The notes under the pieces were generated by a model. That model was not told the DNA's origin and made no database searches. It worked only from the letters and a program-made list of their open reading frames with translations. Positions 1-64,000 of a stretch of DNA of 64,000 nucleotides are shown piece after piece (positions within the stretch are counted from its first letter, which is position 1; every line of letters starts with the position of its first letter). Location of the stretch: assembly GCA_003164785.1 (NCBI GenBank), contig PLUE01000048.1:379-64378 (forward strand), written 5' to 3'. This DNA is from Gammaproteobacteria bacterium. Lineage in GTDB: Bacteria; Pseudomonadota; Gammaproteobacteria; Steroidobacterales; Steroidobacteraceae. Made by a program: the position numbers and the translations under genes.

Positions 1-1459
1 CCTCGTAGCTGTTGAACAGCCCGTGGCGTCCGGTCAGGAGGTACCCTTCGAGCCAACCTTCGCATTGATGTTCGCTCAACATGGAATCGAGCACCTGTCC
101 CGTGGGTGCGAGGAACTCGTCGTTCTCCACCGTGCGTGCGTCCCATTGCCGCTTGGTGACCTCGAACACTGCACCCAACAGGTTCGAAAGGGTCTCATCG
201 GGACCGAATATGCGAAAATTCCGGTCTCGCTGGTTCAGCAGCGACACGTCGCGCAGAAACTTCCCCAGCACCTCCGTATCGCACGCCTCCACGGCGCCCG
301 GGGTGGGAACGTGCACCGCGTGGTCGTGAAAGTCCGGCATCTTAAGATCGCGAAGGAGCAGCCCGCCATTGGCGTGCGGATTCGAACCCATGCGGCGATT
401 GCCTTTCGGGGCGAGTTCCGCCAACTCGGCAACGAGTCGACCGGCCTCATCGAACAACTCCTCCGGCTTATAGCTTTTCATCCAGCTCTCGAGCAGTGGT
501 ACGTGATCGAGATGATCCGGGTCCACCAGCATGGGGACCTGGTGTGCCCGGAACGTGCCCTCGATCTGCAGGCCGTCGACGATCTTTGGGCCGGTCCAGC
601 CCTTGGGTGACCTCAACACGATCATCGGCCAGCGAGGGCGCGAGGGGTCCTTGGCGTTGCGTGCATTCGTGCGGATGTGTTCGATCTGCTCGATGGCCGT
701 GTCCATCACGGTCGCCATGCGTTCGTGCATCGTGTCCGGATCATCGCCCTCGACAAAGAGAGGCGCCCAGCCGCAGCCGCGAAGGAACTGCTCCAGCTCC
801 TCGCCCTCGATGCGCGCGAGCACGGTGGGATTGCTGATCTTGTAGCCATTGAGGTGCAATATCGGCAGCACCGCGCCATCGGTAATCGGATCCAAGAACT
901 TGTTCGATTGCCAGGAGGTCGCCAGAGGGCCGGTTTCGGCTTCACCGTCGCCGATGACGCAGGCCACGATCAGACCGGGATTGTCGAAAACGGCACCGAA
1001 CGCGTGGCTCAGGGAGTAACCGAGCTCGCCACCCTCGTGAATCGAGCCCGGCGTGGTCGGTGCCACATGGCTCGATATCCCGCCCGGAAATGAGAATTGC
1101 TTGAATAATTCCTTCAGCCCGGCTTCGTCCTGGGTGATGTTTGGATAGACGTCGCTCCACGTCCCCTCGAGATACACGTTGCCGACGATCGCCGGGCCGC
1201 CGTGACCCGGGCCCGCGATGTAGAACATATCAAGGTCATACTTGTTGATGACCCGATTCAAGTGCGCGTAGATGAAGTTCTGTCCCGGTGTCGTGCCCCA
1301 GTGACTGACCACCAAGGGCTTGACGTCCGAGATATCGAGCGGTCGCTTCAACAGCGGATTATCGTAAAGATAAATCTGCCCGACCGATACATAGTTGGCG
1401 GCGCGCCAATAGGCATTGATCTTGCGAAGCATCTCTGGCGTTAGGGTATTGCTTGTCAT
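1..1459 (-). CDS. xfp: Phosphoketolase, C-terminus beyond window edge
   Basis: Xylulose-5-phosphate/fructose-6-phosphate phosphoketolase is a cytoplasmic thiamine-diphosphate enzyme that splits the sugar phosphate with inorganic phosphate into acetyl phosphate plus an aldose phosphate. The minus strand reads open from an ATG at 1459 to the left edge, giving 486 visible residues of a family usually near 800. The visible part begins [20 protein letters not shown] and contains family hallmarks such as [19 protein letters not shown], the ThDP/Mg motif GDGEAETGP and [15 protein letters not shown]-barrel gene lies 132 bp upstream on the same strand. The C-terminal third is outside the window, so integrity of that part cannot be judged. 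Confidence 0.95.
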
Positions 1460-1591
1460 GGTTCAGTGTCTCCGGTTTCGAGCGCCTGCATCTTCGCCAA
1501 CCGACGTCCGTGGCGGGCGGTGCCGCTTCGGATGTGCGCGTGGACCGGGTCGACAGATCCCCGGATTGGCCGGTCGATCGGGTCCTCGGTA

Positions 1592-2392
1592 TCAGGCGGC
1601 CTCGTGCCCCTTTATTGCCTGCCAATAAGCTCGGCGGTTGTAATGTAGGTAGATTCCTTCCTCATCACTGCGATTCAGAGCGCGCCCAGGATCATACGCC
1701 GGAGCGTCCTTGATCTGTTGACGATTGAGAGTGGTCGTGACCTTCGATTGCCACCAGCTGACGTCCTCGATCCATTCGGCCGCCACCAGCACTTGATGCC
1801 CGACCCACCAGTTGCTCGTGTTCACGATGAGGTATCGGATGGCCCACGTTTGGTCGTCGACCAAGAAGCCTTCCACGTGTCCGATGTCGCCATCGGTTGC
1901 GTGAATGTGGTAACCCTTCACGGCTTCACAACTGCGCAGGTGCTGATCGTCGTTCTGCCCCCGCCGCGCTTCCGTTGGGCAACCTGCACCGTCAGCCTGC
2001 GCTCCGCCAAGGCTCACACCGGTCAGCATCGCAGCCGGATAGGCACTTGCGCCCCACAGCCCGGTTCCGCCCCAATAATAGGGGTATCCGTAATACCCGA
2101 GATAGCCTATTTCATGCTGCCTGGATATCGGCTTCTGGCTGTCGATAGGTGGGCTGTTCCTGACCTGCTCCTTGGTGATGGACACCGGAAGCACTTTTCC
2201 CTCCGCATCCGGATTGCCGATCGAGAACGGCGAAATCAGCACTTCGCGGCCGACCAACCAAGCACCCGTCTTGACGACGATATAGCGGACTACCCACGCT
2301 TCATCGTCGAAATAAAAATCTTTGACGCGGCCGATGGTGCCATCTTCAGCGCCGATAGTGTATTTTTCCAAATCCAGGACGGTGCGTAACAT
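1592..2392 (-). CDS. Duplicated PRC-barrel domain protein
   Basis: A 266-residue protein with two PRC-barrel-like halves. The first starts with LDLEKYTIGAEDGTIGRVKDFYFDDE (written here as a run of short matches) and the second with VKGYHIHATDGDIGHVEGF. Each half has the 'specific residues then WxVRYxVV/I' pattern, WVVRYIVVKT and WAIRYLIVNT. The halves are joined by an aromatic/glycine-rich linker around residues 110-125 (GYYGYPYYWGGTG). The start at 2392 is chosen over an upstream ATG at 2428 because GGAGA lies 7 bases before it. There is no signal peptide. PRC barrels bind partner proteins or RNA; the specific role here is unknown. It may share a transcript with the phosphoketolase downstream. 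Confidence 0.85.
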   Translation of the reverse strand: MLRTVLDLEKYTIGAEDGTIGRVKDFYFDDEAWVVRYIVVKTGAWLVGREVLISPFSIGNPDAEGKVLPVSITKEQVRNSPPIDSQKPISRQHEIGYLGYYGYPYYWGGTGLWGASAYPAAMLTGVSLGGAQADGAGCPTEARRGQNDDQHLRSCEAVKGYHIHATDGDIGHVEGFLVDDQTWAIRYLIVNTSNWWVGHQVLVAAEWIEDVSWWQSKVTTTLNRQQIKDAPAYDPGRALNRSDEEGIYLHYNRRAYWQAIKGHEAA

Positions 2393-2461
2393 TGTCGATT
2401 CTCCATGAGCGAGTTCGGACGGAACCACTAGTCATATTCTGCGCGCACCTGACTGCGCCCG

Positions 2462-2481
2462 TCTGTTCGCTGTCATACATT
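2462..2481. promoter_or_regulatory. Weak CRP/FNR-geometry operator upstream of the PRC-barrel gene
   Basis: The core is TGTTC-N6-ATACA at 2464-2479, about 70 bp before the PRC-barrel start, in a 285-bp intergenic stretch (2393-2677) with no other feature I can support. It matches the TCTGTACG-N4-CGTACAGA pattern seen elsewhere only partly, so it is the weakest of the proposed sites and could be chance. Confidence 0.3.
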
Positions 2482-2677
2482 GGCGCTTCGCCGATGGGAT
2501 GAGCCCGTCGCCGCCGCGAGTGTGGGACGATCGACGACGGCGCCAATGCGAAGCTCTCTCGACCGCGACGGCGCAACTCGCCGCCACGGTGCGCTTGGGC
2601 AGCGTCTCGCAGGCCGACTTCGACACGGTGTTCTATCCCGAGTGCCCGCAGGCGCGGTCGGTCATTCACGGAATCGA

Positions 2678-3976
2678 CTACCCTGCCACCGGCTGCTGAT
2701 GAACTTCAACCGTGATATGGGATAGACCCTTGAGGCGCTGCAGCGTCGAGTGGTAAAACGCGGGTCCGTGGGTCGGTGCACTGCTGATGACCGACAGCAC
2801 GGCGCCGAGATGGCCGGGGCCCAGGCGCCACACATGCAAATCGACGAGTTTGTCGCCTGCCGTTTCCACGACCGCCTTGATTTTATTGGCAACCGTCTCG
2901 TCCGGGCTCATGTCCATCAGGATCGCGCCGGTGACACGGATCAGGCCGTAAGACCAATTGGCAATGACGAAAGCCCCGACGATGCCCGCCAACGGGTCCA
3001 TCCACAGCCAACCGAACGTCTTGGCGAGGAGCAACCCAACGATCGCCAGTACCGAGACGGCGGCATCCGCGATCACGTGGATATACGCCGCCCGGATGTT
3101 GTGGTCCCGTGAATCGACCGTATGCTCATGATGCTGGTGCTCGGCGAATTGCACCGTATGTTGTTCGCCGCCCAGCCTGGCAATCGCCTTGAACGCATGC
3201 GGCTCTGGAATCGACTGTATCGATTCCAGGAAATCCCCTCCTCCCTGTTTGAATGCAAAGATCTGGCGTGTTCCGTCCGCACGCTCCGTCGAGACGCTCA
3301 GGTTGCCGGGTGCCAATGCCATGCCGGGAGATTTCGACTCGATACGGAATACCGGAGGCACGCCGTCCTCGAATATCGATAGAGTAATCGCGCCGGACGC
3401 CGTCACGATCCGCTGCACTTCCCCGGCGTGGTCATGGTGACCGTCCGCATGGCCATCGTGGTCATGTTCGTCAGCATGACCGTGTCCGTGACCATGGTCG
3501 TGACCGTGATGATCGCTCCCGCTCAACAACCAAGCGCTCACGATATTGACGATGAGCCCAAGAACTGCGATCGGAATGGCTTCTCCAAATCTGATCGGCA
3601 CGGGCGCCAGGAATCGATTGATCGCTTCGTAGCCGATCAGCAGCGCGATCATGGCGAGGATGATTGCACTCGTAAATCCCGCCAGATCGCCGAGTTTCCC
3701 GGTTCCAAAAACGAAGCGGCGGTCCTGGGCATGTTTTCGCGCATAGGTGTACGCCAGCGCCGCGATGAGCATGGCGCTCGCATGCGTGGACATATGGAGT
3801 CCGTCCGCCACCAGCGCGAGAGAGCCGAAGATGCTGCCGCCCGCGATCTCAATGATCATCATCACGCCGCACAGAGCAATGACTGCCCATGTCTTTCGTT
3901 CGTTCTTGTCGTGGCTTTCGCCCAAAAACACGTGCTCGTGCCCGATTCCGAATTGTGCGTCTAAGGGAGCATTCAT
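2678..3976 (-). CDS. Cation diffusion facilitator, DmeF-like (Co/Ni/Zn efflux)
   Basis: Inner-membrane metal/proton antiporter of the CDF family, 432 residues. Six hydrophobic segments are visible. TM2 carries DGLHMSTH and TM5 carries HVIADAAVS, the expected metal-site helices. Between TM4 and TM5 there is a long His/Asp-rich loop (HGHDHGHGHGH and following) and then an extra roughly 100-residue segment with alternating beta-like sequence, ending in a second His cluster (HQHHEHT). That insertion is the layout annotated as DmeF, a Co(II)/Ni(II) exporter. Metal choice is inference. The start at 3976 is preferred over 3988 because GAGG sits 6 bases upstream. A Ni exporter would be sensible in a cell that imports nickel for the hydrogenase in this window. 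Confidence 0.85.
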   Translation of the reverse strand: MNAPLDAQFGIGHEHVFLGESHDKNERKTWAVIALCGVMMIIEIAGGSIFGSLALVADGLHMSTHASAMLIAALAYTYARKHAQDRRFVFGTGKLGDLAGFTSAIILAMIALLIGYEAINRFLAPVPIRFGEAIPIAVLGLIVNIVSAWLLSGSDHHGHDHGHGHGHADEHDHDGHADGHHDHAGEVQRIVTASGAITLSIFEDGVPPVFRIESKSPGMALAPGNLSVSTERADGTRQIFAFKQGGGDFLESIQSIPEPHAFKAIARLGGEQHTVQFAEHQHHEHTVDSRDHNIRAAYIHVIADAAVSVLAIVGLLLAKTFGWLWMDPLAGIVGAFVIANWSYGLIRVTGAILMDMSPDETVANKIKAVVETAGDKLVDLHVWRLGPGHLGAVLSVISSAPTHGPAFYHSTLQRLKGLSHITVEVHQQPVAG

Positions 3977-4081
3977 GAGGGACCTCAAACGGTTGTGGGC
4001 TTTCAGCCGCTTTGCAACGAGCGATCTGAACGGCAGACCAGCCCCGGGGAACGCGGCACCCTGCGCTGTCCAATTCTTAAT

Positions 4082-4097
4082 TGTATAGAAAAATACA
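4082..4097. promoter_or_regulatory. CRP/FNR-geometry palindrome upstream of the CDF exporter
   Basis: TGTAT-AGAAAA-ATACA is a perfect 5+6+5 inverted repeat in an AT-rich stretch about 105 bp before the exporter start. The half-site differs from the TGTAC form found at the hydrogenase and mtr promoters by one base, so it may bind a related family member instead of the same one. Confidence 0.4.
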
Positions 4098-4324
4098 GAA
4101 TCTTTTACATGCCACGCGGTTCACGATGATCGACCCAGACGACGGCGTCGCAAGTGTCGCTCATGTAAACTCTCCTGATCCAAAGCATGAAGTCGGGGCT
4201 TTACTCAGCGGCTTTTCTGTTCACTGGAACACAGAGGCGGCGGACGCTTCGCAGTGTCAGACGCCGATGCGGATTGGGCGTATGACAGCGCACAGCGGAA
4301 GCATGGGGCTCTTCGGCCCGAGTG

Positions 4325-4344
4325 TCTGTACGGAGCCGGACAGT
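4325..4344. promoter_or_regulatory. CRP/FNR-geometry operator (TGTAC-N6-GGACA)
   Basis: The left half TCTGTACG is identical to the perfect site at 38529; the right half CGGACAGT differs at two of eight positions. The spacing is 5+6+5 for the core at 4327-4342. It lies 54 bp upstream of the ATG at 4399, a plausible activator position. Confidence 0.5.
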
Positions 4345-4398
4345 CAGCGGCTCCGGGGGGCGCGCAGAATGTGCTACTTTCAACACAGGACACATGAC

Positions 4399-4851
4399 AT
4401 GAGCAAGCATTGGGACTCGATCGTCTGGATCGACCGCAGCGAGGCGAAGGTCTTCCATGTAGGCGCGACGGACGAGGAGAAAATCGTGGTTCATTCCCAC
4501 ACGTCGGCTCAGGCGCTTCATCGTCAGCCTCATCACGAGGAAGGCAGCAAGGAGACAATCGACGTCGAATTCTTTCACCGGATCGTTGCGACTCTCGACC
4601 ATTCCGGCGGAATCCTGATCGCCGGTCCGGGCAACATCAAGTTCGAATTGAAGGAGTATCTGGACCGCCACCGCCCCGATCTCGGCGCGCGTGTCTTCGG
4701 CGTGGAGACCCTCGAACACCCGTTCACGGCGGAATTACTCGCGGTGGCGCGCCGCTTCTTCGCGACACGGGCGCACCGGCATTCGGAGCCGACCGGGCCG
4801 GATACGAGACGCAAGGACACCCCGGGAACCCCGGAATCGATCAAGCACTGA
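4399..4851 (+). CDS. Translational-machinery-type small protein (eRF1-domain-3-like)
   Basis: A 150-residue cytoplasmic protein beginning MSKHWDSIVWIDRSEAKVFH. It matches my memory of the proteobacterial family named 'translational machinery protein', which has the pattern WIDxxEAxVF, a middle EFFHRIVATL, then ILIAGPGNIKFELKEYL and GVETLEHP. That fold resembles domain 3 of archaeal/eukaryotic release factor and Pelota proteins. Its function in bacteria is not established. ATG at 4399 is chosen because homology begins there and AGGA lies 8 bases upstream, although the frame is open back to 4081. A candidate CRP/FNR-type operator sits 54 bp upstream, suggesting anaerobic or stress control. Confidence 0.75.
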   Translation: MSKHWDSIVWIDRSEAKVFHVGATDEEKIVVHSHTSAQALHRQPHHEEGSKETIDVEFFHRIVATLDHSGGILIAGPGNIKFELKEYLDRHRPDLGARVFGVETLEHPFTAELLAVARRFFATRAHRHSEPTGPDTRRKDTPGTPESIKH

Positions 4852-4875
4852 GGCCCTTGCCGATTCCATGGCCAT

Positions 4876-4907
4876 GGTTGGGTCGGGCGGCAGTGCTCCG
4901 CCCAACC
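4876..4907. terminator. Hairpin between convergent genes
   Basis: A 7-bp perfect stem GGTTGGG/CCCAACC (4876-4882 with 4901-4907) lies between the convergent stops at 4851 and 4955. It is followed by a second GC-rich inverted repeat near 4908-4945. There is no T tract on either side, so intrinsic termination is only possible. Confidence 0.35.
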
Positions 4908-4954
4908 GTCGGCGCGCGCGCCGCCGCAAACGGCGCGCGGGCTTATGGCACCTG

Positions 4955-6007
4955 TCAGCGTTGCGCCATTTTTTGACGAAGCGATCCGCCGGCGGGAACC
5001 AGGCTGCTCGTCGCCTCGAGGGTCTTACAGCAACGGAAACCCAAGTGATAATTGGCGTGGCTGTCGGTCGCCATGACGCGGGTGCCGTGCCAGAACGGTG
5101 CACGCCATCGACACCAGTCCTCGTGCGCCCGGTAGGTGTCGAAGATGAACCAACTCCCCTTCATCTCGGTATAACCCAGTTCTTTGCTGCCAAGGCTCGC
5201 CATCTGCTGTTCGTTGAGCGGAAGGTTCATATGTTCCGCGGCATTGCCGTTCAGGTCGTAAACACCCGATGAGCTGTGGCACGCCGGAAAATCCCCGGCC
5301 GGATAGGTGTTCGATCCGCACAGTTTCCAGTCTCCGCCGGGGCATCCCGGCGTTTTTGTACTCCCTGTCGCGCAGACGCCTTTTCGATATTCGGGGCCAT
5401 AACTCCAGCTCTTCGTCGCTTGGTCGGCAAGGTTGTGGGTGATCCGCATTTGGTGAATCGCCGCTTCCGGCGCCTCCCCCTTGAGGCGATCGAAGCCGTA
5501 ATCGGGCGGTTGCAAACTCCCCGCGCACGCCCCTTCCCATTCATGTGCATCGCACAGGCGCTTGCCTTCGGCCTCGCAGATCAGCGCGGCCTCGCGCGCC
5601 TTCACCCATACGACGGGATAGGCGCACGGAATATTGGGAAACTCGAACTGATCGATGCAAGCCTTGGCGTGGTCGGCGGAGGTCGTCTTCGGGTCGAAGA
5701 GCGGGGCCATATATTTGGCACCGCAAATCTGCTCGAACTGCGGATTCTCGTATTTGACGCCCTGTTTCGCCAGCATGGCGGCACATTGCTCGGGCGTGAC
5801 CGGGTGGCGTGTGACCGCGGGATTACCCTGGCCGATGACCCTCGATTGCGCGAATATTGCTCGAATATCCCGCATCTGCGCGTCGCTCAAGCCATGAACC
5901 AGTTGCAGTTGCTGGAACAGCTGGTCGTTCTGCCCCGACGAGGCGGTTTGCGCGGACGCGCCGGCCGACATGCCGAACAGGAAACAAAGCAATATGGTCT
6001 TCATCAT
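4955..6007 (-). CDS. Exported formylglycine-generating-enzyme-like (SUMF1/FGE-sulfatase) protein
   Basis: A 350-residue protein with a signal peptide (MMKTILLCFLFGMSAGASA) and an FGE-sulfatase fold. The hallmarks are KAREAALICEAEGKRLCDAHEWE near residues 145-170 (written in two blocks in the protein), YDLNGNAAEHM near residue 265, and the closing LGFRCC. Family members oxidise a sulfatase Cys or build other modified residues, but many exported copies are catalytically unassigned. This one has many cysteines, fitting a disulfide-stabilised periplasmic domain. The ATG overlaps the stop of the upstream gene (ATGA), so it is the last gene of the operon from 10318. Substrate unknown; no sulfatase is visible in the window. 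Confidence 0.8.
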   Translation of the reverse strand: MMKTILLCFLFGMSAGASAQTASSGQNDQLFQQLQLVHGLSDAQMRDIRAIFAQSRVIGQGNPAVTRHPVTPEQCAAMLAKQGVKYENPQFEQICGAKYMAPLFDPKTTSADHAKACIDQFEFPNIPCAYPVVWVKAREAALICEAEGKRLCDAHEWEGACAGSLQPPDYGFDRLKGEAPEAAIHQMRITHNLADQATKSWSYGPEYRKGVCATGSTKTPGCPGGDWKLCGSNTYPAGDFPACHSSSGVYDLNGNAAEHMNLPLNEQQMASLGSKELGYTEMKGSWFIFDTYRAHEDWCRWRAPFWHGTRVMATDSHANYHLGFRCCKTLEATSSLVPAGGSLRQKMAQR

Positions 6008-7809
6008 GGAGCGCCCTTCCTTCGAGTCAAGTAAAAGAAATCCCTGTCGTCCGGGAAGCTGAGAAACCTGGGTGCCAGCTCCGCGCCGCCTTTGCGATCG
6101 ACTTCCGCCATGCCTTGGATCAAATGCTGCACGCTGATCCGCCCGTCTTGGAGCGTGTAGATCGCAAAATAGGTATGTTCCAACGCATTCATGTCCAGGT
6201 GCATGGCATATCGGCATCCGTACGCCTGAAAAACGCGCGCCATGGCGCTGGGCGTCGCCGTCGAGAAATATCCGAACACGAGGTACCGAGTCTCTGCCGA
6301 CACTTGCAGGCAAAGACCCGCCCGCAGCGTGCGCAGGTGTTCATCGTCCGATCCCGACCAATTCCCGGCACCCCAGTTGTTGACCAGCGGGCCGGCCGAC
6401 GACATCCCGGTCTGCTCGTCGAACTCGACCAACGGTACGCCGTTCTGTCGCGCAAACTTGATGTGCGGCAGCAGCGCGTCATCGGCCGCCGTCCAAGTCT
6501 TCATCTGTACCTTGCCGTCGTCCGTCACGAACAGGGTCGCCAACTCAGGTTGTAGCTTGCTGAACACCACGCCTTGCTCGATGAAGCCGTAGTGGCTTCC
6601 GTTGTTCCGCTGGGCAAGCGGTCCGTAGCGGAAGGCGCCATGTTCGCGCTTGAATCCGCCCGCAAAAGTCGCCGCCACCTGATCGACCAGGATCGGGCTC
6701 ACGATGCCATTCACCACCAACGGTGCCACGGTGCCAATGCCATCCGGGCCCGCCAGGCGAGAATCGCGGACGGTGGGCAGCACGCGCTCCGACCACCCCA
6801 CACGCGGATGGTCGGTCCCGAGGGCGAACCCCACCTCGAACTTTGAAAGATCCATCGCCACCATATAGTCGAGCGCCACGGCCTCGACCGAATCGAGCGC
6901 ATTCACCGTCGCTTTCCTACCAAGGAAACTTGGCGGACCGACCGCTTGTGGCTGAATGACACTCAGCCATATGCCGGCAGCGTCGCGCGCTGGATACCAT
7001 CGGCCCATCATGAGAGCATGCGACCCCACGCCCACATCGATTCCCAGGTCGGTGGGGATCACCGCAACAGCGGCATATCCGGCGGCGAGTTCCGGGGCGC
7101 GTGGGCCGCCCGTCAACGAGGGGCTCGCGGGGAATGTCGTCGATGTCGGCGCGGTCACTCGATTTTCAACGAAGGCATCCCGAAAGAATTGATCCTTTAC
7201 AAATCCGACGATCCGCTCCCCGCCCCAAACATGGTCTCTCAAAAAGCTCGTCACACGCTCCAAGTGGGTGTAGCTCCCGGCGACTGAATTGCGTAGAAAG
7301 AGGCGATCTGCGCAGAGCGGCGCATAGGGAAGATCCCCATGTTGTGCTTCCTGCAGGATCGTCGCCTGTCCGTTCGGCCATAGGGTGCAGCCGACGGTAT
7401 GGCCGGCGACAGTCAGTTCCACGCCATAAGGGTCCGCCTGACTGAGTGCCAGCGTCTGCGTCTCGGGCGACGGATTTTCCAGGTGATAGGAGAGCGTTTG
7501 ACCCGTCGAGCGCCGGCGAATAGTCAGCAGAAACCATACATTGATTTGCGGGTTCAGATCGATCAGGGTGGCCGTACCTGAATCCCCGGGCAGGGAGAAG
7601 TCAATGCTCGCGCTGCGCCTCAAGGCTTGCAGCTCGATGATCGTTTTGGGCACGTTCGCTTGATATTCCGCCCACTGCGACGCTGCGACCTCGGGCGTAT
7701 TTGGCTCGGCGAAGGTTCTATCCGCCGCCCGTAGCTCGACCGCCACCAGCGTCATCCACCCGCTCAGCAAGAGCCGCCCCATTGACATGCTCAGCGGCCA
7801 ACGCATCAT
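6004..7809 (-). CDS. Exported protein of unknown function, possible phosphodiester-glycosidase-like C-terminus
   Basis: A 601-residue protein with an N-terminal signal (MMRWPLSMSMGRLLLSGW). I do not recognise the first 400 residues. The C-terminal part has 'GVPLVEFD', 'LVNNWGAGNWSG', 'YLVFGYFSTATPSAMARVF' and 'CRYAMHLDMNALEH'. These loosely recall the NAGPA/phosphodiester-glycosidase fold, in which a helix precedes a conserved Asp-containing strand; that is a weak suggestion. The start at 7809 overlaps the stop of the HAD-UbiA gene by ATGA and fits the signal peptide better than 7851. The stop overlaps the start of the FGE-like gene. Function should be read with its operon partners. Confidence 0.8.
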   Translation of the reverse strand: MMRWPLSMSMGRLLLSGWMTLVAVELRAADRTFAEPNTPEVAASQWAEYQANVPKTIIELQALRRSASIDFSLPGDSGTATLIDLNPQINVWFLLTIRRRSTGQTLSYHLENPSPETQTLALSQADPYGVELTVAGHTVGCTLWPNGQATILQEAQHGDLPYAPLCADRLFLRNSVAGSYTHLERVTSFLRDHVWGGERIVGFVKDQFFRDAFVENRVTAPTSTTFPASPSLTGGPRAPELAAGYAAVAVIPTDLGIDVGVGSHALMMGRWYPARDAAGIWLSVIQPQAVGPPSFLGRKATVNALDSVEAVALDYMVAMDLSKFEVGFALGTDHPRVGWSERVLPTVRDSRLAGPDGIGTVAPLVVNGIVSPILVDQVAATFAGGFKREHGAFRYGPLAQRNNGSHYGFIEQGVVFSKLQPELATLFVTDDGKVQMKTWTAADDALLPHIKFARQNGVPLVEFDEQTGMSSAGPLVNNWGAGNWSGSDDEHLRTLRAGLCLQVSAETRYLVFGYFSTATPSAMARVFQAYGCRYAMHLDMNALEHTYFAIYTLQDGRISVQHLIQGMAEVDRKGGAELAPRFLSFPDDRDFFYLTRRKGAP

Positions 7810-9317
7810 AGCGCGAGCACCGCAATGACGCCCATCGCGACGATGGTCCAAAAACTTACCCGGTCTGAAAGCGCGAAAATCACCGGATCATCATGAATCC
7901 GACCGCGATTGACCATGATCCACAGGTAGCTCACCCAGTACATCAGCAGAAGACAAATGCCCCAGAAATACTCGTGGCGGGCGTAGAGTCGGTGACTGAT
8001 CTCGGTATTCGTGTAGAGCGCCAGCACTATCACGGCAAGGTAGCCGCTCGCGATGCCCTGAGCCACGAGGATGAACTTATCGCTGTCCTGGTAGCCCCGC
8101 GCGTGGACGACCCTCATGGCCGGCTGCGCTTCGAGCATAATCAACTCGGCATAGCGCTTGATCAACGCCAGACTAAAAAACAGGAACACGCAGAAGGTCA
8201 ACAGCCACGCGGAAATCCTCACGTCGCTGGCAACCGAACCGGCCGCCACGCGTGCGGAATAGCCCACCGCGAGCACCAACACATCCACGAGGGTGATGTC
8301 TTTCAAGCGCAGCGAGTACGCAACCATCAGTAATGAATACGCCGCCAGCACGCCCGCAAAACCGAGGGACAGGTGAAAAGCGATGGCAAACGCGATCAGG
8401 AGCAACGTTGGCAGCATCAATAGCGCGTGAACGAGTGGAATCCGCCCGGATGCCAACATCCGGTCCTTCTTGTGCGGGTGCCCGCGGTCGGCCGGCAAGT
8501 CGAGCAGATCGTTCAAAACGTAAAGACCCGACGCGCAGAGACAGAACGCAACAAACGCTATCGAGGACCGTACTAGTGATTCAAGCTGAAGGATGCCGTG
8601 GACTGCGACGAGCGGCACGAATACGAGTCCATTCTTCACCCAATGCAGCGGCCGGATCTCGTGTAGATAATCTTGCCAACCCGCCGGTCGTTCAAGTGAG
8701 ATCACCTGCACGGGCGTCACCTTGACTATCCGTTCCGCAAGGCGGCGGGAGGGGGTTGCGAGCAGCGCTCGTCGCGCGGCATACCAGACCGGAGTGTCGC
8801 GGACACTATTGCCAATGTAATCGAAGCCTCTCAGCCCGAAGATCTCCACCAGTCGGTCGCGCTTGTGTTGGCCGCTGAGATTGATCTTGCCATCGCTCGC
8901 GATGACGTTGTCGAACAACCCAAGATCTCGCACCACTTCCTGCGCCAGCTTGCCATCCGTTGCGGTGGCCAGAATCAACGCTCGGCCCAGACGTTTTTCG
9001 CCGCGCAGGAACTCGACGATAGCGGGACGCAGCGGCAGAAGACGAACATCGGGAATCGCGATTTGCGCGAGGCGCTTCTTCAGATACGCACGTCCCTGGA
9101 GCAACCAAACTGGTAATTTCAACAGGCTCAGCGGCTTCGTCCGCGCCAGGACGAGCACTGACTCGATGAGGCAATCGGTTCGCAGCAGAGTTCCGTCGAG
9201 GTCCACGACGAGGGGAACGCGATCCACTGCGGTGGGCTCGACCGGCGCCACCGCCGTATTCGCATCCGATACCGTCAAAAGAACCATTTTGCCAGCTTCA
9301 ACGCTCCCTTTTTCCAT
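7806..9317 (-). CDS. HAD phosphatase-UbiA prenyltransferase fusion
   Basis: A 503-residue two-domain inner-membrane protein. Residues about 35-195 form a HAD-type hydrolase: nucleophile motif DLDGTLLRTD (39-48), LATATDGKLAQ, and GNSVRDTPVW (169 onwards) near the metal-binding motif. Residues about 220-503 are a UbiA-type polytopic domain with NDLLDLPAD (269-277) and the following KKDRMLASG, the usual prenyl-diphosphate site. Such fusions occur near decaprenyl-phosphate phosphoribosyltransferase-like enzymes that load a sugar phosphate onto a polyprenyl phosphate and then dephosphorylate it; the exact substrate is not visible. The ATG at 9317 or the one at 9287 could be used; both overlap the end of the epimerase gene. 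Confidence 0.85.
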   Translation of the reverse strand: MEKGSVEAGKMVLLTVSDANTAVAPVEPTAVDRVPLVVDLDGTLLRTDCLIESVLVLARTKPLSLLKLPVWLLQGRAYLKKRLAQIAIPDVRLLPLRPAIVEFLRGEKRLGRALILATATDGKLAQEVVRDLGLFDNVIASDGKINLSGQHKRDRLVEIFGLRGFDYIGNSVRDTPVWYAARRALLATPSRRLAERIVKVTPVQVISLERPAGWQDYLHEIRPLHWVKNGLVFVPLVAVHGILQLESLVRSSIAFVAFCLCASGLYVLNDLLDLPADRGHPHKKDRMLASGRIPLVHALLMLPTLLLIAFAIAFHLSLGFAGVLAAYSLLMVAYSLRLKDITLVDVLVLAVGYSARVAAGSVASDVRISAWLLTFCVFLFFSLALIKRYAELIMLEAQPAMRVVHARGYQDSDKFILVAQGIASGYLAVIVLALYTNTEISHRLYARHEYFWGICLLLMYWVSYLWIMVNRGRIHDDPVIFALSDRVSFWTIVAMGVIAVLAL

Positions 9318-10318
9318 GGAACGCGATGCGTCACGCCGGCTCTCCCGAGCCCTTGTGCGCGATTGGCGACATACCAGTCGTAGTTGCGAACGAGCGCCAT
9401 GCGATTGGAGTACCGTGGGGCGTATCCCAATTTACTTTCCACGCGCTCGATGGAGACAAAGCTCTCTTGGGCCGCGGTCGCGTAGATCCATTGGTACAAC
9501 GGGGAAAGATGCAAGCTCTCCAGGATTTCGAGCGCCGCGATTATCGGTTTTACGGGCAAGCCGATCACGTGTTTTCCGTGCCCTGCCCGATCGAGCACCG
9601 CTTGAAAATTGTCGCGCATGGTGCCATACACCTTCGCGCCCACGTTGAATATGTCGTTCACGGCATCCGGAGGTAGCGTCACGCAGGAAGCAATGACGTC
9701 ACATAAGTCCTCGACGTCGAGAAGTTGATACAGATTATCGCCGGACCCCAAGACGGGAAAGTTCTTTCCGGAATAGGCCCAGTCGTAGAGCAGCTCGAAC
9801 ACCCCAAGGCGCTCAGGTCCGACGAAGCTCTTCGGGCGTAGAATGGGGACGCAAAGGCCACGACTTCTCGATTCAAGACACAGCTGCTCGGCGCCGATTT
9901 TGGCAATACCGTAGGGGCCGACGCCGTGCAATTCGTCGTACTCGTAGAGCGGATGGTGGTCGGGGATTCCATAGACCGATGTCGATGAAATGTAGATGAA
10001 ACGGTTCACGGCGTGTCGCGCAGCACTGTCGAGCAACAGTCGAGTCCCTTCGACCTCGGTCGAATGAATATCTTCCTTGCTGGCGAGCGGCAATGCGGCG
10101 GCACAATGAACGACATCGTGCACTCCTGCCATCGCCAGTTCCACGGAGGCCGGATCACGAATGTCTGTCTGATGAACCTCCACCGCCGTGCGCTCTGGAT
10201 AGTCGAATGGCGCGATATCCATTGACCTGACAGCGTAGCCATTTACCAGTAAATGGCGGCACAAGTTGATTCCAAGAAATCCGGCGCCACCGGTGACCAA
10301 AATTAACGGCTTCGTCAT
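9275..10318 (-). CDS. NAD(P)-dependent sugar epimerase/dehydratase (extended SDR)
   Basis: A 347-residue cytoplasmic Rossmann enzyme. GGAGFLGINL at the N-terminus binds NAD(P). STSVYG supplies the catalytic Ser/Thr, and YGIAK is the Tyr-Lys pair. Extended SDRs of this kind epimerise or dehydrate nucleotide sugars or reduce a lipid-linked sugar. The start MTKPLIL at 10318 has AGGT about 8 bases upstream; the open frame extends to 10402 but the extension lacks homology. It is first in a four-gene minus-strand operon with HAD-UbiA, an exported unknown and an FGE-like protein. The epimerase plus UbiA pair recalls lipid-linked pentose pathways. Confidence 0.85.
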   Translation of the reverse strand: MTKPLILVTGGAGFLGINLCRHLLVNGYAVRSMDIAPFDYPERTAVEVHQTDIRDPASVELAMAGVHDVVHCAAALPLASKEDIHSTEVEGTRLLLDSAARHAVNRFIYISSTSVYGIPDHHPLYEYDELHGVGPYGIAKIGAEQLCLESRSRGLCVPILRPKSFVGPERLGVFELLYDWAYSGKNFPVLGSGDNLYQLLDVEDLCDVIASCVTLPPDAVNDIFNVGAKVYGTMRDNFQAVLDRAGHGKHVIGLPVKPIIAALEILESLHLSPLYQWIYATAAQESFVSIERVESKLGYAPRYSNRMALVRNYDWYVANRAQGLGRAGVTHRVPWKKGALKLAKWFF

Positions 10319-10572
10319 TGACAGTACCTGTTGGTTCTTGACCGTGTTCCGTGATTCTCGGCAAAACGTCTGTCCTTCTTCGCGCGGAGAGCTTGCCGGC
10401 ATCCGGTTCTGTCCAGGTCGAACCGCGACGCGAGTGATTCCAAGGACAAAAAGCCATTGTACTTCGCCTATGCACTATCGAGAAGTTATTGGAGGGCGGA
10501 TGCCGTTGTTGACTGTTGCCGATCGACAGCACGGCAACCAAGATAGTCACTCGGCCGTATTGCGTCTGTGCG

Positions 10573-10836
10573 TTAGCAGACTGTGCGCGGAGCGTGTCCG
10601 GCGGGCCGGGAATACCCCATGGGTACTTCGGTTTGCCGGCAATCGTTTGCGGTCCGTCGAGGGCAGTGGGACCTGACGAATAATTCGTCGTTGAGTACGG
10701 CCCGTAATCGACCGAGCGCCGCACTTACAGTCGGTTGGCTCAATTCCAAGCGTTCGGCGACCCTGGTGATGGAGTGCTCCTGCAGCAACCCCTCCAGAAT
10801 GATCAGCAAATTGAGATCTGACCTGCCCAATTCCAT
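10573..10836 (-). pseudogene. Truncated LysR-family regulator (HTH only)
   Basis: An 87-residue frame. The first 54 residues form a typical LysR winged-helix N-terminus (DLNLLIILEGLLQEHSITRVA, read with ERLELSQPTVSAALGRLR and DELFVRS). After FVRS the frame turns into low-complexity sequence without LysR similarity and stops, so the effector domain (about 200 residues) is missing. It sits head-to-head with a broken hydrolase at 10858, the common LysR/target-gene arrangement, and both are damaged. Confidence 0.7.
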
Positions 10837-10857
10837 GAAAGGCCTCCGGAGCTACCG

Positions 10858-11116
10858 ATGAGCACGATGACCACCAAAGACGGCACCCAGATCTACTACA
10901 AGGACTGGGGCGGCGGACAACCCGTGGTGTTCAGCCATGGCTGGCCGCTTTCGGCGGATGCGTTTTTTGACGTTGCCGTTCGCCAATGCCGGGGTGCTCC
11001 AGGCGAAACTCATCCCGAATGCGAAGCTCGAGGTATACAAGGGCGCTCCGCATGGACTGTGCACGACGATGAAGGACCAGGTTAACGAAGATCTGCTCGC
11101 CGTCATCAAGGCTTGA
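10858..11116 (+). pseudogene. Alpha/beta hydrolase (chloroperoxidase-like) with internal deletion and frameshift
   Basis: The first part reads [20 protein letters not shown] and [14 protein letters not shown], the N-terminus of non-heme chloroperoxidase-like alpha/beta hydrolases. At about 10965 the frame shifts. A second frame continues [20 protein letters not shown] and [20 protein letters not shown] up to the TGA at 11114-11116, which is the family's C-terminal end including the catalytic-His region (GAPHG). About 180 residues that normally lie between, including the nucleophile Ser, are absent. It cannot make a functional enzyme. Confidence 0.8.
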
Positions 11117-11269
11117 ACTTGCCGGGCGGCTCCCCTCACGCAGCTTGGAGGACTTCCAGACGATTCAAGGCGTCGCCTCCTGGGTGACGCGCGTTGAATC
11201 GGGCGCCGCCGTCCACGTCACCGAGCCCGCCGTCCCGGGTGGTTGGATGAAAGTCCAGCTCATCCGCCT
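11117..11269 (+). other. Possible further gene remnant
   Basis: This stretch continues open in a plus frame (LEDFQTIQGVASWVTRVES and onward) to a TGA near 11302 inside the neighbouring gene. There is no start or recognised domain. It may be the tail of another decayed gene next to the hydrolase remnant, or chance. Confidence 0.25.
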
Positions 11270-11668
11270 CTACGTGGCCGGCGCCACGGCAGGTGCGCGG
11301 TGATGCCGGGCGTAAGCCTCGGCCTCGACGATTTCCTGGTACTTTTTGTACTGCTCGTCGTTCAAGACAGGCTTCAGTTTCGCCATGGCTGCGTCTTCGA
11401 TCTTCTGATGATTCTGATGCGCGGTCTGGACATCGGTGTTCTGTTCCCGCTCCTGTTTCATCGAAGCCACCAAGTTGGCATGCTCTTCATCCAAGATCTT
11501 CTGGAACTGCGGCTTCTGGGCATTCGTCAGCGCCAGATCCTTGGCGATTTGCGCCACACGAGCCTGGGGGTCCGGGGGCCCACCGGCCGGCGGTGTTTGG
11601 GCCAGTGCGACTGCCGCAGCCAAGGTCAACGCAGACAGCGTACCTACCAATGCGGGTGGTTTCTTCAT
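11270..11668 (-). CDS. Small periplasmic Spy/CpxP-like protein
   Basis: A 132-residue protein with a signal peptide (MKKPPALVGTLSALTLAAAVALA) and a mature part that is helical and charged. It contains two LTxxQ-like segments, LALTNAQKPQFQKIL and LKPVLNDEQYKKYQE, as in the Spy/CpxP family of ATP-independent periplasmic chaperones and stress sensors. Family members bind unfolded proteins in the envelope. AAGGA lies about 5 bases before the ATG. No two-component partner is adjacent. The similarity is to the motif pattern only, so the chaperone role is inference. Confidence 0.7.
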   Translation of the reverse strand: MKKPPALVGTLSALTLAAAVALAQTPPAGGPPDPQARVAQIAKDLALTNAQKPQFQKILDEEHANLVASMKQEREQNTDVQTAHQNHQKIEDAAMAKLKPVLNDEQYKKYQEIVEAEAYARHHRAPAVAPAT

Positions 11669-11879
11669 GTTTCCTTTTGACCTCCAGTCTATTGCCGAGC
11701 GCTGATACTACTCGGATGACGGTCGCGCGCACCGACTTCTTCGCGCTACCGAAGGGCCGGCGCTGCGGTTCGACGTGCGCTTCGCTGCAAAGGCGGTTTA
11801 TACTGCCATGCGATCGAGGCTGAGCTGCGCCGGCACGAGCGCGCCGACGAAGGGGAATCGGGACGTGACTATAACCAAC

Positions 11880-12827
11880 ATGCGCCGCGGTGGAGCGTGG
11901 CTGATGGCCGCCGCTGTCATCAGCATCCTCGGCACCGTGTGCAGCCACGCGCAGGCCCCGGCAACGAAGTCCGATTGCGATCGCCACTGTCTGCAAGGCT
12001 TCATCGACAACTACCTGAGGGCCCTCGTCGTTCACGATCCGGCGCTGGCCTCGCTCGCTCCGAACGCGAAGGTGACCGAGAACGGCCAGGACTTGGGCGA
12101 ACAGCATGGGCTATGGAAAACCGCTTCGGCCGACAGCACCTACCGGCTATATTTCGCGGATCCCGACACCGGTCAGGTCGGCTTCATTGGCCAGATGAAG
12201 GAAAACGATGTTCCGGTGCAGGTCGCGCTGCGCCTGAAGGTGGTGGATAAGCAGATCACCGAGGCTGAGACCATCGTCTCCCGCACGACGAGCTTCGCCA
12301 AGCCCGGCAATTTCGTGAAACCACCGCCCGTTCTCGTCGAGGCTGTGCCACCGACAAATCGAATCTCGCGCGCGGAGATGATCCGCATCGCCGACAGCTA
12401 CTTCACCGGCCTCGACACGGATCATTCCGGAAAAAATGTCCCCTTCGATCCGGATTGCCAGCGCCGCGAGGATGGCAACATTTCCGCCAACTCGTCCGAC
12501 CCCAACGCATCGCCGATGCAAAGGATGGGCTGCAAGGCGCAGTTCGACACGGGATTCTCGGTGATCGTGACCAAGGTCCGTGACCGCCGCTTTCCGATCG
12601 TCGACGTGGAACGCGGCCTGGTCTATGCCGAGGTATTCTTCGATCACACCGGCATGGTGTCTTCATTCAAAATGAACGGCAAGGACGTCGAGGTCGGTCC
12701 GGATTATCGGCGCCCCAAGACTTTTCAGATCGGCGAGTTGTTCAAGATCTCCAACGGCAAGATCCGGCAGATAGAAGCCGTGCTGCTGGACGTCCCTTAC
12801 GGCATGAAATCCGGCTGGAGCGAGTAA
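11880..12827 (+). CDS. Exported protein, tandem paralogue 1 of 3
   Basis: A 315-residue protein with a signal peptide (MRRGGAWLMAAAVISILGTV). The mature part has a pair of NTF2/SnoaL-like halves: CDRHCLQGFIDNYLRALVVH with APNAKVTENGQDL, and later RISRAEMIRIADSYFTGLD. It ends VPYGMKSGWSE. Two relatives follow immediately on the same strand. All three share CDxxC at the mature N-terminus, 'KxTENGQ', 'RAxLIxxANxYF', 'DCxRxENG' and 'PFGxxSGW'. I do not know a function for the family. ATG at 11880 fits the signal peptide; the frame is open back to 11775. Gap to paralogue 2 is 12 bp. Confidence 0.8.
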   Translation: MRRGGAWLMAAAVISILGTVCSHAQAPATKSDCDRHCLQGFIDNYLRALVVHDPALASLAPNAKVTENGQDLGEQHGLWKTASADSTYRLYFADPDTGQVGFIGQMKENDVPVQVALRLKVVDKQITEAETIVSRTTSFAKPGNFVKPPPVLVEAVPPTNRISRAEMIRIADSYFTGLDTDHSGKNVPFDPDCQRREDGNISANSSDPNASPMQRMGCKAQFDTGFSVIVTKVRDRRFPIVDVERGLVYAEVFFDHTGMVSSFKMNGKDVEVGPDYRRPKTFQIGELFKISNGKIRQIEAVLLDVPYGMKSGWSE

Positions 12828-12839
12828 GGAGTGGCCGCC

Positions 12840-13889
12840 ATGAACCCCATCGTCACCCGCACCTTGTTGTTGGCCACAGCACTGTCCGGCGCCTGTTCGC
12901 AGCAGCCCGGCACGCACACCGCTGCCTCATCGACAGCGCCGGCGCCCGTCGCCTGCGGTCATGATTGCCTGCTCGGCTTCGTCGACAAATACGTGGACGC
13001 GCTCGTGCACCACGATCCCTCACCCGACCTGTTCGCCGCCGACGCGCGCTTCACCGAGAACGCACAGCCCCTGAAGCTCGGCGAGGCGCTGTGGCAGACG
13101 GCCAGCGATCCGCCCCAGGGCTACAAACTCGTCATCGCCGATCCCACCCTCGGTGAGGCGGGCTTCTATATGCTGATCAAGGAGAACGGCAACCCGGTCT
13201 GGCTCTCGGGGAGGCTCAAGGTTGCCGGGCAGAAAATCTCCGAACTCGAGACCGTCGTGATTCGCAAAGGCGCCGGTTTCGGCAATTTCGACCGCACCGC
13301 GCCCTCGCCGTTGTGGAACCAGGTGCTGACCCAGGAGCAGCGCCGTCCGCGCGCGGAGCTCATCAGCACCGCCAACCTGTATTTCGATGCACTGGATCAT
13401 CATCTGAAAGACTCGGTACCATTCGATGATCAGTGCTTCCGCATCGAGAACGGCATGCAGACGGCGGGGCCGCCGGTGCCGCCGACCGCCGCCCTCGCCA
13501 TGGGTGGCGGCGCCCCGGCGCCGCGGCCCCCCAGTGCAACATCCAGTTTGGGTCAGGGTGAGAAACAACTGCCGGACTTCGGCCACATCGGCTGTCGCGG
13601 CAACATCAACAGCAACATGTGGAGCTACATCACACAGATCCAGCCGCGACGTTGTGACGTCGTCGACGAGGAGCGTGGCGTCGTGCAGTGCGTGGTCATG
13701 TTCCACCAGGATGGGGAAATCCCATCCACCCTCGTTCCCGGCTATGGCGAATTCAAATACTCGGGCGCGACGCGCCGCCCCTTCGACACCGTCATCCCAG
13801 AAGTGTTCAAAGTGGTCGACGGCAAGATCGTCGAGATCGAGGCGACCATGGCCTCCATCCCGTTCGGCTCACATTCCGGTTGGGAGTAA
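12840..13889 (+). CDS. Exported protein, tandem paralogue 2 of 3 (possible lipoprotein)
   Basis: A 349-residue relative of its neighbours. The N-terminus ends LSGACSQQPG, which could be a lipobox, so this copy may be lipid-anchored. It keeps the CGHDCLLGFVDKYVDAL block, the FTENAQPLKLGE block, RAELISTANLYFDAL and the ending SIPFGSHSGWE. It carries an extra proline/alanine-rich loop near residues 205-235 (VPPTAALAMGGGAPAPRPP). The ATG at 12840 is preceded by AGGAGTGGCCGCC, placing an AGGAG 8 bases upstream. The stop TAA overlaps the ATG of paralogue 3. Function unknown. Confidence 0.8.
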   Translation: MNPIVTRTLLLATALSGACSQQPGTHTAASSTAPAPVACGHDCLLGFVDKYVDALVHHDPSPDLFAADARFTENAQPLKLGEALWQTASDPPQGYKLVIADPTLGEAGFYMLIKENGNPVWLSGRLKVAGQKISELETVVIRKGAGFGNFDRTAPSPLWNQVLTQEQRRPRAELISTANLYFDALDHHLKDSVPFDDQCFRIENGMQTAGPPVPPTAALAMGGGAPAPRPPSATSSLGQGEKQLPDFGHIGCRGNINSNMWSYITQIQPRRCDVVDEERGVVQCVVMFHQDGEIPSTLVPGYGEFKYSGATRRPFDTVIPEVFKVVDGKIVEIEATMASIPFGSHSGWE

Positions 13890-14881
13890 TGTTCGTGATG
13901 AAAAAAACGATGCTCATCGCCGCCACTCTCGGCTGCTCGGTGGCTGCAGCGGGGGCCGCCACCTGCGACCGGGATTGCATGACCGGCATGGTCGATCTGT
14001 ACCTCGATGCCAACGTCGCACACGATCCCTCGCGCCTGCCCCTGTCGTCGCACGTGAAATTCACGGAAAACGGCCAGCATCTGCAGCCGGGCGAAGGGTT
14101 GTGGCGCACGATGAGCGGCCGCGGCACCTATCGTCTGGTGGTCTCGGATCCTGCGGCCGGACGCGTCGCCTTCTTCGGCAGCATCGTCGAGGATCAGGCA
14201 CCCGCGATGTTGGCGTTGCAGATGAAAATCGTCGATCGCAAGATCACGGAGGTCGAGACTCTGGTGCAGCGGGACGGCAAATCGGCGGCCGGTTTCGACA
14301 AGATCGGCTTCGCCTGGACCGGCGAGATACCGAAAGACGAACGGTTGCCGCGCGCCGATCTGGTGAGAATTGCCAACATGTACTTCTCCGGCATGCAGAT
14401 GAACGACGGCAAGGGCGAATACCCGTTCGCGGATGACTGCAACCGCATCGAGAATGGCGGCTTCACCACCAACCAACCCACCCCCGAGGGTCAGACCCGC
14501 CCGGACCCGCAAACGGCTTCAATGTACTCTGGCCAGTGGAGCTGCATGGAGCAGTTCAAGTCCGGTCTGCTGCACTTCGTCAGCCGTATCCGCGATCGGC
14601 GCTACGTCGCGGTGGACCCGGAGCGCGGGCTCGTGTTCAGCTTCATTTTCTTCGACCATGATGCCGGCAACACGCGCACGTTCAAGGTGCCGGATGGCCG
14701 CGCCGTCACCGCCGGACCGAAGCAGCCCTGGACTTGGGAGCTCGCCGAGGCTTTCAAGCTGGAGCACGGCAAGATCCGCCAGATCCAAGCCATCATGGAG
14801 CGTGCCCCTTTTGGTATGAACTCCGGCTGGAGCACGTGGGAGCAGGGTCGGTCCGACGCCGCGCGCTATCTCGACCACTAG
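13889..14881 (+). CDS. Exported protein, tandem paralogue 3 of 3
   Basis: A 330-residue protein whose signal peptide is MKKTMLIAATLGCSVAAAGA. The first possible ATG (13889) overlaps the previous stop as TAATG. A second ATG at 13898 gives the classic MKKT start, and GGGAG is 11 bases before it. Either is possible. The mature part repeats the family pattern: CDRDCMTGMVDLYLDANVAH, HVKFTENGQHL, RADLVRIANMYFSG, DCNRIENGG and APFGMNSGWS. It is the last gene of the co-directional triplet; menA lies convergently 87 bp downstream. The substrate or partner of the family is not known to me. Confidence 0.8.
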   Translation: MFVMKKTMLIAATLGCSVAAAGAATCDRDCMTGMVDLYLDANVAHDPSRLPLSSHVKFTENGQHLQPGEGLWRTMSGRGTYRLVVSDPAAGRVAFFGSIVEDQAPAMLALQMKIVDRKITEVETLVQRDGKSAAGFDKIGFAWTGEIPKDERLPRADLVRIANMYFSGMQMNDGKGEYPFADDCNRIENGGFTTNQPTPEGQTRPDPQTASMYSGQWSCMEQFKSGLLHFVSRIRDRRYVAVDPERGLVFSFIFFDHDAGNTRTFKVPDGRAVTAGPKQPWTWELAEAFKLEHGKIRQIQAIMERAPFGMNSGWSTWEQGRSDAARYLDH

Positions 14882-14967
14882 CAGCATGGCGCCGTGATCC
14901 GGCTGTCGCCTCACTTCTCCCAGCCCGTGCCTGGCCGGCGACATTGAGCAGATCTCGTGAGACGCTC

Positions 14968-15840
14968 TCAGTCCAGCACTCTGATGAGAAGCGCTCCGGC
15001 CGACAGCAATACGGCAAAACCAAGCTCGAGCCGGAACGTTCTGAAAAGGATCAGATTGAACGCCGCGCCGGGCCGGCAGACGACGAAGTCACGCAACAGG
15101 CGCGCCGCCGTCGGCAGGAGCAATAGCGGCAACAGGAGCGAGGGTGCATGTGCCGATACGGCCATGACGAGCACCAGGATGAACGGACCCAGCAACAAGC
15201 CCGCATAGAGACGTCGCGAACCCGCGTTGCCTGCGATCACGGCAAAGGTGCGTCGCCCCACCTGTCGGTCGTGGTCAATGTCACGATGGTTGTTGACGGC
15301 CAGCGCAGCGGCCGCCAAACCGCCAATCGCCATGGAGGCGAGCAGGCTCGACGACGAGACGCTTCCTGTCAGCACCCATTCGGTGCCGGCGACGGCGACG
15401 AGTCCAAAGAACACGAACACCGTGAGTTCACCGAACGGCGTATACGCTATCGGTTTGGGGCCGCCCATATACGCGAGCGCCGCGGACAGCGACAATGCGC
15501 CGACGACGAGTACCGGCCAGCCTCGATACGCGACGAGCGACAGTCCAACCCCCAATGCGATGGCTCCAACCACCACGATGCCGGCACGCACCTGGCCCAC
15601 ACTCAGCCATCCGTTGGCGGTCGCGCGCGGCAGGCCTGTGCGCGTACCGCTCTGTTCACCTCCGCGCACGGTGTAGCCAACGTCGTTTTGCATGTTGGTT
15701 GCCACCTGGACCAGCAGTGCCGCGCCGAGCACGAGGAGCGCTGCAACGATGTCGATCGTGCCTGCGCGCGCAACGCTGAACGCCGCTCCCACCAAGACCG
15801 GACTAATCGCCACGAGCAGCGTGCGAGGTCTCATGGCCAC
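14968..15840 (-). CDS. menA: 1,4-dihydroxy-2-naphthoate polyprenyltransferase
   Basis: Inner-membrane UbiA-family enzyme that attaches the isoprenoid tail to 1,4-dihydroxy-2-naphthoate, giving demethylmenaquinone. It is 290 residues with about nine hydrophobic segments. Site 1 is NMQNDVGYTVRGGEQSGTR and site 2 is NNHRDIDHDRQVGRRT, the latter very typical of MenA. The start is uncertain: GTG at 15840 and ATG at 15834 are available, yet the frame remains open upstream and encodes RAW before GVAMRPRTL, a residue pattern common in MenA, so translation may begin earlier at a rare codon. It is separated from the men operon by a DUF2892 gene and faces the other way. Confidence 0.85.
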   Translation of the reverse strand: MAMRPRTLLVAISPVLVGAAFSVARAGTIDIVAALLVLGAALLVQVATNMQNDVGYTVRGGEQSGTRTGLPRATANGWLSVGQVRAGIVVVGAIALGVGLSLVAYRGWPVLVVGALSLSAALAYMGGPKPIAYTPFGELTVFVFFGLVAVAGTEWVLTGSVSSSSLLASMAIGGLAAAALAVNNHRDIDHDRQVGRRTFAVIAGNAGSRRLYAGLLLGPFILVLVMAVSAHAPSLLLPLLLLPTAARLLRDFVVCRPGAAFNLILFRTFRLELGFAVLLSAGALLIRVLD

Positions 15841-15932
15841 CCCCCAAGCGCGCAGCGAGCCACGCCGAACCAGCGGGGCGCCGGTCCCATTGGCCGTGTC
15901 GAGGTTTGGATGGGTCGGCAGCTGGATCGACC

Positions 15933-16505
15933 TTATGCCGGTCCTCGACCGTATTTGACGTCAGCATTCAGGCACACGGGCGACATGGCACAGTCCGCGC
16001 AGCGACCCGACGGCATCATCGCTGGGTTCAAGCGAGGTTCCGACCCGAGCCACAACAGAATGTTCGCAAGAACACAGTAGCCGGTTGCCGCGAACCAAAT
16101 CATGGCTGCGCCGACGAAGCCCGTGAAAATCGCCCACCACGGCGAGCAGGCCAGCATCAGCATGGACCCGATGCTGATATTCACCCCGACCGTCACGTAA
16201 ATGCGGCGCTCGAGATACCACTTGTCGGTCTGCAGGAAATACAGGTTCCAACGCGTCGGCGCCTTCGACCCCAACATCGGCCGAAAGCCAAGCAGGCGCA
16301 AGACGTTGCCCACCGGACAGAATCCCGTGAAGGCAACATTGATTGAAACAATGCCGGTCGCCGTTACCAACAAGATCCATAGCGGATTGACGAGCAGCGC
16401 AAGGAGCGTGGCCGACAACAGCACGCACCCGGCGATCAACCAAACGGTACGCTCGATATACCACCGATGCGTGGGAACGATATACAAGCCTGTGCGAAAC
16501 GCCAT
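15933..16505 (-). CDS. DUF2892 (YgaP-type) tandem membrane protein, copy A
   Basis: A 190-residue membrane protein made of two similar halves. Each half starts with a 'WYIER/WYLER' signature (THRWYIERTVWLIAG and TDKWYLERRIYVTVG) and ends with TGFCPVGNVLRLLG or TGYCVLANILLWLG. Four hydrophobic helices are visible. The C-terminus has MPSGRCADCAMSPVCLN, a three-cysteine cluster that could bind metal or form disulfides. A close paralogue lies at 60011-60565. The start at 16505 has AAGGAG 10-11 bases upstream; the open frame extends to 16751 without homology. It lies between menA and menF, next to a candidate operator at 16671. Confidence 0.75.
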   Translation of the reverse strand: MAFRTGLYIVPTHRWYIERTVWLIAGCVLLSATLLALLVNPLWILLVTATGIVSINVAFTGFCPVGNVLRLLGFRPMLGSKAPTRWNLYFLQTDKWYLERRIYVTVGVNISIGSMLMLACSPWWAIFTGFVGAAMIWFAATGYCVLANILLWLGSEPRLNPAMMPSGRCADCAMSPVCLNADVKYGRGPA

Positions 16506-16852
16506 GGCGGGCGGTCTCCTTGAGCCGGGAACGTCGGGATTTACCTCGCCGCAATGTACCATTTTACTCACCAGTCGATAAGTCAGGCAAATAAACCGAC
16601 GCATCGCGGCGGCATTGTTGGTAAAATGAACAATGAAAATTGATGGCCTGTTTGCTTGCGAACGTAGCACTATGTACGTTGTCGGACAGGCCGATTCGCG
16701 CTCGCCGAGTACAGCGGGCTCGAGACTCGCGCGCATTGCCATCGAACGCACCCGACCGGTCGGCAGCTGGCCGGGGCCTGTTCACGGGAAATTGGGCATG
16801 ACATTGAGTTCCTGCAAGTTGCCCGGTCAACGCCCTTTGCGGGACATGGTGC
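16506..16852. other. Divergent intergenic region between DUF2892 gene and menF
   Basis: A 347-bp stretch without a supportable gene. It is AT-rich around 16555-16650 (for example TGGTAAAATGAACAATG), consistent with divergent promoters, and holds a CRP/FNR-geometry palindrome at 16671-16690 roughly midway between the two start codons. Confidence 0.5.
16671..16690. promoter_or_regulatory. CRP/FNR-geometry operator in front of the men operon
   Basis: The core TGTAC-GTTGTC-GGACA spans 16673-16688. Left half TATGTACG and right half CGGACAGG differ at one and two positions from the perfect TCTGTACG/CGTACAGA site at 38529. It is about 160 bp from both menF and the divergent DUF2892 gene, so either could be the target. 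Confidence 0.5.
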
Positions 16853-18265
16853 TTGGATAGCCGAAACGTCCGCCTCCGCGGATACTCGACCTGCGCGAGC
16901 GATCGGCAGCAGAAAGACAGGCTCGAGCAACTGATCGGCTGCATGCTGCGTGACCACCGCCACTCCAATGGAACAATCGGCATCAGCCTCGATGCGCCGG
17001 TGGCGCCCGCCGAACGCCTCCTGTTGATGTCCGGCTACGACAGCAAGATTTTGTGGTCCCCTTCCCCCCTGGAAGAATATTCGGGCGTGGGCGTCGCGGC
17101 CACTCTCGTCGCCACCGGCGACACTCGATTCGAGCTGATCCGACACGCAGCAGACCAATTGTTCCGGGAACTTCACATGATCCGGTTCGACGGTGCTCAG
17201 GCGCCGGATCCGCAGTTGGTCGGCGCCTTCGCGTTTCAGCCAGCCCGCGTCCCGAGCGCGGCGTGGCGAGGCTTCGGTGATGCCCGGTTCGTGCTGCCGC
17301 GCATCGCCTACACGCGCCGCGCCGATCGAGCTTGGCTCACCCTTTTCGCACGCGAGCATGAGCTATCGAGTGCAGCGGGCCGCACCCGTCTCGCCCGCGA
17401 AGCGCAAGCCGCCCTGCAGAGTCTGCATCCCACGTCCAGCCCCGCACCACCCGCCGTCTGCGAATGGCGGGTCACCGACGAGGCGGACACCGACTGGTTG
17501 GCGCTCGTCACCGGGATTCTCGGCGAAATCTCGGCTGGACGGCTGCAAAAAGTGGTGGCGGCGCGACGTACCGTGCTGCGCGGAGCGCCTTTGCCGCATC
17601 CGGCGCATGTCCTCGACCGCCTGCGGGGCGAGGCTCCCGGTTGCACCCGTTTCGCGCTGTCGGTCGGCGACAGCACGTTCCTTGGCGCATCGCCGGAACG
17701 CCTCATCAAACGCGCGAACGCGAGCGTCTGGACGGAAGCGGTCGCAGGATCCGGGCGGGGGGAGGATCCGTCACAGGGCGCATCGTTGCTCCTCAACCCC
17801 AAAGATCGTGCGGAGCATTCCATCGTGGCGCGGGAGATCCGCGCCGTGCTTGATCCGCTGTGCGAATCGCTGATCGCGACCGGTCCGGAAGTGCATCCGT
17901 TGCGCCACCTCTCGCACTTGCGAACGCGCTTCGAAGGCCGCTTGAAAGAGCCCGTCCACGTGCTCGAACTCGTCGCGAAACTTCACCCGACATCGGCGGT
18001 GGGCGGGACGCCGCGCCACGCCGCGCTCGATTGGCTGGCCGAACACGAACACGCGGACCGCGGACTGTATGCCGGCCCGATCGGCGCCTTCGATCGCAGC
18101 GGCAACGGGGAGTTTGCGGTCGCGATCCGCTCGGGGCTTTTGGCCGCCGGCGAAGCGCACCTGTTTGCGGGGGCTGGCATCATCGATGGCTCGGACGCCC
18201 GGAGCGAATTTCGCGAAACGCGATGGAAGCTCGCCGGCTTGCTGGCCGCCCTCGGGGTCGACTGA
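16853..18265 (+). CDS. menF: Isochorismate synthase
   Basis: Converts chorismate to isochorismate, the committed step of menaquinone synthesis, in the cytoplasm. It is 470 residues from a TTG at 16853; an ATG at 16943 would give 440. Neither has a strong ribosome site, and similarity begins near ISLDAPVAPAERLLL, so the start is unsettled. The C-terminal chorismate-binding domain is complete: LQKVVAARRTVL, FLGASPERLIKR, EAVAGSGRGED, KDRAEHSIVAREI, LHPTSAVGGTP, GLYAGPIGAFD and SEFRETRWKL. It is first gene of a six-gene plus-strand operon and ends 3 bp before menD. Confidence 0.92.
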   Translation: MDSRNVRLRGYSTCASDRQQKDRLEQLIGCMLRDHRHSNGTIGISLDAPVAPAERLLLMSGYDSKILWSPSPLEEYSGVGVAATLVATGDTRFELIRHAADQLFRELHMIRFDGAQAPDPQLVGAFAFQPARVPSAAWRGFGDARFVLPRIAYTRRADRAWLTLFAREHELSSAAGRTRLAREAQAALQSLHPTSSPAPPAVCEWRVTDEADTDWLALVTGILGEISAGRLQKVVAARRTVLRGAPLPHPAHVLDRLRGEAPGCTRFALSVGDSTFLGASPERLIKRANASVWTEAVAGSGRGEDPSQGASLLLNPKDRAEHSIVAREIRAVLDPLCESLIATGPEVHPLRHLSHLRTRFEGRLKEPVHVLELVAKLHPTSAVGGTPRHAALDWLAEHEHADRGLYAGPIGAFDRSGNGEFAVAIRSGLLAAGEAHLFAGAGIIDGSDARSEFRETRWKLAGLLAALGVD

Positions 18266-18268
18266 CGC

Positions 18269-20080
18269 ATGGCAGCCTTGGCGTCGGCGCGGGACGATGC
18301 CCATCTCCTCGGAGAATGGGCGCGGCTGCTCTTCGGCACCCTGGCTGCCGCTGGAGTCAGCGATGTATTCATCAGCCCCGGCTCCCGCTCGACGCCGTTC
18401 ACATGGCAGGCGCTGCAGACTCGCGGACTGCGCTGCCACGCGATCATCGACGAACGCAGCGCAGCCTTCGCGGCGCTCGGGTTTGCCCGGTCCGTGGGAC
18501 GTCCCGCGGCATTGCTGTGCACGTCGGGCACGGCGCCGGCCCACTATTTCCCCGCGCTCATCGAGGCCGCGCTCGCCTTCCTGCCCCTGCTCGTCATCAC
18601 GGCGGATCGCCCGTTCGAGGCGCAACACTCGGGGGCTGCACAGACGATCGACCAATTGAAGCTCTATGGCGACCATGTGCGGCGCTTCTTCGAGCTTGGG
18701 CTGCCGGACGGCGCGCAGAGCGCCCTACTCGGCCTGCGGCGCGCCGTCACTCAAGCAGTCGCGATTTCGCGATTCCCCCTGCCCGGGCCGGTTCATCTCA
18801 ACGTGCGCGCGCGCAAGCCCCTGGAGCCGGTCGCAGCCGCCGGCGCGAAACAGGTGGCGCTGAGCGCGCACGTCACTGCGTTGTTGGCCGAACCACCCAC
18901 GCGCCATGCGCCTTCCCGCGCCGTTCCCTGCCCCGGCGCACTGCAAGCCATCGTCGGTGCGCTCGTTCGCGCCCGCGCCGGCGCGATCGTGCTGGGCCCG
19001 CTCGCGCCAAAATCCAGCGAACTCGCTGGTCGGTTGGCCGAGATCGCCAACTCGCTGGGATTCCCGATTTTAGCCGAGGCGTCCAGCCAAATGCGCTTCG
19101 CGCTCGGTTCGCACCCGCTCGCCTGTCCGGATTTCGGGTGGTTCCTCGGGTCGGAGCCGTTTCGATACAAGCATCCTCCCGATGTCCTGTTGTATGTTGG
19201 CCTGACGCCGACCTGCGCCGAGATCGAGCGATGGGCTCTCGACGCCGCCGCGGAAGGCTACGTACTTTGCGAGCACGAAGGTCCCGATCCGAGCGGCATC
19301 GCGCGCGTGATTGCTCACGGCGACCTGGCCGCATCGCTCGCCGCGATGCTGCGCGAACTGCACTCCCTCCGCCACCAGCCGCGCCGTGAACAGTGTGCGT
19401 TTGCCACATCGCTGGTCCAGAGCGGCCGCATCTGCCGGGCACTGGTCCGCGAGGAACTCGCCTGCGAACCGGGGCTCGCCGAAGGCGCCGCTGTCGCGTG
19501 CATTGCCCGAGCCCTGCCGAATCTGGCGCAATTCATTCTCGGCAATAGCCTGCCCATCCGCGACGTCGACGCCTACGTGCTCGAGGCTGCCGAGGTGGTG
19601 ATTCTCACCCAGCGCGGCGCCAACGGTATCGACGGACTCGTGTCCGGAGCCGCCGGCAGCGCACTCGGCACGCAGCGCCCCACACTGCTGTTGCTGGGGG
19701 ACGTGAGTCTCCTCCATGACCTCGGCGGTCTCGCCGTGGCGAGCATGGTGCGTTCGCCGCTGGTGGTCGCGGTGCTCGACAATGCGGGAGGCCGAATCTT
19801 CGATCAGCTGCCGGTTCACCATGTATATGGCGCCGTTCCGGGTCTCGCGCATTTCTGGCGCACCGCCCCCGAGTGCGATCTGGCCCATGCCGCACGGCTC
19901 TTCGGGCTTCGCTACGCCGCTCCCACCACGCTCGCCGAGCTCTTTGCGTCGACCCAGGAAGCGCTCGCGACGAACTCGGCAACGCTGCTTCATGTACGCG
20001 TAGGTCCGGACAGCGCGCGGATGGTCCGCGAGCGTGTCCTGGCGCGATTCGGAATTCTCTTCGCGGGGTCCGCCCCGTGA
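18269..20080 (+). CDS. menD: SEPHCHC synthase (MenD)
   Basis: Thiamine-diphosphate enzyme joining 2-oxoglutarate and isochorismate to form 2-succinyl-5-enolpyruvyl-6-hydroxy-3-cyclohexene-1-carboxylate. It is 603 residues. PGSRSTPF and DERSAAFAALGFA (with the catalytic Glu of ThDP enzymes) are at the N-terminus, CTSGTAPAHYFPA follows, and the ThDP/Mg segment GDVSLLHDLGG to VLDNAGGRIFDQLP is near residues 475-515. The frame is clean through the end. The stop is TGA within GTGA, shared with the menH start, so translation is coupled. Confidence 0.95.
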   Translation: MAALASARDDAHLLGEWARLLFGTLAAAGVSDVFISPGSRSTPFTWQALQTRGLRCHAIIDERSAAFAALGFARSVGRPAALLCTSGTAPAHYFPALIEAALAFLPLLVITADRPFEAQHSGAAQTIDQLKLYGDHVRRFFELGLPDGAQSALLGLRRAVTQAVAISRFPLPGPVHLNVRARKPLEPVAAAGAKQVALSAHVTALLAEPPTRHAPSRAVPCPGALQAIVGALVRARAGAIVLGPLAPKSSELAGRLAEIANSLGFPILAEASSQMRFALGSHPLACPDFGWFLGSEPFRYKHPPDVLLYVGLTPTCAEIERWALDAAAEGYVLCEHEGPDPSGIARVIAHGDLAASLAAMLRELHSLRHQPRREQCAFATSLVQSGRICRALVREELACEPGLAEGAAVACIARALPNLAQFILGNSLPIRDVDAYVLEAAEVVILTQRGANGIDGLVSGAAGSALGTQRPTLLLLGDVSLLHDLGGLAVASMVRSPLVVAVLDNAGGRIFDQLPVHHVYGAVPGLAHFWRTAPECDLAHAARLFGLRYAAPTTLAELFASTQEALATNSATLLHVRVGPDSARMVRERVLARFGILFAGSAP

Positions 20081-20790
20081 GCTGGCTCATGCTGCACGGT
20101 TTCACCGGCTCGCCCGACAGCTTCGCAGAACTCGAGGTGCCGGGACCCGCCGTTGCCCCAGCATTGGGCGGACATCTCGCAGAGCCTGCGAGCGACGACT
20201 TTTTGTCGGAAGTGGAGCGCCTCGCCGCCCTCATGCCCAATGCGACCGAACTGTTCGGCTACTCTCTTGGGGGCCGCCTCGCGCTGGGCCTCTTGTCACG
20301 CTATCCAGACAGGTTCTCGCATGCCGTCATCGTCTCGGCGCATCCGGGGCTGCGCACCCAAGAGGAACGGATCGAGCGCCAGATACAGGACGGGCGGCTC
20401 GCGAGGCAATTGCGCGAGCGCGGTCTCGCTGAATTTATCGCTGCATGGGAAGTCCTGCCGCTGTGGGAAACCCAGCGGACGCTGCCCGACACCGTCAAGG
20501 CGCGCAAGCGAAAAGAGCGTCTCACGCATACGGCCGAAGGACTCGCAAGCTCCCTCATGAGTGTCGGGCTCGGACAAATGCCCGACCTGCGGCAGACGCT
20601 CGCGCAGACCGCATGCGCGGTGGACTTTCTGGTGGGTGCTCAGGATGAAAAGTTCGTGGCGCTTGCCGAGGAGCTGTGCTGCCTCATGCCGCACGCTCGA
20701 TTGGCGGTGGCGCCCAACGCCGGGCACGATCTCGTGCTCGAGCGTCCGGAGTTCTGTTCGGCTTACCTCTCTAAAGGACCCCCAAGATGA
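20077..20790 (+). CDS. menH: SHCHC synthase (alpha/beta hydrolase)
   Basis: Removes pyruvate from the MenD product to give 2-succinyl-6-hydroxy-2,4-cyclohexadiene carboxylate. It is 237 residues from a GTG overlapping the menD stop by four bases. Alpha/beta-hydrolase features are HGFTGSP (oxyanion region), [10 protein letters not shown] with the Ser nucleophile near residue 67, GAQDEKF with the Asp, and NAGHDLVLE with the His. An open frame reaches back to 19873 but lies wholly within menD. The stop overlaps menB by ATGA. Confidence 0.92.
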
Positions 20791-21608
20791 CCGTGGAATG
20801 GCAGCCAATCGGCAAGTTCAAGGACGTGATCTACGAGAAGGCCGTCGAGGGCATCGCGAAGATCACGATCAACCGGCCGAAAGTGCGCAACGCCTTCCGG
20901 CCTCTCACGATTCAGGAGCTGGGTCAGGCGTTCGCAGACGCACGCGAGGATACGAATGTCGGTGTCGTCATCCTCACCGGCGCGGGCAAGGAAGCGTTCT
21001 GCTCCGGCGGCGACCAGCGGGTGCGGGGCACGGCCGGCTATGTGGGAGACGATGGGGTCGCGCGACTGAACGTGCTGGATTTGCAGCGCCAAATCCGCAC
21101 GCTGCCCAAGCCGGTCATTGCCATGGTGTCGGGCTACGCCATCGGCGGAGGACACATTCTGCATCTGATTTGCGACCTTACGATCGCCGCCGAGAATGCG
21201 CGTTTCGGGCAAACCGGGCCCAAGGTCGGCAGCTTCGATGGCGGCTATGGATCCTCTTATCTGGCACGTGTGGTCGGCCAAAAGAAGGCCCGCGAGATCT
21301 GGTTTTTATGCCGCCAGTACGACGCGCAGCAGGCATTCGACATGGGCTTGGTCAACCTTGTCGTGCCCAACGAGCGGCTCGAAGAGGAAACCATCGGTTG
21401 GTGCCGGGAAATCTTGCAGCATAGCCCGATGGCGTTGCGCTGCCTCAAGTCCGCGCTCAACGCCGACTGCGATGGCCAGGCGGGCCTGCAGGAGCTGGCG
21501 GGCAATGCGACATTGCTTTTCTACATGAGCGACGAGGCGAAAGAAGGACGAGATGCGTTCTTGGAAAAGCGCAAACCCGACTTCAAACGCTTCAAGCGCC
21601 TGCCGTGA
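20787..21608 (+). CDS. menB: 1,4-dihydroxy-2-naphthoyl-CoA synthase
   Basis: Crotonase-fold enzyme that closes the second ring of o-succinylbenzoyl-CoA. It is 273 residues, the usual MenB length. Signatures are [43 protein letters not shown], and [20 protein letters not shown] with the active-site Asp/Tyr region. The C-terminal helix [13 protein letters not shown] is typical. It overlaps menH by 4 bp; menC begins 22 bp after its stop. Confidence 0.97.
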
Positions 21609-21630
21609 CCAGTCGGCCACCTCGTGCCTC

Positions 21631-22686
21631 ATGAGGTTGTCCCTGAGACGGGTATCGGGACCGAGCGAGCACGCGGAAAACGCGCACAGTGCGTGGCCTT
21701 CGCGATCCGGGCTTTTGCTCGAGCTATGCGTGGGCGGCTGTCGCGGCTTCGGTGAAGCCTCCCCGCTGCCGGGTTTGTCACCGGATACCCTGGAGAGCGC
21801 CGCGACCGCGCTCGGCGCGCTGGATCTCGCCGCGGTGGAGCGCGCGCTCGATCTCGAGCACACCGAAGACTCGCTCGACGCCGTGGCCAGCCTGCTTCCG
21901 CAAGGGCAACCGGCGGCGCGCATGGCGCTCGAGACCGCGGTCCTCGATATGCGCGGACATCTTCGCCGCCGTTCGGCGCCGGCACTATTGGGCGCCGATT
22001 CCGGCGCCACACGCGCACTGGCGTGGCTGGTGGGCGCCCCGGACGCGGGTGCGCTCGACCGCATTCACGGCGCACAGCGGGCAGGATACGTCCATTTCAA
22101 GCTCAAATTGGGCGGCCCCGGAAATCTCAAGACGGAGCTCGATCGGGTGCAGGCGTTGCGAACTGCGCTCGGCGCCGCGCCGCGGCTGCGAATCGACGTC
22201 AATCGCGCCTGGTCGCTGGAGCAGACTCGCTACGCCTGCAGAATTCTCGAAACGCTCGACATCGAGTTCCTCGAAGAGCCGTCTGCGCTGCTGACCAAGC
22301 CCCTCTGCAGCACGATTCCCCTGGCCCTCGATGAGTCGCTTCGGGGCCTCGACCCGGACGATCTGGCGGCGCTCGCGCGATCGTCGGGCGCGCGCGTCGT
22401 CGTCTTGAAGCCGATGCTACTCGGCGGACTGAGCCACTGTCTCACGCTGGGCCGGCGCGCCGCCGCGTTGAATCTGAGCGTGATCGTTTCCCACAGCTTC
22501 GATGGACCGGTGGCACTCACCGCGGCGGCCGCACTCGCGCTGGCATTGCCGGGGCGGGCGGCCCATGGGCTCGGTCCCCACCCCGGAATCGCCGCGTGGC
22601 CCCAACTGCCGCTACCGATCGTCGACGGACGCCTTCATGCGTGGTCCGGTACCGGCCTAGGCTTCGCCTCGGATCCGCTCACGTGA
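21631..22686 (+). CDS. menC: o-Succinylbenzoate synthase
   Basis: Enolase-superfamily dehydratase making o-succinylbenzoate from SHCHC. It is 351 residues from the ATG at 21631; the open frame begins earlier inside menB. The catalytic set is visible: KLKLGG (first Lys of the pair), RIDVNRAW (metal Asp), LEEPS (metal Glu), ALDESLRG (metal Asp) and VVLKPMLLGG (second catalytic Lys). The first 30 residues are poorly conserved, so the exact start is moderately sure. The TGA overlaps the GTG start of menE. Confidence 0.92.
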   Translation: MRLSLRRVSGPSEHAENAHSAWPSRSGLLLELCVGGCRGFGEASPLPGLSPDTLESAATALGALDLAAVERALDLEHTEDSLDAVASLLPQGQPAARMALETAVLDMRGHLRRRSAPALLGADSGATRALAWLVGAPDAGALDRIHGAQRAGYVHFKLKLGGPGNLKTELDRVQALRTALGAAPRLRIDVNRAWSLEQTRYACRILETLDIEFLEEPSALLTKPLCSTIPLALDESLRGLDPDDLAALARSSGARVVVLKPMLLGGLSHCLTLGRRAAALNLSVIVSHSFDGPVALTAAAALALALPGRAAHGLGPHPGIAAWPQLPLPIVDGRLHAWSGTGLGFASDPLT

Positions 22687-24074
22687 CCGGTCTGTCGATT
22701 TTCACCGCCGCCGAGGAGTCGCCCACCCGGGTGGGTCTGATTCTAGGAAATGCCCGCTTCACGTATGGCGAACTGGCCACGCTCAGCGCGACTCGCGCCG
22801 CCGCCCTGGCGCGGATTCACGCGCCGTTGCTGCTTCAGCCGCTGCTCAATCTCGACACCCTGCTCTGGCTCTACGCCCTGGCAGCGACGGGCAGGCCGTT
22901 CCTGGCGCTCCATGCACAGGCGACCGAGCAAGACAGAGCCGTGGCACAGGCCCTGACCGGTGCCCAGGATCTACCTCCGGTGGAACCCGGACCCGCACCG
23001 GCGCCCACGGAATCGGAAGCCCACCCGGAAGCTGCATTTTCACTGATGCTCACTTCCGGCTCGAGCGGCAAGCCCAAGATCGTCGTCTTGAGCCGCCGCG
23101 CGGTCATCGCGTCCGCTGCCGGCTCGGAGTCGAATTTGGGTCTCGATGAGGACGAGCGTTGGTTGGTGTGTCTGCCTCTGTCGCACGTGGCCGGACTGTC
23201 GATCATCGTGCGCATGCTGGTCGCGCGCCGCACGGTCGTGGTGTTTGCGCCGGGTGCCGCCGGTCTCCTGGCGTGCGTGAGCGAGCTCGGGCGTCAGCTG
23301 TGGGAACATCGCGTGACCCTCGTGTCGCTGGTTCCGGCTGTCTTGGAACGCCTTCTCGACGAGAGCTTTCAACCGCCCCCTTCGCTGCGCGCGGTGCTGC
23401 TGGGCGGCGCGGGGTGTACGCCGGTTCTTGCGGAGCGCGCCAGACGAGCGGGTATCCCGCTGCTGACCAGCTACGGGCTCACCGAAACGGGATCGCAAAT
23501 CGCGGCGCGGCGGTATGTCGAGCGATATGCGCCTCTCCCACAGCACAGCGGCTGCGTGAGTTCGGGCCAACCGCTGGCCGGGGTCGAAATTAAAATCGTG
23601 GGTGAACGCATCGCCATCAAGGCGTCCAGCCTGTTCTCCGGCTATGTGGGCGCGGCGACGCCCGCGGTCGACGCCGATGGCTGGTTCGTCACGACGGATC
23701 GTGGCTCCGTGGGGCCCGCGGGCGAGATCTACGTGCTCGGCCGCAGCGACTCGGTCATCGTCACGGGCGGCGAGAAGGTCGACCCTGAGGAGGTGGAGCG
23801 CGCCCTCCGTGCACTGCCGGAGATTCGAGATGCGTGCGTTTTCGGTCTGCCGTCGGGCGATTTCGGCCAGCGCGTCGTGGCAGTGGTCGTGCCGACGGCG
23901 CCGAGTCCTCCTCTCACGCTCGCTCACCTGACCGTGCAGCTGCGCGAGCAGCTGGCTCGATACAAATTGCCGCGAGCTCTGGTGATTGCAGACGCCTTGC
24001 CGATCACGGCATCGGGCAAACTGGATCGCGTGGCCTGTATCGCTCGATTCGGCCCTGCAGTCGAACCCCCATGA
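22683..24074 (+). CDS. menE: o-Succinylbenzoate-CoA ligase
   Basis: ANL-superfamily enzyme activating o-succinylbenzoate to its CoA thioester with ATP. It is 463 residues from a GTG that overlaps menC (GTGA). Motifs in order are LMLTSGSSGKPK (phosphate loop), TSYGLTETGS, DGWFVTTDRGSVG (TGD-type position with DRG), GRSDSVIVTGGEKV and PITASGKLDRVA with the C-terminal catalytic Lys. It is last gene of menFDHBCE. Together with menA and absent ubiE/menG, the window covers all but the final methylation and the OSB-CoA thioesterase step. Confidence 0.93.
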   Translation: MTGLSIFTAAEESPTRVGLILGNARFTYGELATLSATRAAALARIHAPLLLQPLLNLDTLLWLYALAATGRPFLALHAQATEQDRAVAQALTGAQDLPPVEPGPAPAPTESEAHPEAAFSLMLTSGSSGKPKIVVLSRRAVIASAAGSESNLGLDEDERWLVCLPLSHVAGLSIIVRMLVARRTVVVFAPGAAGLLACVSELGRQLWEHRVTLVSLVPAVLERLLDESFQPPPSLRAVLLGGAGCTPVLAERARRAGIPLLTSYGLTETGSQIAARRYVERYAPLPQHSGCVSSGQPLAGVEIKIVGERIAIKASSLFSGYVGAATPAVDADGWFVTTDRGSVGPAGEIYVLGRSDSVIVTGGEKVDPEEVERALRALPEIRDACVFGLPSGDFGQRVVAVVVPTAPSPPLTLAHLTVQLREQLARYKLPRALVIADALPITASGKLDRVACIARFGPAVEPP

Positions 24075-24207
24075 ATTCGATGGCCATCCCGCAGCCGACG
24101 GTCGGGCGGCGCGCGCCGGGTGCATTGGGTGAGACTTCGAGCGTGCCGCAGGAATGCCCCGGCCGCCCTCTCTTACGAACACGCCGGCGAATCAGGGGCC
24201 GAATTCT

Positions 24208-24735
24208 TCATTGCGGCCGGTGTGTCTTGTGAAACGTCGCATCGATCAGATGCAACGCGTCGGCGCTGTCCCATTGTCTGGCACCGTAAATTCTCCCGAG
24301 TACCCGACCATCGGCATCGACAAAGACGGTCAACGGCAGTTGCGAAGCACCCAGCATATTTTCCATCAGCAAATCATGGTCGATGAAATGGCTGATGGTC
24401 GCATTCGTCATGTTCAACAAGTCTTTGGCTCGATCGGCATAATCGTCGGTCGAGATGCCGATGATTGCGAAATATTGTTGTTGGTCGCGCCACGCGAGCC
24501 GCTCCAATGACGCCATTTCCTGCTTACAGGGTCCGCACCAGCTCGCCCAGACATTGATGATCAACGGTCGGCCGCGGTACGCGCTCAAGCTTCGCAACGG
24601 CCCGTTGAGTCCCTGCAGAGTCGCGCCCCGCAGTGTGCCGCCGATCGGGATCTCTCCGGGAGTGGTCGCGAACGCCGTCGGAGGCACGACGGCGAAGCAC
24701 ACGGCAAGAACGGCCAGGCATTGACGAAGTCGCAT
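24208..24735 (-). CDS. TlpA/ResA-like periplasmic thioredoxin
   Basis: A 175-residue exported thiol-disulfide protein. The signal peptide is MRLRQCLAVLAVCFAVVPPT, followed by an AhpC/TSA-type thioredoxin fold with WASWCGPCKQEM (active-site CGPC), GISTDDY and LPLTVFVDADGRVLGR, the cis-Pro loop. Such proteins keep apocytochrome heme-binding cysteines reduced or reduce other periplasmic thiols. That would be useful for the roughly 25 CxxCH sites encoded in this window, but the link is inference. The start at 24735 is preferred over the ATG at 24750. It converges on the men operon. Confidence 0.85.
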   Translation of the reverse strand: MRLRQCLAVLAVCFAVVPPTAFATTPGEIPIGGTLRGATLQGLNGPLRSLSAYRGRPLIINVWASWCGPCKQEMASLERLAWRDQQQYFAIIGISTDDYADRAKDLLNMTNATISHFIDHDLLMENMLGASQLPLTVFVDADGRVLGRIYGARQWDSADALHLIDATFHKTHRPQ

Positions 24736-24963
24736 ACATTGAGGTTCCATGGGCGTCAGATTCTATCTCGATCTATATAACCACACTCGGGAAAAGGCGC
24801 AACCACCTACGGGTTATCGCGACTGCGATCCGGAATTCGATCGGTCCATCTTCTGTGCCGAGCAATCCTGCGGTCAGCACCGATTGTATTGTGGATTATG
24901 CGTACTGTGGCTTTCCGGCCGATGCTTTACCTTAATCACTCGCGAGTAACAGGACTGAGATAA

Positions 24964-25770
24964 ATGCCTGCCAATATGTTTCCCGCCGATGACTCGCGCC
25001 GAAACAGGCTGTTGGCCGCACTCCCGCACACGGAATGGGAGCGAATACACAGGAGTTTGGAGCCGGTGGAAATGCCGCTCGGTAAAGTTGTGAGCGAGTC
25101 CGGCTCGCCACTCCGCCACATGTACTTCCCGACCACTTCGACCATTTCCCACGCTTACGTCACGGTCGAGGGTGCGTCGATGCAGATTACGGCGGTGGGC
25201 AATGAAGGACTCGTGGGCATTACCCTGATCATGGGCAGCAAAACGTCGCTGGGCCGGGCGGTCGTGCAAACCGCCGGACGAGCCTATCGCCTCAGGCAAG
25301 AGATACTGCAAGAGGAATTCTCAAGGGGCGGCGCGATGCAACGCGTGCTCCTGTTATATACGCAGGTGTGTCTCACACAGATTGCGCTGTCGGCCATCTG
25401 CAATCAGCTTCATTCCATCGATCAGCAATTGATCCGCTGGCTGCTGTTTACGCTCGATCGTCTCGCCTCGGACCGACTGACGATAACGCACGAACTGATC
25501 GCCAACATCTTGGGCGCACGCCGGGAACGAATCACCGAGGCTGCAGGAAAATTGCAGCACCTGGGTCTCATCGCATCCAGCCGCGGCCAAATCACGGTCA
25601 TCAATCGAGCCGGTCTCGAAACACGCTGCTGCGAGTGCTACGGCGTGGTGCGCCGAGAATATGATCGCCTTCTGGGCGATGGCGTAATTGTACCGGAGTC
25701 GGAGCCAGGTGATGTTCTGCCATTTCCCAGAAGGCTCATTCCGCGACCCCGGGCGGACCGTACGAATTGA
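24964..25770 (+). CDS. Crp/Fnr-family transcriptional regulator
   Basis: A 268-residue protein with an N-terminal beta-roll (residues about 20-140) and a C-terminal winged helix (about 160-225). The recognition helix region reads ITHELIANILGARRERITEA, with the Arg-Glu pair at the position that reads G-C pairs in CRP. There is no FNR-like N-terminal Cys cluster, so O2 sensing through FeS is not evident; a CCEC motif occurs near residue 220. The cNMP-binding Arg/Ser signature is not clear either. AGGA is about 10 bases before the ATG. It is the only such regulator in the window and a candidate for the TGTAC-N6-GTACA sites. Confidence 0.88.
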   Translation: MPANMFPADDSRRNRLLAALPHTEWERIHRSLEPVEMPLGKVVSESGSPLRHMYFPTTSTISHAYVTVEGASMQITAVGNEGLVGITLIMGSKTSLGRAVVQTAGRAYRLRQEILQEEFSRGGAMQRVLLLYTQVCLTQIALSAICNQLHSIDQQLIRWLLFTLDRLASDRLTITHELIANILGARRERITEAAGKLQHLGLIASSRGQITVINRAGLETRCCECYGVVRREYDRLLGDGVIVPESEPGDVLPFPRRLIPRPRADRTN

Positions 25771-25807
25771 CCTATCCACCGAATTCATCGCCCTTTCCGC
25801 TCCCGTG

Positions 25808-26839
25808 TCAGCAGATGCGCGGCAATGGGTCGTCTTCGAGTTCATCGAGCGAGCGCTGGCCGCCAAAGGCCGTCGCCAGTATGACCTGCGGCGCACCTGC
25901 GCTCACCTCGCCGATCAGGGCCGCTTGGGGTGCGACCCGGCGCAACGTTGCCAGCGCGGTCTCGGCGGACTCAGGTCCCACGACCGCAACGACGCGGCCC
26001 TCGCAGGCCAGATATAGTGGATCAAAGCCCAGCAATTCACATACCGATTGCACGGCGTCGTCGATGGGGATGCACGCTTCCGAGAGGCGAACGGCCAGCC
26101 CGGTCGCCCGCGCGATCTCGTGCGCCACGGTCGCAAGCCCGCCACGCGTGGGATCGCGCATGAAACGCAAATGGGGTACCGTCATCAGCGCCTGTGCCTG
26201 GGGCAATACGCTGGCGGCGTCCGATTTCAGGTCGCCGCGCAGGCCGAATTCCTGGCGGGCGAGCATGACGGCGGCGCCATGATCACCGATGGGACCGCTG
26301 ACCAACAGGCGATCGCCGGCGCGAATTTGGTCGAGCGCGAAGCGCACGCCGCGCGGTCGGAAACCCACTCCCGTGGTCGCCAAATAGATCCCGTCACAGT
26401 CACCGCGACCGACGACCTTGGTATCGCCGGCGACCACCGCGACGCCGCTGTCGCGCGCCGCGCTCGCCAGTGCGTCGATCACGCGGCGCAGCAGGGCGAT
26501 CTCCAATCCTTCTTCGAGGAACACGTTCAGGGTCATGTAACGTGGCACGGCGCCGCTGACCGCGAGATCGTTGACCGTGCCGTGCACGGCCAACGAGCCG
26601 ATGTTACCGCCCGGAAATTCGAGCGGCTGGACCGTGAAGCCATCGGTGGTGATGACGAGATCGCGATCGGCGGGCAGGGGTAGCGCGACTGCATCGGCGG
26701 CGGTGTCGAGTTGCGGATTCGCGAGGGCCGGCACGAACAGCTCGTCGATCAGCTCGCGCATCAGCCGGCCCCCATTGCCGTGTGCAAGACTGATGTGCGT
26801 GTCACGAAATGCAGGTGAGCGCAAGCGATCCCGATTCAT
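25808..26839 (-). CDS. hypE: Hydrogenase maturation protein HypE (carbamoyl dehydratase)
   Basis: PurM-like ATP-dependent enzyme that dehydrates the C-terminal thiocarboxamide delivered by HypF to a thiocyanate, the CN donor for the [NiFe] site. It is 343 residues. The N-terminus has AHGNGGRLMRELI, and the C-terminus ends PLPRIC, the invariant carbamoylated Cys as the last residue. The ATG overlaps the hypF stop (ATGA), which places it last in hypABCDFE. Confidence 0.97.
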   Translation of the reverse strand: MNRDRLRSPAFRDTHISLAHGNGGRLMRELIDELFVPALANPQLDTAADAVALPLPADRDLVITTDGFTVQPLEFPGGNIGSLAVHGTVNDLAVSGAVPRYMTLNVFLEEGLEIALLRRVIDALASAARDSGVAVVAGDTKVVGRGDCDGIYLATTGVGFRPRGVRFALDQIRAGDRLLVSGPIGDHGAAVMLARQEFGLRGDLKSDAASVLPQAQALMTVPHLRFMRDPTRGGLATVAHEIARATGLAVRLSEACIPIDDAVQSVCELLGFDPLYLACEGRVVAVVGPESAETALATLRRVAPQAALIGEVSAGAPQVILATAFGGQRSLDELEDDPLPRIC

Positions 26840-29136
26840 TGGATTGTCTGCGCGCCGATGGTCTCGATGAGCTGGCCGAAACTGATCGCGGCATCATTGA
26901 TCGGCAGGCGCTGCGGTATCAGAACCTCGAAACCGGCCGCCGCCAGCAGATCCCGCGCCTGCTCGGTCAGGGTGCGATTCTGGAATACTCCCCCGCTCAA
27001 GCCCACGCGCGCGACACCGCTGTCCCCGCGCACGGCGAGCGCCTGGTCGCACACGGCGTGCGCGAGACTCGAGTGAAACATCGCCGCGCGCTGTGCCGGA
27101 TCGACGTGCGTGTCCAGCAGTGCCGGCAAGAGGGGCGCCCAGTCGCTGCGCCACATGCCACCCGCGTCGCGCGCGAGCGGCAATGCAATGGGTGGTGCGG
27201 TGTGCCGGCAGAGCGCTTCCAGGTGCATCGGCGCCTGGCCTTCGTAACTCGCATCCAGGCAGACGCCCAGCAGAGCACCGGCGGCGTCGAACAGGCGGCC
27301 GACCGAGGTCGTCGAGGGCGTGTTCAAACCCCCTTCCCAAGCGGCGCGCAGCAACGGGTCGGCCAGGGGTTCTCCGGCCGGCCATGATTGTCCGCATTCC
27401 CAGCACAACGCCAGTGCCGAGCGCCAGGGCTGGCGCGCGGCGCGCTCGCCGCCCGGCACACGAAACGGACGGAAGCTTGCAACGCGGCTCCAGGCGCCTG
27501 GCGCTCCCAACAGCGCCTCGCCACCCCACAATGTGGAGTCCGGCCCGAGGCCCATGCCGTCCCAAGTAAAACACAGCAGCGCATCGTCGCTGGGGAACTC
27601 GCCGGCGACCGCCGCCGCATGCGCATGGTGATGCCAGACCGCATGGGTCGGCAACCGCGAGTCGCGTGCCCAGCGCGTGTTGGGAAAACCCGGATGTGCA
27701 TCATGCGCGACGCACTGCGCGCGTATTCCATAGAGTTGCTGCAAATCATGGGCAACCTGCGCGAATACCTCGCGGCCACGCGGGCTCGCGAGCTCCCCGA
27801 TATGCGGCGAGACGACCGCGCGGTCGTCCCACGCCAACCCCACCGTCGTCTTCAGGTAGGCGCCCACCGCGAGTATCGGCCTCGCCACGCGGCGGGCCAG
27901 CTGCAGCTCAAGCGGTGCGGTACCGCGTCCGAGTCGCACGGATCGTACGGCCCCCGCAACGACTCGGACCACCGGATCATCGGCAGGCCGCGCAATCGGC
28001 CGATCGTGGTGCAAGAAACCATCGGCCACATCGGCAAGCCGCATCTCCACCGCCGCAGGTTCGGTCAGTATGGGTTCGCCGCTCGAGTTGCCCGACGTGG
28101 CCACGAGCGCCGCGCCGAAGTCCTCGAGCAGTAAATGGTGTAACGGGCTGTACGGCAACATCAGCCCGATCTCGCGAAGATCCGGCGCAATAGAGGGGGC
28201 GGCCGGCGCGTGCGGGATGCGCGCCGTCAGCACGATCGGGCGCACGGCATTACTCAGCGCCGCGGCCTCGAGAGGTGACAGATGCGCCAGCAGACGGGCG
28301 TAATCCAGCCCGTCGCGGCCGCGCCACGGCACCATGATTGCCAGCGGTTTCGCCGGCCGCCCCTTGCGGGCCCGCAAGCGGACGACGGCCTGCTCGTTGC
28401 GGGCATCGCATAAAAGGTGATAGCCGCCGACGCCCCGCACGGCGATGATCTTGCCGTCGTTCAAGGCGGCCAGCGCCGCCGCCAGGGCGGGCGCGTTGCC
28501 GCCGATGGCATGCCGCGCGTCGTGCCAATAGAGAGTGGGGCCGCAGGCAGCGCAGGCGAGCGGTTCGGCATGGAAGCGTCGATCCAGCGGGTCCGCGTAC
28601 TCCGCGGCGCAGTCGCGGCACAACGGGAAGCCGTCCAGCGTGGTATTCGCCCGATCGTAGGGCATTTTGCGGATCAGCGTGTAGCGTGGTCCGCACTGCG
28701 TGCAGTTGATGAAGGGGTAGCGGTGGCGCCGCGCCCGCGGGTCGCGCAGTTCCGCGAGGCAGTCGTCGCAGGTAAAGAGGTCCGCCGGGACATGAATGGT
28801 CGAATCTCCGCGGGTGCTGGCCAAAATCCGAAAACCATGGCTCGATTCAGCGCGAGCGGCTTGCACATCGAGCAGCCGCGGCGCCGCCGCGGGCGGCGCC
28901 CGCGATAGCAACGCGTCCCCAAAAGCCCGCAATCGTTCCACCGGGCCTTCGGCGAGGATGTCGACCTCGCCGCCGTGGTTGCGCACCCAGCCGGCGAGTT
29001 CATAGAGGTGAGCGAGGCGATAGACGAATGGTCGGAAGCCAACGCCCTGCACGCGCCCACCGATGCGAAAGCGCCGCGCCGCATGCGCCGACCCCGACGT
29101 GGCCACCAACGGGCTATCGGGAGCGGCGCTGCTCAT
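26836..29136 (-). CDS. hypF: Carbamoyltransferase HypF
   Basis: Makes carbamoyl-AMP from carbamoyl phosphate and transfers it to HypE. It is 766 residues. In order: acylphosphatase domain (GRVQGVGFRPFVYRLAH), two zinc-finger pairs (CDDCLAEL, CTQCGPRY, CRDCAAEY, CAACGPT), YrdC-like domain (RKGRPAKPLAIMV), and Kae1-like domain with HHHAHAAAVAGEF and GLSGGVFQNRTL. The start MSSAAPDSPL at 29136 is 58 bp after the hypD stop; the open frame continues to 29400 through hypD and is not coding there. Confidence 0.96.
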   Translation of the reverse strand: MSSAAPDSPLVATSGSAHAARRFRIGGRVQGVGFRPFVYRLAHLYELAGWVRNHGGEVDILAEGPVERLRAFGDALLSRAPPAAAPRLLDVQAARAESSHGFRILASTRGDSTIHVPADLFTCDDCLAELRDPRARRHRYPFINCTQCGPRYTLIRKMPYDRANTTLDGFPLCRDCAAEYADPLDRRFHAEPLACAACGPTLYWHDARHAIGGNAPALAAALAALNDGKIIAVRGVGGYHLLCDARNEQAVVRLRARKGRPAKPLAIMVPWRGRDGLDYARLLAHLSPLEAAALSNAVRPIVLTARIPHAPAAPSIAPDLREIGLMLPYSPLHHLLLEDFGAALVATSGNSSGEPILTEPAAVEMRLADVADGFLHHDRPIARPADDPVVRVVAGAVRSVRLGRGTAPLELQLARRVARPILAVGAYLKTTVGLAWDDRAVVSPHIGELASPRGREVFAQVAHDLQQLYGIRAQCVAHDAHPGFPNTRWARDSRLPTHAVWHHHAHAAAVAGEFPSDDALLCFTWDGMGLGPDSTLWGGEALLGAPGAWSRVASFRPFRVPGGERAARQPWRSALALCWECGQSWPAGEPLADPLLRAAWEGGLNTPSTTSVGRLFDAAGALLGVCLDASYEGQAPMHLEALCRHTAPPIALPLARDAGGMWRSDWAPLLPALLDTHVDPAQRAAMFHSSLAHAVCDQALAVRGDSGVARVGLSGGVFQNRTLTEQARDLLAAAGFEVLIPQRLPINDAAISFGQLIETIGAQTIQ

Positions 29137-29194
29137 GCACGCGTCGGTCCGCACCGTAGGGCTGAGCGCGCGCGCACCGGCGGTCGAATGCCCT

Positions 29195-30328
29195 TCACCC
29201 GGCCGCCTGCACTGTGCCCCGGCGATACTTGTAGTACGCGGCGCAGGCTCCTTCCGCAGATACCATGCACGCACCGATGGGATTGCGCGGCGTGCACGCG
29301 GTGCCGAAGATCGCGCAATCGGTGGGCTTCTTGACGCCGCGGATGATGGCTGGGCATTGACACGCTTCGTTCTCTCGTTCCGGGCGCATCTCCATGGCAA
29401 AGCGGCGTTCCGCGTCGAATTCGCCGAAAGATGACTTGATGCGCAGCCCCCCGTGGGGCAGCTCGCCGAGGCCGCGCCATTCGAAGCTCGGACGCACCTC
29501 GAACACCTCGGCGACCAGACGCTGCGCCTTGCGGTTGCCGTCGCGGGTGACGCCGCGGGTAAACTGGTTTTCCACGCAGGCGCGTCCGTCGTTGAGTTGC
29601 TGCAACAGCATGAGGATCGCCTGCATCACATCGAGCGGCTCGAAGCCCGCGATGACCACTGGTCGCCGATATTCTTCCGCGAAATGCTCGTACGGACGGC
29701 TGCCGATCACCGCGCTGACGTGCGAGGGACCAATGAACCCGTCGACCCGCACCTCGCCCCATTCGTGCATGTCGGGCGAGTCCACAATGCTCTGGATCGC
29801 CGCGGGCGTGACCACATGATTGCAATAGACGCTGAAATTGCGAAGCCCCAGCCGCTGCGCCTCCAGGATGAGGTGCGCGGTCGCGGGGGTGGTGGTCTCG
29901 AAGCCGATGGCGAAGAACACCACGTGTCGCTGTGGCAGCGCCGCGGCGATGTCCAGCGCCTCGAGAGCCGAGTAGGCCATGCGCACGTCCGCGCCCTGCG
30001 CGCGCGCCTTGAGCAAACTGCGCCGGCGCGAGGCCGGCACGCGCAGCATGTCGCCGTAGCTGACCAGCGTGACGTTGTCCCGGCCCGCGAGTTCGATGGC
30101 CGCATCGAGCCGGGGCGTCGCCAGCACGCAGACGGGGCAGCCGGGACCATGGACCAAGTGCACGTTTCCGGGCAGCAAATCCTCCACGCCATAGCGGAAG
30201 ATGGCATGGGTATGGCCGCCGCAGAATTCCATCAAATGGTAGTCGCGTCCCGGGTCGGCCTCCGCCCCGATCAGTTGCTCGAGCGCCGCCGCGGCGGCCC
30301 CGTCACGAAAGCCGCGGATGTAGCGCAT
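29195..30328 (-). CDS. hypD: Hydrogenase maturation protein HypD
   Basis: FeS scaffold on which the Fe(CN)2CO unit is built together with HypC. It is 377 residues. Motifs include MEFCGGHTHAIFRYG, HGPGCPVCVL, GFETTTPATA, ENQFTRGVTRDGN and the Cys-rich tail FGTACTPRNPIGACMVSAEG. The start MRYIRGFRDG at 30328 lies 26 bp inside the end of hypC. Product acts in the cytoplasm with HypC, HypE and HypF encoded beside it. Confidence 0.97.
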   Translation of the reverse strand: MRYIRGFRDGAAAAALEQLIGAEADPGRDYHLMEFCGGHTHAIFRYGVEDLLPGNVHLVHGPGCPVCVLATPRLDAAIELAGRDNVTLVSYGDMLRVPASRRRSLLKARAQGADVRMAYSALEALDIAAALPQRHVVFFAIGFETTTPATAHLILEAQRLGLRNFSVYCNHVVTPAAIQSIVDSPDMHEWGEVRVDGFIGPSHVSAVIGSRPYEHFAEEYRRPVVIAGFEPLDVMQAILMLLQQLNDGRACVENQFTRGVTRDGNRKAQRLVAEVFEVRPSFEWRGLGELPHGGLRIKSSFGEFDAERRFAMEMRPERENEACQCPAIIRGVKKPTDCAIFGTACTPRNPIGACMVSAEGACAAYYKYRRGTVQAAG

Positions 30329-30560
30329 GGGCTGCTCCCTGGAGGCGCGCGGCAATCTCCTCGAATAGCGCCAGCGTCTTTTCCGCTTCCTCGACGTCGA
30401 GGCGCGTGATGGCGAACCCGGCATGCACGATGAGATAATCGCCGAGCGCGACGTCGTCGATCAGCGCGATGGAGACGCGGCAGCGAACTCCGCCGACGTC
30501 GGTCTCGACCCATTGATCGCCCAGCAGCGCCACCACTCGCGCGGGAACGGCGAGGCACAT
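30303..30560 (-). CDS. hypC: Hydrogenase assembly chaperone HypC
   Basis: An 85-residue chaperone beginning MCLAVPARV, where the Cys after the initiator Met binds the Fe(CN)2CO moiety with HypD. The later VGDYLIVH-type segment reads LGDYLIVHAGFAITRLD. It is shorter than most reading frames here and is hidden at the end of a longer frame. The ATG at 30560 abuts the hypB stop region, and its end overlaps hypD by 26 bp, so it is embedded in the hyp operon. Confidence 0.95.
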   Translation of the reverse strand: MCLAVPARVVALLGDQWVETDVGGVRCRVSIALIDDVALGDYLIVHAGFAITRLDVEEAEKTLALFEEIAARLQGAAHALHPRLS

Positions 30561-30562
30561 AC

Positions 30563-31339
30563 TTAAGCCGCGACCGCCGCGGCGAGCCGCGGCCGCGAAC
30601 TCGGCGACACCGCCCGCGGCCGCGCCAGTTGCTGCTCCAGCCAATCCAACCAGGGGCGGATCTGCTCGGTCCGCCGTGCGGCGGTGCGAATCATCGGTGT
30701 CTCTCCACCGAGCGAACGCAGCGCGGCGGCCGCGCGCGACGGGTCGAAATCCTCCAGTACCTCGAGCAGATCCACCTTGCTCAAGACCACCAGGTCGCTG
30801 GCACGGAAAATCACCGGGTATTTCGCCGGCTTGTCGTCCCCCTCGGTGACACTCAGCAAGGTGACGTTCAAGTGCTGCCCGAGATCGAAGCTGGCCGGGC
30901 AAACGAGGTTGCCGACGTTTTCAATGAACAGCAAATCAAGGCCCGCCAGCGGCAATTCGTGCAGCGCCCCATGCACGAGGGACGCATCGAGGTGACAGGC
31001 CGTTCCCGTCGTGATCTGCACCGCCGGCACACCCTGTGCGCGGATGCGCACGGCATCGTTGTCGGTTTCCAGATCACCTTCGATGACCGCGATACGGTAT
31101 CGGTCGCGTAGCGCCACGATCGTCGCTTCCAACAAGGCGGTCTTGCCGGCGCCGGGCGAGGACATGAGGTTGATGGCGAGGACACCGTGCGCGTCGAAGT
31201 GTTCGCGGTTATGCCTCGCGACCTGGTCATTGGCGGCAAGCAGATCTTGCACCACGTCGACCACCGTTGCGGGACCGTTGCGATCCAGCTTCAGATGAGC
31301 GGTACCGGGGGTCATACTGCAGCCGCAGGTAGTGCACAT
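30563..31339 (-). CDS. hypB: Hydrogenase nickel incorporation GTPase HypB
   Basis: GTPase that hands nickel to the large subunit with HypA. It is 258 residues. The N-terminal MCTTCGC is the high-affinity Ni motif. The His-rich stretch found in some HypB proteins is missing, so nickel storage is unlikely. The P-loop is SSPGAGKTALLE, the switch region is GDLETDNDAVRI, and the metal-site CxH is TTGTACHLDASL. A Pro/Arg/Ala-rich C-terminal tail of about 20 residues is not family-typical. Confidence 0.96.
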   Translation of the reverse strand: MCTTCGCSMTPGTAHLKLDRNGPATVVDVVQDLLAANDQVARHNREHFDAHGVLAINLMSSPGAGKTALLEATIVALRDRYRIAVIEGDLETDNDAVRIRAQGVPAVQITTGTACHLDASLVHGALHELPLAGLDLLFIENVGNLVCPASFDLGQHLNVTLLSVTEGDDKPAKYPVIFRASDLVVLSKVDLLEVLEDFDPSRAAAALRSLGGETPMIRTAARRTEQIRPWLDWLEQQLARPRAVSPSSRPRLAAAVAA

Positions 31340-31366
31340 GATTGTAATCCTCGAACTCGGAGTCCA

Positions 31367-31732
31367 TTAGTCCACGGATGCCGGCTGCGGCACTCGCAAT
31401 TCGACGCGCCGTAACCGCAGCTCATCTCCCGCCACGATTCGGGTGCGATATCCCCCGCATGCGGTGCACACCAATCGATTCGGCGCAGTTTGCGATTGCG
31501 CACCGCACGTCACACAGCAGATGGTGACCCCCGGCGATTCGATCGACAGCACGGCCTGCGCCGCGCAACTGCCGGTGCGAACCACGTCAAATGCGCGCGC
31601 AAGCAGCGCCGGCTCGACGCCCGACAGCGGACCCACTTCGATGACGATGCGCTCGACGGCATCCGCACCTCGTTCGGCTGCGATTTCAATGACCTGCGTC
31701 AGCAGGGCTTGGCAAACGGACAGCTCGTGCAA
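31367..31732 (-). CDS. hypA: Hydrogenase nickel chaperone HypA (TTG start)
   Basis: A 121-residue Ni/Zn chaperone. The family always begins MHELS, where the His2 binds Ni. Here HELSVCQALL is preceded by a TTG codon at 31732 and not ATG, so TTG is taken as the initiator; GGGA lies about 6 bases upstream. The Zn site is CVTCGAQ and CTACGG. The frame stays open to an ATG at 31825 but that would bury the essential N-terminal His. First gene of the hyp operon, 48 bp from a strong operator-like palindrome. Confidence 0.92.
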   Translation of the reverse strand: MHELSVCQALLTQVIEIAAERGADAVERIVIEVGPLSGVEPALLARAFDVVRTGSCAAQAVLSIESPGVTICCVTCGAQSQTAPNRLVCTACGGYRTRIVAGDELRLRRVELRVPQPASVD

Positions 31733-31780
31733 AGCGATTCCCAATGATCTACGCAAGGATAGCGCCGTTACGTGACCGGG

Positions 31781-31800
31781 TCTGTACGAAAACGCACAGA
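31781..31800. promoter_or_regulatory. CRP/FNR-geometry operator between hypA and the hydrogenase operon
   Basis: Half-sites TCTGTACG and CGCACAGA flank AAAA; the core TGTAC-GAAAAC-GCACA is at 31783-31798. It differs from the perfect site at 38529 at one half-site position apart from the spacer. It lies 48 bp from the hypA start and 47 bp from the protease start, so one site could control both directions. Confidence 0.6.
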
Positions 31801-31847
31801 TAGACCAACGGAAACGTGCTTTCATCTACAAAACGCAATGAGGGTGG

Positions 31848-32417
31848 ATGGTGACGTCATGGCTTGCACAAGACCCTCGGAGTACATCCAAAGCGGACGC
31901 CGTTCCAGCTGACGGCACACATCCGTGCGTGCGGATTCCTCCCGGGCCGCCGCTTTCCTTGGTTCTCGGTTTCGGCAACATACTGTTGAGTGACGACGGC
32001 GCCGGCGTCAAGCTGGTGGAGCGGCTGCGCGCGGAGATTGGCGACCATGCCGCGGTCTTTATAGACGGCGGCACCTTGAGCTTCAGCTTGCTGTCGTATA
32101 TCGAGGCGACAAATTCGATGCTGGTGGTCGATGCCGCCGATGTCAACGGCGCGCCGGGAACCGTCAGACTGTTCGAAGACGCGGCAATGGATGAGTTTCT
32201 GACGAGCAACCGCCGCCGAACCGTGCATGAGGTGGGTCTGATTGATCTGTTGGATATGGCGCGACTCCAGGACTGCCTGCCCCCCCGCCGCGCGCTGCTG
32301 TGCATTCAACCGCAGCGCATCGACTGGAGCGAGGAACTCTCGGCAACGGTCGCCGAGGCCCTGCCCGCGGCCGCCCATCGGGCCATCGCGTTGCTGAAAC
32401 GGTGGCAGCCCATTTGA
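31848..32417 (+). CDS. Hydrogenase maturation protease (HyaD/HupD family)
   Basis: Endopeptidase that removes the C-terminal peptide of the large subunit after nickel insertion. It is 189 residues from ATG 31848, which has GAGG just upstream. Motifs are LVLGFGNILLSDDGAGVKL (Ni-probing Glu/Asp region), FIDGGTLSFSLLSYIE and VVDAADVNGAPGT. Family members are about 160 residues and begin right at the LVLGxGN segment, so the first 34 residues here are either an extension or a sign of a later start (a GTG before RIPPGPPLS is available). The expected substrate, HynL, is encoded 3.5 kb downstream. Confidence 0.88.
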   Translation: MVTSWLAQDPRSTSKADAVPADGTHPCVRIPPGPPLSLVLGFGNILLSDDGAGVKLVERLRAEIGDHAAVFIDGGTLSFSLLSYIEATNSMLVVDAADVNGAPGTVRLFEDAAMDEFLTSNRRRTVHEVGLIDLLDMARLQDCLPPRRALLCIQPQRIDWSEELSATVAEALPAAAHRAIALLKRWQPI

Positions 32418-32863
32418 GCCGCCTCACGGACATCTCGATCCGGGTCGAACCTCTGGTCTCGGACGGCCTGTCAGTCAATAGCGGCGGGTTGGGCGGCGGC
32501 GTCGCCGCCATTCTCATGGAATTGAGTACGCTGCTCGGACGGCTCGTGGACAGCCAAACGCCCGCGGCCATCGATTTGCGCAGCCTGCCAATGAGCCCAA
32601 ACGACCGGGTGGCCCTCGAGCGCGCGCTCGGCGAAGGCGAAGTGCGGGCAACGGTCGATGCGCAAGGTCTGTCGACGATCGTCGAGACGCGCATCGCCGG
32701 AATCTGGTGGGTGAAGCATTGCAACGCCCAAGGGGATCTGGTCGCCGAGTTGCTCGAAGTGACGCGGGTGCCGGATATCCTCGCGTGCGCGCCCGATGAC
32801 ATCGCCGCAGGGGTACAAACGCTGCGCGCGCAAATCGCCACGATCACCGCGCGACCGAGCTAG
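32402..32863 (+). CDS. HupH/HyaF C-terminal-domain hydrogenase assembly protein
   Basis: A 153-residue protein resembling only the C-terminal half of HupH/HyaF: SGGLGGGVAAILMELSTLLG, LGEGEVRATVDAQG, ETRIAGIWWVKHCN and LLEVTRVPDILACAPDD. The N-terminal half of full-length HyaF is absent. This family helps mature the small subunit or its FeS clusters. The start is a GTG at 32402 (overlapping the protease gene by 16 bp) or TTG at 32414; no ATG fits. It is immediately followed by the small-subunit gene. Confidence 0.82.
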   Translation: MAAHLSRLTDISIRVEPLVSDGLSVNSGGLGGGVAAILMELSTLLGRLVDSQTPAAIDLRSLPMSPNDRVALERALGEGEVRATVDAQGLSTIVETRIAGIWWVKHCNAQGDLVAELLEVTRVPDILACAPDDIAAGVQTLRAQIATITARPS

Positions 32864-32872
32864 GAGCAACGA

Positions 32873-33988
32873 ATGACTCAGGATAACGACGCGTTGACGG
32901 TGGGACAGATGCTGCTGAAGCACGGCATCAGCCGGCGCGGTTTCATCCAGTACTGTACCGCCGTGGCCTCGAGCCTCGCCCTGCCGCCCTGGATGGGGCC
33001 GGCGATGGCCGAGCAGTTGCGCAGCGGCCCCAGACCGTCCGTGGTGTACCTCTCGTTCCAGGAGTGCACCGGCTGTCTGGAGTCGCTGACCCGATCCTTC
33101 AGCCCCACCATCGAAAACCTGATCTTCAACACGATTTCGCTGGATTATAACGACACGCTGATGGCCGCGTCCGGCGAGGCTGCGGAAGCGGCGCGCAACA
33201 AGGCCATGCAGGATAACTTCGGCAAATATGTGCTGGTGGTGGACGGGTCCGTGCCCACCGATGCGGGCGGCGGCTATTGCATGGCGGGTGGTCGCAGCGC
33301 CGTCGATATCCTGCGCGAGGCGGCCAAGGGCGCGGCGGCCATCGTCTGCGTCGGGACCTGCTCGGCATTTGGCGGCATCCCATTTGCCGATCCGAACCCG
33401 ACCGGTGCGTGGCCGGTCAGCGCCATCGTCGGGGATAAGCCCATCATCAACGTCTCCGGCTGCCCGCCCATTCCCGAGGTGATCACCGGAACGCTGCTGC
33501 AATTCGTCAGCACCGGACGAGTTCCGGACTTGGACGAGCACCGGCGCCCCAAGGTTTTCTTCGGCAACAGCATCCATGATCGCTGCTACCGGCGGCCGTT
33601 TTATGACCAGGGCAAATTCGCCAAGTCCTTCGACGACGAAGGGGCTCGCAATGGCTGGTGCCTATATGAGCTCGGCTGCAAGGGACCGACGACCTACAAT
33701 GCCTGCGCGACGCTCAAGTGGAACGGCGGCACCAGTTTCCCCATCGAGTCGGGACACGGCTGTCTCGGCTGCTCCGAGCCCGGATTCTGGGACAAGGGCA
33801 GCTTCTATTCCGCGCTGTCCAGCGCCGCGTGGGGCAAGGCGGGCGAGTCGACGCCACTGCGGGTGCTGGAAGTCGGTGCCGGCGCGGCGGCCGTGGGCGC
33901 CGCACTGGGGCTGGCGGCGGCTGGGTCGGCCCGGCTGCGTCAGCACCGCAGCGAGCAGCAAACCGACGATGAAACGACAGGAGGCTGA
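32873..33988 (+). CDS. hynS: [NiFe]-hydrogenase small subunit, Isp-type (group 1)
   Basis: Carries three FeS clusters moving electrons from the NiFe site. It is 371 residues with a Tat signal SRRGFIQYCTAVASSLALPP. Cluster ligands are visible: ECTGCLES, CVGTCSAFGG and SGCPPIPE (proximal), HDRCYRR with CLYELGCKGP (distal) and CATLKWNGG to GHGCLGC (medial). The two extra proximal cysteines of O2-tolerant Hyd-1-type enzymes are Gly here (CTGC and AFGG). A weak hydrophobic C-terminal stretch follows near residue 335. Isp1 starts 4 bp after the stop. Confidence 0.95.
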   Translation: MTQDNDALTVGQMLLKHGISRRGFIQYCTAVASSLALPPWMGPAMAEQLRSGPRPSVVYLSFQECTGCLESLTRSFSPTIENLIFNTISLDYNDTLMAASGEAAEAARNKAMQDNFGKYVLVVDGSVPTDAGGGYCMAGGRSAVDILREAAKGAAAIVCVGTCSAFGGIPFADPNPTGAWPVSAIVGDKPIINVSGCPPIPEVITGTLLQFVSTGRVPDLDEHRRPKVFFGNSIHDRCYRRPFYDQGKFAKSFDDEGARNGWCLYELGCKGPTTYNACATLKWNGGTSFPIESGHGCLGCSEPGFWDKGSFYSALSSAAWGKAGESTPLRVLEVGAGAAAVGAALGLAAAGSARLRQHRSEQQTDDETTGG

Positions 33989-33991
33989 CCT

Positions 33992-34651
33992 ATGGATCTT
34001 TTAGGCTTCGCACGCGGGCCAGCACTCAAGGTGGCGCTGGTCGTGTTCTGTCTGGGCGTGGTGTGGCGCATCCTCGGCTTCGGGTTGCTGCGCATCCGGC
34101 GTGACTGGAACAGGCCGCGCGCCTCGATGCTCAAGTACTTGTTCGGCGGCGCGCTGACGGTGGCGACGCGCTCGATCCCGCACCCGGAATTCATCGCTCG
34201 CACCGGCCCGGGCGAGGCGCTCGGCTACAGCTATCATCTCGGCCTGTTTGCCGTCGTGCTGCTGTTCACTCCGCATATTCTCTTTCTCCGCAGCCTGTTC
34301 GGCCTCCGCTGGCCGGGGTTGCCGAGCGGCGTGATCACCGTGATTTCGGTGCTCACCCTGACCTTGTTTCTGGCGGTACTGTTTCGGCGGGTAACGAATC
34401 CCGTGATGCGGATGCTGTCGAATTTCGACGATTACTTCAGCTGGTTCATCACCATGGTGGTCCTGGTCACGGGTCTTGCCACCACCGCTCACGTCGGCGC
34501 TCGGTACGAGACGCTGCTGGCCTTGCACATCCTGAGTGTCGATGTGCTGCTCATCTGGTTCCCATTCGGCAAGCTCATGCACGCCTTTTACATCTTTCCC
34601 TCCCGGGCCATCAACGGTGCGCTACTCGCCCGCAAAGGAGCCGCCTCATGA
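33992..34651 (+). CDS. isp1: Isp1, NarI-like cytochrome b subunit of hydrogenase
   Basis: A 219-residue inner-membrane protein with about five hydrophobic helices (residues roughly 12-27, 85-100, 112-132, 150-168, 178-198). Histidines lie in or next to helices (YSYHLG, TPHILF, TTAHVGARY, LALHILS) as expected for two b hemes. The NarI/DsrM-like family member encoded between hydrogenase small and large subunits is called Isp1 in Thiocapsa and relatives. It is proposed to exchange electrons between the hydrogenase, Isp2 and quinone. It overlaps isp2 by ATGA. Confidence 0.88.
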   Translation: MDLLGFARGPALKVALVVFCLGVVWRILGFGLLRIRRDWNRPRASMLKYLFGGALTVATRSIPHPEFIARTGPGEALGYSYHLGLFAVVLLFTPHILFLRSLFGLRWPGLPSGVITVISVLTLTLFLAVLFRRVTNPVMRMLSNFDDYFSWFITMVVLVTGLATTAHVGARYETLLALHILSVDVLLIWFPFGKLMHAFYIFPSRAINGALLARKGAAS

Positions 34652-35976
34652 GCGATGCCATCGGTCTACTCGCCGCCAATCTTGCACCCGCGGAGGAGGC
34701 GCGCACGCCGCAGGCTCGCGTCGCAGGTGCCATGAAGGGCTTCGTGCAGGAGATCGGCGCGTTGAGCGCCTTCCGTCTCGAGTCCTGCATCCATTGCGGC
34801 ATCTGCTCGGACGCCTGTCATTTCTACATCGCCACCGAAGATCCGCAATACACGCCGATCTGGAAGGTGGAACCTTTCAAGCAGGCCTATAAACGCGAAG
34901 CCAGCCCGTTCGCCCCGCTGTTCAAATTATTGGGCTTGAAGCGTGAAGTGACCGCCGATCAGCTGGAGCATTGGCAGCATCTGCTGTTCGACAGCTGCAA
35001 CATGTGCGGCCGTTGCAGCTTGATCTGTCCCATGGGCATCGATGTGGCCGCGCTCATCGAGCAGGCGCGCCACGCCATGTTCGATGCTGGTCTGGCGCCG
35101 AAGGAACTCTACCAGAAGGCGGCGCACCAGCGCGAGACCGGCCAGCCGGAGGCGAGCGCCGAGCCCTATCGCGATCAATTGCTCGCCATCGGCGCACGGT
35201 TTGGCGTCGAGATTCCGCTCGATAAGCCCGAGGCGGAGATCATGTTGTGCGTACCCCGGACCGACATCGAGCATTACCCGAGTGCCGTCGCGGCGCTCGC
35301 GCGCGTGGTGCAACACCTCGGTGTGTCGTGCACCTTTCGCAGCGATGGCCTGGTGGCGGAGAACTACGGTTATTACGCGGGCGGCAAGGAGTGGCAGCGC
35401 GAGATCAGTCTGCGTTTGATCGAGCAGGCCATTGCCTGCAAAGCCAAGGTTCTGTTGGTGCCGGAATGCGGTCATGCCTATACCGCGCTGCGCTGGGAAG
35501 CGGCCGATCTGTACGGCAAGGCGCTGCCCTTCAAGGTACGCCACGTTACCGAATTTCTCGCCGACGAGTTGCAATCGGGGCACCTGAAGCTGACGCCTGC
35601 GGGCACCGGCAAAACCACCTTCCATGATCCCTGCCAGCTGGTGCGCAAGGGCGGCGTCAACGATGCACCGCGGGCGCTCATGAAAGCGATGGGCATCAAG
35701 CTCGACGAATTGAAGAATCACGGCGGTTTCAGTTACTGCTGTGGCGGCGGCGGTGGAGTGCTCGACATCGAGCGCGCGGCGCCCCTGCGCTACCGGACGA
35801 TGGAGAACAAATTGCGCGAGATCGACGATACCGGGGCCACGACGTTCGTGACGAGCTGCTCCGACTGCCGGCGCACCTTCGACGATGCGCAGGCTCACTT
35901 CAGCTGGGACAAGACCACCCACAGCCTGCTGGAACTCGTGGCCAATAATCTCCTGGCCGCGGCAGACCGTCCATGA
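34648..35976 (+). CDS. isp2: Isp2, HdrD-like FeS protein of hydrogenase
   Basis: A 442-residue cytoplasmic-side protein resembling heterodisulfide reductase subunit D. It has two [4Fe-4S] motifs, CIHCGICSDAC (from residue 47) and CNMCGRCSLICP (from residue 117). Two CCG-type domains follow: VPECGHAYTA, then HDPCQLVRKGG with SYCCGGGGGVLD and TSCSDCRRTF. HdrD proteins hold a special cubane at the CCG cysteines and reduce disulfides, so Isp2 has been proposed to give this hydrogenase a second partner besides quinone. It overlaps isp1 and the large-subunit gene by four bases each. Confidence 0.88.
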   Translation: MSDAIGLLAANLAPAEEARTPQARVAGAMKGFVQEIGALSAFRLESCIHCGICSDACHFYIATEDPQYTPIWKVEPFKQAYKREASPFAPLFKLLGLKREVTADQLEHWQHLLFDSCNMCGRCSLICPMGIDVAALIEQARHAMFDAGLAPKELYQKAAHQRETGQPEASAEPYRDQLLAIGARFGVEIPLDKPEAEIMLCVPRTDIEHYPSAVAALARVVQHLGVSCTFRSDGLVAENYGYYAGGKEWQREISLRLIEQAIACKAKVLLVPECGHAYTALRWEAADLYGKALPFKVRHVTEFLADELQSGHLKLTPAGTGKTTFHDPCQLVRKGGVNDAPRALMKAMGIKLDELKNHGGFSYCCGGGGGVLDIERAAPLRYRTMENKLREIDDTGATTFVTSCSDCRRTFDDAQAHFSWDKTTHSLLELVANNLLAAADRP

Positions 35977-37715
35977 CCGCACAGACCATCGTCGTCGATC
36001 CCGTCACGCGCATCGAAGGGCATCTGCGGATCGAGGCGCAGTTCGACGGCTCGACCATCACCCAGGCGTCGAGCTCCGGCACCATGGTGCGCGGCATCGA
36101 AATCATTCTGCAGGGCCGCGATCCACGCGATGCCTGGGCCTTTGCGCAGCGTATCTGCGGGGTGTGTACGCTGGTCCACGGGCTCGCCTCGGTGCGCGCC
36201 GTCGAAGATGCCTTGAAATATACCATCCCCGCCAACGCGCAGCTCATCCGCAATCTCATGATCGCCGCGCAGTTCGTGCACGATCATGTGATGCATTTTT
36301 ACCACTTACACGCCCTCGACTGGGTGGACGTCGTCTCGGCGCTCAAAGCCGATCCGAAGGCAACCTCGGCGCTCGCGCAATCGATCTCGACCTACGCACG
36401 CTCCTCGCCGGGCTATTTCACCGAGGTACAGAACCGGGTCAAGAAGCTGGTGGAATCGGGCCAGCTCGGCATTTTCGCCAATGCCTACTGGGGCCATCCG
36501 GGATACAAGTTGCCGCCGGAGGCGAACCTCATGGCCGTGGCGCATTATCTCGATGCGCTCGCCTGGCAGCGCGAGGTCGTGCAGCTACAAACCATCTTCG
36601 GCGGCAAGAACCCGCACCCCAATGTGCTGGTGGGCGGCGCGCCTTCCGCCATCAGCGTCCACACTGGCGCCGGCACCGGCACCACCGCCGTCAACGAAGT
36701 CGGCCTGCAGCGCGTGGCCGCGGTCATCGAACAGATGCGCAATTTCGTCGACCAGGTCTATTTGCCGGATATCCTGGCGATCGGTTCGTTTTACAAGGAT
36801 TGGTTCAAGACCGGCTACGGGGAAGGCACAGGAAATTTTCTGACCTACGGGGATTTCCCGGCCCTGGGCAGTCAGGACCCGAAAACCTTCCTGATACCGC
36901 GCGGCGCGATTCTGGGTCGCGACCTTTCCCATATCCATGAGGTCGACCTCAACGCGGAAGAGGACATCCAGGAATTCGTGTCACATTCGTGGTACGACTA
37001 CCAGGGCGGCAAGGACGTCGGGTTGCATCCGTACCGCGGAGAAACCAAGCTGAATTACTCCGGGCCACCCTCGCCATACAAGAACCTCGACACCTCGGCT
37101 AGTTATTCCTGGCTGAAGTCGCCGCGCTGGAAGGGGCACGCGATGGAAACGGGGCCGCTGGCGCGCGTGCTCATGCTGTACGCCAACGGCCACGAACCGA
37201 CCAAGGAACTCGCCGACAAGTCGCTGGCCCAGCTCGGCCTGCCGCTCGATGCCTTGTTCTCGACCATGGGTCGCACCGCCGCCCGTGCCCTCGAATGCAA
37301 AATACTGGCCGACGCCATGCCGCAGTGGTACGACGCTCTCATCGCGAACATCAAGGCCGGCGATGTGCGCACCTTCAATGATGCGCTGTGGGAGCCGTCG
37401 AGTTGGCCGCGACACGCGCAAGGCGTGGGATTCGTGGAGGCTCCCCGGGGCGCCTTGGCGCATTGGATCATCATCGACGACGGTAAGATCTCGAACTATC
37501 AGGCCGTGGTACCGACCACGTGGAATGCCGGCCCGCGCGATGTGAACGGTACCGAGGGCCCCTACGAAGCGGCACTCAAGGGTCACACCCTGCAAGACCC
37601 GAAGCAGCCGCTCGAAATCCTGCGTACCATTCACAGCTTCGATCCCTGCCTTGCCTGCGCCGTGCATGTCGTCGATCCGGACGGCGAGGAGTTGATTCGG
37701 GTGCGCGTGCAGTGA
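35973..37715 (+). CDS. hynL: [NiFe]-hydrogenase large subunit, Isp-type (group 1)
   Basis: Holds the NiFe(CN)2CO site that oxidises H2 or makes it. It is 580 residues. The L1 motif RICGVCTLVHG begins at residue 60; the L2 motif DPCLACAVH ends at His565, followed by a 15-residue tail starting VVDPDG that the maturation protease at 31848 should remove. The gene order small-isp1-isp2-large is the reason for calling it Isp-type (group 1e in current [NiFe] schemes). It ends 102 bp before the convergent tetraheme cytochrome gene. Confidence 0.96.
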   Translation: MTAQTIVVDPVTRIEGHLRIEAQFDGSTITQASSSGTMVRGIEIILQGRDPRDAWAFAQRICGVCTLVHGLASVRAVEDALKYTIPANAQLIRNLMIAAQFVHDHVMHFYHLHALDWVDVVSALKADPKATSALAQSISTYARSSPGYFTEVQNRVKKLVESGQLGIFANAYWGHPGYKLPPEANLMAVAHYLDALAWQREVVQLQTIFGGKNPHPNVLVGGAPSAISVHTGAGTGTTAVNEVGLQRVAAVIEQMRNFVDQVYLPDILAIGSFYKDWFKTGYGEGTGNFLTYGDFPALGSQDPKTFLIPRGAILGRDLSHIHEVDLNAEEDIQEFVSHSWYDYQGGKDVGLHPYRGETKLNYSGPPSPYKNLDTSASYSWLKSPRWKGHAMETGPLARVLMLYANGHEPTKELADKSLAQLGLPLDALFSTMGRTAARALECKILADAMPQWYDALIANIKAGDVRTFNDALWEPSSWPRHAQGVGFVEAPRGALAHWIIIDDGKISNYQAVVPTTWNAGPRDVNGTEGPYEAALKGHTLQDPKQPLEILRTIHSFDPCLACAVHVVDPDGEELIRVRVQ

Positions 37716-37728
37716 GTGGGGCCGCTCG

Positions 37729-37769
37729 GGTCTCGTGCGCACGGGTGCTGTGCGCTCGTGTTCGAGACC
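37729..37769. terminator. Possible bidirectional hairpin between hynL and the tetraheme gene
   Basis: A 7-bp stem GGTCTCG/CGAGACC (37729-37735 with 37763-37769) has an inner partly paired GC-rich loop between convergent stops at 37715 and 37818. No T tract is present, so intrinsic termination is uncertain. Confidence 0.3.
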
Positions 37770-37817
37770 GTTCTGCGGCGGCGGGTGCCTCGGCCGCTTG
37801 AGGTACTCGTCGGCGCT

Positions 37818-38396
37818 TCAGCCACCCGGCAGCGTGTGCGCGACGCCCTGGTGGCAATCGATGCAGGTCATGCCGCTCTTTGCCAACGATTGATGCGCCT
37901 CGGCGGCGGCCGGGGGCTGCTTCGCGAATGCCATGGCGGCCGGCGTATGACAGCTGCGGCACTCCGCGGAATCGTTCGCCTTGAGCTCGTCCCAGATCTT
38001 CTGTGCCAGCGCCATCCGCATCGCTTCGTATTTTGCGGGCGTATCGAGTTCCCCGCGCAGGTGGCCCCACAACTCTTTATATGCCTGAATGTGCCGCCAC
38101 AGGCCCGGCAGAAAGGCCGGCGGTACATGGCAATTACCGCAGCCCGCCTGAATGCCGAATTCGTTGGAGGAATGCACGCTCTGCTTCAACTCCTGGGCAG
38201 CGGTATTCATCTCGTGGCAGGAGGTGCAGAACGCATTGGTCTCTGCAAATTTGAGGCCGCCCACGAAGCCGCCCGTCACGACGACGCCGATGATGAAGGC
38301 GATCAGTCCCCCGGCCGGAATACCGAGCAAAAACCAACGCTGCGGGCGCCGCCAAAGCCATGCGGCAATGCCGCCGACGGGTTGCGGGGAATTCAC
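37818..38396 (-). CDS. NapC/NirT/CymA-like tetraheme c-type cytochrome
   Basis: A 192-residue protein with an N-terminal membrane anchor (residues about 22-45, LGIPAGGLIAFIIGVVVTGG) and a periplasmic domain with four CxxCH sites: CTSCH, CGNCH, CRSCH and CIDCH. NapC/CymA proteins oxidise menaquinol and pass electrons to periplasmic partners; in Shewanella CymA feeds MtrCAB. The start is GTG at 38396. It is divergent from the MtrC-like gene and shares a perfect operator palindrome with it, supporting a common role. Confidence 0.9.
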   Translation of the reverse strand: MNSPQPVGGIAAWLWRRPQRWFLLGIPAGGLIAFIIGVVVTGGFVGGLKFAETNAFCTSCHEMNTAAQELKQSVHSSNEFGIQAGCGNCHVPPAFLPGLWRHIQAYKELWGHLRGELDTPAKYEAMRMALAQKIWDELKANDSAECRSCHTPAAMAFAKQPPAAAEAHQSLAKSGMTCIDCHQGVAHTLPGG

Positions 38397-38528
38397 GGCG
38401 AAGTTCTCGAGGCAGTCATGAGCGATCCTTCATCCCAATCCGAATCTGTCGGCTGATCTGAATGATCAGCGTTGGCACGCATCGCCGTCAACCGAAAGGA
38501 ACAGGCTACTCCCGCCGCGGGTCCGAGA

Positions 38529-38548
38529 TCTGTACGTTTTCGTACAGA
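38529..38548. promoter_or_regulatory. Perfect CRP/FNR-geometry operator upstream of the tetraheme and mtr genes
   Basis: TCTGTACG and CGTACAGA flank TTTT; with the outer A/T the palindrome is 22 bp (38528-38549). The core TGTAC-N6-GTACA at 38531-38546 has the 5+6+5 spacing of CRP/FNR-family sites. It lies about 100 bp before the MtrC-like ATG and 132 bp before the tetraheme GTG. The other sites in this window are read as variants of this one. Confidence 0.65.
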
Positions 38549-38648
38549 TGCTTCCCCGGTTGTGGCGTAAGGTGTGAGTGAGTGCTTCGGGGTGTCTGCG
38601 TGGGTGTTGCGCAGCCGCGGATTGTCGGGATCGATCGGGGAGAGTTAC

Positions 38649-41300
38649 ATGTCGCGTGGGAACGGGATTGACGGGTTACGCCGCGGCGCCACTTGGGGCG
38701 CGGCCGCAATGGTCACCGCGATGCTTTATGCGCTGCTGGGAGCTTGTAGTGGCAGTACCGGCCCCGCCGGGGCCACGGGGGCGACCGGCGCCACGGGCGC
38801 GACCGGATCGACCGGCGCCACCGGCTCGGTGAGCGCGCTCAGCCTGACGACGGCCGCGACGATTACCGCGACCATCACCGGTGTCACCATTTCCACCACC
38901 TCGCCCGCACAGCCCGTGGTGAAATTCCAGCTGGTCAATGAAAGCGGCCAGCCGCTGTCGGGCTTGACGGCGGGCGAGATCGATTTCGCGGTCGCCAAGC
39001 TCGTCCCCGCGGGTACGCAGCTCGCCGCGGTCCCGCCGCAGACGGTGGCACCCGCGCCGCTGATGTCGAGCCAATGGCAATCATACATCTATACGACGGC
39101 GACTCCCGCGAGCGCGGGCACCACCGCGGACCCCGTGGTCGGCACCACGCCGCAGCCGCAGGCAACCGTCGAGGCCGGCACGGCGGGGACTCTGGTCGAT
39201 AACGGCGATGGCACATATCAGTACACCTTCGCAAAAGACATCTCCGCGGACAAGGCCGTCCCTTATGTGCCGACGCTCACCCACCGGGTGGGTTTCGAGA
39301 TCCGCGGCGTCACCAATTCCGCGGGCACCACCATCGTGGCGAACAGCCCGGTCTATACCTTCCAGCCCTCGACCGGCGCCACCACCGGTATCACCCAGTT
39401 CGACATCGTCGATGACACCAGCTGCAATGGCTGCCACCAGAGCCTCGCCGTGCACGGGGGTGCGCGCGAGGGCGTGAAGTACTGCGTGGTGTGCCACAAC
39501 CCCAGCACTATCGATCCGTCCAGCGGCAACACCCTGGACTTCAAGGCGATGGTCCACGCCATTCATACCGGCGCAGGCCTGCCCAACGTGGCGGGCAAGT
39601 CCTTCACGGGAGTCACGGTTTCCCCCACCTCCAATTACTACATCTACGGTTATGGCGGGGCCGTCAGCGATTTCTCGACAGTGGTGTTCCCGCAGGACGA
39701 TGCCAGCGGCAACAACAGCGCGGTGTCCGGGCCGGGCACGCGCTTCTGCACCGTGTGCCATGTCACCAGCGACACCAGCACGCCGCAGGCGGGGAACTTC
39801 AGTTCGGCGCCTTCGGCAGTCGCCTGCGGTTCCTGCCACGACAACGTCAATTTCGCGACCGGGGCGGGCCATAGCGCCGCGAACATTGTCGCCAACGACA
39901 GCCAGTGCTCGATCTGCCACGGTCCGACCAGCACCATCGACAATGGTTCGCTGTCGGTGGTGGCCGCGCACACGACGGGCGTGGATACGGCCATCAAGCA
40001 CTTCCTGTTCAACATCGTCAGCGTCTCCAACACGGCGCCGGGCCAGATGCCGGTCGCCACCATCAGCGTGACGGATCCGACCAACAACAATGCTCCGTAC
40101 CCCATTGGCGCCGCCGGTGGTCCGTTCCAGCAAAGTTCTTCCGCCCTGAACCTGGACCTTGCCTGGAGCACCAACAGCCTGGGCGCCAACGGCGTCAACA
40201 ACGTGGGTTCGGGCAGCAATCCTGCCCAGCCGCTGACCATCAATCTTGCGGCCGCCGCCAAGGCCGGCACGGCGATCCAGAACGGCGACGGTTCATTCAC
40301 CGTGACCGCTGCCACGGCCCTTCCAGCCAATGCCACGGGTTCGCTGATCGCCTCGTTGGAGGGCCGGGCGGTGGAGTCGCTGAACAACCTCTCCGGCAGC
40401 GGCACCACGGCGGTCTCGCTGGGTGTGAAGACCGCGAGTCAGACAGTCACCATCACGGGCACGACGCCCGCGAGCCGCACGGCGGTCGTCGATTTTGCGA
40501 CCAAGTGCGCCACCTGCCATGGCACGTTGACCGTGCACGGGGAGAACCGCACCCTGGCAACGGTGGACGCAAAGGGTAATGCGGCGCCGCAGACCGACAT
40601 CAACCTGTGCGCCTCCTGCCACAACCCGAACGCCACGGACATCCTGGATATCACCAAGTCGACGCAAACCAAGGGCGCCTGTGCCCTGAGCAGCTCGCCG
40701 GTCGGGGCCGCGGATCACGCGATTGACCTCAAGACCATAATCCACGCCATCCATGCCTCGGGAGACCCGTACGCCTACAACACCACCAGCCCGATCTACG
40801 GCACCTACGGCAATGGCGCCAGCGGGGCCGCTTCCAGCACGGGTGGGTTGACGATCTGCTCCACCCACGCCCCGGGCGGGGGTGAGACGCTCCAGGTGCT
40901 GTATCCGCCCAGCAGCGACGAAAATGGCGTCCCCAGCCTGGCCAACTGCGAGGCCTGCCACCTTTCCGGTACCGAGTACCCGGTGGATCCCACGACCGCG
41001 GAAGGCACCACCATCCACGCCAACAGCGTCACCTCGGATCTGACCCTGGCCACGGTGGCGACGCCGAATTCCGCGGCGTGCTCCGCCTGCCACACCGATA
41101 GTTCGGCCATCAACCACATGCTGCAGAACGGAGGCAGTTTCAGTGCCAAGAAGAACGCGGACGGCACCCTTAATGCCGCCTCCGTCTCGTCCCTCGAGAC
41201 CTGTACCGTGTGCCATGCTTCGGGCGGTGTCGCGGACGTGAAGGTCGTGCACCATGTCTTGAGCTTCCCGGCCAACCAGACGACGGCCGCCACGCCGTGA
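38649..41300 (+). CDS. Decaheme outer-surface c-type cytochrome, MtrC/OmcA family
   Basis: An 883-residue lipoprotein: signal ending ALLGAC with the lipid Cys at residue 33. It has ten CxxCH sites in two groups of five, at about residues 259, 279, 367, 393, 420 and 620, 654, 767, 811, 852. Two pentaheme domains separated by about 195 residues of beta-rich sequence is the MtrC/OmcA plan. A collagen-like Gly-X-Thr repeat follows the lipid Cys. Such proteins sit on the cell surface and reduce metal oxides, humics or electrodes. ATG 38649 is chosen over 38574 because of the signal peptide. First gene of a three-gene conduit operon. Confidence 0.93.
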   Translation: MSRGNGIDGLRRGATWGAAAMVTAMLYALLGACSGSTGPAGATGATGATGATGSTGATGSVSALSLTTAATITATITGVTISTTSPAQPVVKFQLVNESGQPLSGLTAGEIDFAVAKLVPAGTQLAAVPPQTVAPAPLMSSQWQSYIYTTATPASAGTTADPVVGTTPQPQATVEAGTAGTLVDNGDGTYQYTFAKDISADKAVPYVPTLTHRVGFEIRGVTNSAGTTIVANSPVYTFQPSTGATTGITQFDIVDDTSCNGCHQSLAVHGGAREGVKYCVVCHNPSTIDPSSGNTLDFKAMVHAIHTGAGLPNVAGKSFTGVTVSPTSNYYIYGYGGAVSDFSTVVFPQDDASGNNSAVSGPGTRFCTVCHVTSDTSTPQAGNFSSAPSAVACGSCHDNVNFATGAGHSAANIVANDSQCSICHGPTSTIDNGSLSVVAAHTTGVDTAIKHFLFNIVSVSNTAPGQMPVATISVTDPTNNNAPYPIGAAGGPFQQSSSALNLDLAWSTNSLGANGVNNVGSGSNPAQPLTINLAAAAKAGTAIQNGDGSFTVTAATALPANATGSLIASLEGRAVESLNNLSGSGTTAVSLGVKTASQTVTITGTTPASRTAVVDFATKCATCHGTLTVHGENRTLATVDAKGNAAPQTDINLCASCHNPNATDILDITKSTQTKGACALSSSPVGAADHAIDLKTIIHAIHASGDPYAYNTTSPIYGTYGNGASGAASSTGGLTICSTHAPGGGETLQVLYPPSSDENGVPSLANCEACHLSGTEYPVDPTTAEGTTIHANSVTSDLTLATVATPNSAACSACHTDSSAINHMLQNGGSFSAKKNADGTLNAASVSSLETCTVCHASGGVADVKVVHHVLSFPANQTTAATP
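38751..38822 (+). repeat. Collagen-like Gly-X-Y coding repeat
   Basis: Eight consecutive codon triplets encode GST GPA GAT GAT GAT GAT GST GAT, starting two residues after the lipidated Cys of the MtrC-like protein. It probably forms a tether between the outer membrane anchor and the heme domains. Confidence 0.75.
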
Positions 41301-41344
41301 GGGGGCAATCACGGTCGCTGGACAGGCGTTCGGTGGGCACCTGA

Positions 41345-42307
41345 ATGCAGTGGTTGCGACGGGGAACAGCCGTGGTGGTGCTGCTGGCGTGCGGCTTGGG
41401 GCCGGCACGGGCCGCGGATGCGCCGCAGTCGGGCGCAGCAGCCGCATCATCGACGCCGGCGCCTGCCGCCTACAGTGCGCAGGGAGCCGACACCTGCCTG
41501 GCTTGTCACGGCGGTGACACCACGGTCACGGGCATTTTCCGCACCAAGCATGCGCGCCCGAACGATCCCAATGGCCCCTTCGGTCACGGCGGTCTGCAGT
41601 GCGAGGCCTGTCACGGTCCGGGCGGCGCGCACGCGGCGGCCGGCGGCGGCCCGCTCGCGGGCATGCGCGACTTCGGCCCCAAGGCGCTCACCCCGGCATC
41701 ACAGCAGAATGCCGTGTGTCTCGGCTGCCATCAATCGAACGCCGCGCACGATTGGGCGTCGAGCGCGCATGCCGCGAGCAACGTGGCCTGCGCGAGTTGC
41801 CATGATCTGCACAAGCCGAAGGATCCGGTGCTGACCGCGGCCACGCAGATCGAGGTCTGCACCAGCTGTCACCAGGCACAACACACCGACCTGCTCAAAC
41901 CGTCGCATCATCCGATGAGCGAGGGGAAAATGGCCTGTACCGCCTGCCATTCGCCGCACGGTTCGACGGCGCCGGCGCAATTGGTGAGGAACACCGTCAA
42001 CGAAACCTGCACCAGCTGCCATGCCGAATACCGCGGGCCGTTTCTCTGGGAACACCAGCCAGTGACCGAGGACTGCACCAGCTGTCACCAGCCGCATGGC
42101 TCGGTGCAACCGGCGCTGCTCAAGCTCCGCCCGCCGTTTCTGTGTCAGACCTGTCATGAGGGCGCGGGCCATCCATCCATCGCGAACACGCCACAGGGTT
42201 TGGCCGGCGGAACGTCGAGCGCCTATTTGCTCGCCGGCGGCTGTATCAACTGTCATTCCCAGGTTCACGGCTCGAATAACCCGTCCGGCCGCGCCTTGAT
42301 GCGATAG
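41345..42307 (+). CDS. Periplasmic decaheme cytochrome, MtrA/DmsE family
   Basis: A 320-residue exported cytochrome with signal MQWLRRGTAVVVLLACGLGP and ARA before the mature protein. It has ten CxxCH sites: CLACH, CEACH, CLGCH, CASCH, CTSCH, CTACH, CTSCH, CTSCH, CQTCH and CINCH. The length and heme count match MtrA, PioA and DmsE, which thread through an MtrB barrel to carry electrons across the outer membrane. The repeated 'CxxCHxPHG' blocks are characteristic. It begins 44 bp after the MtrC-like stop and ends 5 bp before mtrB. Confidence 0.93.
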   Translation: MQWLRRGTAVVVLLACGLGPARAADAPQSGAAAASSTPAPAAYSAQGADTCLACHGGDTTVTGIFRTKHARPNDPNGPFGHGGLQCEACHGPGGAHAAAGGGPLAGMRDFGPKALTPASQQNAVCLGCHQSNAAHDWASSAHAASNVACASCHDLHKPKDPVLTAATQIEVCTSCHQAQHTDLLKPSHHPMSEGKMACTACHSPHGSTAPAQLVRNTVNETCTSCHAEYRGPFLWEHQPVTEDCTSCHQPHGSVQPALLKLRPPFLCQTCHEGAGHPSIANTPQGLAGGTSSAYLLAGGCINCHSQVHGSNNPSGRALMR

Positions 42308-42312
42308 ACCTC

Positions 42313-44469
42313 ATGAACGCAAACTCTCGCCATCGTACATCCCAGCAGCATCCGGACATTCCGTTCGCGCCGCGGCTGGCCGCCATGGTCGCGATGGCGG
42401 CATTGAGCATCCCGGCGCCGGCATCGGCCGACACGCCGGCGGACACCAGCGATTGGAAATGCACGCAATGTCCCTTCCTGCAAGGCTACGAGTCCAATGT
42501 GGAAGTGGGCGCGCTGTCCGCCAGCGGCGCGAACGCCTATTTCGGCCGTTACACCGGCATCGATCACCCCGGCACCTATGCTGACGTGGGCGCGTCCGGA
42601 CAACTTCGCAGCGACGACGGGTCGTATGCGAACTACGACCTCGAGCAGCTCGGACTCGCCTCTCGGGAGGGGTACGTCGAAGGCGGCCGCGAAGGCAAGT
42701 ACGATCTGCGCGTGAGCTACGACGGCCAGCCGGCGCGGCTCTACGACACCGCCGTCACACCGTACCAGGCCAGCGGCACGAATCTCGGTCTGCCCGCGGG
42801 CTGGATCGCGGCCGGCGGCACCGCCGGCATGAGTGCGCTGGGATCGAGCTTGGCGTCCGCACCGATCGAGACGGACCGGCGCACGGTGGCATTGCTGGGC
42901 CGCTTCTTTGCAAGTCCCGGCTGGACCCTGTTCGGCGAGTTTCGGCGCCAGGAAAAAGTGGGCACCGAGCTCACGAGCGCCAGCTTCTTGACCGAAGCGG
43001 TGCAATTATCCCAGCCCGTCGACTATGTCACCGATTCCTTCGAAGGCGGCGTCGCGTGGTCCGGCCGAATCGCGAGTCTGCGCGTGAGCTACCTCGGTTC
43101 CTGGTTCGAGGATGACAACGATGCGCTGACCTTCGCGAATCCCTATCTGCCGATCGTGCCGGGCGCCACGGAGGGACGACTCAGCGTTCCGCCCAGCAAC
43201 AACCTGCAGCAGGTCGCTGCATCCGGCAATCTGCAGCTGCCCTGGTACGCGACCACGTTGACTTTCGCGGCCTCGCTCGGCTGGCTTCGGCAGGACGATG
43301 GCTTTCTGCCCGTCAGCACCTTGGCCGGTGCCGGCGTGCCGGCCCCGGGATCGCTCGATGGCGATGTGCATCTGTCGCACTACGCACTGCAACTGGCGTC
43401 GCGGCCGCTGCCGAAGCTCAGCATCCGGGGCAATGCGGCCTATGACGGCCGCGACGACAAAACGACGCCGATCGCCGTCGACTACGTCGTGACGGACACC
43501 TTTCCGGGCGGTACGGCGCTCACGCCCCGTTACAGCGAGGACCGGGTACGACTCGATGGCGGCGCGGATTACGCCTTGACGCACTGGCTGCGCATCGGCG
43601 TCGGCGGCAAGTTCAACGATGATCACTACGGGCCCGGGCAGGTGATCACCAACACCCAGGAAACCCAGAGCTGGGGCCGCGCCACGGTCACGCCCCTCTC
43701 GTCCCTGACCTTCACGGTGAAATACGGCGATGCCCTGCGCAAGGCCTCGTCGTTCAACACCGCCGCCCTGCCGGCGGATGAGAATCCCTTGGTGCGGGAC
43801 TACATCTATGCGCCGCGCGATCGGGTGTTCGGCTCCCTCACGGGTTCCTGGGCCGCCACCGCGACGATCAGCTGGACGGTCGAGGGCTTCCTCGCCAAGG
43901 ATGACTATCGATCCTCACCGCTGGGATTGCTGGCCGCACACCAGCAGCGCGCATCGACGACGCTCACCTGGACACCGCGCGAGACGTTGAGCCTCTATAT
44001 CGATGCGGGTTACGAGCGTATGGCCATGCTGCAGAACGGCTACACGGGGGCGCTCACGGCGCCGTGGCTCAGCGCGGACACCGAGCGATTCTGGAACTTG
44101 GACGTGGGTGGACGCTGGGTCCCGCAAGCACGCTGGACGCTCACATTGGACTACCTGCTCGCGCCTTCGTATGACAACACCGACACCGCAGTGGGCGCCG
44201 CGCCACAGGCCTTTCCACAGAATTGGACGAAGCTCGATTCCGCGCGTCTCGGCGTCGCCTATCAATGGACGCCCGCTTTGCAGGTCCATTTCAAGTACAC
44301 CCGCGAACAATACAATTCCAACGACTGGGCGCTCAACGCGGTGGGACCGTCCACCGTGCCGAACCTGCTGGCGTTGGGGATCCAGCCGTACCGCGACTCC
44401 GTGAACATGTTTGGCCTCACGGTGCGCTATCAGTTCGGCCACGACAGCACGCCGCGCGCGGCGCAATGA
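42313..44469 (+). CDS. MtrB/PioB-family outer-membrane barrel
   Basis: A 718-residue porin that sheathes the MtrA-type cytochrome. After a signal (ending PAPASA) the mature N-terminus has WKCTQCPFLQGYES, the CxxC motif found near the start of MtrB. The rest alternates polar/hydrophobic beta strands with aromatic belts (for example GKYDLRVSYDG, WTLTLDYLLAPSYD) and ends YQFGHDS followed by a short tail. It completes a porin-cytochrome conduit with the two preceding decaheme proteins. Its stop is 10 bp from the convergent nuoN stop. Confidence 0.9.
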   Translation: MNANSRHRTSQQHPDIPFAPRLAAMVAMAALSIPAPASADTPADTSDWKCTQCPFLQGYESNVEVGALSASGANAYFGRYTGIDHPGTYADVGASGQLRSDDGSYANYDLEQLGLASREGYVEGGREGKYDLRVSYDGQPARLYDTAVTPYQASGTNLGLPAGWIAAGGTAGMSALGSSLASAPIETDRRTVALLGRFFASPGWTLFGEFRRQEKVGTELTSASFLTEAVQLSQPVDYVTDSFEGGVAWSGRIASLRVSYLGSWFEDDNDALTFANPYLPIVPGATEGRLSVPPSNNLQQVAASGNLQLPWYATTLTFAASLGWLRQDDGFLPVSTLAGAGVPAPGSLDGDVHLSHYALQLASRPLPKLSIRGNAAYDGRDDKTTPIAVDYVVTDTFPGGTALTPRYSEDRVRLDGGADYALTHWLRIGVGGKFNDDHYGPGQVITNTQETQSWGRATVTPLSSLTFTVKYGDALRKASSFNTAALPADENPLVRDYIYAPRDRVFGSLTGSWAATATISWTVEGFLAKDDYRSSPLGLLAAHQQRASTTLTWTPRETLSLYIDAGYERMAMLQNGYTGALTAPWLSADTERFWNLDVGGRWVPQARWTLTLDYLLAPSYDNTDTAVGAAPQAFPQNWTKLDSARLGVAYQWTPALQVHFKYTREQYNSNDWALNAVGPSTVPNLLALGIQPYRDSVNMFGLTVRYQFGHDSTPRAAQ

Positions 44470-44479
44470 ATGGGAGTTG

Positions 44480-45946
44480 TTACTTCGCGCTCAGACCCGC
44501 CGCCTGCACCCATGCGATGAACGGTCCGGGATAGACGCCGAGCAACAGAATCGCCAACGTCAGCAACATCAATATGCCGCCGCCCGCGCCTCGAGCCCAG
44601 TTGCGCGGGGCCGCAAACGGCACCACCCAGCGCGGGCGCAGGTAGAGCTGCACCATTGCACGCAAGTAGTAGTAGAGGCCGAGGGCGCTGCCGAGTACGA
44701 CGGCGGCAAGCAGCACCCACAAGCGTTTGTCGACGCCGGCGCCGAGCACATAGAACTTGCCGATGAAACCGGCGGTGAGCGGAATACCGGCGAGCGAGAG
44801 CAGCGCCACGGTCAGGATCAGGGCGAGGGACGGACGCTTCCAGAACAGGCCGCGGTAATCGAACAGTGTTTCTGCATCTTGCTCCTTGTAGGGGCTCGAC
44901 ATCAGCGTGATGACGCCGAACGCCGCCAGCGTGGTCACCAGGTAGGTCAGCAGGTAGACGCCGACCGCCTCGATCGCCAAGGGGCCGGAGGCAACCAGCG
45001 CCACCAGCAGATAGCCGAAGTGGGCAATCGATGAATAGGCCAGAAGGCGCTTGAGATTCTCCTGCCGCAGCGCCAGGACATTGCCAATGGCGATGGACAG
45101 GATCGCCAGCACCGACAACACATCGACCAAGGTATCGTACTGATAGGCACGCGCCTCGACGAAGTAGCGCAGCAGCAGCGCGAACACGGCGATTTTGGAC
45201 GCGGTCGCCAGGTACGATGTGACGGGAGCCGGAGCACCTTCGTAGACGTCCGGAGTCCATAGATGGAACGGCGCGAGCGACAGCTTGAAGCCGACGCCGA
45301 TCAGGAGCATGGCGCCGCCGAGAATCATCACGCTGCGTGCGCCATCGGCCACGTTCGCGGCGCTCGCGCCGATGTCGCCGAACACCAGCGTGCCGGTCTG
45401 TGAATACACCAGCGCCATGCCGAAGACGATGAAGGCTGAAGCGACGGCCGACAGCACCAGGTACTTCATGCCCGCTTCCAGCGAGCGGCGCGCTTTCACG
45501 AGATAGGCTGCCATGCCGTACATCGGCACGGACAAAAGCTCAAGACCCAGGAAAAAGGAGGCAAAATGACGGCTGGCGACCATCGTCAATCCGCCGAGCG
45601 TGGACAGCAGCAGCAGCAGATAAATCTCTTCGCGATTGCCCTGGTAACCCTCCATATACGCGGGCAGAAGCGTCGCGGTGGCCAGCGCGGCGATGAGGAT
45701 CAGCGCCATGTAAAGCCAAGCGTAGTTATCGATGCCCAGCAGCGGCGTCACGGTTTGCGGCAGCGTGCTGATGCCGGGCAGCCAGAAGTGCACGATGAGT
45801 GGCAGCAGCGCGAGACTCAATCCCGCCACCGCGATCGTTGCGGTCCACCCGTGGTGGCGCTTGAGGGCAATGGCGAGCATCACCACGACGATGGAGACGC
45901 TGGTGATGAGGATCGGCGAGAGCGCCAACAGTTGTTGCACGGTCAT
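44480..45946 (-). CDS. nuoN: NADH-quinone oxidoreductase subunit N
   Basis: Antiporter-like membrane subunit of complex I. It is 488 residues with about 14 helices. Conserved stretches are LELLSVPMYGMAAY (with the key Glu), FKLSLAPFHLWTPDVYEGAP (with the key Lys and HxWxPD) and RLLAYSSIAHFGYLL. The start MTVQQLL at 45946 overlaps the nuoM stop by ATGA; an upstream ATG at 46012 is inside nuoM. Last gene of the nuo operon. Confidence 0.95.
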   Translation of the reverse strand: MTVQQLLALSPILITSVSIVVVMLAIALKRHHGWTATIAVAGLSLALLPLIVHFWLPGISTLPQTVTPLLGIDNYAWLYMALILIAALATATLLPAYMEGYQGNREEIYLLLLLSTLGGLTMVASRHFASFFLGLELLSVPMYGMAAYLVKARRSLEAGMKYLVLSAVASAFIVFGMALVYSQTGTLVFGDIGASAANVADGARSVMILGGAMLLIGVGFKLSLAPFHLWTPDVYEGAPAPVTSYLATASKIAVFALLLRYFVEARAYQYDTLVDVLSVLAILSIAIGNVLALRQENLKRLLAYSSIAHFGYLLVALVASGPLAIEAVGVYLLTYLVTTLAAFGVITLMSSPYKEQDAETLFDYRGLFWKRPSLALILTVALLSLAGIPLTAGFIGKFYVLGAGVDKRLWVLLAAVVLGSALGLYYYLRAMVQLYLRPRWVVPFAAPRNWARGAGGGILMLLTLAILLLGVYPGPFIAWVQAAGLSAK

Positions 45947-47508
45947 GGCTCCCCTCGCCCGGCAGAGATGTTCGCGGTCGCGACAGCGCCACTCTGCGCC
46001 GACGCATACCAACCCCGCAACGCCTGCATGGGCGCACGCGACAGATTGAGGACCGGCTGTGGATACAGCCCCAGGCAGATCAGGATGGCCATCAAGGTGG
46101 CGAGCGTCGCGATTTCACGGCGGTTCAAATCCACGAGCGGCGTCGCGTCCTTGGGTTTGCCATGGAATGCGCGCTGCATCAAGACCAACGAATATACCGC
46201 CGACAGTATCAGGCCGCCGGTAGCGACCACCGCCACGGCCGGCTGCGTTTTGAAGGTGCCGAGCAGAATCAGAAATTCGCCGAGGAAATTACCGAGGCCC
46301 GGCAGACCCAGCGAAGCGACGACGAAAAACAGCCCGATCGGCGGCAGGTAGGAAAAACGTGCCCACAGTCCGCCCATTTCGCGCAGATCCCGGGTATGCA
46401 GGCGCTCGTACAGCTCACCGCAGAGAATAAACAAGCCGCCGGCGGAAACACCGTGCGCCAGAATCTGGATGACGACGCCCTGCAACGCCTCCTCGGTGCC
46501 GGCATAGACGCCGACCAGGATGAAGCCCATGTGGCTGATCGAGGTATAGGCCACCAGGCGCTTGGTGTCATTCTGTCCGAGGGCGCAGATCGCGCCATAG
46601 ACGATGCCGAGCACTCCCAGCCACATCGCCACCGGCGCGAACGCGGCGGAGGCATGCGGGAACAAGGGCAGCAGAAAACGCAGCAGGCCATAGGCCGCGG
46701 TCTTGAGCAGCACGCCGGCGAGGATCACGGACCCCGCCGTCGGCGCCTGCGCGTGCGCGTCCGGCAGCCAGGAATGCAGTGGCACCACCGGCAGCTTCAC
46801 CGCAAAGGCCAGGAAAAAACCGAGCATGATCCAGAATTCCGTACGCGCGCTCATGGGCGTGTGCAGCAGCGCGGAGTAGCTGAAAGTCAGGATGCCCGTG
46901 GTGCGGTAATGCACGAGCGCCAACGTCAGAATCGCCACCAGCATCAGAAGGCCCGATGCCTGCGTGAAGATGAAGAACTTGGTCGCTGCATAGATGCGTC
47001 CCCTGCCGCCGGGGATGTTATGGCCCCACAACGCGATCAGGAAGAACATCGGCACCAGCATCATTTCCCAGAAGAAGAAAAACAGGAACAGATCGGTGGC
47101 CAGGAACACGCCGATGACGCCGCCCAGATTCCACATCAGGTTCAAATGGAAGAAGCCGACGTGGCGTGTGATGTCGCGCCAGGAACAGGCGACCGCCAGC
47201 AGACCGAGCAGACCGGTGAGCGTGATCAGCAACAGCGACAGTCCATCGAGACCCAAACTGAAGCGGACACCTAAGCGCGGAATCCAGGGCACGGAGAATT
47301 GCTCCATCCAGCGGCCTCCCTGATCGCCGGCGGAACGGAGTAGCGTCAGCGAATAATCGCCGGTCAACCACAGATCGGCCGCCAAGACCAGCACGACAGC
47401 CATGGTGCCCAACGCAACCCAGCGCACGAGCGCCGCGCCGAAGCGCTCCAACTGCCAGCACAGCAGTCCGCCGATGAACGGAACCAGCAACAACCAGACG
47501 AGCGTCAT
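45943..47508 (-). CDS. nuoM: NADH-quinone oxidoreductase subunit M
   Basis: Antiporter-like proton-pumping subunit, 521 residues. Signatures are LFFFFWEMMLVPMFFLI (key Glu), KLPVVPLHSWLPDAHAQAPT (key Lys and HSWLPDAH) and KRLVAYTSISHMGFI. Its ATG overlaps the stop of an 11-codon mini-frame made of a repeated 14-bp unit just upstream, and GAGG inside that repeat serves as the ribosome site. Confidence 0.95.
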   Translation of the reverse strand: MTLVWLLLVPFIGGLLCWQLERFGAALVRWVALGTMAVVLVLAADLWLTGDYSLTLLRSAGDQGGRWMEQFSVPWIPRLGVRFSLGLDGLSLLLITLTGLLGLLAVACSWRDITRHVGFFHLNLMWNLGGVIGVFLATDLFLFFFFWEMMLVPMFFLIALWGHNIPGGRGRIYAATKFFIFTQASGLLMLVAILTLALVHYRTTGILTFSYSALLHTPMSARTEFWIMLGFFLAFAVKLPVVPLHSWLPDAHAQAPTAGSVILAGVLLKTAAYGLLRFLLPLFPHASAAFAPVAMWLGVLGIVYGAICALGQNDTKRLVAYTSISHMGFILVGVYAGTEEALQGVVIQILAHGVSAGGLFILCGELYERLHTRDLREMGGLWARFSYLPPIGLFFVVASLGLPGLGNFLGEFLILLGTFKTQPAVAVVATGGLILSAVYSLVLMQRAFHGKPKDATPLVDLNRREIATLATLMAILICLGLYPQPVLNLSRAPMQALRGWYASAQSGAVATANISAGRGEP

Positions 47509-47540
47509 GGATGCGGCCTCATGGTTGGATGCGGCTTCAT
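47509..47540 (-). repeat. 14-bp direct repeat forming a mini-frame before nuoM
   Basis: GGATGCGGC(C/T)TCAT occurs at 47509-47522 and 47527-47540 on the plus strand, with a third, degenerate copy near 47544. On the coding strand it reads MKPHPTMRPHP and stops at a TGA inside the ATGA of nuoM. GAGG within it precedes the nuoM ATG by 8 bases. Confidence 0.5.
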
Positions 47541-47554
47541 CGTCGAACGCAGCC

Positions 47555-49414
47555 TCACGACAGGATCACCGCGGCGATCAGCAGTACCGCGCCCAGCGCC
47601 ATGCTGGCGGCGTACCAGCGCAGCCTGCCGGTCTGGGTGCGCACCAGGCCCGCGTTGACCGAGCCGAGCGCCGCGGGAATGGCAAGGATGGCGAGATCGA
47701 TGACGTCGCGCTCGTTCTCGTGCGCGAACCAGACCAAGGGCCGCACGAACAGCCGGTCGTAAACCCAATCGAAGCCCCAGCCGTGGAGCCAGAAGCGGCC
47801 GAGCAACCGGCCCGGCAGCGTGCCGGCGAGCCAGATTACGAAGCGCCGCTCGCCGAGGAACAGTACCGCGGCCAGCGCAATGCCGCCGACGGCGACGGCC
47901 GCGGACAGGATTTCCACCGACAGCTTGGCGCCGCCCGCCGCGGTGTACTCGATGGTCGGCAGCACGCCGGCCAGCGGTGGACGAATCATGGCGCCGACGA
48001 AGCTCGAGAGCACCAGCAACACGCCGAGCGGCAGCCAATAGGCAATGCCGTGACCTGGATGCGCATCGATCTTAGGCCGGCCATGAAACACGGTGAAGAT
48101 CAGGCGGAAGATGTAGAGCGACGTCAGAAAGGCGCCGGCCAATCCGGCGATGAAGAACCCCAAATGGCCGCCGGCGTAAGCTTCCCAGAGAATTTCGTCC
48201 TTGCTGTAGAAGCCGGCGGTGACCAGCGGAAACGCCGCCAGCGCCGCACCGCCGACCAGGAAACAGGCATAGGCGAGCGGCAGCCGCTTACGCAGGCCGC
48301 CCATCTTGAAGATGTCCTGCTCATGATGGCAGGCCAGAATCACTGCGCCCGCGGTGAGGAACAGGAGTGCCTTGAAAAAGGCATGCGTCATCAAATGAAA
48401 AATCGCCGCGCCCCACGCGCCCGCGCCCAGAGCTAAGAACATGTAGCCGATCTGGCTCATGGTGGAATACGCGAGAATCCGCTTGATATCGGTCTGCACC
48501 AGCGCGGCGCAGCCGGCCAGCAGCAGCGTGGCCGCACCGACCAGCCCGACCGCCTGCAGCGACTGAGGTGCCAGTTCGAACAACCCATGCGTACGGGCGA
48601 TCAAGTAAACGCCCGCCGTCACCATGGTCGCCGCGTGAATCAACGCGGACACCGGCGTGGGACCCGCCATCGCATCCGGCAGCCAGGTCTGCAGCGGCAG
48701 CTGCGCCGATTTGCCGACGGCACCGCCGAGCAACAACATCGTGATCCAGGTGATTGCCGCACCGCCCAAGACGAAGTGACGAGGCGCCAGTTGCATCGCC
48801 TCCTGGATGTCGAGCGTGCCCAGGTCCCGATACAGCCAGAACAACCCGATGGCCATGAGGGCGTCGCCGACCCGCGTCACCACGAACGCCTTGCGTGCCG
48901 CCGCGCCATTGGCCGGGTCCCGGTACCAGAAGCCGATCAACAGGTAGCTGCACAGGCCCACGCCCTCCCAGCCGAAGTACAGGAACAGCAGATTGTCGCC
49001 CAGCACCAGAAACAGCATGCTGGCGATGAACAGGTTCATGTAGGAAAAAAACCGCGTGTAGGAATCGTCGCCGCGCATGTACCACGCGGCGAATAAATGG
49101 ATGAAGAAGCCCACTCCGCTCACCACGCCCAGCATCGTCAGCGACAGACCATCCAGGCGCAAGGCAAAGTGTGGCGCGAAACCGCCGACCTGCAGCCACT
49201 GCCACAGCGGCTGAGTGAAAACGCCGCCGCTCGGCGGGGCGATGCAGAATTGGATGGCCAAAGCCAGCGTGGTCAGCGCCGAGATGCCGATGGTGCCGAC
49301 GCCGATCGTTGCCGCGGTAGTCTCGGACCAGCGGTTGCCGCCGCAAGTCAGGATCACGAAACCCAGCAAAGGTGCGAGACAAGTCAAAAAGAGCAGGTTG
49401 AACATCGGGGTCAC
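47555..49414 (-). CDS. nuoL: NADH-quinone oxidoreductase subunit L
   Basis: Largest antiporter-like subunit, 619 residues, with the long lateral helix at the C-terminus expected after residue 500. Signatures are WEGVGLCSYLLIGFW, QLPLQTWLPDAMAGPTPVSA and KRILAYSTMSQIGYMFLALG. An internal ATG nine bases in (MFNLLFL) could be the true start. It is preceded by a 136-bp gap containing two strong hairpins, unlike the tight spacing elsewhere in the operon. Confidence 0.95.
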   Translation of the reverse strand: MTPMFNLLFLTCLAPLLGFVILTCGGNRWSETTAATIGVGTIGISALTTLALAIQFCIAPPSGGVFTQPLWQWLQVGGFAPHFALRLDGLSLTMLGVVSGVGFFIHLFAAWYMRGDDSYTRFFSYMNLFIASMLFLVLGDNLLFLYFGWEGVGLCSYLLIGFWYRDPANGAAARKAFVVTRVGDALMAIGLFWLYRDLGTLDIQEAMQLAPRHFVLGGAAITWITMLLLGGAVGKSAQLPLQTWLPDAMAGPTPVSALIHAATMVTAGVYLIARTHGLFELAPQSLQAVGLVGAATLLLAGCAALVQTDIKRILAYSTMSQIGYMFLALGAGAWGAAIFHLMTHAFFKALLFLTAGAVILACHHEQDIFKMGGLRKRLPLAYACFLVGGAALAAFPLVTAGFYSKDEILWEAYAGGHLGFFIAGLAGAFLTSLYIFRLIFTVFHGRPKIDAHPGHGIAYWLPLGVLLVLSSFVGAMIRPPLAGVLPTIEYTAAGGAKLSVEILSAAVAVGGIALAAVLFLGERRFVIWLAGTLPGRLLGRFWLHGWGFDWVYDRLFVRPLVWFAHENERDVIDLAILAIPAALGSVNAGLVRTQTGRLRWYAASMALGAVLLIAAVILS

Positions 49415-49486
49415 AGTTCCTTCAACAACGCTTCATTGTTCCATTGCCATCCATGGCGCAAGGTCGGCGCACGGTTCCGGCCCCGG

Positions 49487-49550
49487 CCCGGCCATCCCTG
49501 GCCGGGCGTTCGCCGCCATGACAATGACATTGAGTCATTGCCATGGCGGC
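49487..49550. repeat. Two hairpins in the nuoK-nuoL gap
   Basis: Arms at 49512-49528 and 49534-49550 form a 17-bp stem with one mismatch and a 5-base loop, directly after the nuoK stop. A second perfect 8-bp stem CCCGGCCA/TGGCCGGG spans 49487-49506 with a TCCC loop. No T tract follows, so RNA processing or stabilisation is as likely as termination. Confidence 0.55.
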
Positions 49551-49859
49551 TCACCCCTGCATCTCGCTGGCAGCATCCGTATCCAGCGTATGGAAGCGGC
49601 GGTGGAGCTGGAGCACCATGGCGAGGGCGACGCTGGCTTCGGCGGCGGCCAGCGTGAGAATCAAGATGAACATCACCTGGCCGTCCGCCTGTCCCCAGCG
49701 GCTGCCGGCGCTGACGAAGGCCAGTGCAGCCGCATTCATCATGACTTCGATCGACATCAGCACGAACAGAATGTCGCGCCGTAGAAGAATGCCCGCGAGG
49801 CCGAGCGAGAACAGAATCCCGGCCAGCATCAGCGCATGTTGCAGCGGTACCGTGGTCAC
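49551..49859 (-). CDS. nuoK: NADH-quinone oxidoreductase subunit K (GTG start)
   Basis: A 102-residue subunit with three helices. It contains [20 protein letters not shown] and [13 protein letters not shown] with the conserved membrane Glu, plus a second Glu in [17 protein letters not shown]. The start is GTG ([11 protein letters not shown]), overlapping the nuoJ stop by GTGA. A longer frame extends upstream through nuoJ and is not used. Confidence 0.94.
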
Positions 49860-50359
49860 TCGTGCCTTCCCAGGTGGAACGCCGCCACCAGGCCCGCCAG
49901 CAACAACATCGAGGCCAGCTCCACCGCCAGCACATAGGGGCCGAACAGCGCGACGCCCACCTGCACCGCGCCCACCTGCGTCGCGCCGGTCTGGCCTGCG
50001 GCGGTTGCCGGCGCGCCCTGCCCGGCCAGCACCCACACCAGCTCGGACAACAGCGCCAGCGACAGCACGCCGGGTCCGATCCACGTGCGCGGCGCAAGCC
50101 AGCGCCGCTCCTGGTCCACCGTGGCCTTGCCCAGATTCAGCATCATCACGACGAAGACGAACAGCACCATGATGGCGCCCGCATAAATGATGACTTCGAG
50201 CACGCCGGCGAACGGCGCACCGACCGCAAAAAACACCATCGCCACCGCCAGCAGCGACACGATCAGGTACAGCAGCGCATGCACGGGGTTGTAGTTGGTG
50301 ATCGCGAACGACGTCGCGATCACTGCCACCGCCGCCGCGAAATAAAAAGCCAGTTGCAT
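49856..50359 (-). CDS. nuoJ: NADH-quinone oxidoreductase subunit J
   Basis: A 167-residue membrane subunit with five helices. It has [38 protein letters not shown] (the pi-bulge helix of complex I) and a closing [20 protein letters not shown]. The start MQLAFYF at 50359 is in front of an Ala/Gly/Thr-rich loop ([15 protein letters not shown]) between the last two helices that is longer than usual. Gap to nuoI is 22 bp. Confidence 0.94.
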
Positions 50360-50381
50360 GCCATATCCTCGTTCGTTTCGG

Positions 50382-50918
<537 letters not shown>

Positions 50919-50919
50919 C

Positions 50920-51924
50920 TTAAGTTTGCCCCGTGGAGCGTGCCAGCACGATCGCGGCCGTCGCCAGCATGTTGACCAGCGCCAGCGGCAGGCAGAATTT
51001 CCAGCCGGCCGCCATGAGTTGGTCGTAACGCGGACGCGGCAGCGCACCGCGCAGCAGGATGAACAGCATGATGAAAAAGAAGGTCTTGAGTGCGAACCAG
51101 ACGAAGCCCAGCCAGGGCAGGCGGTCCGCGAACGGCCCGTGCCAACCGCCGAAAAACAGCGTCGTCAGCAATGCCGAGACCAGAACCACGCCGACGTACT
51201 CGGCGACGAAGAACATACCGAACTTCATGCCCGAATACTCGGTGTGATAACCCGCCGTCAATTCGTTTTCGGCTTCCGGCATATCGAACGGGAAACGGTG
51301 GGTGGTGGCGACGGCGGCCAGTGAAAACAGGCAGAAACCGAAGAACTGCGGCACGATGAACCACAGATGCCGCTGGGCCGCGACGATATGGTCGAGTTGG
51401 AACGATCCGGTCTCGATCACCACGCCCATCAGGGCGATGCCCATGAACACCTCGTAGCTGAGCATCTGCGCCGCGGCACGCAGGCCACCGAGCAGCGCGT
51501 ACTTGCTGTTGCTCGCCCAACCGCCGAGCATGGCCGCATACACCGAAAGGCCCGACAGCGCGAAGAACAGCAGCACGCCCACGTTCAGGTCCGGGGCCAC
51601 ACCCCAGCCCGGCGCCACCGGCACCAAGAGGAAGCTCAGCATGGTGGTGATCATCGCCACCGGCGGCGCGATCAGAAATACCGGCTTGTCGACGAATGGC
51701 GGCACCCAGTCTTCCTTGAAGAAGATCTTGATCATGTCCGCGACCACCTGCAGCAGGCCGAAGGGACCGACGCGGTTGGGGCCGTAACGGTCCTGCCACA
51801 GGCCGAGCAGGCGGCGCTCCACCCAGATCAGCATCGCCGCAACCAAGACGAGCCCGAGCATCAGCACCAGGGCTTTGCCGACGGCGATCAGCACCGCAGT
51901 GAGGTCGGGCGTCCACCAACTCAT
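50920..51924 (-). CDS. nuoH: NADH-quinone oxidoreductase subunit H
   Basis: A 334-residue membrane subunit forming most of the quinone chamber. It has [19 protein letters not shown] near the N-terminus, [20 protein letters not shown] and [20 protein letters not shown], the loop with conserved acidic residues facing quinone. It overlaps nuoG by four bases. Confidence 0.96.
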
Positions 51925-54710
51925 GCGCTGCTGCCTTTGCGCAGCGTGGCGCTGACGCCGGCGGCGAACCAGGGCATGCCCGGCACGCCGACCGGCAGGC
52001 CGACCACGCCGCGCGGCAGGTCCGCTCTGCGCCGCAGAGGCAGGTGGACGGTGCCTCCCGGGAGCGTGAGTTCGAGCAGGATGTTCTCGAGCGCGCCGCT
52101 CGTGCCTATGTCCGCTTCACCCGCGCCGCCCCCGCCAAATGCGTCCGCATCGGCAGGATTGAGTGCGATGTAAGGCGTTGGAATCAGGCTGGCCAGCGGT
52201 GCTGCGCGCGCGGAAAGCTCGTCGCTGCCGAAAATATGCGCCAGCGGCAGCACGGCCCATTCGCCCATGCGTGCGGCAAACGCCGCCGGGATTGCCTCAA
52301 AATACCGGGCCACCGAACCGCCCGCGGCCGGCTCGATCAGCCGGGTCCCCGGGTCGCCGCCCCGCAGATGGCCGCCGACCTCCGCCTGGAATTTATTCCA
52401 GGACTGCGGCGAGTTCCAGCCCGGTGCCCAGGCGAACGGAATCAGCGCGCCCGGCCGTTCGCCCGCCTGGGTGCCGTCGTGGCCTTCCATCGAGAAGGCC
52501 AGCGCCGTATCCGCGTCCTGCGGCTGGCGCGGCTCGTGCACCGAGAGATTGGCACGCATGGCGGTGCGGCCGCTGTAACGATGCGGCTCGCGCGCAACTT
52601 TGAGGCCATGCATGCGAAATCGAGCATTCGGCGCGGCATTCACGATCTCGCCGAGCGCGGGCACCGCCTGCGCCACCGCCGCGGTGACATCGTCGAAATG
52701 TCCCCACTCCGCGGCAATCTTCTCATGCCGCGCGCGCAAGTCCATGAGCCACGCCCAGGATTCGCGGATCGCGGTTTGCGGATCGTAGTAGGCCGGGTCA
52801 TAGACCTGGAAATAACGCTGCGCGCGGCCTTCGTTGTTGACCATGGTGCCGTCGCTTTCGGCGAAGGCGCCGGCCGACAGCACCACCTCGGCCTTGGCGG
52901 TGGTGGCATGGCTTTGATGATCGATCACGATCAGCTTGGTGCGGGCCAGTACCGCATCGACCCGCGCGCGGTCGGCGCGGCGATACAGATCGTTTTCCAG
53001 CACCACGAGGGTGTCGGCTTCGCCGCGCTCTATCTTGGCGAAAGCCGCGTCGAGATCGCCGCCGCCCTCGCCCGTCTGCAGCAGCGCCAGCCCTACGCTG
53101 TTGACCTCCGGCAGCGCGAGGCAGATCTGCGCCGCCTTGCCGCGCGCATGCAGCGCCGACGCGATGTTGGCCGCGGCCTCCAGCACGGCCGCAGAGCCGG
53201 CACCGGTGCCGCACACCACCAGCGGTTTGGCCGCGGCCAGCAAGGCCGCGGCGATCGTGCCGGCCAATTGCGACGTTGTCTCATCGAGACCGGCCACGGC
53301 CGGCGCAGCGCCATCGAGCGCATGCGCCACCGCGAAACCCAGACGCGCCAGATCATTCGGGGCAGCGCGATACGTCAGGGCGGCAATGTCGTCGATGCGG
53401 GTGGCGCCGGTGCCGGCGACGAACACCGGATTCTTTTCATGCTGGCCGATGTCGGCGAGAGCCGCCGCGTGCCAGTCGTCGATGTGTTTTTCCGCGGCCA
53501 GCGCGGCGCTCCTGCCATGCGCCGCACGGCGCAATGCCAGCGCCACGCGCGGCGCCGTGTTGGTCACGTCCTCGCCGAGCACCAGGACGGCGTCGGCACT
53601 TTCGATGCTGCGCAGCGTCGCCGCCGGCAGCGGACCGGCACGCAGGATCTCGAGCGCGCGCCGTACCAGCGCGTACTCGGCGCTCGCATGCCCGTCGTGG
53701 AAATGATCGGGCGCGACCAGCACGCGCAGGGCGAAGTTTGCCTCCAGGCTGGCGCGCGGCGAGCCGATGCCGACCACGCCCTTGGCGGACTCGAGCAGCT
53801 GGGCCACATGCGCCAGCGCTGCACCCGGTTCGACCGCGGACAGCCGGCCCTCCTGCAGCACCAGCGGCTGCCGCGGGCGGTCCTTGCGATTGACGAAGCC
53901 GTAGCCGAAGCGGCCGCGGTCGCAGAGGAAGTAATGATTGACCGATCCATTGTAGCGATTCTCGATGCGCCGCAGTTCGCCGTAGCGCTCGCCCGGCGAG
54001 ATGTTGCAGCCCAGCGAGCACCCCTGGCAGATGCTGGGCGCGAACTGCATGTCCCACTTGCGGTTGTAGCGCGCGCCGTGCGGCTTGTCGGTGAACACGC
54101 CGGTGGGACAAACTTCGACCAGATTGCCGGCGAACTCGCTTTCCAGCACGCCGTCGGCCTCGCGCCCGAAATACAGGTTGGACGCGATCCCATAGACGCC
54201 GAGGTCCGTGCCCCCGGCATAGTCCTTGTAATAGCGCACGCAGCGGTAACAGGCGATGCAGCGGTTCATCTCGTGATTGATGAGCGGGCCCAGATCCTGA
54301 TTATTGTGCGTGCGCTTGGTGAAGCGGTAGCGGCGTGCGGCGTGACCGGTCATCACGGTCATGTCCTGCAGATGGCAGTGACCGCCCTCCTCGCACACCG
54401 GGCAGTCGTGGGGATGATTGGTCATCAGCCACTCGACCACGCTCTGGCGGAACTGCTTCGCTTCATCGTCGTCGATCGAGATATAGGTGCCGTCCGCCGA
54501 GGGCGTCATGCACGACATCACCAGGCGTCCTTGTTTATCGTCCGCATCGCGATATTGCTTCACTGCGCATTGGCGGCAGGCGCCGACGCTGCCGAGCGCC
54601 GGATGCCAGCAGAAATAGGGAATGTCGAGGCCAAGAGACAGACAGGCGTGCAGCAGGTTATCGCTGCCGCTGACGTCGTACTGCCTGCCGTCGATGTGAA
54701 TCCTCGCCAC
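51921..54710 (-). CDS. nuoG: NADH-quinone oxidoreductase subunit G
   Basis: A 929-residue FeS subunit. N-terminal 2Fe-2[19 protein letters not shown] and CMTP. Then [16 protein letters not shown] (N5 with His ligand), [11 protein letters not shown] and [29 protein letters not shown] with a later Cys gives the extra N7 cluster, as in E. coli and not mitochondria. The remaining part is a degenerate molybdopterin-oxidoreductase fold (for example [20 protein letters not shown]). Slightly longer than the 908-residue E. coli protein. Confidence 0.95.
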
Positions 54711-54730
54711 TTCGGTTGTTTCCTCGAGCC

Positions 54731-56023
54731 TTAAGCCACCGCTTGAGCCGCCGGCCTGGCGATGCCGGCTTCGAACTCAGGGCGGAAAAATTTGAGCGCC
54801 GACTGCAGAGGCTCCATCGCCCCCGGCGCATGCGCGCAGAAGGTCTTGCCGGGGCCGAGAAAACGGGTCAGCTGTTCCAGGGTTGCAATGTCACGGGGCT
54901 GGCCTTCGCCGCGTTCCAGGGCCATCAGCAATTTCACGGTCCAGGGCAGACCGTCGCGGCAGGGAGTGCACCAGCCGCAGGACTCGCGCGAAAAAAATTC
55001 TTCCAGATTGCGCACCACCGAAATGATGCTCTGAGCGCAGTCCACCACGGTGATGAGACCCGTGCCCATGCGGCTGCCGGCCTGGGCGATGGTCTCGAAA
55101 TCCATGGCCAGGTCGAGGTGTTCCGGCAGCAGAAAATCGGTCGAGGCGCCGCCGGGCAGCCAGCACTTGAGCTCGCGACCGTCTTGCATGCCGCCGGCGT
55201 GCTGCTCGAGAATTTCGCGCGCGCTGGTGCCGAACGGCAGCTCCCAGATTCCCGGATGCCTGGCGCGGCCGCAGACCCCGTACAGCTTGGTGCCGGTGTC
55301 CTTGCTCCGGCCTTGCGACAAGCCGTGAAACCACTGCGTCCCGTGCAGCACGATGTGCGGGACGTTGCTCAACGTCTCGACGTTGTTGACGACGGTCGGT
55401 TTGCCCCAAAGGCCGGCGACCTGCGGGTAGGGTGGTTTGGCGCGCGGATTGGCGCGGCGGCCTTCCAGCGAATTGATGAGCGCCGTTTCCTCCCCGCAGA
55501 TATAGCGGCCGGCGCTGGTATGCACGAACAGTTCGAAGCTCCACGGCGAGCCCTGCACGTGGGCACCGAGATAGCCGGCGGCCCGGGCCTCCGCGATGGC
55601 CCGGTTCAGGCGCTGCGCGGCCAGCACGTACTCGCCGCGCACAAAGATATAGCCACGGCTCGCCTGGATGGCGTAACCGGAAATGATCATCGCCTCGATC
55701 AATTGGTGCGGCACGCCTTCCATCAGCAGGCGGTCCTTGAACGTGCCGGGCTCCATTTCGTCGGCATTGCAGATCAGATACTTGTCCCGCGGCGCGTCGG
55801 CACCCATCGGCACCAGACCCCATTTGACGCCGGTGGGAAAGCCGCCGCCGCCGCGGCCGGATAGCTTGGATTCCTTGACGAGTTGGGTCACGTCGGCGGG
55901 CTGCAGTTCCTTGAGCGCCTTGCGCAATGCAGCGTAACCGCCCTGCGATTCGTAACCGCGCAGGTCCAGCGGCGCGTCCACGTTGACGCGGTAGGTGAGA
56001 GGCTGGGTCTCGGCGGCGGTCAT
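54731..56023 (-). CDS. nuoF: NADH-quinone oxidoreductase subunit F
   Basis: A 430-residue NADH-oxidising subunit. [15 protein letters not shown] and [17 protein letters not shown] bind FMN and [18 protein letters not shown] follows. The N3 cluster is [12 protein letters not shown] with a later Cys near residue 395 (FCAHAPGA). It overlaps nuoE by four bases and is 20 bp from nuoG. Confidence 0.97.
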
Positions 56024-56508
56024 GAATACCGCTCAAGGAGTTGCCCGACCGCGCCCGGCGCAACGTCGCCGTGGGTGTCATCGTCGATCATCAGCACCGG
56101 GCCCTTGTCGCAGGCGCCGAGACAACAGATCGGCAGCAACGTGAAACGGCCATCGGCGGTGGTCTGGCCGAGATCCACACCCAGGTGTCGGGCGACCGCG
56201 TCTTTGACCTGGTCATAGCCGGTGAGAAAGCAGGCCACGCTGTCGCAGATCTTGATGACGTGGCGGCCCACCGGGCGGCGGAAAATCAGATTGTAGAAAG
56301 TCGCGACGCCCTCGATGTCGGAGGCCGGGATGCCGAGCACCCCGGCGAGCGCGGGGATGGCGCCGTCCGGCACCCAGCCGTGGCGCTGTTGCATGATCTT
56401 GAGCGCTTCGATGGTGGCGGCGCGCGGATCTTCGTAGTGATGCATTTCGTGCTCGATCGCCGCCACGTCGTCGCCGTGCAGCACGAAGGGTTCCAGGTCA
56501 TTCATCAT
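56020..56508 (-). CDS. nuoE: NADH-quinone oxidoreductase subunit E
   Basis: A 162-residue thioredoxin-like subunit with the N1a 2Fe-2S cluster: [10 protein letters not shown] and [30 protein letters not shown] is the typical N-terminal helix pair. The ATGATG start overlaps the nuoCD stop; a longer frame to 56859 is inside nuoCD. Confidence 0.96.
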
Positions 56509-58283
56509 CGGTCCACGTCCGCCATTACGAAGTCGATCGATGCAAGCAGCACCACCAGATCCGGAATCATGTGGCCGCGGATGATGTACGGGATCATCTG
56601 CAGGTGCGGGAAGCTCGGCGTGCGGATGCGCGTGCGATAGCTCATGGTGCTGCCGTCGCTGGTCAGATAATAGCTGTTGATGCCTTTGGTGGCCTCGATC
56701 AGCTGAGTCGATTCGCCGGGCGGCATGACCGGACCCCACGACACGCCGAGGAAGTGCGTGATCAGGGTCTCGATGTCCCGCAGCATGTGCTCGCGCGGCG
56801 GCGGGCAGGTCAGCGGGTGGTCGGCCTTGTAGGGGCCGGCGGGCATGTGATCGAGGCACTGGCGGATGATGCGACAGCTCTGGCGCAGTTCCTCGACCCG
56901 CAGCATGCAGCGATCATAGGCGTCGCCGTTGTTGCCCAAAGGGATCTCGAACTCAAAATTTTCATAGCCGGAGTAGGGGCGTGCCTTGCGGTAATCGAAA
57001 TTACACCCCGTGGCGCGCAAGCCGGCGCCCGTGACGCCCCACTCCAGGGCTTCCAGCGTGTTGTACTGCGCGATGCCGACGGTGCGGCCGCGCAGAATGC
57101 TGTTCTCGAGCGCCGCTTTCACATACTCGTCGAGGCGTTTCGGGAACCAGTCGAGGAATTCACGCACCTTCCTGTCCCAGCCGGTCGGCAGATCGTGCGC
57201 CACCCCGCCGATGCGGAACCAGGCCGGATGCATGCGGAATCCGGTGACGGCCTCGATCACGTCGTAGGCTTTCTGGCGGTCGGCGAACATGAAGAAGATC
57301 GGCGTCATCGCGCCGACGTCCTGAATGTAGGTTCCCAAATACAGCAGATGCGAGGTGATGCGAAAGAATTCCGCCATCATCACGCGGATGGTCTTGACCC
57401 GATCCGGCACCTCGATGCCGGCAAGCTTTTCCACGGCGAGCACATACGGCAGATTGTTCATCACGCCGCCCAGGTAATCGATGCGGTCGGTGTAGGGAAT
57501 GAAGGAGTGCCAGGACTGGCGTTCGGCCATTTTTTCGGCGCCCCGGTGGTGATAGCCGATGTCCGACACCGCGTCGAGGATTTCCTCGCCGTCGAGTTGC
57601 AGGACCACGCGGAATGCACCATGCGAGGAAGGATGATTGGGACCCACGTTCAAGAACATGAAATCCTCCTCCTCGTTGCCGCGCTTCATGCCCCATTCTT
57701 CGGGTTTGAACTCGAGCGCTGCCTGCTCCTCGTCCTGTCGGGCGGCGGTGAGCAGGTAAGGATCGAACTCGGTGGCGCGAGCCGGATAGTCCTTGCGGCC
57801 CGGATGGCCTTCCCAGTAGCGCGGCAGCAGAATCCGCTGCAAGTGCGGATGGCCCTCGAAGCGGATGCCGAACAGGTCCCAGACTTCGCGTTCGTACCAA
57901 TTGGCGTTGGCATAGATGCCGACGATGGTCGCGACCGCCGGGTATTCGCCCTGCAATGCCACCTTGATGCGCACCTGACCGGAATCCCGAGGCCCGCAGC
58001 GCTCGATCGACAACAGGTGGTAGAACAGCGTGAAATCGGCCGGCGGCAGACCGTCGCGATGCCGGCGCATGCGCTCATCCACCGCCTGCAGGTCGAGCAG
58101 CATGCGGAACGGTCGCGGCACGGAGTTCTTGAGATACTTCAGGACCGGGTCGCGCTGTTCCGCCGCCACCCACAGCGTCGGTACGTCGTCCTTCGTCGTT
58201 TGATGGACGAAGGCATTTTCGCCGAATCGCGCGTGCAACTCGCGCACGACCTCAGGTGACGCCGCAGGCGTTCCGTCCGCCAT
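56505..58283 (-). CDS. nuoCD: NADH-quinone oxidoreductase subunit CD (fused)
   Basis: A 592-residue fusion of the 30-kDa (NuoC, residues about 1-180) and 49-kDa (NuoD, about 200-592) subunits. NuoC is recognised from [20 protein letters not shown] and [11 protein letters not shown]. NuoD has [20 protein letters not shown] (written in the protein as one block), [13 protein letters not shown], and closes [18 protein letters not shown]. The fused form is common in gammaproteobacteria. Gap to nuoB is 3 bp. Confidence 0.97.
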
Positions 58284-58286
58284 GCG

Positions 58287-58949
58287 TCAGACAGAATCCG
58301 GCGTGCGCAGCGTGGTCTGGGCCTGACGCTCCGCCTGCTTCAGATCCCGCTGCGCGGGCATGGGGGTACGATGCACGCCCTGCTCGCCAATCATCCAGGA
58401 TAGCGGCCGACGCTCCTGCGCAACCGCCTGCTGGAGCAATATCAGGCCCTGCATGAATGCTTCCGGCCGCGGCGGACAGCCGGGCACATAGACATCGACC
58501 GGGAGAAATTTATCGACTCCCTGGACCACGGAGTAGATGTCGTACATGCCGCCGGAATTGGCACAGGACCCCATCGAAATCACCCAGCGCGGTTCGACCA
58601 TCTGTTCGTAGAGTCGCTGCACCACGGGCGCCATTTTCACGAAACAGGTACCGGCGATGATCATGACATCGGCCTGGCGCGGCGACGCCCGGATCACTTC
58701 GGCGCCGAAGCGCGACAGGTCGTGCACTCCGGTGAGCGCGGTCGCGAACTCCACATAACAGCACGAGAGGCCGAAGTTATAGGGCCAGAGCGAGTTCTTG
58801 CGCCCCCAATTGACCAGATCGTCGAGCTTGGTCAGCACGATATTCTTCTGTACCGCCTGCTCGATGAGGTAGTTGTCGTCATGATTGACCCCGGGCGGCG
58901 CCGGCGCGCGCCCTCTCTTCGGATCGATTCGAGTCAGCGTGTATTCCAT
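58287..58949 (-). CDS. nuoB: NADH-quinone oxidoreductase subunit B
   Basis: A 220-residue subunit holding N2, the cluster that reduces quinone. Ligands are in LSCCYVEF (tandem Cys), [11 protein letters not shown] and [10 protein letters not shown]. The N-terminus before residue 35 and a Gln/Arg-rich C-terminal tail ([16 protein letters not shown]) are lineage-specific. Gap to nuoA is 11 bp. Confidence 0.97.
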
Positions 58950-58960
58950 GAGTAAACTTC

Positions 58961-59470
58961 CTAGGCTTTATCCGCCACTACGCCCGCCGTCATTGCCTTT
59001 GACCCGACCCCCGACGCGCCGTCCGCCGCATCAACCGGCCGCGGGTGGCGCAGCCAGCGATAGGCTTCGATATTTTTGCGGCTCGGGGCCCAGTCGAGGC
59101 CGCCCAGACGCCAGATGTATGCCAGGCCGCCCAGCAGCACTCCAATGAAAATCGCCGCCTCCGCAAAGCCGGTCCAGCCGTTCTGTCGCACGGATACGGC
59201 CCAAGCGTAGAGAAACACGGCCTCCACGTCGAAGATGACGAAGAACATCGCCACCAGGTAGAACTTCGCGGAGATCCGCAGTCGTGCCCCGCCCGTCGGG
59301 ACCACACCGGACTCGAAAGGCTCGATTTTGGCGCGTCCATGATTGCGGCCGCCCAGCACCCACGATAGGCCGAGCATGAGACCAACGACGCCGAATACGG
59401 CGACGACGTAAAATCCCAGCCCCCACGTCTGGGGTGCGAACTGGGTGATATACGCACTCAAAGTATGCAT
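58961..59470 (-). CDS. nuoA: NADH-quinone oxidoreductase subunit A
   Basis: A 169-residue membrane subunit. It contains [20 protein letters not shown] and [15 protein letters not shown], the family's conserved loop and helix. The start MHTLSAY at 59470 is chosen from alignment of the N-terminal helix; the frame extends to 59548. First gene of nuoA-N. Overlapping operator-like palindromes lie about 105 bp upstream in the gap shared with a monoheme cytochrome gene. Confidence 0.94.
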
Positions 59471-59571
59471 GTGCTGGCCGTTGCCTTCCGCAACGGCAAT
59501 TCCGGTGCCTTCATGGGTCTCACTCAGGCCGGAACAGATTGCCGGCATTTGCCGATTTAATCATGCTGATC

Positions 59572-59599
59572 TGTGCACGTCTGTACAATTTCGCACGGA
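59572..59599. promoter_or_regulatory. Two overlapping CRP/FNR-geometry sites between nuoA and a cytochrome gene
   Basis: TGTGC-N6-GTACA spans 59572-59587 and TGTAC-N6-GCACG spans 59582-59597, sharing the central TGTAC. Compared with the perfect 38529 site, the second differs at three half-site positions. The pair is about 100 bp from nuoA and 70 bp from the divergent monoheme cytochrome. Confidence 0.5.
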
Positions 59600-59665
59600 C
59601 TGGAGCGAGTCCCTTGGATATGGTAACCAAGCAATTGCGCAACATCGGCACAGGACAACCCAAGT

Positions 59666-59896
59666 ATGAAAATGAATGCAGGAAAGACGTTCACCCTCGT
59701 TTGCGGAACCGCAGCCGTCGGGGTGATCGTGGGTGCGGCATCATTGGTGATGACGCGGCCCGCCACCGCGACCACGCTGTTTGCCAAGACCACCGGCAAG
59801 GCGTGTGGGGACTGCCACACCAATCCCAAGGGCACCGGACCGCTGACGGAATTCGGAGAGAAATTCAAAGCGAACGGGAACAAATTGCCAAAGTAG
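59666..59896 (+). CDS. Small monoheme c-type cytochrome
   Basis: A 76-residue exported protein. A signal or anchor occupies residues about 8-37 (TLVCGTAAVGVIVGAASLVM), followed by a 39-residue mature part with one heme site, ACGDCHTNPKGTGPLTEFGE. No Met follows the heme site, so the sixth ligand is not obvious. It is too small for a class I cytochrome c fold. It may be an electron shuttle or a subunit of a larger complex. It is divergent from nuoA and shares the palindromes at 59572-59599, and is followed by a DUF2892 gene. Confidence 0.75.
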   Translation: MKMNAGKTFTLVCGTAAVGVIVGAASLVMTRPATATTLFAKTTGKACGDCHTNPKGTGPLTEFGEKFKANGNKLPK

Positions 59897-60010
59897 CGCG
59901 CACTACCGGCACACTGCGCTTCGGGAGGACCCCGCGGTGGCCGCCGGTGCCATCGATTGAGCATGAACATCTGGACTCTTGAGTCGCCCTTGTAGGGAGA
60001 GGATTCGCAT

Positions 60011-60565
60011 ATGATGTCGCGCAGCGGAATTTACATTGTCCCCACCCATCGGTGGTACATCGAACGCACCGTCTGGTTGATCGCCGGGATTGTCCTGCTC
60101 GGTAGTACTCTATTGGCGGCGCTCGTCAATCCGTTATGGATTCTGGGAGTGACGGCCACGGGTCTCGTTTCCATCAACGTCGCGTTCACTGGCTTCTGCC
60201 CCATCGGCAACGTGCTGCGTCTGTTGGGGTTTCAGCCGATGCTCGGAGCGAAAACGCCGACGCGGTCGAATCTCTACTTCCTGCAAACTGATAAATGGTA
60301 CCTGGAGCGGCGCATCTATCTGACGGTGGGGATCAATATCTGCATAGCATCGATCCTGGTATTGGCCCACTCGACGTGGTGGACTCTCTTCACCGCCTTC
60401 GTCGGCGCCGCGATGGTATGGTTCGCCGCGACCGGTTACTGCGTGCTCGCCAATATCTTATTATGGCTCGGTGCCGAACCGCGCCTGAATCCAGCATCGA
60501 TGCCGTCGGGACGCTGCGATCAATGCGCGATGTCGCCCGTCTGTTTGAACGGCAATGACAAATAG
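60011..60565 (+). CDS. DUF2892 (YgaP-type) tandem membrane protein, copy B
   Basis: A 184-residue membrane protein, by eye about 80 percent identical to copy A at 15933-16505 across nearly the whole length. It has the same two WYIER/WYLER halves, TGFCPIGNVLRLLG and TGYCVLANILLWLG motifs, and the C-terminal MPSGRCDQCAMSPVCLN. GAGAGGA lies about 7 bases before the ATG. Sits after the monoheme cytochrome and near nuo, whereas copy A sits beside men. Function unknown; proximity to respiratory operons in both places suggests a role in the energised membrane. Confidence 0.75.
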   Translation: MMSRSGIYIVPTHRWYIERTVWLIAGIVLLGSTLLAALVNPLWILGVTATGLVSINVAFTGFCPIGNVLRLLGFQPMLGAKTPTRSNLYFLQTDKWYLERRIYLTVGINICIASILVLAHSTWWTLFTAFVGAAMVWFAATGYCVLANILLWLGAEPRLNPASMPSGRCDQCAMSPVCLNGNDK

Positions 60566-60568
60566 GGC

Positions 60569-60608
60569 GGGCAGTGCGCAGGCCGCTTTACCCGCAACCG
60601 CACTGCCC
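60569..60608. terminator. Hairpin after DUF2892 copy B
   Basis: A perfect 10-bp stem GGGCAGTGCG/CGCACTGCCC (60569-60578 with 60599-60608) has a 20-base loop and begins three bases after the stop codon, in the gap between convergent genes. No T tract is seen, so termination is likely but not certain. Confidence 0.45.
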
Positions 60609-60639
60609 CACCTCTCCATCTCTATCCACCCCGTGCAGT

Positions 60640-61065
60640 TCAGTGGCCCGTCGGGTCGGGCTGCTCACGCATCGGGTGGACCTCGATCACCGGGGAATCA
60701 AGGAGGGTATTCGTCACCGTGCACAATTTCTCGGCCTCCGCGACGATTGCGGCGGCCTCCAGTTCGTCGATCTCGCTGCCAAATCTGACCGCCAGTGTGA
60801 TCTGTCGAAGTCGACTCGGCGGCTCCGCCGACTTCTCGCCGGTTGCGGTGACCTCGACGGTTACGGTCGCTAAACGGCGCCCTGCAAGCACTGCGCGGCA
60901 GCTGAGCGCGAGGCAGCCGGCCACGCCGATCAACAAATGGTCCACCGGGGATATGGAAGCGCCTTGCTCGCCGCCGCAGAATAGAAGCTCGCCATGCCGA
61001 TGGAAGGTAACGGGGGCACCCGCGTTCGAGACGGCCTTCACGGACCAGGTTTTGTTCGTCGACAT
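60640..61065 (-). CDS. OsmC-family peroxiredoxin-like protein
   Basis: A 141-residue cytoplasmic protein of the OsmC/Ohr fold. It has PVDHLLIGVAGCLALSCRAVL, where the first active-site Cys lies at the start of the long helix, and KLCTVTNTLLDSPVIEV, which carries the second Cys. Ohr/OsmC enzymes detoxify organic peroxides; sub-classes vary, so the substrate is open. The start MSTNKTW at 61065 or the ATG at 61083 is possible, and neither has a clear ribosome site. It is divergent from the TonB receptor gene. Confidence 0.8.
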   Translation of the reverse strand: MSTNKTWSVKAVSNAGAPVTFHRHGELLFCGGEQGASISPVDHLLIGVAGCLALSCRAVLAGRRLATVTVEVTATGEKSAEPPSRLRQITLAVRFGSEIDELEAAAIVAEAEKLCTVTNTLLDSPVIEVHPMREQPDPTGH

Positions 61066-61207
61066 GGATAAATGATGAACCATAATTGGCGCGGATGTAA
61101 TAGCGAAATTTTGTTATGCGGTTATACAGCTTCGATATTGGACATCCTCGAAGGGGACTCATAGAGTGCCGCGCTGAATTTATTGGACTGTACAGGGGAT
61201 TGACTAG

Positions 61208-63850
61208 ATGGGGATCACTTCGCGCTCGATCGGCATGACGAGCGCCGTAACGGCGCTTGCCTTAGCGGCGCTTTCGGTTTCGAATTCAGAGGCACAGACG
61301 TCACTCGCAGCGGATCAGAACGAGTTGGCGCCCATCGAGGTGACCGGATCCTTGATCCGCAGCACCGATCGGGTCACCTTCAACCAGGTCCAAGTCGTCA
61401 CCGCACAGGATATCGAGGCCAGCGGTGAAGTGACGGTCGCGGACTATTTGCGGGATCTGTCGGTGAACTCCGCCAGCAGTTGGGCCGACAATTTTGCCTA
61501 CGGCGCGACGGGCGGTGCCGGTATCGCGTTGCGCGGCCTCAGCGAGAAATACACGCTGGTATTGGTGGACGGGATCCGCGTGGCTCCGTACGGGTTTCCG
61601 TCCAATGGCACCGACACCTTCGTCGATCTCAACTCGTTGCCGCTTACCTCCATCGAGCGCATCGAGGTGGTCAAGACCGGTGCGGTCTCGCAGTACGGCT
61701 CCGATGCGATCGCGGGGGTCGTCAACATCATCACCCGCAAGAACTTCACGGGTTTCGAGGCCACCGCAGGCTACGGCGATGCGACGCGCGGCGGCGAACC
61801 GACGCGCCGCGTTGGCGTGATCGGCGGCGTCGGCGATCTGGACAACGATCGCTACAACGTCACCGCCAGCGCAGATTACTTCCTGCAGGGCGGCTACACG
61901 TTGGCCGACCGCTCGAACACGCGGGGCCAGGATTACACGACCCAGCCCTACGGCGCGCTCACGCGAGGCGCGGACTACTGGGAGCCGGCCGGCGTCGGCA
62001 GCGGCGGCGCCGCGCTCAATCCGTGCCCGTCCGGTGGTTCCGCCGTCAACGCCGGCAGCCTGCTCAACGGACCCGGCAGCGGCACCGCGTGCGCGGTCGA
62101 TACGGCCAACGGACTCTCGCTGCATCCGCATGAGGAACGCTTCGACGCCAAGGTGCACGCGACCTTCAAGGCATCGGATGCGCTCGAGGTATTCGCGGAT
62201 CTCTGGGGCAGCCACAACACGACGATTGCCGCTGAAGGGTACGACGCGATCAATGACTCCACGACCGCGTACAAGTACAATCCAGCGACCGGCGGGATCA
62301 GCCAGATCTCGAACCTCGTGCCGGGCACCAATGCCTACAATCCCTACGGCGTTGCCACCCCGTTGACCTACACGTTTCTCGGCGAGCCCCAGGTCCTGAC
62401 CGTGCGTTCGAATTTCGTCCGCGCGGCCGCAGGCCTCGATGGTACGTTCAACGGCCTCGGCAGCGCGGAGTGGAATTGGAAGGCATCGATCAGCCATTCC
62501 CAGGATATCGTCGACAATTCCGAGACTGGGCTCCTGAGTGTCGCGGGTCTCACGAATATCCTGAATACGGGTGTCTTCGACTTCTCCGATCCCGGCGCGA
62601 CGCCCGCCGGGTTGTCGGGGCTGTACGTGGGGGATCAGAACGAAGCGATCTCGAAGCTCGACTCGCTCGACGCATCGGCGTCGACGACGGACCTCTTGCG
62701 CCTGCCCGCCGGCCCGGTCGGGTTCGGTGGCGGCCTGCAGGTGCTGCACGAGCGCGACTACGTCACCGACTACACCCGACAGTCGAACGCCCTGGCGGTG
62801 CCGTTCTACCTGCAGGCCATCGATGGGCAGCGCAACGTGGCGGCAGCTTACTACCAGATCAACATCCCGCTGGTGTCGACGCTCGCGTTCAGCCAATCGA
62901 GCCGCTATGACCATTACAGCGATTTCGGCTCGGCTTTCTCGCCGCGTTTTGCTCTGCGGTACCAGCCGCTTTCCTCACTCACGACCTATGCGTCGTATAG
63001 CAAGGGTTTCCGGGCGCCCACCCTCGCGGAGACGTCCCAGAAGAATTCCTCGGGGGTCCAGAGCGCCGCCGATCCGTATTCGCCCACCGTCCCGAACGTT
63101 CAGGAGAACTACCCTGTGCTCGTGGGCGGCAACCCGAATCTCGGTCCCGAGAAGACGCAGAACTACAATGTGGGCTTCGAATGGGAGCCGGATTCGAAAA
63201 CCGCTCTCGGCTTGGATTGGTACCGGATCGTCATCAACAACGTGATCGGGACCGGCAACATCCAAACCATCATCGATCAAAACAATCCGAGCGTCGTCGT
63301 ACGCAACCCGAACGGCACGATTGCCTACGTCAATTTCGACTATCAGAACCTCAACTCGCTGACCACGGAGGGCTTCGAACTCAACGCGCGCACGGCCGTT
63401 CCGACCGCGGCCGGGAAATTCACGTTCTCCGCCGACTGGGCGTACGTCTGGAACTTCAATCAAACGAGCGGCGGGACGACGGTTGATTTCGCCGGTAACG
63501 ACGGGGCGATCGACACGCCGTTCGGCGCCAGTTTTCCGCGCTGGAAAGGCAATACGAGTGTAGGATGGAGCGAGGGTCCGTTTGGGGCCATGCTGACGTA
63601 TTTGTTCACTGGACCGTATCTCCTGACGCAGGAATCGGGGCGAGTTCCGGCGTACGGTCAGCTGAACCTAACCGCCAGCTACAGCCCGGAGAAGCATCTC
63701 ACGGTCTACGGCAAGGTGACCAATTTGCTCGATCGTCAACCGCCCTACGATCCGTTGTGGCTCGAGTTTCCGACGGCGACCCCGTATGATCCGTCCATCT
63801 ACAGCGACGAGGGCCGCTACGTCGAACTCGGCATCAAGTATCGTCTGTAG
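61208..63850 (+). CDS. TonB-dependent outer-membrane receptor
   Basis: An 880-residue receptor. The signal peptide ends near SNSEAQ. The TonB box/plug region starts PIEVTGSLIRSTDRV; plug motifs include LRGLSEKYTLVLVDGIRVAP, IERIEVVKTGAVSQYGSDAI and AGVVNIITRK. The 22-strand barrel follows and ends with an aromatic residue two before the end (GIKYRL), a normal barrel end. The ligand cannot be read, but the downstream lipoprotein resembles a peptide-binding protein, which may hint at peptide uptake. The start at 61208 follows an AGGGGAT stretch by about 10 bases. Confidence 0.93.
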   Translation: MGITSRSIGMTSAVTALALAALSVSNSEAQTSLAADQNELAPIEVTGSLIRSTDRVTFNQVQVVTAQDIEASGEVTVADYLRDLSVNSASSWADNFAYGATGGAGIALRGLSEKYTLVLVDGIRVAPYGFPSNGTDTFVDLNSLPLTSIERIEVVKTGAVSQYGSDAIAGVVNIITRKNFTGFEATAGYGDATRGGEPTRRVGVIGGVGDLDNDRYNVTASADYFLQGGYTLADRSNTRGQDYTTQPYGALTRGADYWEPAGVGSGGAALNPCPSGGSAVNAGSLLNGPGSGTACAVDTANGLSLHPHEERFDAKVHATFKASDALEVFADLWGSHNTTIAAEGYDAINDSTTAYKYNPATGGISQISNLVPGTNAYNPYGVATPLTYTFLGEPQVLTVRSNFVRAAAGLDGTFNGLGSAEWNWKASISHSQDIVDNSETGLLSVAGLTNILNTGVFDFSDPGATPAGLSGLYVGDQNEAISKLDSLDASASTTDLLRLPAGPVGFGGGLQVLHERDYVTDYTRQSNALAVPFYLQAIDGQRNVAAAYYQINIPLVSTLAFSQSSRYDHYSDFGSAFSPRFALRYQPLSSLTTYASYSKGFRAPTLAETSQKNSSGVQSAADPYSPTVPNVQENYPVLVGGNPNLGPEKTQNYNVGFEWEPDSKTALGLDWYRIVINNVIGTGNIQTIIDQNNPSVVVRNPNGTIAYVNFDYQNLNSLTTEGFELNARTAVPTAAGKFTFSADWAYVWNFNQTSGGTTVDFAGNDGAIDTPFGASFPRWKGNTSVGWSEGPFGAMLTYLFTGPYLLTQESGRVPAYGQLNLTASYSPEKHLTVYGKVTNLLDRQPPYDPLWLEFPTATPYDPSIYSDEGRYVELGIKYRL

Positions 63851-64000
63851 TTCGTGGCGCGCGGGCTCGGTCTGCGCTCTGATCCTTGGCCTGGCTGCGG
63901 CCCTCACCGGCTGCGGGCGTACGGTCAACCCGCCGGACGTGTTCGTCGTGGCGCAGTCGCTGGACGACATCGTCAGCTTGGATCCGGCGGAAGGCTTCGA
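63786..64000 (+). CDS. Substrate-binding lipoprotein (SBP_bac_5-like), 5' end only
   Basis: Reads to the right edge of the window, 71 residues visible. A lipoprotein signal is clear (CALILGLAAALTGCGRTVNP), then DVFVVAQSLDDIVSLDPAEG, the opening strand of ABC-type peptide/nickel-binding proteins (cluster C). The only ATG in frame, 63786, overlaps the end of the TonB receptor by 65 bp and gives a long N-region before the signal; the true start may be a rare codon nearer 63850. The rest lies outside the window. Confidence 0.65.
   Translation, partial: MIRPSTATRAATSNSASSIVCSSWRAGSVCALILGLAAALTGCGRTVNPPDVFVVAQSLDDIVSLDPAEGF

Follow-up and report, generated by a model that had tools for sequence, protein, structure and literature searches.

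The window, a 64,000-nt stretch of DNA from a Gammaproteobacteria bacterium of the Steroidobacteraceae (GCA_003164785.1, PLUE01000048.1, positions 379-64,378, forward strand), was analysed with Pfam and NCBIfam (TIGR) profiles scored against curated cut-offs, together with motif scans. Four plus-strand genes at 32873-37715 encode the hydrogenase. The small subunit encoded by hynS (32873..33988; TIGR00391, 426.5 bits) contains a twin-arginine motif and a C-terminal hydrophobic helix, and the large subunit encoded by hynL (35973..37715; PF00374, 773.9 bits) contains nickel-ligand motifs. Between them lie isp1 (33992..34651), encoding a DsrM/TmcC-like cytochrome b with five predicted helices for which every family score was below the curated cut-off, and isp2 (34648..35976), encoding a DsrK-like protein with two 4Fe4S motifs and one CCG-type cluster motif. 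A 3 bp gap separates hynS from isp1, and the two following junctions are 4-bp overlaps. The location of isp1 and isp2 between the subunit genes, the predicted membrane cytochrome b and the cluster motifs of Isp2 identify the enzyme as Isp-type, presumably of group 1e. The top solved match for both HynL and HynS was to chains of 3myr, the Isp-type group 1e hydrogenase of Allochromatium vinosum, with which the window shares gene order and subunits. The same hynS-isp1-isp2-hynL order, with the group assignment, is given for Acidithiobacillus ferrooxidans in excerpts of PMC7735108. The window type differs from known Isp-type hydrogenases in its linkage to mtrCAB and in an Isp2 clade that stands separate from the 72 to 79 other rows in the comparison. 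The Isp2 cluster motifs were rejected as peculiar to the Mtr-linked clade, being present in the window and all 89 other rows compared and in all five groups (10, 11, 7, 10 and 51 rows). An oxygen-tolerant small subunit was also rejected; Cys136 of HynS, found in 4 of the 8 clade rows having hynS, matches the oxygen-tolerant-type cysteine, but Gly takes the place of the second extra cysteine.

The maturation genes are divided between the strands. Located on the minus strand are hypE (25808..26839; AIRS domains PF00586 and PF02769), hypF (26836..29400; HypF domains), hypD (29195..30424; PF01924, 492 bits), the frame of which begins upstream of the likely start, hypC (30303..30560; 85 aa), hypB (30563..31339; PF02492) and hypA (31367..31825; PF01155, 92.9 bits). 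HypC was recognized only from the N-terminal motif MCLAVP, which we take to be a mark of HypC; a longer frame over the gene (30271-30558) had no Pfam match. The plus strand encodes a hydrogenase maturation protease (31848..32417; PF01750, with TIGR00072 over cut-off) and a HupH-like protein (32300..32863; PF04809, HupH_C). The original prediction had placed the system at 31367-44469, an interval that contains the hyn, napC and mtr genes but not most of the hyp genes, since the run from hypA to hypE reaches down to 25808.

Convergent with hynL at a distance of 102 bp, and divergent from mtrC, is a napC/cymA-like tetraheme gene (37818..38396, minus strand). The deduced protein, a candidate quinol dehydrogenase, has the features of the NapC/CymA type: a NapC/NirT domain over cut-off (PF03264, 201 bits; cut-off 24.1), four CXXCH motifs and one N-terminal helix. 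The score for NCBIfam napC_nirT (TIGR02161) was 191.4 bits, below the cut-off of 310.6, and the gene is therefore named NapC-family only, not CymA. The plus strand next encodes an MtrC/OmcA-type decaheme lipoprotein (38574..41300, the start perhaps at about 38649; TIGR03507, 442.6 bits, cut-off 209.3) with 10 CXXCH motifs and the lipobox LGAC, an MtrA-type decaheme periplasmic cytochrome (41345..42307; TIGR03508, 297.3 bits, cut-off 192.2) with 10 CXXCH motifs, and an MtrB-type outer-membrane barrel (42313..44469; PF11854, 364 bits; TIGR03509, 330.9 bits, cut-off 240.05) with a CxxC motif. Gaps of 44 bp (mtrC-mtrA) and 5 bp (mtrA-mtrB) separate these adjoining genes, which have the composition of an MtrCAB conduit. 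The conduit proteins are related to chains A and C of 6r2q, chain A being the solved relative of the MtrA-type protein; 6r2q is presumably the MtrCAB complex. The Shewanella CymA-MtrCAB pathway shares with the window the NapC-family tetraheme, the decaheme MtrA, the MtrB barrel and the OmcA/MtrC-type decaheme, whereas in the window the conduit is encoded beside a hydrogenase and the genes for its maturation, and no hydrogenase-conduit gene neighbourhood of this kind is known to us in Shewanella. The gene set of the original prediction (hypABCDFE, protease, hupH, hynS-isp1-isp2-hynL, tetraheme and mtrC-mtrA-mtrB) was recovered in full by profiles or motifs.

That prediction had the content of the block series right and passed over the minus strand of napC. 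Since napC is on the opposite strand, the hyp, hyn, napC and mtr set is not one operon, and at least three transcription blocks are indicated by strand alone. A promoter signal common to the blocks was looked for and none was found. A scan for FNR-like boxes (TTGAT-N4-ATCAA, up to 2 mismatches) found 22 where 12.3 were expected, and 2 of 100 shuffles reached 22; none was in the gaps before hynS, napC or mtrC, and a shared FNR-type regulon was rejected on this basis. The CRP-family gene at 24964-25770 encodes no recognisable FNR-type cysteine cluster.

In order to evaluate the conservation proposed as a check in the original prediction, the analysis was extended to 17 genomes, hereafter module genomes, whose Isp2 falls in the same clade as that of the window (SH-aLRT 100); the clade had been enlarged to 17 rows by adding seven more Wenzhouxiangellaceae. 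The carriers are certain uncultured bacteria of bogs together with a small number of relatives, one of which is a named cultured strain. MtrB was found in 15 of the 17. The hydrogenase and mtr genes were linked, defined as lying no more than 20 kb apart on a single contig, in 10 module genomes and apart in 4 (G424, G425, G427 and G440, three of these judged on only 2 to 3.5 kb past hynL), while 3 were not judgeable. The order hynL, reversed napC, mtrC is kept in G011 and G001, and linkage recurs in G426 and six Wenzhouxiangellaceae, including the named strain Wenzhouxiangella limi C33. In the latter, the genes follow one another head to tail as hynS-isp1-isp2-hynL-mtrC-mtrA-mtrB-UbiA, the UbiA gene being last, and the gaps measure 193, 129, 9 and 31 bp. 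The order in G522 is likewise head to tail, and G521 and G511 have UbiA, napC and two small tetraheme cytochrome genes between the hydrogenase and mtrCAB. Within the window genus, the window-type hydrogenase was found in only 4 of 23 genomes and MtrB in 3 of 23, all three with that hydrogenase. Beyond the genus, MtrB was present in 9 of 10 clade rows versus 18 of 73 tested rows outside the clade. The Isp2 and MtrB trees have the same branching for six genomes, where resolved. An even draw across the class yielded 14 genomes with both genes, which were close only in the window host (1/14). In the family of W. limi, MtrB was found in 31 of 43 genomes (8/9 with window-type Isp2, 23/34 without; p 0.40); since MtrB is common there anyway, co-occurrence says little and only closeness counts. 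The hydrogenase-mtr linkage is more than chance.

Because the two blocks are linked in relatives, the genes are interpreted as a module that probably serves H2 respiration with an electron acceptor outside the cell. From the observed gene content, motifs, conserved linkage and matching branching we infer each electron-transfer step, the direction in which electrons move, and the quinone and acceptor involved. After export of HynSL by the twin-arginine route, the enzyme would split H2 on the periplasmic side of the inner membrane. The electrons would pass via the small-subunit clusters to the cytochrome b Isp1 and then to a quinone in the membrane; Isp2, facing the cytoplasm, may offer them a second exit. 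The NapC-family cytochrome would oxidise the quinol and reduce MtrA, in some relatives perhaps via the small tetraheme cytochromes, and MtrA, by way of the MtrB barrel, would reduce the surface-exposed MtrC. From there the electrons would probably go to Fe(III), humic quinones or Mn(IV).

The two blocks could instead be parallel branches on one quinone pool, adjacent for shared regulation, with the hydrogenase serving any acceptor (oxygen, NO or nitrate) and MtrCAB draining quinol from any donor. The opposite strand of napC and the four module genomes with separate blocks are in agreement with this arrangement, as are a NorB-like gene directly 3' of hynL in G425, by which the hydrogenase may also feed other acceptors, and an additional set of complex I genes that adjoins mtrB in the window (nuoN to nuoA, 44480..59548, minus strand; nuoK not identified). 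The head-to-tail order in W. limi and G522, the napC and tetraheme genes inserted in G521 and G511, and the matching Isp2 and MtrB branching argue against it, and we consider it unlikely. Flow in the reverse direction, in which MtrCAB takes up electrons supplied by Fe(II), reduced humics or a cathode for quinone reduction, for NADH by reverse complex I or for H2 release, is judged more unlikely still. Together with the barrel, the window encodes a surface decaheme of the OmcA/MtrC type and a NapC-type protein, the set-up of iron reducers, and Fe(II) oxidation needs no hydrogenase; in favour of reverse flow, iron-oxidiser genomes, labelled Gallionella, Sideroxydans, Gallionellaceae or Gallionellales, account for 6 of the 18 rows outside the clade that have MtrB, and group 1e enzymes are classed as bidirectional in HydDB, as cited in an excerpt of PMC7735108.

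It is highly improbable that the blocks are neighbours in the window by chance or through an assembly artefact. The window genome is in 75 contigs with an estimated contamination of 6.45%, and the men neighbours in G001 and the nuo neighbours in G011 are on other contigs, as an artefact would allow. The gene order kept in G011 and G001 and the linkage in G426 and the six Wenzhouxiangellaceae already contradict a chance reading.

For the H2-to-outside module, the linkage supports the single system of the original prediction, H2 to MtrABC, although its menaquinone step is not general. The window host does encode a men cluster near the hydrogenase genes, comprising menF-menD-menH-menB-menC-menE (16853..24074, plus strand), of which menF, menD and menB were over and menC and menE below cut-off. 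A menA gene (14968..15840, minus strand; TIGR00751, 146.6 bits, cut-off 102.15) is also present and is not module-linked in relatives. MenD, a marker of the classical Men pathway, scored over cut-off in only 6 of the 17 module genomes and in 2 of the 39 other genomes; the classical pathway does not occur wherever the module does, and menaquinone was rejected as a component of every module. Nine of the 11 module genomes without MenD have a UbiA-family prenyltransferase gene, mostly MenA-like, beside the hydrogenase or mtr genes (G011, G424, G425, G426, G427, G438, G509, G510 and G522), with two such genes beside mtrB in G011. MenD only was found in four (G000, G001, G440 and G496), both in two (G511 and G521), and neither in two with contigs broken at hynL (G015 and G512). 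The two options replace each other in the window genus: the men cluster is present in G000 and G001, which have no UbiA gene next to mtrB, and G011, with its two UbiA genes there, has no MenD. It is conceivable, if rather doubtful, that the module depends on a naphthoquinone supply of its own and often brings the genes for it; the linked enzyme would then make a prenylquinone reserved for H2-to-outside flow, with a scavenged head group as the possible precursor. A comparison is offered by dmkA, presumably a UbiA-family gene, of Lactiplantibacillus plantarum. Excerpts of PMC9888254 and PMC10746273 describe electron export by this organism with a quinone that the cell cannot make. The shared property would be reliance on salvaged quinone, DHNA being only a putative substrate for the module UbiA, whereas L. 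plantarum is without hydrogenase and outer membrane; the module would then parallel, in Gram-negative cells, the quinone salvage that serves electron export in Gram-positive ones.

Peat bogs produce H2 and contain Fe(III) and humic acceptors, so that bacteria exporting electrons from H2 would compete with methanogens for H2. The gene adjacency suggests that the cells burn H2, with minerals or humic matter outside as the electron sink. Each part is known on its own, and the conserved linkage provides a definite candidate partner for this branch of Isp hydrogenases. As the original prediction had supposed, no linkage of an Isp hydrogenase to mtrCAB was among the matches listed in a search of the open-access literature, a scope outside which most subscription journals fall. 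A hydrogenase cluster beside a cytochrome cluster is already in print for Deferribacter autotrophicus and has been proposed to be linked to its lithoautotrophic iron reduction (PMC6896113). That organism shares with the window the adjacency of hydrogenase and multiheme cytochrome genes and differs in its protein families, the hydrogenase being HybABCO-type according to an excerpt of PMC13186404 and no homologues of MtrA, MtrB, MtrC or CymA having been found (PMC6896113). The idea is directly testable in W. limi C33, a named strain that carries hydrogenase, conduit and prenyltransferase head to tail.

A single transferred 44-kb island was considered and rejected given the separate contigs of the G001 men and G011 nuo genes. 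In the window the men, hyp, hyn, mtr and nuo genes are located together between inverted YgaP-like copies.

The window lies on one contig (C51) of a 5.85 Mb host genome (G000) assembled in 75 contigs. Family searches confirmed every gene named in the original prediction, with hypC recognized by motif alone. The protease, hupH, hynS, isp1, isp2, hynL, mtrC, mtrA and mtrB genes are encoded in this order on the plus strand, and hypABCDFE is located upstream of the protease-to-hynL genes on the minus strand. The predicted tetraheme gene next to hynL was identified by family search as a NapC-family gene between hynL and mtrC; its presence was confirmed and its strand corrected to minus, opposite that of both neighbours. 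Motif scans agree with these assignments: HynS carries a twin-arginine motif, HynL has nickel-ligand motifs and HxHxxHxxHxH, and Isp2 contains two 4Fe4S motifs plus a single CCG-type motif. MtrC has a lipobox and MtrB a CxxC, and CXXCH occurs 4, 10 and 10 times in NapC, MtrC and MtrA, respectively. The best solved relative of both hydrogenase subunits is 3myr, and that of MtrA is chain A of 6r2q. The translation of MtrC contains a GAT-type repeat run directly past the lipobox (window 38730-38840) that is perhaps a linker. Cys136 of HynS (window 33278-33280) matches, in an alignment, a cysteine found in oxygen-tolerant small subunits and is shared with loci L054, L055 and L057 of the window's Isp2 clade and with L088 and L090 outside it.

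Within the window genus, HynL relatives of at least 73% identity were found in 11 of 23 genomes, the host included. Four of these (G000, G011, G001 and G015) encode the window-type hydrogenase; the other seven encode a different Isp hydrogenase, whose genes are arranged isp1-hynL-isp2 and are visibly preceded by hynS in six genomes. MtrB was found in three of the 23 genomes (G000, G011 and G001), that is, in three of the four with the window-type hydrogenase versus none of the 19 others (Fisher p 0.002, kinship ignored). The order of the window (hynL, napC reversed, mtrC) is kept in G011 and G001. The contig of G011 ends within mtrC, with mtrA-mtrB on another contig, and in G015, which is 71% complete, a contig end falls in hynL. 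The mtrB of G001 is split in two pieces in different frames (L035 15079-16900), either a pseudogene or an assembly error.

Beyond the genus, genome contigs were scanned with HynL and the best 80 of 561 loci kept with 10-kb flanks. The closest named relatives among these 80 are Gammaproteobacteria sampled in bog and palsa at Stordalen Mire (isolates bog_1204, bog_1200 and palsa_1193). Within the flanks of the same 80 loci, the hydrogenase has mtrC-mtrA-mtrB as neighbours at L055 (bog_1200), L059 and L118 (Wenzhouxiangella limi), and mtrC as a neighbour at L054 (bog_1204). An Isp2 tree of 89 rows placed the window in a clade of 10 rows with support of 100. Of the 77 loci from beyond the window genus, 71 had their genomes searched for MtrB. 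Counted together with the genomes of the genus, MtrB was present for nine of the ten clade rows versus 18 of the 73 searched rows outside (Fisher p 0.0001, kinship ignored; six outside rows are not among the 73). The negative tenth clade row, L056, is G015. Partial matches over the cut-off (L084 and L092) were scored as present and three below it as absent; L133, L083 and L108 were included in the first MtrB batch because multiheme genes showed nearby. In L133, with an Isp2 outside the clade, mtrA and mtrB are ~3.5 kb from the protease gene. Two members of the clade have a radical-SAM gene shortly past their hydrogenase genes (L059 12124-13506; L125 11898-13334). In genome G425 a NorB-like gene directly follows hynL (L058 3451-5553) and this hydrogenase may therefore also serve NO reduction.

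Among 43 genomes of the W. limi family, Isp2 of the window clade was found in nine and MtrB in 31, one a weak fragment. With seven new rows added (34 rows in total), the Isp2 clade comprised 17 rows with support of 100, corresponding to 17 module genomes. In W. limi, hynS-isp1-isp2-hynL-mtrC-mtrA-mtrB and a UbiA-family prenyltransferase gene occupy one strand, followed on the opposite strand by genes for ArsA-type ATPases and by napC. Further along are a second gene of the UbiA family and a small gene for a four-heme protein. G522 has the same order over the extent of its contig, which begins within isp2. In G510, hynL-mtrC-mtrA continue to the contig end, and another contig carries a second mtrC-mtrA-mtrB-UbiA with ArsA and napC. 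The two mtrC genes of G510 differ, one lying behind hynL and one ahead of mtrA-mtrB-UbiA (L244, L254). G521 and G511 contain hynS-isp1-isp2-hynL-UbiA, followed on the other strand by ArsA, napC and two small four-heme genes and then by mtrC-mtrA-mtrB. In G509, UbiA-like, napC, mtrC, mtrA and mtrB genes share one strand. The distance to hynL is 11 to 17 kb for the mtr genes and 10 kb for the UbiA-like gene, which is ~0.5 kb from napC-mtrCAB. Hydrogenase and mtr genes are on separate contigs in G440, and the contigs of G496 and G512 stop directly past or inside hynL. In five Wenzhouxiangellaceae genomes (L118/L229, L245, L246, L249, L254), the UbiA-napC-mtr genes have ArsA-type ATPase genes as neighbours.

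Overall, MtrB was found in 15 of the 17 module genomes, G015 and G512 being without it. Hydrogenase and mtr genes are located on the same contig, no more than 20 kb from each other, in ten (G000, G011, G001, G426, G438, G509, G510, G511, G521 and G522) and apart in four (G424, G425, G427 and G440, with just 2 to 3.5 kb of sequence past hynL to judge by in the first three), leaving G015, G496 and G512 unjudged. Of 369 genomes drawn evenly from the class, 70 encode HynL-like proteins (E value at most 1e-100, some not of Isp type), 27 encode MtrB and 14 encode both, with the two close together only in the window host; in the other 13 they are 580 kb apart on one contig (one genome) or on different contigs (12, contig ends checked for G042 only). 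In G042, a genome of the same order, mtrCAB is ~3.5 kb from hypA, hypE and hypF (L233), and the hydrogenase is on a different contig ending 0.6 kb past hynL.

In an MtrB tree of 38 rows, the window, G011, G001, G424, G425 and G426 formed one clade with support of 100, branching as (G425,G426) beside (G424,(G001,(window,G011))). The 89-row Isp2 tree matches this branching where resolved; the 34-row tree conflicts with it, pairing G001 with G424 (support 86). Since MtrB of W. limi and G440 formed a second clade at some distance and the G427 fragment stood alone, the window's Isp2 clade is, as judged from these trees, associated with at least two mtr lineages. Hydrogenase and conduit had been predicted to act as one system, and the comparison of relatives supports a functional link between them.

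The hydrogenase-mtr module is a new combination of parts already known. The Isp-MtrCAB linkage is not mentioned in passages of PMC4245776, PMC12285243, PMC12727194, PMC5566968 and PMC12810054. Excerpts of other reports assign hynS-isp1-isp2-hynL of A. ferrooxidans to group 1e (PMC7735108), and describe for Deferribacter autotrophicus a cytochrome cluster adjacent to the hydrogenase cluster (PMC6896113, section 3.6), this hydrogenase being named HybABCO (PMC13186404).

In models for archaeal relatives, as outlined in part of PMC11018855, Isp1 is a route to membrane quinone and Isp2 an exit on the cytoplasmic side. MenD of the menaquinone pathway exceeded the cut-off in six of the 17 module genomes (G000, G001, G440, G496, G511 and G521) versus two of 39 others (G056 and G500; Fisher p 0.007, 56 genomes). 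The predicted menaquinone step is thus supported for some hosts and not as a general feature. In 11 module genomes, hynL or the mtr genes have a UbiA-family gene beside them (G011 with two, G424-G427, G438, G509, G510, G511, G521 and G522), called by Pfam for G011, G426, G427 and G438 and by tblastn for the others (32% for G425, 37% for G509). With the NCBIfam menA model, the linked gene of G426 was over the cut-off and those of G427 and G438 below. In a tree, the linked genes were separate from MenA of the window and of G001 and from the second W. limi gene, and formed two groups with G426 and G509 unplaced. Outside the clade, L093, L108 and L130 also have similar genes close to their Isp hydrogenases, and each of these three genomes contains MtrB. 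We infer that the module has a quinone need, met by menaquinone in some hosts and perhaps by a dedicated prenylquinone in others.

In the window, menA (minus strand) and menF-D-H-B-C-E (plus strand) end 1.7 kb before hypE. A complex I set, nuoN to nuoA with nuoK not identified (window 44480-59548), begins 10 bp past mtrB on the opposite strand, and was taken as additional because two further NuoF-like matches are present elsewhere in the host genome. Relatives of the window NuoF were found in G011 (88%) and G013 (56%), with the rest of the genus at 45% or below except for one short piece at 53%. Inverted YgaP-like copies (window 15949-16505 and 60011-60567) bracket a 44-kb stretch that extends from men to nuo, with protein identity of 81% and arms 74-76% complementary.
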